Positions 1 to 64,000 of a stretch of DNA of 64,000 bases are shown piece after piece. Source of the stretch: Vicia villosa (lineage: Eukaryota > Streptophyta > Magnoliopsida > Fabales > Fabaceae); NCBI RefSeq assembly GCF_029867415.1, contig NC_081183.1, positions 30,715,806 through 30,779,805 of the forward strand, read 5' to 3'. The notes under the pieces were generated by a model. That model was not told where the DNA came from and did no database searches. It worked only from the letters and a program-made list of their open reading frames with translations. Position 1 is the stretch's first letter. Each line of letters opens with the position of its first letter. A program made the position numbers and the translations under genes.

Positions 1-635
1 TATGAAGTACTTATTATACTTCCAAGTTGTTTGAGTTGAGATAAAGCTGATAGTTGACTGTTATTCGAATGCTATGTATCATTGTTGAATGAAATACAAG
101 TTGAAGTTCTAAGTTGATATGTGATACCCCAATGTGTTGTTTGAAATTTTTAAATACTCTGATATTTTCCGCATCATAATTTCGGGTAGAATTTGAGGTG
201 TTACATACCCGACTTCGCATCTTGGGTAAGTAGTGGTTTTAAGATCAAATGATATTAAGGTGTACATTGTACAACTTAATAATATGATACATTCAAAAAT
301 GTAATGGATTCTATCATGTTCCATTCCATCGCTCTCTTTTATTCGCAAATCTAGACAATAAAATTTCATTAATTATCACTCTGTTCCATTTCATTCTTTC
401 TAATACCACTAATCTAAAAATATCCTAATTAAAATTGCAAATTACAATTTTTAACCATCAAATTAAATCTAATTTAAAAATTAAAATTGTAGAATAAGTT
501 AAAAACACTTATTGTAAGTAGATATTTATATATTTATTGGTGGGTACGAATGATTGTTTGACCATGAGTGTAAAATTTTATATTGATACCTTTTATTTAA
601 AAACCATATTAAGAAAATTGATCTTATGTTGAATT
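1..635. other. AT-rich flank without a recognisable gene
   Basis: No coding pattern, RNA gene or complete element is recognised. A motif ending in GGTGTTACA (about 195-205) resembles the 3' end of gypsy-type LTRs, so the first 205 bases could be the tail of an LTR that starts outside the window. This is a weak inference from one motif. The two minus-strand open frames over this stretch are short, low-complexity and look random. Confidence 0.4.
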
Positions 636-719
636 ATTATGTTAAAATTTCCATTGATTAGTCATAGAACAAACAATGTCAAACATATACATTGTGTTTA
701 GATTTTATTCTAATCATTT

Positions 720-1934
<1,215 letters not shown>

Positions 1935-3074
1935 TCTTTAAGAGATTGTTCTTTACTCTAGGTACAAGGTGGAAGATCCTACTATAAATAATTTGTGGAG
2001 TATTAAAAAAGTCGTTAGAGGTTTTGAGAAGACTTTGGATCTTCGAGTGAATTTCTTCAAGAGTGTTCTTATAAGTGTTAAAGGGGGATATAGTCTTTTT
2101 ATCCTCTCCAGGAGAATTCCTTTACTATGAGATTGAAACACCTCCTTTTGAGTATACTAGTTTTTTCTTGGAGGATAATCCTCGACTTGAAGTTACTTGG
2201 AATCCTTTAAGCAACCTATTGAATAAGAGGCTCATATCTTAGAAGTATAAATATGTTAGTTTGAGTGGTAAAGTGTTTGTTTTCTTAATTTTGTTCGTAA
2301 TGTTATTCACATTTTCTTGTCTTTATTGAAGAAGACTGTAAAGGTTTGGAAGAAGCTTGTCAAGTTACAAAGATGGTTTCTTTCACTACAAGAAAACAAT
2401 GCTTCAGCCACGTGAATATCACAACGCAATAAAGGGAAGTTGCCTCGTGAATACCACGACGCATACGTTTTAAAATAATAATAAAATAATGAAATTCGGG
2501 TTTTCACGTGGGGGAAGAGGAAAATTTTAGAAAAATTGGTAGTGACGTGAAAATTACGCCGCTATAGTAAAGTTAAAAATAATAATTAAAATAAAGGTTT
2601 CAGCTTTTTATGTGGGGAAAGTTTGAATTTTTTGAAAATATAATAGTGTCGTGAAATTCACATCGCTACTTAAAAGTATATTGAGAAATGATATCTGATT
2701 GACACGCAGAATTTTGTGTCTTGAAATTCACGACGGTAAATCTGACGGACATAATTTTGTATGGTGAAATTCACAATGGTAAATTTGCTATGTGTTCTCG
2801 AGATCTGCATCCCTTCATTATTCCATAACCATTTCCTCCTCTTCTATTATTATTTCCTCTCCCACACCATTTATCTTCCTCCTCTCAACAATATAAACCC
2901 TTTTCCTTCTCAATATTTCTACCCTCCCTCACCAATTTTATTAAACTCCAAACCTCAAAATTTAAAGGTATAAAATTTTTTTTAATAGCTAATCAAGAAG
3001 TAGATCAAAGTTAGGCTCAAGAAGGTGTTCACGAATTTGATCTAAGAAATTTCTTCAATTAAGGTATGTTTTAT

Positions 3075-3935
<861 letters not shown>

Positions 3936-3991
3936 AGTTGTGGGTTGGTTTTTTCTCTGATATAATTTTTTTTAATTTATACATAGGTTTT

Positions 3992-4073
<82 letters not shown>

Positions 4074-4829
4074 TATAAATAGGTTAAATATTTTTTTAAA
4101 AATTAAAAACTGTTAAATTTTGAAATAGTTTTAATATAATTTTAAAAAATACGAAAAAAATGTTTTTGTCGTGAATATCACACAAGAAATTTGTGGCGTG
4201 ATTTTCACCTGGAAATCAGAATACATAACTATGTATCGTTCTGCAATACTCTACAATCTATTAAACGTTTAGCGTCATGAATATTACGCAACAAATTTGT
4301 GGCGTGATTTTCATGTGGCAACCATTTGCTACAAACGCTCATGCCTCGTGTTTTTTTTCACGTCGCTAATTGTCTCTGTGATGTGATTTTTGTATTAGTG
4401 TCGTGATATGCACGAGGCAAATTATAGTTATTTTAGTGTTTAGGGTTGCAGAGGAAAGGTGTTTTAAAGATATCTTTGATTAAGTGAAATGAGTTTGTAA
4501 GTCAAAGATTATAGAGGGTTTAGGAGTCCGGAACTGCCAATTGATTAATCTTGCCCTTTTGGCAAAATGGAGATGGATATTACTTACAAGATATGCTAGG
4601 TCTTTGGAGGGATATTTTTGTAGCTAGATATAAAGCTTTACTTGTTTCCTCTCTTTGTGGGGGGAGGGAAGAAGATATATGTTCTACTTCTTGGTGTAAA
4701 TAGATGTCTCTTCTTGGGTCCAAAGATGAGGATATCTCATATTGGTTTGTTGATGGTATCATTAGGAGATTTGGATCGGGCTACCAAAATTAATTTTGGA
4801 AGGATCTTTGGTTAAGGTCTATTCCTTTA

Positions 4830-5303
4830 GGCTTTATTTGGAAGTTTGGAGGGGGAGAGGAGGGAAGGCTTTTGAAAATTTTTTTTTTTTTTAAATATTT
4901 GATATTTTTTGAAAAATTAATTTTGTATAAAATGATAAAAGAGTTTTTTTATCATTACTATATTTTTCATTTTTGAAATACTATAGCAACATAAAAGATA
5001 TTTGAAAAAATCATGTAAGCCCTCCAAAACTCTCATCCAATACAAATTTTGAGCTCCCCCAAAATTAGGGAGTTTTTGGTTTTATGAATAAAAGAAAACC
5101 CTCCCAACAAAAATCCTTCAATTATTTCCACTCAACCATTTTTTAAACCCCCCCCCCCATTCAATACAAATTTTTAGCTCCCTCAAATTAGGGAGTTTTT
5201 GGTTTTATGAATAAAAGAAAAACCTCCCAACCAAAATCTTTCAATTATTTCCACTCAACCCTTATTTTTTTTCAACCCCCCCTCCAAGCTCCCAAACAAA
5301 CCC
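4830..5303. mobile_element. PIF/Harbinger (Tourist-like) MITE
   Basis: The 474-bp element begins GGCTTTATTTGGAAGTTTGG. Its right end, read inward, is GGGTTTGTTTGGGAGCTTGG, a TIR of Tourist/Harbinger type. The TSD is TTA (4827-4829 and 5304-5306), the trinucleotide typical of that superfamily. The LINE reading continues on either side. The interior holds an approximately 125-bp tandem duplication (around 5020-5150 and 5150-5275) plus C-rich runs. The same insertion is present in copies C (28569-29065) and B (46299-46690), so it predates the duplication of the locus. B has only one copy of the internal repeat. Confidence 0.85.
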
Positions 5304-5774
5304 TTAAAATCCAAATTCTCTGGTCTATTCTCTAATTATGTTCACTTTTATGAGTTGGTGGGAGAGATCAGTTTGGTGGTTAATAGATATCTAGTTTTGG
5401 ATCTTAGGTGGTGGAGATGATTTTTTTCTTAGAGAGTTACCCCTTTTTCAGAATATTCTCTTTGCTTTGAGACATCACTTTTTCATAAGATAAAGATTAG
5501 TAAATTTTTAAGCATGCTAGTTAAGGTACTTTCTTAGTGGCCTCTTCTTACCATGTTCATAGGGTTAGCTCTAGCTCTTATTTGGCTTCTCTTTTAGACA
5601 AGAATTTATCCATACCCCTTATCTAGGATAGTTTGGCTTCTTTTAAGGTATTGGTATTTTGTGGATAACTTTTGCAACCAAATCCCTTATAGAGAGAACT
5701 TGTCTATAAGAGAGGTGATTATTGATCCTAGTAGGATCTCTTGTCCCTGGTGTAGGGACTTGGTTGAGTCGGTC

Positions 5775-5839
5775 CCTACCTTTTTGTTACTTGTGAGCTA
5801 ACCCTACCTTTTTGTTACTTGTGAGCTAACCCTATCTAC
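5775..5839. other. LINE/SIRE rearrangement junction with short tandem duplication
   Basis: About 28-30 bp of LINE sequence (core TTTTTGTTACTTGTGAGC) occurs twice in tandem here, but once at the same place in copy C (about 29538-29567). Immediately after the second copy the sequence becomes SIRE pol (RNase H C-terminal region). No LTR or TSD lies at this border, so it was made by breakage and end joining, not by integration. Confidence 0.8.
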
Positions 5840-5964
5840 GTGTTCTATCTTTAAACTTCGTTGATACAGACCATTAATGGGCTGATATCTTTACAAAACC
5901 CCTTGCTGAAGATAGGTTTAAGTTCATTCTAAAGAATATAAGTATGGATTTATGCCCAGAATGA
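5840..5964 (+). pseudogene. SIRE-1 pol tail (RNase H C-terminus)
   Basis: The last 40 or so codons of the copia polyprotein, closely matching the end of SIRE-3 pol at 60190-60302. It contains the FTKPLAED motif that closes RNase H in Ty1-copia elements, and ends with a stop at 5962-5964. All upstream pol sequence is absent because of the junction at about 5839. Confidence 0.9.
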
Positions 5965-6147
5965 AAGGAATAGAAGTTCTGATATATGGATTAGATTTGA
6001 AATGATCAGTTTTTAGTTTTCTTATAAGAAGTTCTGATGCTGTTCAATTAGATATTCTGATTCTGCTATTGCTAACATTTCACATGTCTAAGTTGATTCA
6101 GAATCTCTTTTAAAGCAAAACAGCTGCCACTAGCTATTCCAGAAGAT

Positions 6148-6322
6148 GAACACGTGTTCACTCTATTTGGACGCCGCCCTAGGTAACTGTGCAAATCATT
6201 TCAAATATCACGTTTTACCCTAACGTCACTCAACATTAAATGCATTTGATTTTCTGCATCTTGTAACTGTTCATTCTCAGAATTTAATTGCATTTAGTTT
6301 TCAAAGCCGTGTCTATTTAAAC
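6148..6322 (+). promoter_or_regulatory. Putative internal promoter upstream of the env-like ORF (SIRE-1)
   Basis: A perfect 12-base palindrome GAACACGTGTTC with a G-box core (6148-6159) is followed by a conserved block containing CGCCCTAGGTAACTG. A TATA-like CTATTTAAAC lies at 6313-6322, about 125 bp before the likely ATG at 6445. The same three parts occur in the same order in SIRE-3 (60484-60683). Promoter function is inferred; no transcription data are available. Confidence 0.45.
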
Positions 6323-6444
6323 CGCCCTCTCATATTATTCTCTCTTTTACGCACTCATTCTCTCCATTGTGTATGCATTTCAGCAATCTATTTTCTCTTT
6401 TCTCTTACCCTAAAAAGAAAACCAACAATCTCATTAAAGTGTCA

Positions 6445-7243
6445 ATGGCTGCTTCTTCATCTCAAAATGTTGGTTCTTCATCTCAACAACAACAACCACA
6501 ACAAGAACAAGAACAAGAGCTCATTCCAATGATTACTTGCTTGATTCCTCGAGATCAGTTGGAAGTTATATGTGAACTGATGGTGGATGTTGTTTCAAAA
6601 ATGGTCGTCTTTGTTTCTTGAGTTCTGTGGACCGGTCTATCCAGACCTAGTGAAAGATTTCTGGGTTCATGCGTTCGTTATCCCTAAAGCAATTGTTTCG
6701 TTTGTTCATGGAAGATTCTTTTCCATCACTGAAAACACATTGAGAATGTTGTTTGATTTGATGAACGCTGAAGGAGAAACTGAAGCAACTCTAAGAACAG
6801 ATTGGGATGCAGTTTACGCTGAAATCTTTACTGATAGAAAGAAATCAACAGGAGTTAAGGATCTGAAGAACATATACAAGATATGGACAAAGATTCTTCT
6901 AGGTTGTTTTTACCACAGGAAATCAACCAGTTCTTCTGACTTCATCAACAACAACCAACAATACATCATGTATTGTATTGGTACTCAGAAGAAGGTTGAT
7001 GTTACCTACATCATTTTCAATCACTTGTGGAATGCTGTAAAGGACTCTCGAGACAAGAGCAAAACAAAGAAGAAAGGAACTGTTATTCCTTTTGGAAGGA
7101 TTATTACCAATCTTCTGGTTCAAACCAAGATGGTTGAAGAGTTGGAAAATGCTGGAATTGTCAAAGATCCTTATACAATCAATGGGAGTGTCTTGAATGC
7201 TACTTCTTTGAAGAAAATGGGTCTTATTCAAGCTATTGGTACT
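6445..7243 (+). pseudogene. SIRE-1 env-like ORF, 5' part
   Basis: First part of the extra ORF that SIRE/Maximus elements carry after pol. The likely start is the ATG at 6445, with MAASSSQ followed by a Gln/Glu-rich stretch. An in-frame ATG at 6367 would add 26 residues. A frameshift near 6590 moves the reading from the first frame into the one used from 6587. Thereafter it is closely similar to the SIRE-3 ORF at 60804: the PVYPDLVKDFWVHA block, the FYHRK block, and a lysine-rich segment. It is cut at 7243 by the Ogre-like insertion and resumes at 20521. The role of this protein is unknown, and 'env-like' is the family label only. The N-terminal domain looks like the 'putative plant transposon protein' type, a comparison from memory. 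Confidence 0.8.
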
Positions 7244-10201
7244 TGTAGCAAACTGCCCTAAAAATAAAGGTTTAGAGTCGCCACCTATTCTGAAGGGCGA
7301 ATAGGAAACCCTACGCATTTTAGAGATTCGGGGTAAGTTATTATAATCAGGTCGAGGGAAGGTGTTAGGCACCCTCAACCCTTTCCTAAGGTTTGATATT
7401 AAAATAAAGGTTTATGGCTAAAATTATAGAGGTTAATAGCTAAGGAAATGAATAGGGTGAAAATTGAGATTTGAACTAAATTGAGGTTTTGAGGGAGGGG
7501 ACTCGCCTTGGTTATCCAAGTGCCTACGTATCTCCTTATGGAGAATCAGAGTCAACGTAGTTCGGGCACTGGGTTGTACGCCTTAGGATTGAATTTTGAT
7601 TTGATATGGTTGGAAGTTGTTTTAAAGGCTTTTTGAGTGGCCTATCGCAGTTTTGAATTTGATTTAAAGATGGAAAAGTTTCGAGGTTTGGCATACAACC
7701 CTGATTTGATATGTCACCGTTAGATGCGATGACCAATAGAGTTGGTCAGTATAGCTAACGGATTAATGGGGCATTGCTGGTTACTCTGATCGATAGATTC
7801 GATCGTCGCGGGCAGCAAATTAAATATGTTTTAATTTTGTAATTAAATCTCATGTTTTATTCTTTTATCTCTCGTCTAATGCGACTAATAGCTTTAGTCG
7901 GGTCGAGGAGAGAATTATTCAAGAATTAATCAAATTAATGTTTTTGCCAAATGGCAATGGGATTGGGCAAACCCTAATTTCTTAATAGACTTTTCTAGAG
8001 TTTTTGTGATCCTTAAAAATCAAGATTGATTAAAATAAATTAAATCGGATAATCGAGATAAACGGGATAATCCTAATTAATTATAATCTAATCCTAATTT
8101 TTAATTTCCTACTATTAATTTAATTTTAAGATTGAATTATATATATGTTTAAGACTAATTATACAATTTATACGAACAATTATAAAAACAATTAAATAAC
8201 ACCTGGGCATCAATCCTATGTTGTGCATCCCTGGGGGAGTATGGTGTGTCTGCGCTCCTGGGCCTCTTGATCATGCGCTAGTGACCATCTGATGGTGCTG
8301 AGCGAGGGTGCACTTTAAGCATGCACGCACATAGTTATTGAACCTATGAGAAGAGAAAAAAGAAGAAAAAAGATTTACCCAACCAGGATTCGAACCCTGG
8401 TTCTTAGGATCATACATCACACACTCTACCAATTGGACTCTTTTCATTTGCTGTTCAATGTATAGTCCATAAAACATTAGTATAAAAATACGTGCCATTC
8501 GTGGAAAATCAAAGAGACCAACGCGTGGGCCCCATCGACCCTTGGAGTCACCAATCATATGCAGAGATAGAACCTAGGAGATTTGACCATCCAATCGGAA
8601 CGCACAAACCTGCCACGCCAGCGCTGACCGCCCCCTGTAAATGTCAAACCGTCGCCGGTGGTGGTTCTCTCCTTCTTCTCCGGCGAGGAAAACCTTGAAA
8701 CCTGCGAATGGCCAGCAAAACGCACAAAAAGAAACCCTACCCCCCCTAAATCAGGTGCCGCGATCTCAGTGGTGATGTTAGTTTCGATTGAAAAGGGGTG
8801 GAAATACGAATCCGAAGCAAGAGGAGCTCCTTGCCCTAACAATGGCAAGTTGTGATCCAAGCTCCTAAACCCCCATGTAAAGCATCATGAATGTTTCATA
8901 GATACCCCTGAACATGACTGTATGCAGCAAATGGATTTGTAACGTAAGAATTAAGCGATTCGAAGTTTGGAACAACTTACCTCCGGCCAAGACGAATGGT
9001 AGGGTTCCGGACGTTTGCGAGCGCGAGTGTCTATTGTCCTTGGTCCCTGCAGTTCCCAGGAGCACGAAGAGATCTTTAGAAACTCTTGAGAGAGCCTGCA
9101 ATGTCGAGTTCGATGATGCAACTTTGTTCTTGATATTTTCAAGTGTAAACCCTAAGTCATATGGCTGCCTCTTTCCTCCAAATTTTCGGCCCCCTCCTAA
9201 TGAATGTTTTAGAATATATATATCATCACATTAGGGTTCAATCTTTGGAAAATAATCAAACTACTATTAACATGAAAATTGAAAAAAATATTTTGTATAA
9301 AATCTTTCTATTTTAGAACAATAATCTATTTCATGCACATTCTCCATTCATTCTTGGCCCTTGGATCATATTTAGATTTGTTTTGAATTAATAGAAAAGG
9401 AATGATCATTATATGGTTATTTTAGGATTTTATTTAATTTTTATTTGAATTTAAATGAATAAAAATAAAATAATATCACAAGAACAATTATATTGGACCA
9501 ATGGACCTCTCTTGGGCTTTTATTTGATCAAGACCAAAGCCATATACTTTCATATATTTTTACTTAATTTATTTGCCTTTTAATTGACTAAAATTCAAAT
9601 AAATATAAAATAAAAACTATAAAAATGTGGGGATGTATTTGGAGGTTCTTAGTGCTCTTATAAGCAATTTTGGATCAACAAAACCTAAGCCCATTTGGGA
9701 AATTTGCAAGATTGGATAATATTTCTTTCATGGACTTCTTGAATTTCAACCAACTTGCGCAATTCATAACTTCCTCAATTTTAATCATATAAATGCATTC
9801 TAGGACTTTTTAGAAAGCTTAAAGAGTCCTCTAAATGACACTTTTGGTTTCATCTCAATTGAAGCTTCCATGCTCAAGTTATAAGCTTTGACCCAAAAGG
9901 TGTTTTTGTTGACCTTTTCGGAGGACCTGTAATGTTTTTGTCCATATCTCCCAAATGGTGCATTTCTTGATCTTGGGCCCAACATCAAAGTTGTAGAGGA
10001 TGAAGTTTCCTTGAGGATAGGCTTTGGTTGGAGAATTTATGACAAACCATGCGAGAGTTATGGCCGGTCAAAGTTGAGTTGACTTTTTTTAGTTAAAAAC
10101 CCTGATTTGAACCTTTGATTAGGAGAGAGTGACCTGAGTTTAACCACTGAGCCTTGAACCCTTGAAAATGAAATAAGACGGGCAAATTTTGGGGTATGAC
10201 A
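7244..10201 (-). repeat. 3' LTR of the Ogre-like element
   Basis: 2958 bp, left copy on the + strand. It carries a tRNA-like block at 8378-8443 and short (AT)5 at 9214-9223, where the other LTR has a long TA tract. The plus-strand open frames inside (for example around 8492-9234) are recurrent in both LTRs and show no protein-like conservation, so I do not call them genes. Confidence 0.9.
8378..8443 (-). other. tRNA-like block in the 3' LTR
   Basis: On the minus strand this has an A-box-like AATTGGTAGAGTG and a B-box-like GGTTCGAATCC flanked by a 7-bp T-arm-like stem (AACCAGG/CCTGGTT). The T loop is eight bases and the acceptor ends do not pair, so it is probably a degenerate tRNA-derived block rather than a working tRNA gene. 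It could still bind TFIIIC. Its twin is at 18591-18653. Confidence 0.5.
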
Positions 10202-10214
10202 GCTGCCCCTGTTC
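10202..10214 (-). other. Polypurine tract of the Ogre-like element
   Basis: Minus strand reads GAACAGGGGCAGC immediately before the TGTCATACCCC start of the 3' LTR, which is the expected place for plus-strand DNA priming. The core CAGGGGCA recurs several times in 13380-14545. Confidence 0.7.
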
Positions 10215-10649
10215 AATCTTCTTGAACCTGAAGAGTCAGATAGGCACGTCTGCCTATCGTGATCTAAAGGTAGAAGATGATTGGACACTGAAAATGCTCT
10301 GAAATTTGCATCTGTTGGGAAGACATTCCGTGGGAGATGGACTTAGAGATGCCACCCAGGGTAAATACCCCTTTTGTGAAGTAGATGTTTCTTGGAAAGA
10401 ACCAGGTGTCTTGGTTGTAGCACGGCCTGAAAAGGCAACCTTATTTTTATGCGATGTTATGATGCATGCGATGTATGATGCAATAAGCTTCTCAAAATAA
10501 ATGAGAGCCATGTATGCGTATGCACTATGTATGAATGAAGTACGTTAGTTGAATGATGCATGATTGTTAGTTGTGTTAGTTGAAGTATGTTAGTAACTTT
10601 GAAAAAGAAAAAGAAAACCTTTATTTGTTATTGATGATGTTTTGGAGAA

Positions 10650-10815
10650 GATCATTACCGAGGGACTAACGTGATAAACTCAATTTGAGAAACCCTTTGT
10701 AAAACCCCTTTATATTTTCGAAGAAGATCACTGCCGAGGGACTAACGTGATGCATCAACCTGATTGAAGAACCCTTTGAAAAACCCTTTGATCACTGCCG
10801 ATGGACTAACGTGAT
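10650..10815. repeat. Minisatellite 1: three spaced units with ATCAC/GTGAT arms
   Basis: The core GGACTAACGTGAT recurs at about 10664, 10738 and 10803. It is preceded by ATCAT or ATCAC about 12 bases upstream, so each unit can pair ATCAC with GTGAT. Spacer lengths differ. Confidence 0.8.
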
Positions 10816-10865
10816 GGGTAATCGTAACTATCAATAGCGACGACTCGCAGTTTGTTGTAGAAGAT

Positions 10866-11550
10866 AGTTAACTTGCTATAGCGCTAGCAAGCTTTCGTAG
10901 TTTGTGAACCCCACTTACTATAGTTCTAGTAAGTTTCCGTAATTTGTGAACCCCACTTACTATAGTTCTAGTAAGTTTCCGTAGTTTGTGAACCCCAAAA
11001 GGATCACTTGCTATAGCTCTAGCATGTTCACCTGCACCAATAGGATTACTTATCATAGTTCTGATAAGCTCACCTGCACCATTTAGATCATCTGCCCTTG
11101 TTCGGACAAATTTCACCTGCACCATTTGGATCATTTGCTCTGGCTCGGACAAATTTCACCTACACCATTTGGATCATTTTCCCTAGTTCGGACAAATTTC
11201 ACCTACACCATTTGGATCATTTGCCCTGGTTCGGAAAAATTTCACCTGCACCATTTGGATCATTTGCCCTGGTTCGGACAAATTTCACCTACACCATTTG
11301 GATCATTTGCCCTGGTTCGGACAAATTTCACCTACACCATTTGGAGTCACTTACCCTTGATCGGGCAAATTTCACCTACACCATTTGGAGTCACTTACCC
11401 TTGATCGGGCAAGCTTACCTGCACCAAAGGAATTACCTGCCATGGTTCTGACAAGCGTACCTACATAAGATGAATCATTTGCTATAGTTCTAGAAAACTT
11501 ACCTGCATGAAAAAGGTTCACTTGCTATAACGCTAGCAAGTTTATCTGTA
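10866..11550. repeat. Minisatellite 2: about 43-bp units with hairpin arms
   Basis: Roughly 14 units. Most end in a CACCT(A/G)CACCATTT-type block and carry a 7-bp inverted repeat around a 6-base loop. Perfect arms include CTTGCTA/TAGCAAG (10872-10891, 11521-11540), CTTACTA/TAGTAAG (10914-10933, 10956-10975) and CTTATCA/TGATAAG (11049-11068). The central units use TTTGCCC/GGACAAA with one mismatch. Open frames of 92-117 codons run through it only because the unit lacks stops. Confidence 0.9.
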
Positions 11551-11595
11551 TAAAATTCTTGACGGTATCCTGTAGATGTATGAAGACGATGCTCG

Positions 11596-11980
11596 CGACT
11601 CGAGAGTTGGAAAGGAAACGATATGTTTAGAAACTCACGACTAGAGGGTCGGAAAACACACCTACCGCAACACGAGGGTTGGAAACTCACGACTGGAGGG
11701 TCAGAAAACACACCTATCGCAACACGAGGGTTGGAAACTCACGACACGAGGGTCGGAAAACACACCTATCACAACACGAGGGTTGGACACTCACGACACG
11801 TGGGTCGGAAAACACACCTATCACAACACGAGGGTTGGACACTCACGACACGTGGGTCGGAAGATACACCTATCACAACACGAGGGTTGGAAACTCACGA
11901 CTCGAGGGTCGGAAAACACACCTATCACAACATGAGGGTTGGACACTCACGACACGTGGGTCAGAAACTGGACTTTTGTA
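11596..11980. repeat. Minisatellite 3: about 52-bp units alternating two hairpins
   Basis: Around seven units. Each contains one hairpin with arms CGAC/GTCG and one with arms CAAC/GTTG around loops such as ACGAGG or TAGAGG (for example 11638-11651 and 11668-11681). The frames through it encode repetitive peptides and are not genes. Confidence 0.9.
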
Positions 11981-12059
11981 GTATGTGAATGCGCTAAATG
12001 CTATGTATATGTTAATGTGTATGTACATGTTTTACGAGTGAAATGAATAGCAAGGTTGC

Positions 12060-12362
12060 TGTCATCGGTAAGGTTACCGGAAAGCATCAATCAGGAGATT
12101 GGGAAGAATATCCCAGTAAGGTTACTGGCATCGTAAGGTTACCAGAAAGCATCGATCAGGTGATTGGAAAGATATCTCAGTAAGGTTACTGGCATCGGTA
12201 AGGTTACCGGAAAACATCCATCAGGTGATTGGAAAGATATCTTAGTAAGGTTACTGGCATCAGTAAGGTTACCGGAAAACATCCATCAGGTGATTGGAAA
12301 GAATATCTCAGTAAGGTTACTGACATCGGTAAGGTTACTAACATCTGTAAGGTTACCGGGAA
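12060..12362. repeat. Minisatellite 4: about 65-bp units, GGTAAGGTTACC type
   Basis: About five units, each with two short hairpins with a GG loop. One has CGGTAA/TTACCG arms (12066-12079). The other has CCAGTAA/TTACTGG arms (12113-12128). They are separated by a CATCAGGTGATTGG-type spacer. Confidence 0.9.
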
Positions 12363-12474
12363 GCAGGTGGACAATGTGGTTTAGCACCGGAGTTTTGAAT
12401 CGGATGTTTTGACGTATGGGATAATGCTTATGCTCATGCGTATGTTGATTGATGTAATGAGTGGAATGAAATAA

Positions 12475-12795
12475 TGTCTTCTATAAGACTACTTGAAAAA
12501 GGTTTCTGGAAAGGATAGAAATTTGTCTTAAAGAAAACCACCTGGAAAGGCTGAAAGATGTCTTTGAAAAGACTACCTAAAAAGGTTTTTTTTTAGAAAG
12601 AGAATGTCTTGAAGAAGATTACCTGAAAAGGTACATGAAAGAGAATGTATTGAAGAATATTACCTGAAAAGGTACTTGAAAGAGAATGTCTTGAAGAAGA
12701 CTACCTGAAAAGGTACTTGGAAATGATGATGATCGTCTTAGAGAAGACTACCTAGAAAGGTTCTTAGAAAGAGAATGTCTTGAGGAAGACTACCC
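12475..12795. repeat. Minisatellite 5: about 41-bp units, GTCTT..AAGAC type
   Basis: About seven units. Each has a GTCTT/AAGAC hairpin (for example 12560-12573, 12688-12701) followed by an ACCT/AGGT hairpin. One unit reads GTATT/AATAT (12647-12660), a matched change in both arms. Confidence 0.88.
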
Positions 12796-13079
12796 TAAAG
12801 GTGTGATGTATAAACCAATGTATGTAATGCATGATTTATATGTATTTGTATGATGCTTCAATGATAGGTTGTTGGTAACCAAAGCGTATATAGTTTGCTG
12901 GAGTTGTAGGGTTGTTTGATAAGATGGGGTGTGATGCTAGCGCGACTTCCCAATCCTTGTGTTTTTTTGAATTTTGAAGATCGTAGTTAGGAGAAAGATC
13001 TGTTCGATGTTGTAAAGTGTAAGAACGCCTTTATCTTATGTTGTGCGCCTTGCCCCAATTTGACCTTTGAAATACTCCA

Positions 13080-13335
13080 CTCCTTTAACCTTTTGAGGTT
13101 CTCCACACCTTTAACCTTTTGAGGCTCTTCACGCCTTTAACCTTTCGAGGTTCTCCACACCTTTAACCTTTGAATTGTTTGCCTTATGGATTTGATATCC
13201 AATGCCCCAATGTTTAGCGGAAAAAAGATGCCTGTGATCTCCAAGATGTGGAGGGAGTGCCCTGAGAAATAACCTTGTCATATGCTTCGACGTTTAGACT
13301 GAAGGGTATGCTCTTGATCTCCAGGATATGGAGGG
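13080..13335. repeat. Minisatellite 6 and paired CTCCA/TGGAG hairpins
   Basis: Four units of about 27 bp with AACCT/AGGTT arms around TTTG or TTCG loops (13087-13100, 13139-13152). These are followed by two separate CTCCA/TGGAG hairpins (13239-13253, 13319-13333) in a duplicated sentence-like block. Confidence 0.8.
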
Positions 13336-15690
13336 CTATCCATAGTGTTCTATCCTTTATGAATTTTGAATTCTTCCCATGCTTGACATGCCCCTGACTG
13401 TTATTTCTTCGAGATGTGTCTCAAGTCAATTGAACCTTAGGAAGAATGCCCCTAGTGAATAGGATATTTGATTGCATGCCCCTGTGATCCTTGAAATTTT
13501 GCCCCTGTTTAGGAGAACCCTCTAGCTGTGGTTCCCCCCATTCAAGAGTCTTTATTAGAAATGACCACCTTTGATTAAACCAATTTCGAGATCTTCTTGA
13601 TGCTAAGTGTATATTCACAGATGACGTTGTACCCTTTGAGAAGTAACTCCAATGCGATGCGTATGCAAGTTTTGAAATCGAAGTCCGTTATGAATTAGGA
13701 CTGGATGATTAGAAATGAATGCTTGAAAAAGCATAGTGGTTAGAAATGATTTTAACAAACTTAGGAGTCAGTATAACAAATCCTGCTTTATATCCTTTCG
13801 TAGTTAACCTTGCCTCAATTAGGACTTTTGAATGTTGTAGCTTGGTCTTGGTTCAGGGTTTAAGAAACAACAAATATAAGGCTCAAAATTTGTTTAACCC
13901 CACCCTTTTCGCCTTGATGTTCTCCAAATCCTAAAAATTCGCCTAATCCAATGAATGTGCTTTGTTTGTAAGAGAATCGTTTCAGTTTCGATGTTGAGCA
14001 GAAGCCTTAGTAGCGATCCAAGCATTGATGAAAATATAGTAGAGATCCAAGTATTGATGTGAAGCTTTGATGGTTTAGCAGTCACAAGATTATCCTTTGT
14101 ATTTCGTCTTTCTTTTGTTTTTATCCCTTATTTTTGCACGAATCAAATCCTTTGAATTTGATCCATCGGGACGCTCTAATTTTTACCTAAGTCATTTTTG
14201 TTTTCTTTTATGAAATTTTCCATTTTGACTTAGCGGGCGCTTTTCTCCTTTTTTTTGGCGGCTCCTTTGGAAATATTGATCCTTGGATATTGAATGTTGT
14301 GACTGCTATGTTGATTTTGATTTGTAAGCTTCGACTTTGATAATTCCTCGATCTTGAATGATGTGTTGTGGAAGAAGATGTAGTGAATGTTATCTCCATT
14401 GCTTCCTCAATCTTGGATGAACACGAGGAAGAAAATATGCTTGAACCTTTGTTCGATCCTTATGCTTGAATCCTTGCTTGGATTGACTGATTCTCTTGAC
14501 AACCAAAGTACACCATTGAATTAATTGAAATCTACCCATGCCCCTGGTTAAAATCAAGGTTTATTTGAAAAGTAGAAACAAGCTCCAACTCTTGGCTCGA
14601 GGGGGTGACGAGGGATTAACATCCTTATATCTCCACTGTTTGGGGATTGAAACAATGCCTGTACATCCTCGGCTTGGTCTTACCTTGAAAGCATATGTTT
14701 AGCTGGACTTAGTTATTTGTATTCGCCATTCTCCCTTAAGTTTGTTAATAATCCTAAAACCTGGAAAGTCGTAATAGTGAGCGAAATGAATTGACTCCAA
14801 AACCTGCATGGTCATCCCATTAGAATTGCTAATCCGAAGGTACAACTTTTTGAGTAACACTTAGCGATCGTAGGGTCGAAATTCTGAGCATGATAAACAC
14901 CTATTGATTCTAGGAAGAGTCTCCTTTATAGATCCATTGACTTTGTTTTACTCCTTAGTTGATGAACTTGTAGAAGTGAAGGGTAACCTTGAGTTCTCCT
15001 TATACATGTCAAACCTGTTGGGAATAAATCGTTAGCTGTGGGTTTTCGTCGAATCGGAACTTCATGGGTTTCCTTTGACTGAACCTCTTTTGCTTTTCCT
15101 AAGGATAGTATCACACCATTCGCAATCTTCGGAGTTCGTTGGTTGATGAAGAAAACCTATGGCCCTCGTGCCCCTTGGTGTGGAGTCAACATATGTTGCC
15201 TTCCCTCCATCGTAGTTATGCATCTCCGTTCAGGATATTGCCCCAGTTGGACTAATCCTTGCCCCCAGGTTATCGTAGAGCGTCCTTGTAAGTTTTGCTA
15301 TGTTCATAGATGAACCCCCTTATGGCTGGATACTCCTTGTGTATATCTATGAGGGAACTTCTTTGTTGAACTAATCCTTGCTCGATGATAACCTTTGTTG
15401 TATTTACAATCCTGTTACGAAAAGGCATAGACATATAACTGGCATGGCGAAAGGCATCCCTTTTTTCTTAGTAAGGCTCATTCCTCCTTTCTCCATCGTT
15501 TATGATCCTCTTTGGTTTTCTTCGGGAATTTCGGGAAACCGGCTAGCATGCTAAGTATGGATGCGGGTGAAGATAGAAATGCAAATGTAGATGGAAATGT
15601 ATGACTGCATGAAAATGCGAATGCATGGGTATGCGAGACTCCTCTTTTTTTTTATAACTCCGTGTATGCAATGCAGACATGTGACGTATA
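13336..15690 (-). other. Unique-looking internal region of the Ogre-like element
   Basis: No long open frame on either strand and no recognisable retroviral domain. On the minus strand it repeats short PPT-like CAGGGGCA motifs (13380-13510, 14540). It could be a decayed coding region or lineage-specific noncoding filler; I cannot tell which. Confidence 0.5.
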
Positions 15691-15699
15691 ATCCTAGGG

Positions 15700-16760
15700 A
15701 TAGCCTTAGAGGCGACATTAAACCCTAGTGAAATCCTTGCAAGATAGATGTTACGACACGCCGATGGAAATCCCTTAGATTAGGGAATATGCAGAAGGTA
15801 GCGGCTGGTGACCGTTCAAGACAGTCACCAAGTCTCATGGCCATTGAGAGGCTAATCAACGTGTACCAATGAAATTGTCCTTGGTGGGAAGGTTCTCTGT
15901 GTGGAACACTACTTATCTAAGGACGATATCGGATGAAGTAAAATCCCTACAGGATAGGGATGAAAGACGTAGCGACGGGAATCCAAACCCTGCAAGTTAG
16001 AGGGTGTGCGGAAACAAGCATGGAGTGACCGTTCAGGACAGTCACTAGATCTCATAGCCATCGAGAGGCCAATCGAACACATGCTAACGAAGTTGTCCTT
16101 CGTATGAGGGATGTGATTTTTTTGAAGTAGGATCCCTACCGGCTAGGGGATACGTAGTTGTAAGCACTGGGTGACCGTTCAAGATAGTCACCGAATCGCA
16201 TGGCCATCGAGAGGCCAATTGACGTATGCTAACAAAGATGTCCTTCGTATGAAGGATGCGTTTTTAGAAATATAATCCCTACAGGCTAGGGAACGCGTAG
16301 ATGTAAGCACATGGTAACTGTTCAAAGTAGTCACTGGATCGCATGGCCATCAAGAGGCCAATCGACGTGCGTAAACGGAGATTTCCTTCGTGGGAAGGAC
16401 ACGTAGTTGTAAAATACAAAGATATAAAAGGAAACTCCACACATGTTAGGGAGTGCGTAGATGCGGGCGCAGAGTGACCGTTCATGACAGTCACTAGGTC
16501 TCATGGCCATCGAGAAGCCAATCAACGTGCGTAAAGGTAGATGTCCTTCGTGGGAAGGACACATAGTTGTAAGAGTACAAAGATATAAAAGGAAACTCCC
16601 TACAGGTTAGGGAGTGCATAGATGCAGGCGCGGGGTGACTGTTCATGACAGTCACTAAGTCTCATGGCCATCGTGAGGCCAATCAACGTGCATAAATGGA
16701 GGTATCCTTCGTGGGAAGGACATGGTTTTGGAAATAGGATCCCTGCAGGCCAGGGGACGC
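15700..16760. repeat. Minisatellite 7: about 150-160-bp units with four hairpins each
   Basis: About seven diverged units. Each contains, in order, a TCCCTA/TAGGGA hairpin, a GTGAC.../GTCAC hairpin (perfect 8-bp arms at 16635-16655), a TGGCC/GGCCA hairpin, and a TGTCCTT/AAGGACA hairpin (16542-16561). One unit has TCCCTG/CAGGG (16740-16757), a matched change relative to TCCCTA/TAGGGA. Confidence 0.9.
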
Positions 16761-17437
16761 GTAAGAGTACCTGCAAGATTAAGATGCAAGACATTCGCAG
16801 TATATAAATTGCATATATAATAAGCACGTAAGCACATAAGCCCTAGGTTCATAGGTTCGACGTAACGGCTTAGGGTGCCTACCATTCCCATTGGTATGTT
16901 CTAGAAGGTCTCATGGGGTTATTCGTAGCCGCCGAGACTTTTTGTCTCTTTAGATTTTAGAACAACTCATTTTATCCATGAGGTTCGAGTTTTAGGGGTA
17001 GGTTCCCAGAGAGATCAGCTAAATATCAAGTCCAGCCCTCAACAAGGTCAAGCCTCGTATCAGACCTTTCCGGATACTCAACCCACTCTGAGTGGAATGA
17101 TAATAAGACTCGTAGGCGATGTAATTCCCCTCTGGTCTTAAATATAATTCCCACGCTTAGGTTTTAACAACAATTTATATACAACCCAAAAGGTGTAGTA
17201 AAATAGCAAATATTCACGTAAACAAATGTTTAATTAAATTACTGTAAATAAATGTAATTGCTGCAAATAATTGAAACTGCAAGTAAATAAATAAATAAAA
17301 TTTAAAAATTTACAATAAAGCATAAACCCTAATCCGAAACCCTAAAAATGGCAAATTAGCCAAACCCTAAAAATTTCGCCAAAAACCTAAACCTTGCCTA
17401 AAGCTATAGGAGCATAATAATTCACCATTATAGTTAT
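16761..17437. other. Internal 5' end of the Ogre-like element, noncoding
   Basis: Corresponds to the leader just inside the 5' LTR (minus strand). No gag start or long frame is visible. It contains repeated CCTAAA-type A-rich stretches and a TAAATAAATAAA patch near 17285. Confidence 0.5.
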
Positions 17438-17455
17438 CCCCAGCAGAGTCGCCAG
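17438..17455 (-). other. Primer binding site of the Ogre-like element
   Basis: Minus strand reads TGGCGACTCTGCTGGGG two bases inside the 5' LTR. From family knowledge, Ogre elements prime from a tRNA-Arg 3' end. I cannot check the match to a specific tRNA here. Confidence 0.8.
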
Positions 17456-18590
17456 TTGTAGCAACCTGCCCTAAAAATAAAGGTTTAGAGTCGCCACCTA
17501 TTCTGAAGGGCGAATAGGAAACCCTACGCAGTTTAGAGATTCAGGGTAAGTTATTATAATCAGGTCGAGGGAAGGTGTTAGGCACCCTCAACCCTTTCCT
17601 AAGGTTTGATATTAAAATAAAGGTTTATGGCTAAAATTATAGAGGTTAATAGCTAAGCAAATGAATAGGGTGAAAATTGAGATTTGAACTAAATTGAGGT
17701 TTTGAGGGAGGGGACTCGCCTTGGTTATCCAAGTGCCTACGTATCTCCTTATGGAGAATCAAAGTCAACGTAGTTCGGGCACAGGGTTGTACGCCTTAGG
17801 ATTGACTTTTGATTTGATATGGTTGGAAGTTGTTTTAAAGGCTTTTTGAGTGGCCTATCGCAATTTTGAATTTGATTTAAAGATGGAAAAGTTTCGAGGT
17901 TTGGCATACAACCTTGATTTGATATGTCACCGTTAGATGCGATGACCAATAGAGTTGGTCAGTATAGCTAACAGATTAATGGGGCATTGCTGGTTACTCT
18001 GATCGATAGATTCGATCGTCGCGGGCAGCAAATTAAATGTGTTTTAATTTTGTTATTAAATCTCATGTTTTATTCTTTTATCTCTCGTCTAATGCGACTA
18101 ATAGCTTTAGTCGGGTCGAGGAGAGAATTATTCAAGAATTAATCGAATTAATGTTTTTGCCAAATGGCAATGGGATTGGGCAAACCCTAATTTCTTAATA
18201 GACTTTTCTAGGGTTTTTGTGATCCTTAAAAATCAAGATTGATTAAAATAAATTAAATCGGATAATCGAGATAAACGGGATAATCCTAATTAATTATAAT
18301 CTAATCCTAATTTTTAATTTCCTACTATTAATTTAATTTTAAGATTAAATTATATATATGTTTAAGACTAATTATACAATTTATATGAACAATTATAAAA
18401 ACAATTAAATAACACCTGGGCATCAATCCTGTGTTGTGCATCCCTGGGGGAGTATGGTGTGTCTGCGCTCCTGGGCCTCTTGATCATGCGCTAGTGACCA
18501 TCTGATGATGCTGAGCGAGGGTGCACTCTTAGCACGCACGCACATAGTTATTGAACTTGTGAGAAGAGAAAAAAGAAGAAAAAAGATGTA

Positions 18591-18653
18591 CCCAACCAGA
18601 ATTCGAACCCTGGTTCTTAGGATCATACAGCACACACTCTACCAATTGGACTC
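18591..18653 (-). other. tRNA-like block in the 5' LTR
   Basis: Twin of 8378-8443 with one change inside the T-arm-like stem (AACCAGA instead of AACCAGG), which weakens it. A-box-like and B-box-like motifs are retained. Confidence 0.45.
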
Positions 18654-19425
18654 TTTTCATTTGCTGTTTAATGTATAATCCACAAAACATTAGTATAAAA
18701 ATACGTGCCATTCGTGGAAAATCAAAGAGACCAACGCGTGGGCCCCAGCGACCCTTGGAGTCACCAATCATATGCAGAGAGAGAACCTAGGAGATTTGAC
18801 CATCCAATCGGAACGCACAAACCTGCCACGCCAGCGCTGACCGCCCCCCTGTAAATGTCAAACCGTCGTCGGTGGTGGTTCTCTCCTTCTTCTCCGGCGA
18901 GGAAAACCTTGAAACCTGCGAATGGCCAGCAAAACGCACAAAAAGAAACCCTACCCCCCCTTAATCAGGTGCTGCGATCTCAGTGGTGATGTTAGTTTCC
19001 ATTGAAAAGGGGTGGAAATACGAATCCGAAGCAAGAGGAGCTCCTTGCCCTAACAATGGCAAGTTGTGATCCAAGCTCCTAAACCCCCATGTAAAGCATC
19101 ACGAATGTTTCATAGATACCCCTGAACATGACTGTATGCAGCAAATGGATTTGTAACGTAAGAGTTAAGCGGTTCGAAGTTTGGAACAACTTACCTCCGG
19201 CCAAGACGAATGGTAGGGTTCCGGACGTTTGCGAGCGCGAGTGTCTATTGTCCTTGGTCCCTGCAGTTCCCAGGAGCACGAAGAGGTCTTTAGAAACTCT
19301 TGAGAGAGCCTGCAATGTCGAGTTCGATGATGCAACTTTGTTCTTGATATTTTCAAGTGTAAACCCTAAGTCATATGGCTGCCTCTTTCCTCCAAATTTT
19401 CGTCCCCCTCCTAATGAATGTTTTA

Positions 19426-19545
<120 letters not shown>

Positions 19546-20520
19546 TCACATTAGGATTCAATCTTTGGCAAATAATCAACCTACTATTAACATGAAAATT
19601 GAAAAAAATATTTTGTATAAATTTTTTCTATTTTAGAACAATAATCTATTTCATGCACATTCTCCATTCATTCTTGGCCCTTGGATCATATTTAGATTTG
19701 TTTTGAATTAATAGAAAAGGAATGATCATTATATGGTTATTTTAGGATTTTATTTAATTTTTATTTGAATTTAAATGAATAAAAATAAAATAATATCACA
19801 AGAACAATTATATTGGACCAATGGACCTCTCTTGGGATTTTATTTGATCAAGACCAAAGCCATATACTTTCATCCATTTTTACTTAATTTATTTGCCTTT
19901 TAATTGACTAAAATTCAAATAAATATAAATAAAAACTATAAAAATGTGGGGATGTATTTGGAGGTTCTTAGTGCTCTTATAAGCAATTTTGGATCAACAA
20001 AACCTAAGCCCATTTGGGAAATTTGCAAGATTGGATAATATTTCTTTCCTGGACTTCTTGAATTTCAACCAACTTGCGCAATTCATAACTTCCTCAATTT
20101 TAATCATATAAATGCATTCTAGGACTTTTTAGAAAGCTTAAAGAGTCTTCTAAATGACACTTTTGGTTTCATCTCAATTGAAGCTTCCATGCTCAAGTTA
20201 TGAGCTTTGACCCAAAAGGTATTTTTGTTGACCTTTTCGGAGTACCTGTAATGTTTTTGTCCATATCTCCCAAATGGTGCATTTCTTGATCTTGGGCCCA
20301 ACATCAAAGTTGTAGAGGATGAAATTTCCTTGAGGATAGGCTTTGGTTGGAGAATTTATGACAAACCATGCGAGAGTTATGACCGGTCAAAGTTGAGTTG
20401 ACTTTTTTTAGTTAAAAAGCCTGATTTGAACCTTTGATTAGGAGAGAGTGACCTGAGTTTAACCACTGAGCCTTGAACCCTTGAAAATGAAATAAGACGG
20501 GCAAATTTTGGGGTATGACA

Positions 20521-22510
20521 GTACTGCTCCAAAACCAGATCCAAATGTTAGAAACAGAAGAGGTCCATTTCTTGCTGAGTTTGAGTTGTTCTTTCTCAAT
20601 GAACAGCCAGATATTAAGGTTCATTACCTTAATATTCTTAAACAAGATGGTTCTGTGGATACTAAGATGAAGACAAGCAGGCATAAGCTTCCATCTACCA
20701 AGGATGGTGTGGTAGAAGTCTTTCCATAAGTTGCTTCCCATCAAGAAAGAAGAACTAAGAGAAAGCTTGATCCTCTTTCTATTAGTAAGGAGAAGAGAAA
20801 TGAAGAAAAAGTTGTTGAAGAGAAACAAGAAGTTGTTGTTGAAAAAGAGAATAAGAATAAAGAAGATAGTGTTGAAAAGAAGAAGAAGAAAAAGAATAAT
20901 GATGAGAAGGACGTAGAGAAGAAGAAGAAGAAAAAGAAAGATAAGAAGAAAAAGAAAAAGAAGGTTGTTGAAGGAGAAAAGACACAGGCAGAAGAAGAGA
21001 AGAAGGAAGCTGAGAAGAAGAGAGCGATTGCTATAGGCAATCTGAAGGCTGTGTATGAGAAGAAGAAGCGAAAAAGAATTGAAGCTGATTCTGAAAGGTC
21101 TCACAAGAAATCTAAAGGTGTGTCTATTTCTGAACCTAACTCTGCATCAGCTTTAAGTTCAAAATTTGTACCAACAGAAGTTCCAAAACCATCTCAACCA
21201 GAAATACAACCAGAAAAAGCCTCCACCAAATCACCTTCAATCACCAAAGTTCTCACCCCTCCTTCTTCCCCCAAAATGAATATTGCTTCTGACCACCCCA
21301 TTGATGAACCCATTCTTGATGTTTTACCCCTTCAAACCCTCTTTCCCCCTCACACAAATATCTCCACTTCTCAACCTTGTCCTCATGCAAATTATTCACC
21401 CGTTGCCTCTCCTGTTCCCATCAACCCCACTGCATCAAAATCTCCAAATTCTGATTCTTTAAAAGAATTATTCCGTGCCTGTAACTTCACCCCTAAACTT
21501 CGTTCTGATCCTGCCTTTTTAACCTGGAATCTGAGGATGAAGCAGAATCATTGCTCTATCTTGAGAGAGAACCTGAACCCTACTTCATTCTGAACCCGGA
21601 TTCTTCTTCCACCGGTTTCAAAACCCCCAACCCTGAACTTTTTGTTGGTGTAAGTTTTGAATTTCGTAAGCTAAAGGTACAGACAAGACTAGAAGCCTTG
21701 AAGGTTGCACATAATGCCAGGACGGACTATGTTGCTACTAGGAGTCTTTGGAGAGCCTTCAGAAGGGAGAGAAATTCTGACTTTCTGAAGCTTCAGAAAG
21801 CTTGTGAAGCTGAAGCTCCTGGTCCTTTTGGTTTCTTAAGGGATTTTGAGGATAGCTATGTCTACCCCATCAAAAGCTGGAAATCGCTTGAAGAGAAGGA
21901 ATTCGTTGATGAGCTCGAGGAAGTGCATCCCCTTGCTATGGTTGTGTGGAAGCCTCATTACAATGTTCTGACTGGAGACTTTCAGTCAATATTCAACTGG
22001 CTAAGGGAGAATCCCTTTGAGAAAGCGCCAAATATGGTATATCCAGAAGTTGAATACCCATCAGAACCTTCTGCTCCTACTCCTCCAAAGAATTTGGCTG
22101 AAATTCTTTTGGCTTTAGAGACTTCAGAAGTTAACATTCCTTCGCCTGTGTTTGCTGAAGATGCTTCTGAATCAGAAGCTGATGCTGGGACCCAAGATTC
22201 TGAAACTCAAGATGCTGAGAATCATCCTGCTATGCAACCTCCTCTTAAGGAAAATCAAGCTGATGTTCTCATGGTCGATGCTGCTGCTGAGACTCCTCTT
22301 CTGGACAATAGCCTTGATGCTTCTTCTGCTGAACCTTCTGTTCTGATGAACACCATGAAGGCTCTTCAACATAATCAAGCTGATCTTGCTTCTCGTCTGG
22401 ACAAGCATGAGGAAACTCACAATGAGTTCAGATCTTTTATGAAGACGCAGACGGAAAGAACTGCTGAGATTCAAAACCTTTTGGCCATGGTAGCTTCCAA
22501 GCTAGGCTAG
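20521..22510 (+). pseudogene. SIRE-1 env-like ORF, 3' part
   Basis: Continuation after the Ogre-like insertion, in the frame used at 7243. The segment GPFLAEFELFFLNEQPDIKV is followed by an in-frame stop at 20727. The same frame then continues through a strongly charged Lys/Glu-rich region (20760-21110), a Pro/Ser-rich linker (21170-21430), and, after a frameshift near 21560, a second conserved region. That region contains WRAFRRE, PIKSWKSLEEKEFVDELEE, MVVWKPHY and FNWLRENP, then an acidic tail. It ends with a Gln/Leu-rich stretch that could form a coiled coil (LASRLDKHEETHNEF). The stop is at 22508-22510. The matching part of SIRE-3 is 61836-62826. One stop and one frameshift make it non-functional. 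The biochemical role is unknown. Confidence 0.8.
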
Positions 22511-23493
22511 TCGTAGTGTGTCTTAGTCTTAGATGTTTTCTTGTTTCTTGCATCTGTTTCTTGCATCTGCTTCTATCCCTCTTGTACTTCTGATATATTT
22601 TGTTAATCAATGAAATATTATCTTCTTCACTTTATGTTGTTTTATCATCTGAATCTTTTTAAATGCTTTTTGATGTTATGACAAAAAGGGGGAGAAACAT
22701 GATAATTGATTTGGTTTATTAAATCAGTTGTTGGGATTAAGTCTCAACATTCCTAACATTTATTTGCAAGTTCTATGTCTTTAAGATTTTTTGCAGGATT
22801 GAAGATATTCTGAAAAAGCTCAACATGAGAAGCAAATACATGGGAAAAGCAATTCTATAAAGAGGCATGTTCTTGGAAAATTGAAGCAAGCTTAGTGCCA
22901 TGAAGCTTCAAAATCAGGATCAGAAGCAAGAAGAATGTTCTGATATTCTCGTGGCAGAATATGCTCAGATACATTTTCTTCTCTCACATGCTAGGATACA
23001 TGCTACTTATTAAGAATCTATCAAGAATGCTCTGATACATGCTATTCATTAAGAATGCTCTGATACATTCTTGATTCTGATATTTTTTGTCTAGTATGTT
23101 CTGAAACATTTCAGGATGTAAAGATGCTCTGATGATGCTCTGATACATTTTAGAATGTTCTGATTCAATCAAGCATGCTATGACAACAAAGAAGAAATTC
23201 AAAGCTCTAAAGCTGTCCTATGGAAGCAAGAAGCAGAAGCTCTGAATGTTCTGAAGTTCTAGGCAAAGTGAACGTCTCTACCGAACTGGAAAATACTCAG
23301 GGAAGTCTTTTATTTATAAATTCTTCTAGCATTTATTTCAGGGGGAGATTGTTAATCTCAGGGGGAGAGATATTCGCACACTCTGATTATATGCTTATGC
23401 TATATCTGTGTAATTGTCTTTTGTCATCTGATATTCTGATTGCAAATTCATATCAATTATATATGTTTTTGTCATCATCAAAAAGGGGGAGAT
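22511..23493 (+). other. SIRE-1 3' untranslated region with repeated purine tracts
   Basis: Noncoding stretch between the env-like ORF and the LTR. It contains short repeats of an ATGCTCTGATACAT type (22960-23170) and several PPT-like tracts: AAAAGGGGGAGA at about 22684, CAGGGGGAGA twice near 23338-23370, and the tract AAAAAGGGGGAGAT directly before the LTR (about 23480-23493), which is the real PPT by position. Confidence 0.75.
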
Positions 23494-24625
23494 TGTTAGA
23501 ACAAGATTTGTTCTGATCAATATTCTTGTTTTGATGATAACAATGTATATGAATTTTGTATAAGATAATGTGGTACTCTAATCCTTTACATTTTCCATTT
23601 CAGGAAATATATAAAGATTATGCACAATTTAGCGCTAGAAGCATTGACTCAGAAGGTTCAAGTATGCAACATCAGAACATGCTCTCGCAAGACATCAGAA
23701 GATGGTCAATCAGAATCATAACATGGTCTATGAAGCATCAGAAGAACTTGAGTTCAGAAGCAGAAGCACTGAAGTTCTTATGGTATCACGCTCAAGCACT
23801 TCAAAGTCAGAAGACAAGAAGATGCTCTGCACCAAGCTGTTTGACTCTGATTATTCAAATGTTGTATCTACAAACACCAGATCAGAAGCAAGTATAAGAT
23901 GACAGGCTACGCTGACTGACAAAAGGAACGTTAGAAGCTACAAAAGGAAAAGTCAGTAGAAGCAGCAAAAGCAAGGCTCGAGGTAGTTGACAAAAGAGTG
24001 AAACATTAAATGCAGAGCTATACTGAACACGCAACGCATTAAATGCTCCCAACGGTCATCTTCTCAAATGCCTATAAATATGAAGTTCTGATCAGAAGCA
24101 AAAAGAACAACACTTGCAATATACTAAAACGCTGCTGAATTCATTACTCATGAACTTCATCTTCAATCTCACTTCACTTGTAATATCTTAGTGAGAGTTA
24201 AGCTTAGAACTTAAGAGAAATATCACAGTTGTGATTATAGTTTTCTAAGAAGCATTTGAATACTCTTGTAAACATTTATTTTACATTGATTTGTAAAAGG
24301 TTCCTAGAGTGATCAGTGAGATCAGTAGACTCTAGAAGACTTATAAGTTTCTAAGTGGTGTATTCCTAGAGTGATCAAGTTGTGATCAAAATACTCTAGA
24401 AGACTTAGAGGGTATCTAAGTGGAAAAACATTGTAATCAATGTTGATTAGTGGATTAAATCCTCAGTTGAGGTAAATCACTCTAAGGGGGTGGGCTGGAG
24501 TAGTTTCGTTAACAACGAACCAGGATAAAAATAATTGTGTTAATTGTTTTTGTCTTAAGAGTTTTTAAAGTCACACTTATTCAAACCCCCCCCCCCCCCC
24601 TTTCTAAGTGTTTTTCTATCCTTCA
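23494..24625 (+). repeat. SIRE-1 LTR
   Basis: 1132 bp, starting TGTTAGAACAAG and ending CTATCCTTCA, with PPT on its left and PBS on its right. It contains a TATA-like CCTATAAATATG near 24070 and a C-rich run near 24585-24600. It is the same family as the LTRs at 47934-49063 and 55272-56403. Confidence 0.95.
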
Positions 24626-24644
24626 ATTGGCACTAGAGCGCTGG
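24626..24644 (+). other. SIRE-1 primer binding site
   Basis: ATTGGCACTAGAGCGCTGG, a mutated form of the initiator-Met-tRNA complement (consensus TGGTATCAGAGC) found in Ty1-copia elements. SIRE-2 has TTGGAATCAGAGCG at the same place. Confidence 0.8.
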
Positions 24645-24707
24645 TTCTAGGTGCAAGCACTTAACCGTGTTAGAAAAAGATTCAGAAGAGAAAAACGCTA
24701 AGTCAAT

Positions 24708-25145
24708 ATGGTTGATACACCAACTGCTGCATCAACTCCTACACCTGTTTCAAATGATCAACACAACAATGGAAATGGATATTCTAGACCACCAGTATTT
24801 GATGGTGAAAACTTTGAATATTGGAAAGATAGATTGAAAAGTTACTTTCTTGGTCTAGATGGTGATTTATGGGATTTACTTGTGGATGGTTACAGACATC
24901 CTGTAAATGCTGGAGGAGTAAAGATGTCAAGACAAGAAATGAGTGATGATCAAAAGAAACAATTCAAAAATCATCACAAGTCTAGGACTATTCTGCTGAA
25001 TGCTATTTCTCATGCTAAATATGAGAAGATATCAAACAGAGAAACTACTCATGACATCTTTGAATTCTTGAATATGACTCACGAAGGAAATGCCCAAGTC
25101 AATGAGACAAAAGCTCTTGCATTAATCCAAAAGTATGAAGCCTTC
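24708..25145 (+). pseudogene. SIRE-1 gag, N-terminal part
   Basis: Starts at the ATG 24708. The N-terminal Thr/Pro/Ser-rich stretch leads into PPVFDGENFEYWKDRLKSYF, the typical copia gag domain start. LDGDLWDLLVDGY and ALALIQKYEAF follow. The frame is broken after the Glu-Ala codons by the solo LTR at 25146, where the target site CCTTC is duplicated. The protein would form the nucleocapsid core of the virus-like particle. Confidence 0.92.
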
Positions 25146-26773
25146 TGTAAGAACAAGCATACACTCACAAATGAGTTTTTGATTCATGGCAAACATCACA
25201 AGCAACCAAATACAAAAGCATAAATGAATGACTCAAGACAATGGAAGATTATGAAGCTCAAATCACTCAGAAAATGGTATTGCATCTGTTAGGTCGACCA
25301 AGCAAAGCCCTAGGTCGACTCAAAACCAGAGCAAACTCAGCAAAACTGACAAGGTCACTGTTAGGTCGACCTACCCACACTCCCAGGTCGACCTAAACTG
25401 AAGGGATTTACACATGTCACTGTTAGGTCGACCTACCCACACTCCTAGGTCGACCTAAACTGAAGAAAAGTCACAAAAATGCATTTCAACTGACTTTAGG
25501 TCGACCTAAACCTTCAACAGGTCGACCTAAATGGAAACAACTGAATTTAGGTCGACCTAAACCTTCAACAGGTCAACCTAACTGACTTTAGGTCGACCTA
25601 AACCTTCAGCAGGTCAACCTAACAGATTTTAGGCCAACCTAACAGGTCAACCTAACTGGGACAACTTCAACTCTGCTTCTGTTAGGTCGACCTAAGCACT
25701 AAAGTAGGTCAAACTAATTGCTGAAAACTTCCCAAATTATGTGTTTTCTCTGCTCCAACATACCAACAACTATATATCATTCCATGTTAATTATTCATCA
25801 ACACCAAAGACTGAAAGATACACAAAGGCTTCTCATCTTCGTTCTTCGTCATCTCCAACACAATTACACATAATCATTCTTGCGTTGAGGGTTAGTGATC
25901 GAGTTCGATAACGTCCATGGAACGGAATTGGAGATTCCTAGTGGGTGAAGATTTGTGGGGTTTTTGGTGAATAAAATCTGCGGGTTTTGTCCATCCAAGA
26001 TAGGTATTTCTTGGGGGTTTTTATCAAGAGTTTTCATAGAAGAATCATCTGAGTGTGAAGATGGAAGAACAAGGGTTCGAGGGAATTGAAGACACTGCAG
26101 AAAAGGGATCACGTGACGCTCTTGGATAACCTTGATCTGACTCAAGATTAAGGGGGAAGAAGATTCAAAGGATCGACATAATTGGTTTATGGTTTATCGC
26201 TTTGTTATCTTCTTTGTATATATTACTTTCAACATTAATGAAAGATTTCCCAATTTCAGTTTGGAATTGGGGGCAGACGTAGTCGTAGCGAGGACGATCG
26301 ACGAACTGCCTAAACAAATATTGTGTTCTTGTCGCTTTTACTTTTTCATTTACGTTCTGTTCATGTTTGGTTATAATAGCAAATTGATCAACGATTCGAG
26401 TGTTAAGATTGTGAATTAAGAACTTATATAAACATCACAATCCATCACATATTGAATCACCGTAAATTTGATCATTATCACCAAGTGTTTGTATATTTGT
26501 TTCTATCACTTTTACTGCATTGCAAACATTGTCCATCATACAAGAAGTTAATCTGATTTTCAATAAGAGCAACGCTTTGATTCTGCAACGTATACTCTTA
26601 TCACTTACCTCAAGTTTTTGACTGGTTTTAAACACATATACAATCGTTTCGATAGTGGTTCGGAATAGACGCGAGTCGATTCAGAATCACTTCCGCTGAA
26701 AAGTCGTTTAACTCCGTAAAACTGTGAACGATCTATTCACCCCCCCTCTAGATCCTAAGGCCAGCGTCTAACA
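25146..26773. mobile_element. Solo LTR (1628 bp) inserted in SIRE-1 gag
   Basis: Begins TGTAAGAACAAGC and ends GCGTCTAACA. The TSD CCTTC is perfect on both sides (25141-25145, 26774-26778). There is no internal domain, PBS or ORF of note, so this is the product of LTR-LTR recombination. The family is probably Ty1-copia by size and by its C-rich CTCTAGATCC end, but it is different from SIRE. It contains the palindromic array at 25285-25710. Confidence 0.88.
25285..25710. repeat. Array of the palindrome TTAGGTCGACCTAA
   Basis: About 15-20 full or slightly altered copies of AGGTCGACCTAA-type sequence at irregular spacing, partly organised in units with ACCTTCAACAGGTC or CCCACACTCC spacers. The core is perfectly self-complementary and includes GTCGAC. 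Confidence 0.9.
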
Positions 26774-27174
26774 CCTTCAAGATGGAGGATGATGAAAACA
26801 TTGAAATAATGTTCTTAAGATTTCAAACTCTAACTGCTGGATTAAGAGTGCTTGACAAGGGATATAAAAAGGCTGATCATGTCAAGAAGATCATCAGAAG
26901 CTTGCCCAGAAGATGGGGGCCCAATGGTGACTGCATTCAAGATAGCAAAGAATCTGAGTGAAATCTCTTTGGAAGAGCTGATCAGCGCTATGAGGAGTCA
27001 TGAAATAGAGCTGGATGCTAATGAACCCCAAAAGAAAAGTAAGTCTATTGCGTTAAAATCCTTGAATAAAAAATGCACTAACGCTTTGCAGGCTAAAGAA
27101 GAAGATTCTGAAGAGTCAGAATCAGAAGAAGAAGAAGAAGATGAACTGTCCATGATCTCCAGAAGGGTAAACCA
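26774..27174 (+). pseudogene. SIRE-1 gag, C-terminal part (truncated)
   Basis: Resumes at the duplicated target site with MEDDENIE, the LTAGLRVLDKGY-type block and KKIIRSLPRRWGP. A single extra base near 26918 (GGGGGCCC against GGGGTCC in the other copies) shifts the frame. The acidic stretch before the zinc knuckle is present up to the SRRVN position. There the sequence jumps into CACTA DNA, so the CCHC motif and all pol are lost. Confidence 0.88.
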
Positions 27175-27181
27175 TTTCCTC

Positions 27182-28156
<975 letters not shown>

Positions 28157-28376
28157 TTTAGGGATGCAGATGAAAGGTGTTTTAAAGATATCTTTGATTA
28201 AGTGAAATGAGTTTGTAAGTCAAAGATTATAGAGGGTTTAGGAGTCCGGAACTGCCAATTGATTAATCTTGCCCTTTTGGCAAAATGAAGATGGATATTA
28301 CTTACAAGATATGCTAGGTCTTTGGAGGGATATTTTTGTAGCTAGATATAAAGCTTTACTTGTTTCCTCTCTTTGT

Positions 28377-28404
28377 GGGGGGGGGGGGGGGGGGGGGGGG
28401 GGGG
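28377..28404. repeat. Poly-G run, 28 bases
   Basis: Copy A has a short GTGGGGGGAGGG at the same place (about 4657-4668), so the run has grown in copy C. Long G runs are also prone to assembly error. Confidence 0.85.
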
Positions 28405-28568
28405 AAGAAGATATATGTTCTACTTCTTCTTGGTGTAAATAGATGTCTCTTCTTGGGTCCAAAGAGGAGGATATCTCATATTGGTTTGTTGATGGTATCA
28501 TTAGGAGATTTGGATCGGGCTACCAAAATTAATTTTGGAAGGATCTTTAGTTAAGGTCTATTCCTTTA

Positions 28569-29065
28569 GGCTTTATTTGGGAGTTTGGAAGGGGAGAGGA
28601 AGGGAAGGCTTTTGAAAATTAATTTTTTTTAAAAAATATAGGAAAATATTTGATATTTTTTGAAAAATTAATTTTGTATAAAATGATAAAAGAGTTTTTT
28701 TATCATTACTATATTTTTAATTTTTGAAATACTATAGCAACATAAAAGATATTTGAAAAAATTATGTAAGCCCTCCAAAACTCTCATCCAATACAAATTT
28801 TGAGCTCCCCCAAAATTAGGGAGTTTTTGGTTTTATGAATAAAAGAAAACCCTCCCAACAAAAATCCTTCAATTATTTCCACTCAAACATTTTTTTAACT
28901 CCCCCCCCCCCCTCATTCAATACAAATTTTTAGCTCCCTCAAATTAGGGAGTTTTTGGTTTTATGAATAAAAGAAAAACCTCCCAACCAAAACCCTTCAA
29001 TTATTTCCACTCAACCCTTATTTTTTTCAACCCCCCCCCCCCCCTCCAAGCTCCCAAATAAACCC
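28569..29065. mobile_element. PIF/Harbinger MITE, copy C
   Basis: Same insertion site and ends as 4830-5303, with C-rich runs expanded (about 28900-28912 and 29031-29044). The right target triplet is TTC instead of TTA, probably a later point change. Confidence 0.85.
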
Positions 29066-30172
29066 TTCAAATCCAAATTCTCTGGTCTATTCTCTAATTA
29101 TGTTCACTTTTATGAGTTTGTGGGAGAGATCAGTTTGGTGGTTAATAGATATCTAGTTTTGGATCTTAGGTGGTGGAGATGATTTTTTCTTAGAGAGTTA
29201 CCCCTTTTTCAGAATATTCTCTTTGCTTTGAGACATCACTTTTTCATAAGATAAAGATTAGTAAATTTTTAAGCATGCTAGTTAAGGTACTTTCTTAGTG
29301 GCCTCTTCTTACCATGTTCATAGGGTTAGCTCAAGCTCTTATTTGGCTTCTCTTTTAGACAAGAATTTGTCCATACCCCTTATCTAGGATAGTTTGGCTT
29401 CTTTTAAGGTATTGGTATTTTGTGGATAACTTTTGCAACCAGGTCCCTTCTAGAGAGAACTTGTCTATAAGAGAGTTGATTATTGATCCTAGTAGGATCT
29501 CTTGTCCCTGGTGTAGGGACTTGGTTGAGTCGGTCCCTACCTTTTTGTTACTTGTGAGCTAACCCTATTTGTGTTGTATAAGATATACCAGTGGTTAGGG
29601 TGACAGGTAGTTATTTCTAATGAACCTAGGGTTCTGTTTAAGTTTTTTCTACCTTTAGGGGGAAGGATTAAGTATATGGGTGGTTTTCTTATGCAATCCC
29701 ATCATGATGTCATCTTTAAAGGAGTCATAAAAGTAGTGAAAGATGTGGAGGAAAAAAATATTTTTTTTGCCTAGAAGTGGTTTCTAGGTAGATCTGAGGT
29801 GAACTCTTGCACTTTCTTTAGATGGATCCAGAATCCTATCATCTACCTGCACCAATAAAAGATCAAGTATTTTCCTTGGTTCTAAGGTAGGTATAAGCTT
29901 TTGGTTTGGTTCTCTTTTGACGGGTTCTAACATGTTGATGGGGGAACCGACAATTGGATTTCTAGCCTCGTTCCAGCGAGGTTTCTTTTTAGTTGATTGG
30001 ATCTTTGTATGCAAGGCACCCTTGGTATGTTGTTTTGTTGATTTTTGTTTTTTTGGTGTTCTTATTTGTAACTTTGGTGATCATGTATGCACTTCTAGTG
30101 CTTTCTGACTATCTTTGTATTCCTTTGGTGATTTTTACCCCTTATTAATATATTATTTTGTCATTAAAAAAA

Positions 30173-30891
30173 TTTAAAACTAAACTTTAGAAATAAAATT
30201 ATAAATATCTTTGGAGTCAAGTCTAATTTAATTATTATTCAAGAGCACTTGAATGAGATTGTAAGAGATCTTTTTGAGTTTAACTAGATATCCTGAGTTC
30301 GATCTAATCTCTTCACACACAACAATGTTAAATTTTCTCGAAGCATAACTTTGCCATTATTATGGCCTTCTCCACCGTAATGAATTAGTCTATGTAATTG
30401 CACACTGAGTATACCCAATTTCTATGGAAAAAATATAATTTAATTATTGTAAATCTTATACAAAATTTCTCTTAAATCTTACTTACAATATTTAAAATTT
30501 GAAAATATATACTACAAGAACAACTTGACAAAAAACCCTTGAAATATTTTACATATATAAAATTTCTTACACCGTTAATGCGAAGACCATGAAATTTTTT
30601 TTTAATAAACTACTTACGATTGAGGAAAACACTTTTTATATATATATATTTGAATGAGTACAAACTTTATGGGATAAGAAATAACTTTATGAAAGATGAC
30701 TTACTAATTCTTGCACTTGAATTTTAGTTTAAACTAAAAAGAATCACAAAAGTATACAACATAAAAATCATGTATAAATGCATTATATCTATTCATTAAT
30801 AAAAGAAAAGTTTTATGTATTATGGAAAAGGAGCATGGATGGAGAAAAGTAAGTAGAATAAGGAGTATCAGAAATATCAAGACGTGGGATA
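30173..30891. other. LINE downstream flank, no gene
   Basis: The first 115 bp match 47820-47933 in copy B, which shows that the old duplication extends beyond the LINE. At 30287 the match ends because SIRE-2 is inserted in copy B. The remainder is AT-rich and unrecognised. Confidence 0.65.
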
Positions 30892-33300
30892 ATGAGGGTT
30901 CAAGACGTGGGAGGAGACATATGGATTCTAAAATCACAACCTTTTTTCACGTCGATTCTAGATGAGTGTAGAGCCAAAGACATGTATGAAGAGTTCAAGA
31001 ACTATGGAGAGATTGATGAGGTAGTCATTCATTCGAAGAGGGATCTTCGGGGGAAGAAGATACGAGTGAGGTTCTTCAATATAAGGTATGAAAATTGTTA
31101 ACAACCAAGTTAGACAATAGCTTCATTGACAACCAAGAGATATTTGTCAACTTATCAAGATTCCAAAGGGAAAAAGGTGGTGGAGATTTTAGGAATTAAG
31201 GTCTGAAGAGGGATGCAAACAATGGCGAGACAAATCAATTCATAATTTCCAATCCTAGACATTTGCAAAACAAGTCTAGAGGAATCATAGACACAAGTTC
31301 GTATGCAAATGTCCTTAAGAACGTATACTACGAATCTAGGCATCACAATAGTAAAGACACGAGATCATATCATCAGTGGTTAGGAAAACCCCTTTTTTCT
31401 CATTTGACGTTTAATGTAGAGGAAGTGGAGAATCTAGGCATTACTTATAATATTCATGGAATCTTTAACAAGGAGGGTTATTTTGCAATCAAAGTAACAT
31501 TGTTGAGGGGAAATATTTGTTTGCTTAAAGAAAGGTAAAAGGGTGAGCTAGCAACGCTATTGGAGAATGCATGCATCTAGTTAAGGCAATGGTTTAAGGA
31601 GTTCAGAAGGTGGAGTTCTTAGGATATGGACATGGAAAGAGTCACATTGACGTGGATTTATAGTGTACCGTGTCACACATGGAATCCTGCCTTCTTTGAA
31701 TTCATTACTAAACCAGTAGGGACTTATATGTGCTCTGATGATGGTACAAGAGAGGAATAAAAATGGATGTCTCAAGAGTACTAGTGTGAACTAAATGTTC
31801 CATGATTCTCAATGAGGCTTTCAATGTTCAGTTCAATGGTGACGTTTTCATATCAATGCTCTGATGGGTGGTTTAAGGAAGAAGAAAAAAGCTTAGGACT
31901 CAAAGTAGAAAATAATAATGAATCTATCGACATTAGAGTTGGTGTGTCAAACTTGGATAATGTTGAAAAGCTAAAAATTGCTTTAGTTGTTTTTTTCAAA
32001 AAAGACTGGAGGAAAAAGAGCTAGCATGGAAAAATAATAGGGGTAGTAGAATCATCGTTTGAAGTGAAGGATGCAATAAAAAAAAGGTCAACCTTGGAAA
32101 CAAAGGAATTATTGAATCTAGTGTGAGACAAACATATGGAAAAAAAGGAAAAGCAACATGGCGAAATATATGTCAACAATCTTGGACTTAACTACAAACA
32201 AGGTCCATTTGTAGGGAAAACAAATTAAACAAATTAAGGGAAGATAAGGCCCAATGAACTGAAATGGGGTTTCAATATACTAATGATTATCTAGAAAACA
32301 AGGATCCATCTAACTTGGTAGTAGCAGTCAAGATATTCAAAATTTAGAAGCGAACATAGACCAAGAAATTTCCATGCCATCCTATTTCTTATCTCTTAGA
32401 CCACCTAAGCATCTGAGACAAAAATAAAAAGAAAATTTGTGATCATCGAGTCACTTAGTCTCTTCAATGGGTATATTTGTTTGGTTGCTCTACATTATCT
32501 TGCGAATCAACTTCAGATTCAGACATGATCCGGGGTAACAAAAGGTTTTGGGCCAAGAAGAATGTTGAAGTTTTAACCAAAATTTGGGAAAAGGCTATAA
32601 AGTTTGGGGTAAAATGAGTGGTAGATGATAACATGCACATGAAGGTGATTAGATTCTTGGAGACCATGAATTAATAAGGTAGAGACCAAATGGAAGCAAA
32701 CCATAATGGTGCATCATGAATATATTATCCTATAACATTTGTGGGTGTGGAATCCTTTTAAAAATAAAGTGCTTGTGTTAATCAATTAGAAAAGGTTTGT
32801 TTGATGTCTGTTTGCTCTCGGAGACAAAGTTACAAAATGTGGAGGTTGAAGGGGTATTCTCATTGTGGTGGAGTAAAGAAGTGGAGTGGACATCAAATGG
32901 GCATAAGGGGGATCATATGTTTACTTATCAAGCGGAAAGTATATATGTTTGATCTGAATTTCAATTTTAATTAATAGTGAGGGATTTGTAGGGATAAATG
33001 GGAATTTTTTTTATTTTGAATGTATACTTATCATGCTTCATCCAAAAAAAAAGAAAGTTATGGCAAGAATTTAGTGAAATCAACAACAAATTTCCTAGAG
33101 GAGAGTGGCACATATCAAGGGACTTCAGTGCTACTATGAAGAAGAACTAGAGAAAAGGGAAAAATTATTTAGTTGATAGAGGGGAAATGGTATCATTATT
33201 GGGAATTTATTGAAAGCTTATATGAGGTGGATGAGAAAATCCTTCTATTAGAATGGTTGATTGAGAAAAGGAAAATTTATTGCCAAGGTGTAGGTAACAT
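30892..33300 (+). pseudogene. LINE ORF1 and endonuclease fragment
   Basis: Decayed 5' half of a plant L1-type element. At 30940-31090 an RRM-like segment reads DMYEEFKNYGEIDEVVI followed by RDLRGKKIRVRF, as in plant LINE ORF1 proteins. Further on, GYFAIKVTLLRGNICLL (about 31460-31530) and, with stops, VPCHTWNPAFFEFITKPVGTY (31668-31731, cut by changes) match the ORF1 middle region. From about 32720 the frame reads like the start of the apurinic endonuclease (NICGCG, then LSETKLQNVEVEG at about 32815), and a later segment resembles WHISRDFSA (near 33105). It stops at about 33300 with no RT, so the 3' part is missing. It is probably a different insertion from the LINE at 28160. Many stops; not functional. 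Confidence 0.75.
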
Positions 33301-33341
33301 GTGTAGCACCCTAATTCCCGACTCGACCTAAAATAAAATAA

Positions 33342-33645
33342 GGCTTAAATAATCATTTGGCCCCTATAAGTTGGCGTGTTTTTTATTTTCTTCCATGTAT
33401 CTTTTTTTCTTGAAAATGATCCCTCAATGTTAAAATCTTTTTGGCTTAAGTCCCTAAAGTTAAAATACGCAGGAAAATCCAAAGAAAAATTCGCAGGAAA
33501 CCTGCAGATTTTCCTGCGGATTTTAGTTTTAGGGACTAAATCCAAAATAAATTCAATATTTAAGGACTTTATCCAAGAAAAATAAGATACATGGACGAAA
33601 ACCAAAAACACGCTAACTTACAAGGACCAAAAGACTATTTAAGCC
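33342..33645. mobile_element. Mutator-type MITE, 304 bp
   Basis: TIRs GGCTTAAATAATCATTTGG and, from the right end read inward, GGCTTAAATAGTCTTTTGG, continuing imperfectly for about 40 bases. A perfect 9-bp TSD ATAAAATAA flanks it (33333-33341, 33646-33654). Nine base pairs is the usual Mutator duplication length. The centre has another inverted repeat around CGCAGGAAAATC. There is no coding capacity. Confidence 0.85.
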
Positions 33646-33654
33646 ATAAAATAA

Positions 33655-34179
33655 TTCAAAAAATAGATTCAACTAACTAGAGTGTCACGCATGAATCACC
33701 AATCATAAAAAGAAAAACAAAGTATTCTTTAAGAAATATGCATCATAACAACAAATAATTTTTGACATCAAAGTCTCATCAGATGCAGAATAACCAAAAA
33801 TGGTTTATCAACCCAAAATAACATAAACACGGAAATAGAAACAAAAGAACAGCTCGTCCCCAATATTACATATCAAAGAGACTCCACTAAATATCCAAAT
33901 GAATAGGTAACTAAGGATGAATTGAAGTCATCCTCTACCTCAAGCAACTACTCCTTAATATGCTCGCATGTACCCCATAGGAACACAAACACCACAACAA
34001 ACAAAAGGGAATGAGAATACACTTAAAATATGTCAGCAGTGTAAAACAAAGAAAGGGTAGCATAATTACATAATCATCCAACACACTTCTATGTCGATTC
34101 TTGTTGAATTTGAATGTTTGTGCGCTCAGGTATTTTTTTTTCGCGCCGCGGCGTTTGATCCTAACCATATATATCAAAT
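33655..34179. other. Unassigned sequence
   Basis: No gene or element recognised. It includes a GC-rich palindromic patch TCGCGCCGCGGCG near 34141. A TGTAGCACCCTAATTCCC motif just left of the MITE (33303) resembles an LTR start, so 33303-34179 might be an LTR remnant, but I cannot find its other end. Confidence 0.35.
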
Positions 34180-34440
34180 AATTATGTTAAAATTTTCATT
34201 AGTCATTAAACAAATAATTTCAAACACAGTTGATTATCTTTCGATTTAATTCTATTAATTTTGTTAATTATGAAGCATGAGCTGATATAATTAGTTATTT
34301 TAATTATTATTTTCGAACACTTATAGTGGCATCTAATCTAACAATTTTATTTTTATTAATGTTTAAGTGGGATTTAGCTCATTTCAATTGTTTTGTCAAT
34401 TCAACTAATATCACGAATCAAATTTATGCTAAATGAAAAA

Positions 34441-34663
34441 TGTTAAAGCTAGATCAAAGCATGTTACATATCCATGGAAAAGAGAAGAAGGAGATGAAAA
34501 CCTGGTTTTGACATTACTCATAAAACTAACCATTACAATATCATGAACTCACTTGTATATCAAGTAAAGCTAGCTAGTGTTCATGCACAACTCTTTCTAA
34601 CCGTCATAACTGAATTAGTTGGAGTTAGTTGTATGAGCTAACTTCCCTTTATCTTTGTATTCA
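34441..34663 (-). repeat. 3' LTR of the minus-strand copia element
   Basis: 223 bp, TG...CA in minus orientation. The PPT-like GTGGGGATGT lies just inside (+ strand 34664-34673). The pol stop (34615) falls inside this LTR, so the polyprotein overlaps it. Confidence 0.82.
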
Positions 34664-37600
34664 ACATCCCCACTAAAACTAGAATGAATATCAATCATTC
34701 CCATCTTGCTTTGTAAGTTGTAGAATTGTCCAGGATGTAGAGATTTCATTAGTATATCAACTACTTGCTCCTTTGAATGAACATACATCAAGTGGAATGC
34801 ACCTGCTAATATCTCTTCTCTAACCAAGTGGAAATATATTTCAATGTGCTTGGTCTTTTCATGGAACACGGGATTGGCGGCAATGTGTAGAGATGAAGCA
34901 TTGTCATAGTAAATGATGATTGGCATAGTGTGTTGGAGCTGTAAATATTTGAGCAGAAATAAAAGTCATTGAGCTTCACATGTTGCTTGGGTCAATGCTC
35001 GATATTCTACTTCACAAGATGACCTGGATATAACAGCTTGCTTCTTACTTTTCCAACTTACAAGAGACTTGCCTAAGAAAAAACATATGTCTGATGTGGA
35101 TCTCCTAGTTCCAGTGCAGGCACCCTAATCAGAATCAAAGAATTCCTTAAGACAAAGGGTGGATGATTAGTTGAAAAATAAGTCTTGGCCTGGATTATTT
35201 TTGAGAAATTGAAGCACATGGAGACCTGCTAACATATGCTTATCATTAGGGGCGTCATGAAATTGGCTAAGGTTGCCAACTGCATAAGCAATTTCAGGTC
35301 TAGAATGAGTGAGATACAACAATCTTCTAATCAGGTGCCTATAGGTTGTGGGTTCAGACAATGGTTGGCCAAAGGTTTTGTGCAACTAGAGTTGTGGTTG
35401 CATTGGTGTATTGCATTTTTTGGCTCCAATTAATCCTGCATCATGGTTTAGACCAAGAGCATATTTCCTTTGGCAAATTGAAATGCCTTCATGAGTTCTA
35501 GCTATGTCAAATCCCAAGAATTATTATAATACTCCTAAGTCTTGTAAGACGTACTTGTTATCTAAGAGAGAATTAGTTAGAGTTATTTCATCAAGATTAA
35601 TGCCAACTAATACCAAATCATCAACATTGACAAGGATAACTGTGAATCCTATGAGTGATTTCTTTGTGAAGAGAGAATAATCTTCTTGGGATTTATGGTA
35701 TCCTGATGATGTAAGTGTGTTTGTTATTCCATTGTCTGCTTTCCTTCTTCAAGCCATAAAGTGACCTTTATAATTTGCATACAAGATTAGGATGAGACAA
35801 TGTCGAGCCAAGAATGGGTGTCATATACACTTACTCATTAAGGTCTCCATGAAAAAAGGTTGTGTTGACATCAAGTTAGAATATAGGCCACTCGTGAATT
35901 GCAGCAATAGCTAAGAGCACTCTTATAGTTGTCATTTTTACCATATAACTGAAGGTATCCATATAATCAAGTCCTTCAATTGTGTGAATCCCTTGGCAAC
36001 TAGTCATGCCTTATATCTCTCAAATGTACCATTAGCATTCATTTTTAAATTGAAAACCCACCTACATTTTAATAGCCTTCTTATGAGGAGGTAAAGGAAC
36101 AAGATCCCAAGTCCTTGTTTTCATCATAACAATCAGCTCAACATTGATAGCATTCCTCCAATTATCATCATCTATGGCTTTCTCATAGGTTTGAGGCTCA
36201 GTGATGGTGGACATATTGACAGTGAAAAGTTTGTGTGCAGAAGAAAGTGAATCATAAGATGAGAAATAAGATAGAGGATACTTACATGACGAGGAATGAT
36301 TGGTTGCAGGTTATGCTGAATGGTGGATTGTACTGATCATGAGATTGCAATGATAGTCTTGAAGGTAATTTGGAGGTTTGATGCTTCTAATAGATTTTCT
36401 TAAGGGAGAGTTTGGTAATGCAATAGGCGCGTGGTTGTCATGTTGAGATTTAGACAGGTTATGTGGAGATTCAGGAGGAATGTTGGTATAATATTTATTG
36501 GTGTCAATATGAATGTTGGACTGAGTAGCAGGTATATGAGGTGTGTGGCTATTAGGAGATGAAGGGTGAAAAATATTATCAAAGAAATCATCTAAATAAG
36601 AAAGATTAGATGATATAGGTTGAGTACTGGGATTTTGTGGTTGAGTGGACTCTTGTTTGTAAGGAAATAGATGTTCAAAAAATACTACATCTCTTGACAC
36701 AAAAAGTTCCTTGCATTGCAAGTCAAAGAGAATACGTCCCTTAACCCTTGGTGTATATCCCAAGTGAATACACTTTCTGGACTTGGAATCAATCTTTTTA
36801 CTATTAGATTTAAGTGTTGAAGCATAACATAGAGAACCAAACCCTTTTAAGGAGGAAATATCAAGCAATTGGTTATGTAATACTTGATAAGGTGACTTAT
36901 GTTGTATGGAAAATGAAGGTAGTCTATTTATAATGTGTACTGCGTGATTAATAACATGAGCTCAAAAAACATGAAGGAGATTAACTTAATATAGAAAGGC
37001 TCGAGTAATACCAAGGATGTATTGGTGCTTCCTCTCAATAATGCCATTTTGTTAAGGGGTACCAACACATGAAGTTTGATGAATGATGCCTGATTTTTGA
37101 AAAAATGATTTAAGCATAAACTCATTGCCATTGTCTGATTTAATGCATTTTAATTTAGTGTTAAACTGAGTATGACCCAAAGGCACAGAAGATTCAATAA
37201 GAGATGATGTTTCACATTTTTCCCTCATAAGGAATATCCATGTTAACCTACATTTATCATCGACAATTGTTAAAAAAACATCTAGATCCCATCATGGATT
37301 GTGTAGATAAAGGACCCCAAATGTCCATGTGGATCAAATCAAAAGTATGAAGGGAAACATGGTTACTATTACGAAAGGATAGCCTCTTTTGCTTGGCATA
37401 AAAACAGATATCATAAGGAGTATATTGATTAACATTTTTGACAAAAGGAAAGCTTTTATTTATTTTAAGTAATTCGTCATTAGAAGGATGGCCAAATCTT
37501 AAGTTGCCAATATTACATTCATGTGGGATAGCTAAAGTATTTGTGGGAGGTTGAATGGCATTTATGAGGTATTGGATGGTGTGCAATTCAATATAGTAGT

Positions 37601-38216
37601 AGGAGAGGAAATGAGGTATAATCCACCATTCAGTTTAGTTGTGCCAATCATCATCTTGGAGAAAATATCTTGTATCTCACAATCAATAGCATTAAAGATT
37701 AATTGGCAATTGAGAGTTTTGGTTAATTTTGGAACAAATATGAGGTTAAAAGCAAAAGTAGGCATATATAACACATATGTAATACAGAGATTATGGTCAA
37801 AGATGATGGTTCTTGCATAGCATCTGGTGTGACACACATGATCGGTTGCACTAGCATCTGAGATAAAGGTGTTAACACTATTGATGGATGGAAGTGTGCA
37901 GATTGAATTTGTGATGAACCTTAGACAAGAGCTAGCAGTGTCTTGTGTTGATCTAGTGTGAAAGATAAAGATCTGAAATCTTGTCCATTTTCTCCATTAA
38001 GATCATCTTGAGATTCTCTAATGTTACCTTCAACATTCGTGCAATTATTCACCGTGTTAGGTTCTTGAAGCATATATCAATTGTATGGTTTGTCATGCCA
38101 CAATGAGTACATACCCTTGATCCTCTACCTCGACCACCATGAAATTTCCTGATTCTAGTTCCTCTACCACGTAAATTTTGGCTTCGATGTTGTGGTTGAG
38201 TAGACTAGTTGTGATT
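34615..38216 (-). pseudogene. Copia pol (integrase, RT, RNase H), broken
   Basis: Read on the minus strand. Pre-integrase: the ITYVLYMPTFAFNLIFVPKL stretch (37750-37800) and LRFGHPSNDELLK (about 37480), with SLHTFDLIHMDIWGPL opening the integrase core (about 37310). The integrase C-terminal region has LKGFGSLCYAST, KCIHLGYTPRVKGR and ELFVSRDVVFFE (36670-36850). The RT part (35400-36310) is heavily shifted but keeps a VNVDDLVL version of the YVDD catalytic box (about 35625). RNase H: SRPEIAYAVGNLSQF (about 35290) and a DNASSLHIAANPVFHEKTKH block (about 34850-34910) ending at 34615. Many stops; not functional. Confidence 0.85.
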
Positions 38217-38224
38217 GCAAAAAG

Positions 38225-40153
38225 TAGGGCTGTTCAAAAGAACCGTCGAACCGAACTGAACTGAAGTTAAAATAACCAAACCATTAGTAATGGTTAGTGA
38301 ACCAAACTTATATTTTATTAATGGTTCAAGAACCAAACCGTTAAGCAATTAACCAATATCAAATTAACTCTGATCCGAACTGTTTGTTTTATTAGTTTCT
38401 AAATTAATTGAATTTCTTTTTTAAAAATAAAATAATTTAAATTAAAAATTTTGATTTTTTTAAAATAAAAAAAAATCGTTTTTTCGAAAATTAAATAAGT
38501 CGAGTTTTTATGAAAAATAAAAAAGTCGATTTTTTACGAAAAATAAAAAAGACATCTTTTTCGAGAAAAAAACTCAATTTTACTGTATTTACAAAAAAAA
38601 TCGACTTTATTGTATTTTCGTAAAACTCGATTTTACTGTATTTTCAAAAAACTCGATTTTACTGTATTTTCACAAACCTTGATTTTACTGTATTTCAAAA
38701 AACTCAATTTTATTGTATTTTTGGAAAATTTCGATTTTAGTGCAATTTTGAAAAACTCGACTTTATTATATTTTCAAAAAAAACTCGTTTTACTATATTT
38801 TCAAAAACTCAATTTTACTATAATATCATAAAACACAATTTTACTATATTTTTGGAAAAATACTGTAAAATGATTTTTCTAAAAATACAATAAAATTGAT
38901 TTTTTTGAAAATATAGCAAAATCGCGTTTTCAGAAAAACTCAATAAAATCGAGTTTTTTTTTAAAATACAGTAAAATTGGATTTTGCTGAAAAGACAACA
39001 TTCGATTTTTTAAAAAAAATACAGTAAAATCGAGTTTTTTGAAAATATAATAAAATTAGGTTTTTTGAAAATAAGGTAAAATCGAGTTATTACAAAAATA
39101 CAGTAAAATCGAGTTTTTGAAAATACAATAAAATCGAGTATTTTAAAAAATATTCAAATCGAGTTTTCCAAAAATACAATAAAATCAGGTTTTTTCTAGA
39201 AATACAATAAAATCGTTTTTTAAATATAGTAAAATTGAGTTTTTTTTAAAATTACAGTGAAATTGGGTTTTTTTTAAAAATTACTGTAAAATCAAGTTTT
39301 TTCAAAATACAATAAAATCGAGTTTTTGAAAATACAGTAAAATTGAGTTTTTAGAAAAACATTCAAATCGAGTTTTCCAAAAATATAGAAAAATCAGGTT
39401 TTTTCTGAAAATACAGTAAAATTGAGTTTTTTAAAATTATAGTGAAATTGGGGTTTTTTTTAATTTACTGTAAAATTCAGTTTTTCCAAAAATACAGTAA
39501 AATCATGTTTTTTGAAAATATAGTAAAAATCTTGTTTAGATACAGTAAAATTGTTTTTTTAAATACAATAAAATCGAGTTTTTTTGAAAATATAGCAAAA
39601 TTGAGTTTTTTTTAGAAAAATTACTATAAAATCGAGTTTTTCTAAAAATACAGTAAAATCGTGTTTTTTGAAAATACAGTAAAAACATTTTTTTTAAATG
39701 CAGTAAAATCGATTTTTTTCAATAACAGTTGATTAAATAACCAATAAATGTGTCATTCACAAAATGAGGGAAAAAAACTTGATTTATCCTAAAAATTAAA
39801 AAAAACGGTTTTTTTCTAAAATAAAAAAGTCATTTTTTTTGTAAATTTGAAAAGTCGATTTTTTTCTAGAATAAAAAAAAACATTTTTTTGCGAAAAACA
39901 AAAAAAGTCTTTTTTTTTTTTAAAACTAAATATAACGGTTTGGTTCTTTAACATATGATTTAGTTTGAAAAAATTTGTCTTCGAATGGTTTGGTATGGTT
40001 CAAAATTAAGAACCGTTATACCAAACCAAAACCTTTGGTTCAGTTCGGTTCTAGAAAAATTAAAACGGTTCAGTTCAGTTAGGGTGACTTTATGTAATGG
40101 TTCAGTATGATTTGGTTCAGTTTTCTTATAGAACTGAACCATGAACAACCCTA
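38225..40153. mobile_element. hAT-type non-autonomous element with internal inverted satellite
   Basis: 1929 bp. Ends TAGGGCTGTTCA and, read inward from the right, TAGGGTTGTTCA. A perfect 8-bp TSD GCAAAAAG flanks it (38217-38224, 40154-40161), as expected for hAT. The subterminal parts are rich in GGTTC/GAACC motifs. The centre (about 38560-39720) is a satellite of about 24 bp, AATACAGTAAAATCGAGTTT. The left third is in one orientation and the rest inverted, so the whole forms a large foldback. There is no transposase. The copia gag/pol boundary lies on either side. Confidence 0.9.
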
Positions 40154-40161
40154 GCAAAAAG

Positions 40162-40919
40162 CAAGTAATTTGGACTCATCAAGAAATGTGGTAGCTTGTC
40201 TTTCTTGTTGAACAAGTAATGAGTACACTTTGCAAATGTTTGGGTGGGGATCCATCAACATGATCTATGATCTCACAGCTGAATATTGATCATTCAAGTC
40301 TTTGAGAAACCTGATAACTTGATCTCCATCTTGATATGCACGAAACTTGATTAAAGCTAGGGATGTGATATCACAATCACAAGTACGGAATGGACGAAAA
40401 TTGTCCAATTCATACCACAGTTTCTTGAGTTTGGTATAGTAAGAAGAGATAGAAGAATCACCTTGCTTTCAGTTCACGCCACATATCAGTTGCACTATCC
40501 ATCCACATAATGCTTTGAGCAATCTTGGTCTCAGCAAAATTAGTGATCCATGACATGATCATGGTGTTGTAGCGATCCCATGCAATGGAGTTATGATCTT
40601 CATCAGGTGGTCGTGGTAAAGCACCATTGATGAAGTGAATTTTGGCCTTGGACCGAAGAGCCATGGTCATGGAACGTGACCAAGAATGGTAATTATTGCT
40701 CCAAAGTAAAAGTGAAACAAGAATTAATGCATGATTTTCATTCGGATGCATGAAATAAGGGTTAAGAATATCAATTTGGTAGCCCTCATTGTGATTATGT
40801 GATGATGATCCGCCATTGATGTTGTTTTCTGAGCTTGCAACAGACACGTTGAAAAAACAAAACAAGAAAAGAAAAATGAACAATGATGATGGCGAGAAGA
40901 GAAAACTAAAGAGATGCAA
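40162..40919 (-). pseudogene. Copia gag (minus strand)
   Basis: From 40919 leftwards, after a hydrophobic N-terminal run that may be read-through of the leader, the Asn/Gly/Ser-rich start is followed by NPYFMHPNENHALILVSLLL and the SWSRSMTMALRSKAK motif of the copia gag family. IAWDRYNTMIMSWI and DMWRELK follow. A frameshift near 40465 separates the C-terminal half, which still reads WYELDNFRP- and LMDPHPN-like motifs down to about 40200 in other frames. The hAT element interrupts it at 40153. Confidence 0.82.
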
Positions 40920-40999
40920 GGTGAAGCAAGAAATGAGTAATGTGAGTAAGAAACAAGATAGTAGCGGAGAAAGCCTAGATCGAAGGGCCTATGATACCA

Positions 41000-41235
41000 T
41001 GTTAAATCTAGATCTAAGCACGATACTTAGACATGAAAGAGAAAAGAAGGGGGAGATGAAAAACCGATTTTGGTATTACTCACAAAATTAACTATTACAA
41101 TAGCATGAGGTTGCTTATATATCAAGTAAACCTAGTTAGTCTTCATGCACAACCCTTTCTAACTGTCATAACCAAATTAGTTAGAGTTAGTTGTATGAGC
41201 TAACTAACTCTCTTTCTCTTTTCTCTTTGTATTAA
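41000..41235 (-). repeat. 5' LTR of the minus-strand copia element
   Basis: 236 bp, matching 34441-34663 with several differences and small indels. The PBS complement TGATACCA is at 40992-40999. Confidence 0.82.
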
Positions 41236-41240
41236 AAAAA

Positions 41241-42490
41241 ATTGTATATTATATATTGCCTAGTGGATAGTTTAAATTGTCTAGTGACATTATTCTCAAA
41301 AACTTCCAAGAGAAAACAAATTAACAAACACTTTCATAATACAATAATCTTCTCTTGAGTCATCAAATAAATTTTAAGGTATAACAAACTTTGAAGTGTT
41401 ATGAAAATCATTAAAAGTACCAAGAATATAAATTTCAAATCCATCTATACTCTTAGAATTACCACATAATTTTTCACCATCTTAATTCCTTATCAAACAC
41501 ACATCGACACAAGTTCTTCATGCACATTTGAACTAGAGGACGTTCACAGTACTTTCTACGACAATCTAAGTCATGAAGGCACATAAAAATCACTGTAATA
41601 TCAAATAAGAATAATTAAGTGTTAGTAAAATTGAGAATGAAATATTGTGTACAAGATATCGAAGAGAAGAAAATGGACTTACTTTCTTCTCCATTGGTTA
41701 AAATAATTGATTTGAAAAGAAGAGTAATCAAAATGAAAACCAATTTAAAAATTTTATTCATTTTTTAAAAAATTGGATGTTAAAATAAAAAATTGCATGA
41801 TCAATTTATAGTGTGAAAAATCACATTTTTTTTCAAATTAGAATTATTATTAAATGTCTCTTGGGTGTATCTATATGGTGTATTTGTCTTTATAGCTTAT
41901 TGAATTGATCTTTGAATCTTAATAAATGTCGTATAAAAAAATCTGGATGATCATAACAAATTATTGTTTTTTGTTTTTTCTAATATTTCATTATCATTAT
42001 TATTATTATTATATATTTTTTTTATTGTTATCTTTTCACGATATACACGGGAAAAATCCCATTAGTCAAATTGTAAAGTTGAATGATAATAAAAATAGTC
42101 GTAGAAAGATATCAGTAAATATTTATTTATTAAAAGTATTATAGTATCAAACTTAAGCATAACCAATATAAAAGTTGCATGAGTTGAAAAAAAATGTTTT
42201 TATTTATTTATTTATTATTATGAAACAAAAGTAGAAATTGACAAGTGTTAATTGAATTAAGTCGGTGTATGATGTTGATCTAAAATTTGATCATTGTCAG
42301 TAATATTTATTTATATTTATACATTAATATAAATAAGTTGTTGATATTTATAAATCAGTAATGTAAAAATATATAAAAAACATTAACTATAATACGCAAT
42401 GTAGTATTGCCTTCCTTTTAGCACATAGAAATAAGTTCGGGTTGAACTCATTGCAATGTAGTAACTCAATCCAATCTTATTTTATCGCCT
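41241..42490. other. Noncoding spacer of copy B
   Basis: Homologous to 881-1934 with two extra blocks (about 41425-41500 and 41940-42060). No gene is seen. The plus-strand frame at 41926-42144 is low-complexity and absent from copy A. Confidence 0.6.
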
Positions 42491-43210
42491 CCTTTTAGTT
42501 TTTAGGAGATTGGTATTTACTCTAGGTACAAGATGGAAGATCCTAGTATGGAGAATTTGTGGAGTATTAAGGAGATCCTTAGAGGTTTTGAGAAGGCTTC
42601 CGGACTTCGAATGAATTTCTTTAAGAGTGGTCTTATAAGGATTAAAGTGGACTGGTCTTTCTATCCCCTCTAGGAGAATTCCTTTGCTATGAGATGGAAA
42701 CACCTCCTTTTGAGTATCCTAGCTTCCCAATGGGGGATAATCCTCGACTTGAAGTTACTTGGGGTCCTTTAAACAACCTATTGAATAAGAGGTTCAATTC
42801 TCAGAAGTATAAATATGTTAGTTTGAGTAGTAAAGTGTTTTTTTTCTTATTTTTGTTCTTAATGCTATTCACATTTTCTTGTCTTTTATAAGATGATTGT
42901 AAAGCTTTGGAAAAAGCTTGTCAAGTTACAAAGATGGTTTCTTTAGTGATGGATTGAAATGTGTTTTAAAGAGACCATTGACTTAGTGGAATGAGTTTGT
43001 AAGTCAAAGAATACAGAAGGTTTAGGAGTCAGGAACTGCTAATTGATTAATCTTGCCCTTTTGGTGAAATGGAGATGGATGTTGCTTAAAAGGCGCTAGG
43101 TGTAATGCCCCAAACTGCTTTTAGGATTATCGAGTGACCCCACAAATCAACACGCGTTTTTTCAGTATGCTTTGTCCTTACTCACACGTTTTGTGGAAAA
43201 CTTCTCAAAA

Positions 43211-43265
43211 GGTCACCCATCCAAATACTACTCCAAGTAAAACACGTTTAACTATGGAGTTCTTA
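43211..43265 (-). other. 5S-rRNA-like region in Cassandra LTR 1
   Basis: Minus strand carries TTTGGATGGGTGACC (5S C-box side) and a degraded A-box side (GTTAAACGTGTTTT). It is not a 5S gene, since the 5' and 3' thirds are missing or diverged. Confidence 0.75.
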
Positions 43266-43801
43266 TCTATTAAGCTATCGAAAAGAAGATGCATCTTGTT
43301 AGTATAGATAGTATCAAATCCTTATAAACCTTCCTTCAACCATGCAGTCACATACCTGCACCACCTCAGGATCCGTCTTATTCAGATGTGAATTCGGCGA
43401 TCACTCCTCGCCCTCTTCGGCATTAGGAGTGTCTCATTGCCATGCCTCGTGCACCGATAACCACTCCTCGCCCTCATTGGTCTCGGGTGTTACATGCCTA
43501 CCAGCTTTCGCTTAGTTCGTCCCCAAACCACATCGTACTGGGAAAGGTATGTTCTGATACTATTTGTAACACCCTAGACTGCTTTCAGGATTACCGAGTG
43601 ACCCTATAAATCAACATGCGTCAGGAACCTCTAATTGATTAATCTTGTCCTTTTGGTGAAATGGAGATGGATGTTGCTTAAAATGCGCTAGGTGTAATGC
43701 CCTAAACTACTTTCAGGCTTATCGACTGACTCCACAAATCAACACGCATTTTTTCAGCATGCTTTGTCCTCACTCACACGCTTTCTGAGAAACTTCCCTA
43801 A

Positions 43802-43855
43802 AGGTCACCTATCCAAATACTACTCCAAGTCAGGCACGCTTAACTATAGAGTTCT
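43802..43855 (-). other. 5S-rRNA-like region in Cassandra LTR 2
   Basis: Better preserved than the first: minus strand has GTTAAGCGTGCCTGACTTGG, matching the 5S A-box region, and a one-base-changed C-box side. Confidence 0.78.
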
Positions 43856-44056
43856 TATCTGTTAAGCTACCAAAAAGAAGATGCATCTCGTTGGTATAGG
43901 TAGTACCAATCAATCCTTATAAGTCTTCCTTCAACCATGCAGCCTCATGCCTGCACAACCTCAGGATCTTTCTCATTTCGATGTGAATTCAGCGACCACT
44001 TCTCACCCTCTTTAGTCTCGGGAGTTTCTCATTGTCATGTCTCGTGCACCGATAAT

Positions 44057-46023
44057 TGTAACATCCCGATTTTATTAGCTATTTTATTAATTATCTTATT
44101 TGGTGTTTTTATTAATTATTTATTTTATTTAATTAATTGGTGTGATATTCATTTAATTGGAGTTTTGTGCTAATTAGATTAATTGGACTATTAGTAATAA
44201 TATGACGTAATATGTTAATGGGCCTAATTAGTGGAAATAGAAGGTGGTCAATAATTGGGTTAAGCCCAAATTAGAGAGGAAATATAGTAAGAGAGTTAGG
44301 TCATTTTCATAACATAACTTTGTAAGAGAAGAATAGAGAAATAAGAGAAGAGAAGAGGATTTGTGAGATTCTTGAAGATAGAAGGAGATTAACTTGAGGT
44401 AAGAGGGAGAGTCTCATTATCCTGAACTTATATGTATGCAATGTATGATAGTATACTAGATAATCATCTCTCAATTTCATAAAATTGTTAAATGTTAGGG
44501 TTTATGTGAAATCAATGGGATTTTTGTGATTTTCCATGTTTAGAATGTTGTAGGGATGACCCATGACTAGAAACATGAATAGGAACCCATAACATGTGAT
44601 AATTTGTTGTTTGAAATGAGTTTGGTTGGTTAAAAATCAGATTTGGTTTGGTGTTGGGATGCAAAATTCGTATCAGTATTTTCCTGTTTCTGGTGTGCTC
44701 CATCGGGCGAGTCAATCCTTTCGCAAGGAGAGTGTGCGTTTTGTGATCTTTGCCGAGCGAGACCAGCGGTTATCTATATGATAGAATAGGATTGGTTAGA
44801 ACTTGATGAATTAACTATTGTGTTAGTGTGTGAATAACATGTAATTCTCTTTATGTGCATTGTGAATTGGTAAATTGTGAATAATCATTGTTGGCATGAT
44901 ATGTGGTATGATATTCATGATGAGTGTGATTGAATATATGCTAGTTTTTATGCCTTGTTATGATTGTTATTTGATATGTGTGTTGTGTACAATTGATGGA
45001 TAATTCATTGTGTGGATTATTGTGATATGCGGTATGTTAAGATTGTATGGATAATCTTAATTGCATATTTTTTTGATAATTGTACATGCATTCATGGGGA
45101 GTTGGAACTCCGGTTGGTTTTGATCCTTTTGTGGAAATATATGCGGCTTTGTTCCCATTTGTGGATTCGGAAGCGGTGAACTATATGTTCATATTTTGAG
45201 GGCTTTGATCTTGTCCGGATCGGAAGCGTGACTCTGGTTATCTCTAATCGGGAGTGGTGAGCTTGATACTCACAATGGTACCATATGCATTGAGTCACAT
45301 TTACATTCGAGTCACATTGTGTGCTATATGATTATTTTAAATTGATGTGATTGCTTTGTGTGATAATCTAGAATTGTATTGTATGCGATAATTGTGGAAC
45401 TTATTCGATTCTGAAGTATGACGAATGATGATGCTATTGTATTCTATGTTCAGTGTACATATTATATATTTATTATGATGCAAATTCTCACTCTTCTGTT
45501 TGAATAATGTTCATTGTGACATCGTGCAGGTTCCGATGAGTAGTGGGCTTGTCCGAGGATTTAGCCGAGGAGCTTCTGAGTTTATCGTTTTGATTAGGTA
45601 GCAAGTATTATGCTCTGATAATGTAACACTTGGGGGATTTTATTTGAACTCGTGCTTATGTTTGAATATTGTTATCCTATTTGTAATTGACATGATAATT
45701 TGGATATGCTGTTGAAGGCTATGTTGCCTAGATATTAGATTTCATATAGCATATTTGATTATGTTATTTTGAATTGGTAGATGAATATAGTATAGGATAT
45801 ATTCATTGAAATTACTTGAGGTTTTCATTTCCGCGTGCGATATGCATAATGTATGAAAGCATGATGTCACAAATGATGTTACAATATGATTAGTGCATGT
45901 TTTGTATGTGTTGTTCTAGGTTTTCATTGTGGTAAAAATAACATGTTACGCCCTTTTGTTTATGCATTTTATTATACTCTGTGAATATTTGTTATATTTG
46001 GGATTTAGAAAAGGGGTGTTACA
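44057..46023. mobile_element. Solo LTR, gypsy/chromovirus-like, 1967 bp
   Basis: Begins TGTAACATCCCGATTT and ends AAAAGGGGTGTTACA, with mutually inverted TGTAACA/TGTTACA ends. Flanks ATAAT (44052-44056) and ACAAT (46024-46028) fit a 5-bp TSD with one change. It interrupts the second Cassandra LTR. There is no coding region. The assignment to gypsy rests on the end motifs and length only. Confidence 0.75.
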
Positions 46024-46298
46024 ACAATCACTCCCCGTTCTCATTGGTCTCGGGTGTTACATTAGGTATTTGAAGGGATATTCTTGTAGCTAGATTTATA
46101 TCTCTAATTGTTTCCTCTTTTTTTGGGAGGAGAAAAAAGGGTATTTGTTCTACTTCTTCTTGGTGGAAATAAGTGTCTCTTCATGGATCCAAAGAGGAGG
46201 GTATCTTAGATTGGTTTGTTGATGGTATCATTAGGAGATTTGGGTCGGGCAACCAAAATTCATTTTGAAAGGATCTTTGGTTAAGGTTTATTCCTTTA

Positions 46299-46690
46299 GG
46301 CTTTATTTTGGAGTTTGGAGGTGAGGGGGAGGGGGAGGGGGAGGGGAAAGCTTCTGAAAACTAATTTTTTTAAAAATATAAGAAAATATTTGATGTTTTT
46401 TAAAAAATGATTTTGAATAGAATGATAAAAAAGTGTTTATCATTATTATATTTTTAATTTTCATAATATTATAACAACATAAATAATATTTGAAAAATTT
46501 ATGTAAGCCCTATAAAACCCTCATTCAATACAAATTTTGAGCTTCCTCAATTTAGGGAGTTTTTGGTAATATGAATAGAAACAACTCCTCTAAAACCCTC
46601 TCAATCAAAATTCTTCAATTATTTTGACTCAACCCTTGTCTTTTTCCAAAGTCATCCTCTCCCTTCCCCTCCAAACTCCCACACGGACCC
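46299..46690. mobile_element. PIF/Harbinger MITE, copy B
   Basis: Orthologous insertion to 4830-5303: same LINE position, ends GGCTTTATTTTGGAG and GGACCCTTA side, TTA target triplet (46691-46693). It is shorter (392 bp) because the internal 125-bp tandem duplication is absent. A GAGGGGGAGG-type run lies near 46322-46346. Confidence 0.82.
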
Positions 46691-47933
46691 TTAAAGTCCA
46701 AAATCCCTGGTCTATTCTCTAATTTTGTTTAGTTTGATGAGTTGGTGGGAGAAATCAATTTGGTGGTTAACAGATATCTGGTTTGGGCTCTTAGGTAGGG
46801 GAGATTATTTTTTCTTAGAGAGTTACCCATGTTTTAGGATATTCTCTCTACTTTAAGACGTCACTTTTTCACAAGATAGAGATAAGTAAATTTTTAAGCA
46901 TGTTAGTGAAGCTACTTTCTTAGTGGTCTCTTCTTAACATGCTTAGAAGGTTAGCTTTATCTCTTTTTGGCTTCTCTTTCAAATGAAAATTCGTGCATAC
47001 CCTTTTTCTAGGATAGTTAAGCTCTTTCTAGGGTATTGGAATTCTCCTAATAACTTTTGGAACCATGTCCCTTTTAGAGAGGCCTTGTCTATAAAAGAGG
47101 TGATTATTGATCCTAGTAGGATCTCGTGTCCCTCGTACAGGGACTTGGTTGAGTCGGTCCCCACATTTTTGTTACCTATGAGCTAGCCTTATTTGTGTGG
47201 AACAAGATCTTCCAATGGTTAGGGTGATAGGTAGTTATTCCTAATGAACATAGGGTTTTGTTTAAGTTTTTTCTTTCTTTAGGAGGGAAGTATAAGTGTG
47301 GTTTTCATATGTATTGGTGGGTTCTGGTCTAATTGAAAACCCCGTCAAGATGTCATATTTAAAGGAGTCATAAAAATAGTGAAAGATATAGAATAGAAGA
47401 GTATTTTTTTTGCCTATAAGTTGTTTCTAGGTATATCAGAGGTGAACTCTTGCACTTTCTCTAAATGGCTCCAGATTCTTATACTCTACCTATACCAATA
47501 ACATATAAGTGTTAGCCTTGGTTCTAAGGTAGGTATTGACTTTTGGCTTTGGTTCTCTTTTGACGGGTTCTGACATGTTGATGGTGGAACCGACAGTTGG
47601 ATATCTAGTCTCGGTCTAGCGAAGGTTGGTTTTTAGTTGATTGGATCTTTGTCTGCAGTGCAGGGCCCCCTTGGTATGTTATTTTTATTTTTGTTTTTTG
47701 GGTGTTCTTATTTATAAATATGGTGATCATTTTTGCACTTCTTGTACTTTGTGACTATCTTTGTTTTCCTTTGTTGATTTTTACCCCGTATTAATATATT
47801 ATTTTGTCATTAAAAAAAATTAAAGCTAAATTTTAGAAATAAAATTATAAATATTTCTATAGTCAAGTCTAATTTAATTATTACTCAAGAGTACTTGAAT
47901 GAGATGGTAAGAGGTCTTTTTGAGTTTAACTAG

Positions 47934-49063
47934 TGTTAGAACAAGATTTGTTCTGATCAATATTCTTAGTTTTGATAATAACAATGTATATGAATTTTGC
48001 TTGAGACAATGTGGTACTCTAATCCTATGCAATTTCCATTTCAGGAAATATATAAAGAGCATGCACAAAATCAGCGCAAGAAGCACTGACTCAGAAGGTT
48101 CAAGTATGCAACATCAGAACATGCTCTCGCAAGACATCAGAAGATGGTCAAGCAGAATCAGAACATGGTCTATTGAAGCATCAGAAGAACTTGAGATCAG
48201 GAGCAAAGCACTGAAGTTCTCATGGTATCACGCTAGAAGCACTTCAAGGTCAGAAGACAAGAAGATGCTCTGCACCAAGCTGTATGACTCTGATATATTC
48301 AAACGTTGTATCTACAAAGATCAAATTAGAAGCAAGTACATGATGGCAGGCTACGCTGACTGACAAAAGGAACGTTAGAAGCTATTAAAGGCAACGTCAG
48401 TTAAAGCAGGAAAATCAAGGCTCGAGGTAGTTGACAAAAGAGTGAAACATTAAATGCAATGTTGTACGGATCACACAACGCATTAAATGCTCCCAACGGT
48501 CATCTTCTCAAACGCCTATAATTAGAAGTTCTGATGAGAAGCTGAATACAACACTTTGTGCAAACATACAGAAACGCTGTCAAATTCAGAAGCTCTCAAA
48601 CTTCATCTTCAACCTCACTTCATTACTGTTGTAATATCTTAGTGAGATTAAGCTTAAACTTTAAGAGAAATATCACACTTGTGATTATAGCTTTTTAAGA
48701 AGCATTGTATAACTCTTGTAAGAATTTGTTTACATTCATTTGTAAAGAACTAGAGGAGATCAAGTTGTGATCGGATTCTCTAGAAAGTCTTAGAGGGTAT
48801 CTAAGCATTGTGTTCCTAGAGTGATCAGGTTGTGATCAGAATACTGTATAAGACTTAGAGGGTATCTAAGTGGAAAACCATTGTAATCTTGTGTGATTAG
48901 TGGATTAAATCCTCAGGTGAGGTAAATCACTCGAAGGGGGTGGACTGGAGTAGTTTTGTTAACAACGAACCAGGATAAAAATCATTGTGCAATTATTTTT
49001 ATCTTAAGAGTTTTTAAAGTACACTTATTCAAACCCCCTTTCTAAGTGTTTTTCTATCCTTCA
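47934..49063 (+). repeat. SIRE-2 LTR
   Basis: 1130 bp, close to the SIRE-3 LTR. The TATA box region reads CCTATAATTAGAAG (about 48516) where SIRE-3 has CCTATAAATAGAAG, so the promoter TATA is altered in this copy. Confidence 0.95.
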
Positions 49064-49146
49064 ATTGGAATCAGAGCGCCGGTCTAAGGTGCAAGCACTT
49101 AACCGTGTTTAGAAAAGATTCCGGAAGAGAAAAATGCTAAGTCAAG

Positions 49147-50794
49147 ATGGTTGAAACTCCAACACCTACATCTACATCTGGCTCTGCTGAGCAATACAAT
49201 GGAAATGGTAACAATGGCTATACTAGACCACCAGTATTCGATGGTGAAAACTTTGAATATTGGAAAGATAAACTTGAAAGTTACTTTCTTGGTTTAGATG
49301 GTGACTTATGGGATCTTATGGTGGATGGTTACAAACATCCAGTGAAAGCTAGTGGTGTTAAGCTCTCAAGACAAGAGATGAGTGATAATCAAAAGAAGCT
49401 ATTCAAAAATCATCACAAGTGTAGGACTGTTTTGTTGAATGCTATCTCTCATGCTGAATATAAGAAGATATCTAACAGGGAAACGGCCTATGATATATAT
49501 GAATCATTGAAAATGACTCATGAAGGAAATGCCCAAGTCAAGGAGACCAAAGCTCTTGCCTTGATCCAGAAATATGAAGCCTTCAAGATGGAGGATGATG
49601 AAAACATTGAGAAAATGTTCTCAAGATTTCAAATGCTAACTGCTGGATTAAGAGTTCTTGACAAGGGATACACCAAAGCTGATCATGTCAAGAAGATCAT
49701 CAGAAGCTTGCCAAGAAGATGGGGTCCTATGGTGACTGCTTTCAAAATTTCCAAGAATCTAAATGAAGTTTCTCTTGAAGAATTGATCAGTGCTCTGAGA
49801 AGTCATGAAATAGAGCTGGATGCTAATGAACCTCAGAAGAAAGGTAAGTCTATTGCATTAAAATCTAATTATAAAAAATGCACTAACGCTTTTCAGGAAG
49901 AAGAACAAGATTCTGAAGAATTAGAATCAGAAGAAGAAGATGAACTGTCCATGATCTCCAGAAGGGTAAGCCAACTCTGGAAAAGCAAGCATAGGAAGTT
50001 CAAGAACTTCAGAAGTTCTAAGAAGCTTGAAAAAGGAGAATCTTCTTGAAGCAGAAGATCTGACAAGAAGAAGGTCACATGCTATGAATGCAATGAGCCT
50101 GGTCACTACAAGAATGAGTGTCCAAAACTTCAGAAGGAGAATCCTAAGAAGAAGTTTCATAAGAAGAAAGGTCTTATGGCAACGTGGGATGATTCAGATT
50201 CAGAATCAGAATCAGACTCTGAAGGAGAGCAGGCAAACATTGCACTGATGGCCACAGTTGATGATGGATTAGAATCTACATCAGAATCATATTCTGAAGA
50301 GGTGTTTTCTGAACTATCTAGAAAAGAGTTAGTTTCCAGTTTAACAAAACTTCTGGAACTCAAGGCTCATCTTAGTATCAAATACAAAAAGCTGAAAAAG
50401 CTATTTGATTCTGAAACTAAGAAGCTGGAAGTGGAAAATTCTTAACTGAAGGAAAAAGTTTTAAAATTATCCAAAGATATTGGATCTCCTTCTGACTTAG
50501 AAAAATCCACTCCTAGTCTCAATCATATTCTGAAAGAATATGACTCGAGTTTTAGAAAGTTCTTATCTAGAAGTATTGGCAGAAGTCATCTTGCTTCTAT
50601 GATATATGGTGTTTCTGCAAACAAAAGAGTTGGCGTTAGCTATGAGGGTGATATCCCACACAAATTTGAACCTGTTGATGATATGAAAATCCCATACAAG
50701 CCATTGTATGATCAGTTCAAATATGGCCACTCACATGATATTAGGCTCACTTCACATGCCAAAAGCTTTCATGCTACACACACTAAGAAGCATG
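49147..50794 (+). pseudogene. SIRE-2 gag and gag-proximal region
   Basis: Best preserved gag in the window. One frame runs from the ATG at 49147 to 50794 with only two stops, TGA at 50047 and TAA at 50443. Residues 1-40 are Thr/Ser/Asn-rich, then PPVFDGENFEYWKDKLESYF, LDGDLWDLMVDGY, ALALIQKYEAF, MEDDENIEKMFSRFQ, KKIIRSLPRRWGP and an acidic linker. A CCHC zinc knuckle CYECNEPGHYKNEC (about 50080-50121) binds RNA in this family. Downstream is a Ser/Glu-rich segment and a Leu/Lys-rich probable coiled coil (LLELKAHLSIKYKKLKKLF), then SMIYGVSANKRVG. It ends by truncation, before protease. Confidence 0.93.
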
Positions 50795-51662
50795 GTAATG
50801 CTATCTAAAAAAACTTTTAATGTTTGATTCAAAGGATCGAAGGTATTTAAGAGGTGTTCACCTCTTGTCACTTGATCTCTTTGATTTAATTAAGAAAGAA
50901 CTTTTAATGTTTGATTCAAAGGATCGAAGGTATTCAAGAGGTGTTCACCCCTTGTCACTTGATCTCTCTGATTTAATTAAGAAAGAAAATTTAAGAAAGA
51001 GCTTTTAATTCACGTTGGATTCAAAGGATCAAAGATATTCAAGAGGTGTTCACCAATTGTCACTTGATCTCTTTGATTTGGTTAAGAAAGATTTTTTTTT
51101 GGGAACAAACTTTTAATTTATATCGGATTCAAAGGACCAAAGATATTCAAGAGGTGTTCACTTCTTGTCACTTGATCTCTTTGACTTAATTTAAAAAGGT
51201 TTAAAAAACTTGATTAATGCGTTTTAGTCCAAAAGATCAAGGTATTCAAGAGGTGTTCACCAATTGTCACTCGATCTTTCGACACGATTTAGAAAATAAT
51301 TTTTGAAAAGAAGAAACTCGACGTTGGATCGAGAAATTATTATTTTAAATGAAATTTTTTTGTAAAGATGAGTTTATTTAATTAAATTTAAACAAGTATT
51401 TAACTAAGTTAATTAAAATACAACCAAATTGATTAAAAGAATTAATTTAATTGACTTAGTTTTAATTAAAAGACTTAATTGGTTTTAAAAAAATAAAAAG
51501 AGTGTTTGAGAAAACAAATTGGGCGGCGTGGGGTACTGAAGTCCGGAGGGAGTAAAGGCCCATAATAAACAGATAAACAAATAAGGCTGCAAAAAACAAG
51601 TATACTAGACCGGGTCGGTTTAGATAGGAGCGGATCCGATTTGAACAAACCATAAGTGATCC
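50795..51662. repeat. Minisatellite block and unassigned flank
   Basis: About five units of 85-113 bp, each with GATTCAAAGGATC, ATTCAAGAGGTGTTCACC and GTCACTTGATCTCTT. One unit has the 8-bp inverted pair AAGAGGTG/CACCTCTT (50849-50866). 51310-51662 is AT-rich and unassigned. The block probably belongs to another retrotransposon, possibly Ogre/Tat-like, whose other parts are missing. Confidence 0.7.
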
Positions 51663-54600
51663 TGTAATACGGTGGGAGAACTGACTTTTTGAAATGTTAC
51701 GGATAGCAAGAGTCGCCACCAACTTTTATTTTATCCAATTAGAAAGGCTAAAAGAATAGAAAAAAACCTTTTAAAAGACTTTGAGTTTGGGGGGTAGGTT
51801 ATACAAAGGGAAGGTGTAAGCACCCTTTATATCCATGGTTATCCATGGGCTCTTAATTGCTTAGCTCACTTTGTTTGAATTGTTTGAAAAAGGTGTAGTG
51901 TGTGAATAGGAAAATGTTTGAATAAGAACTTTAGCTTGTAAATAAACGTACTCTTTCTGAAAAGATTCTTTGAAAAGAAGTGGGAAAAGATTTTGAATTT
52001 TGAATTTGAATTTGAATAGAGCAAGCAATCAGGAGCACCTACCCTAAGTTAGAAAAATTATTCTTTTAGCTTTTCAGTTTGAAAAGGCTATCCATACCAT
52101 AAGAGGGTAGGAAGTCCTTTCATTGGATGTTGAAGGGTTATCGAGAAACATCGTTCGCCATAAAACTGTCTCTACCATGTAAAGGGTAGGTAGTCTTTAG
52201 GGAAGGATAGAATAGTCATTAATCTTTTCTAGGCAGCAGGCGAGGATACTTTAGCAATGGGACAATCATCTTATTTCCGAGGCAGCATCGAGGGACAAAA
52301 TCTTATGATGATTTCAATGAACTGAGGGCAACATTTGATTTAGGTATCCTTGGAATCGAGGGACTTGACTATTTGATTGTAATTAAAAGGCAATAGGAAG
52401 CATAAGAAGGGTTACCCTAAAGGTGTGTGTGGCACAATCACGTGGTTAAATTCGAATATTTATCTTGTAAGTTAGTGATGCTAATTCAATTAACAGGCTT
52501 GCACTCCCTAGGATTACTAACCACGCATTATGAAGGCATAATTAAAAGGTCCTACGCTATTACGTTAAACACCTGCGGGCAGAAAATAAAAGGGGGAAAA
52601 TAAATCCTACGACTATTACATGGCTTTGGGGCAGTTACAGAATAAGGATTGCGGAAAAGTAAACCTAAATACTATTACATTCCCAAAAAACAGATACAAA
52701 ATATATTAGATGAAAACTCGAGCCAACGTCAAGTCTTGATGAACCTAAAAAGCCACGAGGACAAAAAATAGGATTAGTGCGAGAAAGAACTATTTATCAT
52801 GATCCTAACTAATTATTGGATAAAATCATAATTAATTATTGATTAAAAGTATGTGCAAAAAATTAATTTTGTATTTGAAAACAATTATTGATAAAATTAT
52901 GGAAAATTCGAATTTTCGATTAAAAATAAATAATTGTCAAAGTATAACATTTTTAGTTAATGTAATTTTTTAGAAAAATAATTAATGAATTAAAGAAAAG
53001 AAAATAATTTTTTTAAAAAAAGAATAAGGTAATTAAAAAAGAAAAGAAATAAAAAACTTAGCTCTGGATATAGTGTGATTGTCCTCTGAGGGTTCATGGT
53101 AGAGGAGCGCTTCCTGGGCCTTCAGATATGAACACGCGTCCATCCAGTGGTGAGATACTGAGGGCATATGGTGGTCTTGTGTTGGTTGCGCGCGTTGAAT
53201 CAGAAGGGGAACAATTGTTAAAAATAAATGTATTGGCCCTGGATCGAACTCAGGTTTTGAACATCACAAAACTCTCCTTTTGCCAATTATGCTGCATAAT
53301 GATTCATGAATGAGAATCACTCTGAATTAATAAATATAAAAAAAAACAAAACAGAAAATTCAAAAGGATAAGTCAAACTGGGCCCCTACTGTGCGCGCGC
53401 TGGCCAATGGAAAAGGGATAGAGAGGCTGGAGAATGTTTGACCATACACTGGGAATGCGCCACGCCTGGAGAGAGAGTCACCCTTGCTGACCGGCCAATG
53501 AGGAAGTGTGTGAAAGGCCACGCGTGGGTCCACAACGTCCAGAGTCCTATTCACCTTCTTCTTCCTCCTTACCTGCGGGAATAACTGCAACTTTACCTGC
53601 GGATTTTCCCATGTGTTCATCATCCTCAAACCTGCAATTCAAAACACGAGAAAGGACAACAAAGCAAGACTTCTAGGGACCCAGGTCTACTAATTAGCAC
53701 GCTACGAACACGATGGTGGTGTCCTTTTAGTCTGAAACGGCCTGTAAGTATGATTTCGAAGCTTAATAGTATGCTTGCTCTAGCAATGGTGGAATGCAAT
53801 TCCGGCCTCAAAGCTTGTGGACGATGATTCTAACCTTCTCTAAAACATCACATGAACTCAAAAAAAAACATTAAATCACATGAAATCGTATTAATTTATG
53901 GAATACGAAAACTACAAAATATGCATGAATATGGAAGTTATGAAACTCAAATATTAAGCGCTATCACATGCTACAAAAGGTATGGAATTACTCTATAATG
54001 CCTTGTGAGTGGCTTAGAACACTTATTTGGCCTTGTGGTTGCTTGCAACGAAGAATGCAAAATCTCACCTTTTCTTGAATATTATGAACTTTGAAAAACC
54101 TAACTTTCTCTCCCTAAAATTCGTCCCCTTATGCTTGGAATTGGTTATGTATATATTGTGGAAGCCTTTAGGTCAACAAAAACTTAATGAATCTCATTGA
54201 ATCAAAGATTGAAAATTTTATGGAAATTTGATTTTTAAATATTTCTAAATAAGTCCAATTTCAATCTTTTCTCATCAATATTATTTTGCACAAATTTGGA
54301 TGAAAAATATGATTTTTATTTGATTGAATTTGATTGGAAATCAAATCCAAATCAACTCTCTTTCATAATCTTTTGATTATTTGATTTTAGTCATATTTTT
54401 TAATGAATAAAAATTCAAATAAAATCAAATATTCATCACAAATTCGTGGCTTTGAGATTGAGTATCTTTGATGACTTGAGGAGCAAGATTGAATCAAAAA
54501 AGATTGGGCCCATTTGCAAGAAAACTCAATTTTAAAGATATGGAAGAGTTCTAGGACTTTTTAGAAACCTCAAGATGTCCTCTACAATCCACTTTGGAAC

Positions 54601-55253
54601 CTTTTTCCATTTGAGGATTTTATCTTGATGATATGGGCTTTGACAAAAAATTGCTTTTGGTTGACCTTCAAAAAGGACCTATAATCTTTTGATCCATATC
54701 TCTCAAATGAAGCATTTTTAGCCTTGGCATGTGAGAGACAAGGTTGTAGAGAATTCAATTTCCTTCAAAATGAGCTTTCGATGGGAAATTTCTTATGTTC
54801 CATGTGAAAGTTCTGGCTGGTCAAAGTTCAGTTGACTTTTAGGTCAAAACCCTAATTTAGAAACTTTGAGTTTTGTTGATTTCTGAGCTTTCCTTGACGA
54901 GTCATGATCAATCCTTGATCAAATGATGAATGATACTTCAAAATGAGGATGTTGACTAAAAATCAGGAATTTTGACCGTGCTTTGACCACAGTTGACTTT
55001 TATGTCAAACTATTCGACTGTTGACTATCTGAGCAATTGACTAAGTAATCTTGGGAATTGAAGCTTGAACTTGGTCATAGGGATAGTTTGAGACATCATA
55101 AGTCATATGAAACCCATTGGAGACCTTGATTCATCAATTTTCTTAAAGGAATGCAAAATCCTAGTTCAGGAGGTCTTTGATTAGAAGAGTGAGCCTTAGA
55201 TTTTCAAATGAGCTTGATCATAAAATATGATGGGAAAATTTTGGGGTATGACA
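51663..55253 (-). mobile_element. Ogre/Tat-type solo LTR, 3.6 kb
   Basis: On the minus strand it begins TGTCATACCCCAAAATTTTC and ends CTCCCACCGTATTACA. An AGAGTCGCCACC block near the + strand left end (about 51708) matches the first Ogre-like LTR. Flanks GATCC (51658-51662) and GACCC (55254-55258) fit a TSD with one change, and neither a PBS nor a PPT adjoins, so it is read as a solo LTR. The exact left end is less certain than the right. It is much diverged from 7244-10201 but keeps the same tRNA-like module. Confidence 0.72.
53234..53293 (-). other. tRNA-like block in the solo Ogre-type LTR
   Basis: Minus strand carries CCTGAGTTCGATCCAGG (B-box-like with short stem) and an A-box-like AATTGGCAAAAGGAG. 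Placement in the LTR is comparable to 8378-8443. Degenerate, not a functional tRNA gene. Confidence 0.4.
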
Positions 55254-55271
55254 GACCCGGTTTCAAACTTA

Positions 55272-56403
55272 TGTTAGAACAAGAATTGTTCTGATCAATA
55301 TTCTTAATTTTGATGATAACAATGTATATGAATTTTGCTTGAGACAATGTGGTACTCTAATCCTATGTAATTTCCATTTCAGGAAATATATAAAGAGTAT
55401 GCACAAAATCAGCGCAAGAAGCACTGACTCAGAAGGTTCAAGTATGCAACATTAGAACATGCACTCGCAAGACATCAGAAGATGGTCAAGCAGAGTCAGA
55501 ACATGGTCTATTGAAGCATCAGAAGAACTTGAGATCAGAAGCAAAAGCACTGAAGTTCTCATGGTATCACGCTAGAAGCACTTCAAGGTCAGAAGACAAG
55601 AAGATGCTCTGCACCAAGCTGCTATGACTCTGATATATTTAAACGTTGTATTTACAAAGATCAGATCAGAAGCAAGTACAAGATGGCAGGCTACGCTGAC
55701 TGACAAAAGGAACGTTAGAAGCTATTAAAGGCAACGTCAGTTAAAGCAGGAAAAGCAAGGCTCGAGGTAGTTGACAAAAAAGTAAAACATTAAATGCAAT
55801 GATGTACGGATCACGCAACGCATTAAATGCTCCCAACGGTCATCTTCTCAAACGCCTATAAATAGAAGTTCTGATGAGAAGCTGAATACAACACTTTGCT
55901 CAAACATAAAGAAACGCTGTCAAATTCAAAAGCTCTCAAACTTCATCTTCAACCTCACTTCATTACTGTTGTAATATCTTAGTGAGATTAAGCTTAAACT
56001 TTAAGATAAATATCACAGTTGTGATTATAGCTTTTTAAGAAACATTGTATAACTCTTGTAAGAATTTGTTTACATTCATTTGTAAAGAACTAGAGGAGAT
56101 CAAGTTGTGATCGGATTCTCTAGAAAGTCTTAAAGGGTATCTAAGCATTGTGTTCCTAGAGTGATCAGGTTGTGATCAGAATACTCTAGAAGACTTAGAG
56201 GATATCTAAGTGGAAAACCATTGTAATCAAGATTGATTAGTGGATTAAATCCTCAGGTGAGGTAAATCACTCTAAGGGGGTGGACTGGAGTTGTTTCGTT
56301 AACAACGAACCAGGATAAAAATCATTGTGCAATTGTTTTATCTTAAGAGTTTTTAAAGTACACTTATTCAAACCCCCCTTTCTAAGTGTTTTTCTATCCT
56401 TCA
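55272..56403 (+). repeat. SIRE-3 LTR
   Basis: 1132 bp, TGTTAGAACAAG to ATCCTTCA. TATA box CCTATAAATAGAAG at about 55856 is intact. The left flank base block is ACTTA. Confidence 0.95.
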
Positions 56404-56488
56404 ATTGACATCAGAACTCCGGTTCTAAGGTGCAAGCACTTAACCGTGTTTAGAAAAGATTCAGGAAGAGAAAAACGCTTAAATCTAG

Positions 56489-58203
56489 ATGGCTGGTGAG
56501 ACTGCTATACCTGCTGCATATACATCTGGCTCTGCTGAGCATAATAATGGAAACAATGGTTACACTAGACCACCAGTATTCGATGGTGAATACTTTGAAT
56601 ATTGGTTTAGATGGTGACTTATGGGATCTTATGGTGGATGGTTACAAACATCCAAGGAAAGCTAGTGGTGTAAAGCTCTCAAGACAAGAGATGAGTGATG
56701 ATCAAAAGAAGCTATTCAAAAATCATCACAAGTGTAGGACTGTTTTGCTGAATGCTATATCTCACGCTGAATATGAGAAGATATCTAACAGGGAAACTGC
56801 CTATGACATATATGAATCATTGAAAATGACTCATGAGGGAAATGCCCAAGTCAAGGAGACTAAAGCTCTTGCTTTGATCCAGAAATATGAAGCCTTCGAG
56901 ATGGAAGATGATGAAAACATTGAGAAAATGTTCTCAAGATTTCAAACGCTAACTACTGGATTAAGAGTTCTTGACAAGGGATACACTAAAGCTGATCATG
57001 TCAAGAAGATCATCAGAAGCTTGCCCAGAAGATGGGGTCCAATGGTGACTGCATTCAAGATAGAGCTGATCAGCGCCCTGAGGAGTCATGAAATAGAGCT
57101 GGATGCTAATGAACCTCAGAAGAAAGGTAAGTCTATTGCATTAAAATCTAATTATAAAAAAATGCACTAACGCTTTTTAGGCTGAAGAAGAAGATTCTGA
57201 AGAATCAGAATCGGAAGAAGAAGATGAAATGTCCATGATCTCCAGAAGGGTAAACCAACTCTGGAAGAGCAAGCATAGGAAGTTCAAGAACTTCAAAAGT
57301 TCTAAGAAGCTTGAACGAGGAGAATCTTCTGGAAGCAGAAGATCTGACAAGAAGAAGGTCACATGCTATGAATGCAATGAATCTGGTCACTACAAGAATG
57401 ACTGTCCAAAACTTTAGAAGGAGAATCCCAAGAAGAAGTTTCATAAGAAGAAAGGTGTTATGGCAACATGGGATGATTCAGATTCATAATCAGAATCAGA
57501 CTCTGAAGGCGAGCAGGCAAACATTGCACTGATGGCCACAGTTGATGATGGATCAGAATCTACATTAGAATCAGATTCTGAAGAGGTATTTTCTGAATTA
57601 TCTAGAGAAGAGTTAGTTTTCAGTTTAACAGAACTTCTGGAACTCAAGGCTCATCTTAGTATCAAATACAAAAAGCTGAAAAAGCTATTTGATTCTGAAA
57701 CTAAGAAGCTGGAAGTGGAAAATTCTGAACTTAAGGAAAAAGGTTTAAAATTATCCAAAGATATTGGATCTCCTTCTGACTCAGAAAAATCCATTCCTAG
57801 TCTCAATCATATTATGAAAGAATCTGACTCGAGCTTTAGAAAGTTCTTATCTAGAAGTATTGGCTGAAGTCATCTTGCTTCTATGATATATGGTGTTTCT
57901 GGAAACAAAAGAGTTGGCATTGGCTATGAGGGTGATACCCCACACAAACTTGAACCTGTAGATGATATGAAAATCACATACAAGCCATTGTATGATCAGT
58001 TCAAGTATGGCCACTCAAATGATATTAGGCTCACTTCACATGCCAAAAGCTTTCATGTTGCACACACTAAGAAGCATGTGACACAACCTAGAGAATATCA
58101 TGTTGTACCTCATGTTGTTTATTATGCTAAACCCAAGTTCAATCAGAACTTGAGAAAACTAACAAGAAAGGACCTAAAAAGCTGTAGGTACCTAAGGAGA
58201 AGA
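56489..58203 (+). pseudogene. SIRE-3 gag and downstream linker
   Basis: Starts at the ATG 56489 by comparison with SIRE-2. A 29-bp deletion between two TTGG repeats (at about 56604) removes the YWKDKLESYF part and shifts the frame. An in-frame 33-bp deletion lies near 57060. One extra A in an A-run (about 57162) shifts again. The zinc knuckle CYECNESGHYKNDC is at 57364-57405. Stops follow at 57415, 57487 and 57865. The Leu/Lys coiled-coil segment and the PHKLEPVDDMK block are retained to 58203. Not functional. Confidence 0.92.
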
Positions 58204-58424
58204 TAATTTTTGTTGCAGATATCCTTGGCAGCAAAGAAGACAAAGCACAACATGTCATGGTACCTGGACTCTGGGTGCTCGCGACACATGACGGAAAAAA
58301 GGTGAATGTTCCAAGACCTGGTGCTTAAGTCGCTGGAGAAGTCAAGTTTGGAGGAGATCAGAAGGGCAAGATTATTGGCTCTGGAACCATAAGTACTGGC
58401 TATAGAGTATACAATACTGAAACA
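58204..58424 (+). pseudogene. SIRE-3 protease remnant and integrase deletion
   Basis: WYLDSGCSRHMT (58258-58293) is the copia aspartic protease active site (DSG). A stop and frameshift follow within a few codons. After an IIGSGTI-like block the sequence jumps, near 58390, to TGYRVYNTETLIVEESIN, which belongs to the integrase C-terminus. The pre-integrase zinc finger and the catalytic DDE core are therefore deleted. Confidence 0.88.
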
Positions 58425-60302
58425 TTGATTGTTGAAGAATCAATCAATATCAGATTTGATGATAAGCTTGGTCTTGAAAAGCCAAAGCAGTTTGAGAATT
58501 TTGCAGATATAGATATCTCAATCTCAGAAGCTGAAGAACCAAGAAGCAAAGTATCAAAAGCTGGAGACTTCGGAAGCAAAGGATCAGAAGATCAAGTTGC
58601 TGCATCTTTAGAGAATCTCAGAATTTCTGAAGAGCCAACAGTCAGAAGATCATCTAGACTCATATCTGCTCACTCAGAAGATGTCATTCTTGGAAAGAAG
58701 GATGATCCTATCAAAACAAGAGCATTCCTCAAGAACAATGCAGAATGTCAATTAGGTCTTTTTTCTTTGATCGAGCCAACTTCTGTTGATCAAGCTCTAG
58801 AAGATGCAGACTGGATAATTTCCATGCAAGAAGAACTAAATCAGTTTACAGGGAATGATGTATGGGATATTGTTCCTAGACCAAAAGGATTCAACATCAT
58901 TGGAACCAAATGGGTCTTCAGAAACAAGCTGAGCGAGAAAGGAGAGGTTGTAAGAAACAAAGCCAGACTGGTTTCTTAGGGCTATAGTCAGCAAGAAGGG
59001 ATTGACTATACAGAAACCTTTGCACCAGTGGCCAGGTTAGAATCTATTCGCTTATTGATTTCTTTTGCCACTCAACATAACATCACTCTATATCAGATGG
59101 ATGTTAAGAGTGCCTTCTTAAATGGTTATATAGAAGAAGAAGTTTATGTCCACCAACCTCCTGGTTTTGAAGACTCTAAGTCTCCAGAACATATTTTCGA
59201 ATTAAAGAAATCATTGTATGGATTGAAGCAAGCTCCTAGAGCGTGGTATGAAAGATTAAGTTCTTTCCTTCTGAACAATGGTTTCACTAGAGGACAAGTA
59301 GATATTACTCTCTTCTGTAAAACATTTAAGAAAGATATTTTAATTTGTCAAATTTATGTTGATGATATTATCTTTGGAACATCTAATACTACACTTGGAA
59401 AGGAGTTTGCTAAGTCTATGCAGGCTGAGTTCGAGATAAGTATGATGGGAGAACTCAAGTACTTCCTTGGGATTCAAATCAATCAAACTTCTGATGGAAC
59501 ATATGTTCATCAAACGAAGTATGTGAAAGAACTTCTGAATAAGTTTAATCTTTCTGAAAGCAAAGAAGCCAAAACTCCTATGCATCCAACGTGTGTCCTA
59601 GGTAAGGATGAGGTAAGTAAGAAGGTAGATCAGAAGTTATATAGAGGTATGATTGGATCTCGTTTATATCTGACTGCTTCTAGACCTGACATTTTATTCA
59701 GTGTTTGTTTGTGTGCAAGATTCCAATCAGATCCTAGAGAATCTCACTTAACAGCTGTTAAGAGAATTCTGAGGTATCTGAAAGGTACTACTAATGTTGG
59801 TTTAGTCTACAGAAGATCTAAAGAGTACAACTTAGTGGGATATTGTGATGCTGATTACGCTGGAGATAGAGTTGAAAGGAAAAGTACTTCTGGAAGTTGT
59901 CAATTTCTTGGAAGTCACCTGATCTCCTGATACAGCAAGAAGCAAGCTACCATTGCCCTCTCAACAACAGAAGCAGGATATGTTGTTGCTGCTGGTTATA
60001 GCATACAGATGCTCTGGATGAAGAGTCAGTTAGAAGATTATCAGATTTATGAGAGTAACATTCCTATCTTCTGTGATAATACTTCTGCTATATGTTTATC
60101 TAAGAATCCAATCTTACATTCCAAAGCTAAACATATTGAAATTAAACATCATTTCATTAGGGACTATGTTCAGAAGGGTGTTCTTTCTTTAAACTTTGTG
60201 GATACAGACCATCAATGGGCTAATATCTTTACAAAACCCCTTGCTGAAGATAGGTTTAAGTTCATTCTGAAGAATATCAGTATGGATTTATGCCCAGAAT
60301 GA
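58425..60302 (+). pseudogene. SIRE-3 pol: integrase end, reverse transcriptase, RNase H
   Basis: One frame with only two stops (TAG 58977, TGA 59928) and no frameshift. The RT domain starts with the ALEDADWIISMQEELNQF and WVFRNKLSEKGEVVRNKARL motifs. Then come PVARLESIRLLISFA, QMDVKSAFLNG, LKKSLYGLKQAPRAWYERL, the catalytic IYVDDIIFG (about 59355) and LKYFLGIQI. The connection region has YRGMIGSRLYLTASRPDI. RNase H has CDADYAGDRVERKSTSG, then after the second stop KKQATIALSTTEAGY, FCDNTSAICLSKNP and FTKPLAED. The end at 60300-60302 agrees with SIRE-1. RT would copy the element RNA to cDNA in virus-like particles. Confidence 0.95.
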
Positions 60303-60483
60303 GAAGATGAGAAGTTCTGACGTATGGACAAGTTCTGAAATGTGTTTGGATTATCTTCTTATAAGAAGTTCTGATTGTGATCATTTAGAAGTTCTGATTC
60401 TGTTATTACTAACGTTTCATTATCTAAGTTGATTCAGAATCTCTTTTAAAGTAAAACAGCTGTCACCAGTTGTTCCAGAAGAC

Positions 60484-60683
60484 GAACACGTGTTCACTCT
60501 TTTTGGACAGACATGCGTGTAACTGAGGAGACGCCGCCCTAGGTAACTGTGCAAATCATTTCAAATTTCACATTATCTCTCCTAACATCATCTCTCATTA
60601 AATGCATTTGATTCCATGTTTTCTGTAATCATATTCATTCAAACACGTATTGCATTTCATTTCAAATCCGTCCCTTTATATAC
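60484..60683 (+). promoter_or_regulatory. Putative internal promoter upstream of the env-like ORF (SIRE-3)
   Basis: The palindrome GAACACGTGTTC (60484-60495), the conserved block CGCCCTAGGTAACTG (from about 60535) and TATA-like TTTATATAC (about 60675-60683) lie in the same order as in SIRE-1. The TATA is about 120 bp before the ATG at 60804. A (CT)n stretch follows at about 60717-60750, a typical plant leader feature. Confidence 0.45.
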
Positions 60684-60803
60684 TCATCTTCACATTCATT
60701 TCATCTTTTTACATTCTCTCTCTTTATTCATCTCTCTCTCTCTCTCTCTTTCATTCATTGTTTTCATAAACCCTAGTTCTTAACCGAACCTCAGAGAATC
60801 TTC

Positions 60804-62826
60804 ATGCTTTCTTCGTCGAATACTCCAAGAAGAGAAATGTCATATGCTCATCTTGTTCATCGCAAACACGGGTACTCTCCTTTGAAGACATGTTCTATTC
60901 TGTCAACGGAACTGGAAGTTCTTTGTGAATCATCGGTAGATTTTGAAAACCTAAGGATATATGGTTTCAATACAAATGTTGAAACGATGGAACAAGGTTG
61001 GTCAAACTACCTTGAAATATTGGTTGGACCAATATATCCTGAATTTGTAAAGGATTTCTGGGTTCATGCAACGGTTACTCCAACTGCTATCATCTCTTTT
61101 GTGTTAGGGCATGAGGTTGTGATAACTGAGAAGTTGATCAGAAAGCTGTACAATCTGGAGGATGAAGAAGGAATCACAGGTGCTCTTCCTGGAAGAGTTG
61201 ATTGGGAAATAGTTGATAAAGAAATATCTACTGCTTCTGGTGTTGCATCTCATCAAACTGGTTCGTTGAAGCCGTTCTACAGAGTTTGGGCTGAGATTAT
61301 TCTAGGATCTCTCTATCATAGAAAACGACCCTTTACCTCTACATATATAAATCTAGATCAGAAGTTTGCTCTTTTCTGCATTGGAAAAGGAAATGAAGTT
61401 AATATCTCAAGCATTCTTTTTCAACATTTGAAAATGAATATTGAAGAATCACGAGATGAAGAATGCAAGAAGTATCCAGATTTCAAGAAGAATGCCATTC
61501 CTCTTGCCAGAATGATTTCAGACATTCTGATAGAAAGTGACATGTTGGAACTTTTGAAAACGGTTGGTACGCCAAAGTTCTTTTGTGTCAGTCAAGGACA
61601 CATTCTGAATGCTTTTGACCTACAAAGGATGTGTCTGATTGAGAAGGTAACTTCTGTTCCCAGAATATTTCCAGATATTCTGACGAGAAGAGTTCCTGTT
61701 GAAGGTTTTGCTCATTTGTTCAAAGAAGAGCCTGACAAGGCTGTTAAGTGTTATCTGAAGTCTTCTGTCAAAGCTCAATCTTCTGTTGATCCTGCATGGA
61801 TTCGAGGAAGAGTTCTTCCTTCTCTGGCTGAGTAGCAGAAGAAGGAACTGAAGAAGAAAGAAACAAGGTTGAAGAGAAAAGCTTCAGAAGAAGAAGCCAA
61901 GCAAGCTAAGAAGCAAAAGATCACATATGATCCTTACAAGGTAAATTCCAAAGAATTTCAAGAGAAGCGCATCAGGGAATCTTTCCGTGCTTTAAGAGCT
62001 GCTAGTTCCTCTCAGAAAAAGCCTCCTCCTTCTGAACCTCAAAATTCCCTCACCATCCCAAACAGTATCCAACCACCTCCTTCTACTCTTATCCTCAATC
62101 CCCAACCACTAAATGTCATTCCCCCCAACACCTTCTGATATTCCATCTTCATCTACCCTCACCATAAAATCTCCACCTTCTTTAACCCATTCTTTACCAT
62201 CCAGAAAATCCAACCCTTACTCCCTTATGTACCCTGACTATCGCTTCACTTTTTACCCTCCTGAACCCACCAATTCTATTGACTTTGCTTTGTTCAATTT
62301 AAAGTTCAGAAATAGGATGGAAATTCTGAGAGCTGCTCATGACTCCAAGCTGGATCATGTTGCTACTCGAGGCTTATGGAATCGCTTTAGAAAGGATTTT
62401 CAGAATGATGCACTGAACATCCAGAAGAGATGTGTTGCTGAAGCATCTGGATCTTCTGGTTACTGCTTGGATCTTGATGATGGTAAGTACTATCATCCTA
62501 TCAGAAAGTGGAGATCTCTTGAGGAGAAGAAGTTTGTGGATGAGTTGGAAGATGAACCATGTCTGACTATGGTTGTATGGAAGCCTCAATATCCTGTTCT
62601 GATTGGAGATTTCCAGTGGTTGTTCAACTGGCTAAGGGAGAATTCTTCTAAGAAGGCACCTAACATGGTCATTCCTAAAGTTGTCTACCCTTCAGAAGTT
62701 GCTGCTCCCATTCATCCAGAGAATCTGGCTGAGATTCTTCAAGCTCTAGAGAATGAAGATTCTGAGATCCCTGATCTAGAATATGTTGAAGATGCTTCTG
62801 TGTCAGAAGCTGATGCTGAGAAGTAA
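60804..62826 (+). pseudogene. SIRE-3 env-like ORF
   Basis: Largest open part is 60804-61835 (343 codons), the least interrupted env-like N-terminal half here. It has GPIYPEFVKDFWVHATVTP, LYHRKRPF and a conserved PRIFPDI segment, and ends at a TAG (61833-61835). The same frame continues with a basic KRKASEEEAKQAKKQK stretch and a Pro/Ser-rich linker to 62138. A frameshift then brings in the second conserved region, with LWNRFRKDF, PIRKWRSLEEKKFVDELEDE, MVVWKPQYP and FNWLRENSS (62113-62826). Organisation parallels SIRE-1. No clear signal peptide or membrane anchor is visible, so an envelope role is not supported by the sequence. Confidence 0.85.
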
Positions 62827-62986
62827 GATGCTGAGAGTCATCCTGCTGAGGAAGTTCCTGTTCAGGAAAATCAAGATGTTCTAGCTTCTCGCTTCTTCTT
62901 CTTCTGCTGAACCCTTCGTTCTGGTGAACGCTATCAAGGCCTTTCAACAGAATCAAGATGTTCTAGCTTCTCGCTTGGATAAGCAT
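62827..62986 (+). other. SIRE-3 env-like tail with short internal duplication
   Basis: Continues the env-like homology out of frame. GATGTTCTAGCTTCTCGCTT occurs twice (62873-62892 and about 62957-62976), and a TTC repeat sits between them. SIRE-1 has one counterpart. The region is cut at 62987. Confidence 0.6.
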
Positions 62987-64000
62987 TGTAGATGTTTTGA
63001 TTGGCTGCATTTTGTGGTAAAACATTCATGTGTATTTTGTTGTCTTGACTAAGGTCATGATATGTGGAGTATAGTGTTAAAGGTTATGCAAGTTCTGGTT
63101 GTGTAAGCTAATACATGCTGTGAGTTGGATGTCATGCTCGATGTCATGACATCAGTGTTTGACAGCAGTAGCTGCTATATTTAGCTGTCACGCGCCTGCT
63201 GAGCTGGAATATAAAGATTCAGTAAGTACTCAAAAGATGCAGAATATTCTATGGAATATTATGCAATCCTATGTGACACAGGTTTAAAGGTCAAGAGAAT
63301 CAAGATTAGAATATTCGAGAATTATGCAGTTTCTAATTTAGGAGATAAATTAGGAAACTTATGATTGAAGACCTTGTTTTTAGCAGAAAGTTTTCTGTGA
63401 TTTGTAACAGCAAGGAGTGCTGCGATTTTAAGCCCAAGTCCAACTAGGATCAGGTTATATATAGGAATCTTTGTAGCCTTGTAAACCTAACGAATACAAT
63501 GTAGTCATTAGGGTTTGTTGTGTAAGTGGACCACCCAGGTTGTGGGATGGTCACTGATTTGTGCCTCGAAGCCTATAGGTAAGAGGTTTGTTTTATTCAC
63601 TCAGAAGCTGTAAAGCAATGAGTGGAGTTGTGTGCTTGGAGGAAGCTTTGAAGCAACTCTAAGATATGTTTATTTGTGTGCTTTGAATGTTGGTGATTAA
63701 GCCGTCGATGCAGTGGCTGAGTTGTTGACTGCTAGACATCATTGCTATGATTGGGAGTGGAATGGAGATATTCCATATCTAGGGAGAACCTAGGTAGAGG
63801 GGTCATTGGGTAGTGATTAAGTGAGGAGTTGTAAACTGGGAGTTTAGCTCTGAATTGATACTGCTAATAGTGGACTTCATCCCTGGCTTGGTATGCCCCC
63901 AGAGTAGGTTAGTTAGAACCGAACTGGGTAAACAATTCTCTGTGTTATTTATGTTTCTGCATTGTTTATTTGTAAGTTTAGTTTGGATGTCATAACATCA
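62987..64000 (+). mobile_element. LTR-like element, left end only
   Basis: Begins TGTAGATGTTTTGATTGGC immediately after the SIRE-3 base block AGCAT and is unlike SIRE sequence. It contains a TATA-like GTTATATATAGG near 63454, a downstream leader-like stretch and no ORF, as expected of an LTR. It runs off the window, so its length, family and TSD cannot be confirmed. Confidence 0.5.

Follow-up and report, generated by a model that had tools for sequence, protein, structure and literature searches.

Covarying stems in tandem hairpin arrays of a candidate non-coding LTR retrotransposon in Vicia villosa

Within a 64,000-nucleotide stretch of Vicia villosa contig NC_081183.1 (hereafter the window), we find an LTR retrotransposon whose interior carries a tandem array, A1 (10871..11541, minus strand), of 16 hairpins of 22 nt, each with an 8-bp stem and a 6-nt loop. 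Across the genomic copies of this array, paired stem bases covary, and the deviations that are widespread among copies take the form of G.U rather than A.C on the sense strand. Comparison of these sequences suggests that the A1 hairpins may have been maintained at the RNA level, a reading in which our confidence is about even and not higher because two of five measures of A1 pairing fail to exceed their shuffled controls.

The element is bounded by two LTRs, at 7244-10202 and 17457-20520, which are 98.1% identical (56 mismatches over 2958 aligned positions; the aligned pieces carried one extra base each). They enclose an interior of 7.25 kb (10203-17456) and are flanked by the TSD GTACT, at 7239..7243 on the left and 20521..20525 on the right. 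A PBS with the sense sequence TGGCGACTCTGCTGGGGA, which we take to be of the tRNA-Arg type, lies two bases inside the 5' LTR (17437..17454, minus strand). Two LTRs, a 5-bp TSD and a PBS beside the 5' LTR together identify an LTR retrotransposon, and the tRNA-type PBS sets the minus strand as sense, an orientation absent from the first-pass annotation of this DNA. In sense orientation, the 2959-bp LTR at 7244..10202 is thus the 3' LTR and the 3064-bp LTR at 17457..20520, which contains an (AT)n tract, the 5' LTR, so that the A arrays described below are near the 3' LTR and array B is near the 5' end. Adjoining the 3' LTR, a PPT-like sequence can be read on the minus strand (10203..10215, sense GAACAGGGGCAGC), with a few changes in the 12 copies in which it is aligned. 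A stem search located nearby, on the same strand, an 8-bp stem with a 4-nt loop (GATAGGCA/TGCCTATC; 10239..10258), which is perfect in eight of 12 aligned copies and has one base changed in the other four.

No Pfam domain was found in the interior in the frames tested, six of the window and six of other copies. In the copies and frames examined, the element presents the large, domain-free interior and the many like copies expected of a LARD, and ahead of its 3' LTR the stretch of tandem repeats that is typical of Ogre/Tat elements. The best reading is a LARD-like LTR retrotransposon, non-coding and non-autonomous, that either derives from an Ogre/Tat-type element or parasitizes one. The earlier label "Ogre-like" is plausible in view of the PBS type, the TSD, the large size and the position of the tandem arrays close to the 3' LTR, but no pol was found to support it; tRNA-Arg is listed among the primers of non-chromovirus elements in part of PMC6317226. 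An autonomous partner was not found in the stretches beyond four copies (L004, L021, L023 and L024) or upstream of three A1 arrays. Long ORFs in these stretches belong to the same non-coding family or are copia-like by reading, the latter beyond the four copies and in one of the three pieces upstream of A1 arrays.

TRF calls arrays with units of 42/43, 52, 65, 41, 26 and 143-161 bp. On the minus strand, A1 is accompanied by A2 (11570..11990; 52-bp units with two 4-bp stems, CGAC/GTCG and CAAC/GTTG), A3 (12040..12380; 65-bp units, CGGTAA/TTACCG and CAGTAA/TTACTG), A4 (12470..12805; ~41-bp units, GTCTT/AAGAC and NCCT/AGGN stems), A5 (13075..13171; 26-bp units, AACCT/AGGTT) and B (15690..16780; 143-161-bp units with four stems each, of TGACTGT, TCCCTA, TGTCCTT and TGGCC types, along with units that have diverged further). 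The first-pass annotation had described at least seven unrelated families side by side. The arrays are present and all eight inverted repeats it listed can be read in the sequence, but the families number six, since TCCCTA/TAGGGA and TGTCCTT/AAGGACA are both stems of one ~150-bp unit and CTCCA/TGGAG, as read within 13239..13333, occurs only twice (13239-13253 and 13319-13333). The middle region (13361..15680, minus strand) shows neither a stem excess nor a Pfam domain in the frames tested, and its best matches in 29 other loci are 81-90% identical. Homologous copies were read at 30 of 112 matches; 29 out of 11,049 first-look candidates were scored, and the A1 set draws on 20 of the 39 best places outside the window. 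The outcome that the first-pass annotation named as a refutation, copies lacking the inverted repeats, was not observed: stems recur in them.

In the window copy, the A1 hairpins are spaced 42-44 bp apart, save for one gap of 51. Loop positions 2, 4 and 6 of A1 are nearly fixed as A, C and A, respectively. The 40 A1 loci counted at first represent 37 copies, as three are continuations of copies already counted under another locus, and the recount comprises 468 hairpins after five overlapping ones were dropped. Locus L027, which overlaps L026, was left out of the first B and A1-A5 alignments and included in later A1 sets; 13 of 486 matches, cut by a locus end, were kept out of the set of 303 distinct units and retained in the 37-copy recount. 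Stem pairs 7, 8 and 2 rank first, second and third of 861 column pairs for covariation among 130 distinct units and are again on top among 303, with the other five of the eight stem pairs ranking only 34-406. The arms of the 468 hairpins are 96.8% paired; exchanging 3' arms among hairpins of one copy lowers this to 85.6% (maximum 86.9). For the 16 cores present in at least five copies, pairing (97.7% versus 83.5 shuffled), the covariation score (0.601 versus 0.325) and the number of cells changed on both sides (21 versus 7.6) were each reached by none of 500 shuffles, and A1 cores with slid partners are only 21-50% paired. The two measures that fail, pair count (4 versus 3.0 shuffled, reached by 74 of 500) and pair types (9 versus 9.6, reached by 479 of 500), are those that the test itself rates as the least easily misled by relatedness.

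By our reading, the widespread A1 cores would imply at least six compensatory changes. The pairs concerned are 2 (U-A/C-G), 5 (G-C/A-U), 8 (A-U/C-G), 6 (C-G/U-A, with U.G also seen) and 7 (C-G/U-A/G-C), and pairs 2 and 7 occur in all four combinations. The window copy carries a double change, GCTTATCA, that was dropped as evidence; it occurs once genome-wide, here, and is a private change.

The wobbles in A1 are asymmetric between the strands. Cores in at least five copies deviate on the sense strand by 17 G.U, no A.C and three other pairs, whereas private changes from the Watson-Crick pairs of cores in at least three copies comprise 25 G.U, 19 A.C and 25 others; the contrast (Fisher 0.0002) would be valid were the cells independent. 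Private cores at too great a distance from any shared one were excluded (30 of 76 in the 89-core set, 18 of 121 in the 37-copy recount). With looser cut-offs, the G.U, A.C and other counts are 29, 3 and 3 (at least three copies) and 48, 6 and 5 (at least two). Counted as columns, the bias amounts to three G.U columns versus two mismatch kinds (p 0.36). Genome-wide, pair 5 of one core is G.U at 19 places and A.C at six (p 0.015). Of 89 cores, 68 are more stable on the sense strand and 18 on the antisense strand, and the whole array folds with z -4.1 in sense and -0.8 in antisense.

The explanation we prefer is that the genomic RNA of the element, read from the minus strand, would bear strings of short stem-loops, and that A1 pairing in this sense RNA would have been kept while the lineage was active. 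Paired bases would then have changed together and G.U, but not A.C, would have spread on the sense strand, with inserted copies decaying afterwards without a G.U preference. Tentatively, the A1 hairpins could act along the genomic RNA as repeated docking sites, for which the simplest candidate ligand is Gag from an autonomous relative, in packaging or dimerisation; array length might shift via strand transfer or slippage in reverse transcription. RNA structure, one of the options raised in the first-pass annotation, is favored for A1, by covariation and sense-strand wobbles, and partly for A4.

Part of A4 may likewise have kept its pairing in the sense RNA. The A4b outer pair ranked 29 of 231 at first and is strong with a wider search pattern: in 184 clustered cases of 200 matches in all, it is A-T in 106, T-A in 39, G.T in 17, C-G in five, G-C in four, A.C in five and otherwise in eight, and it is 92.9% paired compared to 64.1% (maximum 73.9) when shuffled within loci. 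These counts come from short stems, with all C-G pairs from one locus, and the T-A version might reflect a single change that was inherited. A4 also folds better in antisense (z -3.3) than in sense (-2.2). Covariation in A2 is limited to a single two-state pair (rank 13 of 325), and A3 and A4a show none beyond the background set by all column pairs. No strand preference of G.U over A.C is seen in A2 (7/5), A3 (6/9), A4a (4/6), A4b (6/5) or A5 (3/3); from A3, A4 and A5, one to six gapped matches per set were left out. A5 folds worse than its shuffles (z +2.2), and A2 at chance.

Array B behaves differently from A1. In 84 units, excluding the window copy and the partial matches (106 of 194), its stem columns are conserved at 0.940-0.961 and the remaining columns at 0.798 (p 1e-4 to 2e-5 per group). 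B shows no covariation above background and no strand preference (G.U 131, A.C 121). This pattern might be expected of dyad-symmetric sites for a DNA-binding protein, or an RNA-binding one on either RNA strand, with sequence rather than structure conserved, which for B alone we regard as a real but lesser possibility. However, B also gives a strong RNA fold (z -6.1 in sense, -4.8 in antisense), pair conservation cannot separate structure from sequence, and the stem columns were derived by folding the same alignment, two of the four stems not having been named beforehand.

Stems exceed chance in parts of the interior, as had been predicted. Counting perfect stems (arm at least 6, loop 3-9; 30 shuffles), the interior has 21 versus 8.6 ± 2.7 shuffled, with excesses at 10860-12800 (8 versus 2.1) and 15690-16780 (9 versus 1.1) but not in the middle (13175-15680; 2 versus 2.6). 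Control flanks partly show an excess too (20521-27000, 25 versus 9.2; 53001-60000, 21 versus 10.2), with none at 40001-47000. Whole-array folding z-scores were dropped as proof, because shuffling a whole tandem array counts one hairpin once per repeat copy and because control regions give negative values as well (LTR piece 7500-8250, z -6.0; three flank pieces, z -1.0 to -2.9). The fair test hence compares the longest Watson-Crick stem of a unit with shuffled units. It yields p 0.007 for both B and the 42-bp version of A1, and 0.99 for the 43-bp version, whose G.U pair is invisible to it. That every family is a hairpin module, as earlier proposed, does not hold: A3 is marginal (0.059), A5 (0.197), A4 (0.205) and A2 (0.54) are unremarkable, and A3, A4a and B lack covariation. 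A 99-bp family called in copy L008 gives p 1.0, and two unit types found only in other copies 0.024 and 0.217. Ten unit types combined give Fisher p 0.0017, versus 0.32 for ten control arrays elsewhere in the window.

This joint excess would also suit palindromes acting as DNA, whose hairpins on single-stranded cDNA or the lagging strand drive slippage, with quasi-palindrome correction copying one arm and so producing covariation without RNA function. The families other than A1 have no strand bias in the counts above, and A-T/T-A and C-G/G-C swaps are easy by template copying and hard via G.U. We nevertheless consider this account somewhat unlikely: the commonest A1 core, in 31 of 37 copies, keeps an uncorrected U.G pair, A.C is absent from A1 cores of at least five copies, and the excess of G.U over A.C at pair 5 is genome-wide. 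No loop among 89 cores occurs also in reverse-complement form, though correction needs no loop inversion.

Chance stems, seeded by a piece with a short inverted repeat and multiplied functionless by tandem duplication, fit A2, A5, the 99-bp family and, judged by stem length, A4, with unit-level p 0.2-1.0, and the excesses in control stretches; as a general account they are improbable, leaving unexplained the covariation of A1 and of the A4 outer pair and the higher conservation of B stems. The sole Rfam match (SCARNA7, 19.1 bits versus a threshold of 65) is taken as chance. That the arrays encode a repetitive protein is scarcely credible, although frames of 95-134 aa are open across A1 and A2 and antisense ORFs downstream of pol are on record for Retand in part of PMC11963269, because A1 units of 42, 43 and 44 bp follow in mixed order (six copies), shifting the reading frame, and two frames tested gave no Pfam match; on these grounds, and on the domain-free frames above, a coding interior was rejected.

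Covariation in at least one family makes directly testable whether these repeats are selected RNA. If A1 is maintained as RNA, its covariation suggests a way for a non-coding element to compete for another's proteins, and that part of the "junk" is working RNA. More broadly, and with considerable doubt, Tat/Ogre minisatellites could be, rather than replication debris, fast-evolving multivalent RNA hairpin arrays recruiting Gag or another protein of an autonomous host element, with repeat number as a dosage knob and stems drifting by compensatory change while a loop signature is kept. According to parts of PMC7004042, Ogre makes up 45% of one legume genome and its tandem repeats seed new satellite DNAs; if the above were true, satellites from such arrays would inherit hairpin-forming units of functional RNA.

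Among known systems, LARDs such as Sukkula are described, in the accounts partly available, as large LTR elements with a long non-coding interior; covarying hairpins in tandem arrays go unmentioned there. For Ogre/Tat LTR retrotransposons, Macas et al. (2009, as cited in PMC7004042) are said to have described tandem repeats in the 3' UTR that are hypervariable. Like the element here, Ogre/Tat elements as described have, ahead of the 3' LTR, several minisatellite families that vary among copies, and sections of PMC7004042 place such arrays also in non-autonomous copies without pol. Retand, a Tat element, likewise has tandem arrays between pol and the 3' LTR and some non-autonomous members, and the origin and function of its arrays are called unknown (PMC11963269, in part). 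The terms hairpin and secondary structure are absent from that text, and in the sections available, Retand elements carry antisense ORFs with known domains, whereas the frames tested here have none. The terms hairpin, inverted repeat, secondary structure and dyad do not appear in PMC7004042; in contrast to Ogre/Tat elements as described, the arrays here hold stems, one family covaries, and an additional array, B, lies near the 5' end.

The window carries a complete LTR element, probably a non-coding, LARD-like one of the Ogre/Tat type, with both LTRs (left, 7244-10202; right, 17457-20520, the longer of the two owing to an AT tract), the TSD GTACT on either side, and an interior at 10203-17456. 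Pairwise comparison of the LTRs gave 56 mismatches over 2958 aligned positions and a K2P distance of 0.019, which, at the substitution rate that we assume, would place the insertion about 0.7 million years ago. A tRNA-type PBS (TGGCGACTCTGCTGGGGA, minus strand), which we take to be of the tRNA-Arg type, lies two bases inside the right LTR, and a PPT-like run precedes the left LTR. Because both are on the minus strand, this is the sense strand of the element and its LTRs; hence, array B (15690-16780) is the 5'-proximal one, with arrays A5 through A1 (A1, 10871-11541) following it toward the 3' LTR. No Pfam domain was detected in the tested frames (six of the window interior and six of other copies), and an Rfam search returned nothing over threshold. 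An 8-bp stem at 10239-10258, 36 bases from the 3' LTR, is intact in 8 of the 12 copies compared and carries a single altered base in the other 4; lying beside the PPT, it may act in reverse transcription or in packaging. The LTR piece 7500-8250 folds far more stably than shuffled sequence (z -6.0 sense, -3.3 antisense).

The insertion probably interrupted a Transposase_32 (PF20167) ORF on the plus strand (6581-7258, E 1.3e-15), which extends into the insertion point. Both ORF and element are enclosed by matching stretches at 4684-5880 and 28423-29641 (79-98% in listed pieces of 215-300 bases), which are probably LTRs belonging to an older element that received the Ogre-like insertion; 46153-47265 is a third stretch related to them. 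Elsewhere in the window, segments 48283-49588 and 55623-56901, offset by ~7.3 kb, are copies of one another (two of the listed pieces share 95% identity), with a third, more diverged copy at 23839-25149, and an AT-rich array of ~26-bp units (38439-39941) is present in both orientations around 38.85 kb.

Across the 2.03-Gb genome, there are at least 112 matches to the element interior (29 of 11,049 first-look candidates scored); for array A1, 2,939 first-look candidates were obtained, 40 of them scored. These numbers indicate a high-copy family. The best 40 A1 places, window included, show 86-92% identity along the whole array or most of it (window, 100%). The copies looked into are of the same kind as the window element, some with nested insertions.

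Relative to shuffled sequence, the arrays are enriched in perfect stems and the middle of the interior is not, but two of three flanks and one LTR piece likewise show stem or folding excess. As one hairpin is counted many times when a whole array is shuffled, we scored each repeat unit instead. At this level, the excess was clear in A1 (42-bp version, p 0.007) and B (p 0.007), marginal in A3 (p 0.059), and not evident in A2, A4, A5, a 99-bp family, and the 43-bp version of A1, the last scored on Watson-Crick pairs only. The energy of the best 24-nt hairpin agrees, with medians of 0.03-0.07 in A1 and B and of 0.18-0.5 in A2-A5, and the ten unit types combined gave p 0.0017 versus 0.32 for ten control arrays. 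Two families called only in other copies gave p 0.024 (48 bp, AGTCAG/CTGACT; L003 6467-6628 and L010 6132-6406) and p 0.217 (32 bp, CCAG/CTGG; L011 5912-6021); they have the loop TTCCCGT in common with different stems, a possible further compensatory pair. The first-pass annotation had proposed that every minisatellite family is a hairpin module; the arrays do carry an excess of stems, but the general rule is not shown.

The strongest evidence comes from A1, each unit of which contains a 22-nt hairpin with an 8-bp stem and a 6-nt loop. Among 130 distinct units, stem pairs 7, 8, and 2 are the three top-ranked of 861 column pairs, and the same three lead with 303 units; the other five vary little or rank 34-406. 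Since all column pairs have one history, this ranking controls for common descent. Arm pairing drops from 96.8% to 85.6% when arms are swapped within a copy (468 hairpins, 37 copies). The 16 cores (versions of the hairpin sequence) present in at least five copies contain at least six compensatory changes, including C-G to G-C and A-U to C-G, each requiring two changes without a wobble intermediate; pair 6 occurs as C-G, U.G, and U-A. In these cores, none of 500 shuffles reached the observed pairing, the covariation score, or the count of doubly changed cells; the number of pairs with a change on each side (4 versus 3.0) and that of pair types (9 versus 9.6) did not exceed their shuffles.

Deviations in these shared cores comprise 17 G.U, no A.C, and 3 others, versus 25, 19, and 25 among private changes. 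This contrast says that A.C states failed to spread in the active lineage and that decay in dead copies is unconstrained; a per-column count leaves a small difference (p 0.36). With looser cutoffs, some A.C cells do turn up (6/344 at a cutoff of at least two copies). At one A1 pair, 19 G.U and 6 A.C places were counted genome-wide, and the first 100 of 395 listed places of a second hairpin, several belonging to one array, gave 92 G-C, 7 G.U, and 1 A.C. The loop is partly fixed, with A at position 2 in 84, C at position 4 in 74, and A at position 6 in 82 of 89 cores.

Hairpins persist in other copies for all six families. Among 29 loci, window included and many ending before the arrays, they were found in 15 (A1), 10 (A2), 10 (A3), 16-17 (A4), and 13 (A5). 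For B, 194 matches yielded 88 full units from 27 loci, window copy included, the remainder being partial; stem columns are conserved at 0.94-0.96 versus 0.80 for the remaining columns, and these units show neither stem covariation nor wobble bias (G.U 131, A.C 121). Of 200 occurrences of the A4 pattern N-CCT....AGG-N in these loci, 184 are clustered, with outer pairs A-T (106), T-A (39), G.T (17), C-G (5), and G-C (4) and 13 unpaired (A.C 5, other 8). This outer pair is paired in 92.9% versus 64.1% after partner shuffling within locus; by locus, G.T occurs in ten, A.C in four, and C-G in one. The entire A4 array folds more stably on the antisense strand. In both A2 and A3, a single pair alternates between two states (G-C/A-T), without rising above background.

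Covariation and wobbles together tip the balance slightly toward the view that hairpin folding of the sense RNA is maintained in A1 and perhaps in part of A4. The A1 repeats with their partly fixed loop look like a multivalent docking site on the genomic RNA. As the element is non-coding, any docking protein would need an outside source; the Gag of an autonomous relative is the natural guess, if a doubtful one. Array turnover could proceed by strand transfer, which Macas et al. hypothesized according to PMC7004042.

The initial observation was partly right, without its general rule, and for one family, A1, the case is stronger than could be known from the sequence alone. In the open-access literature, we found no description of covarying hairpins in such arrays by title or abstract. 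According to excerpts of the respective papers, the tandem arrays of Retand are of unknown function (PMC11963269), hypervariable tandem repeats are already known in Ogre 3' UTRs (PMC7004042), and conserved RNA structures are known in LARDs and TRIMs (PMC7215508).
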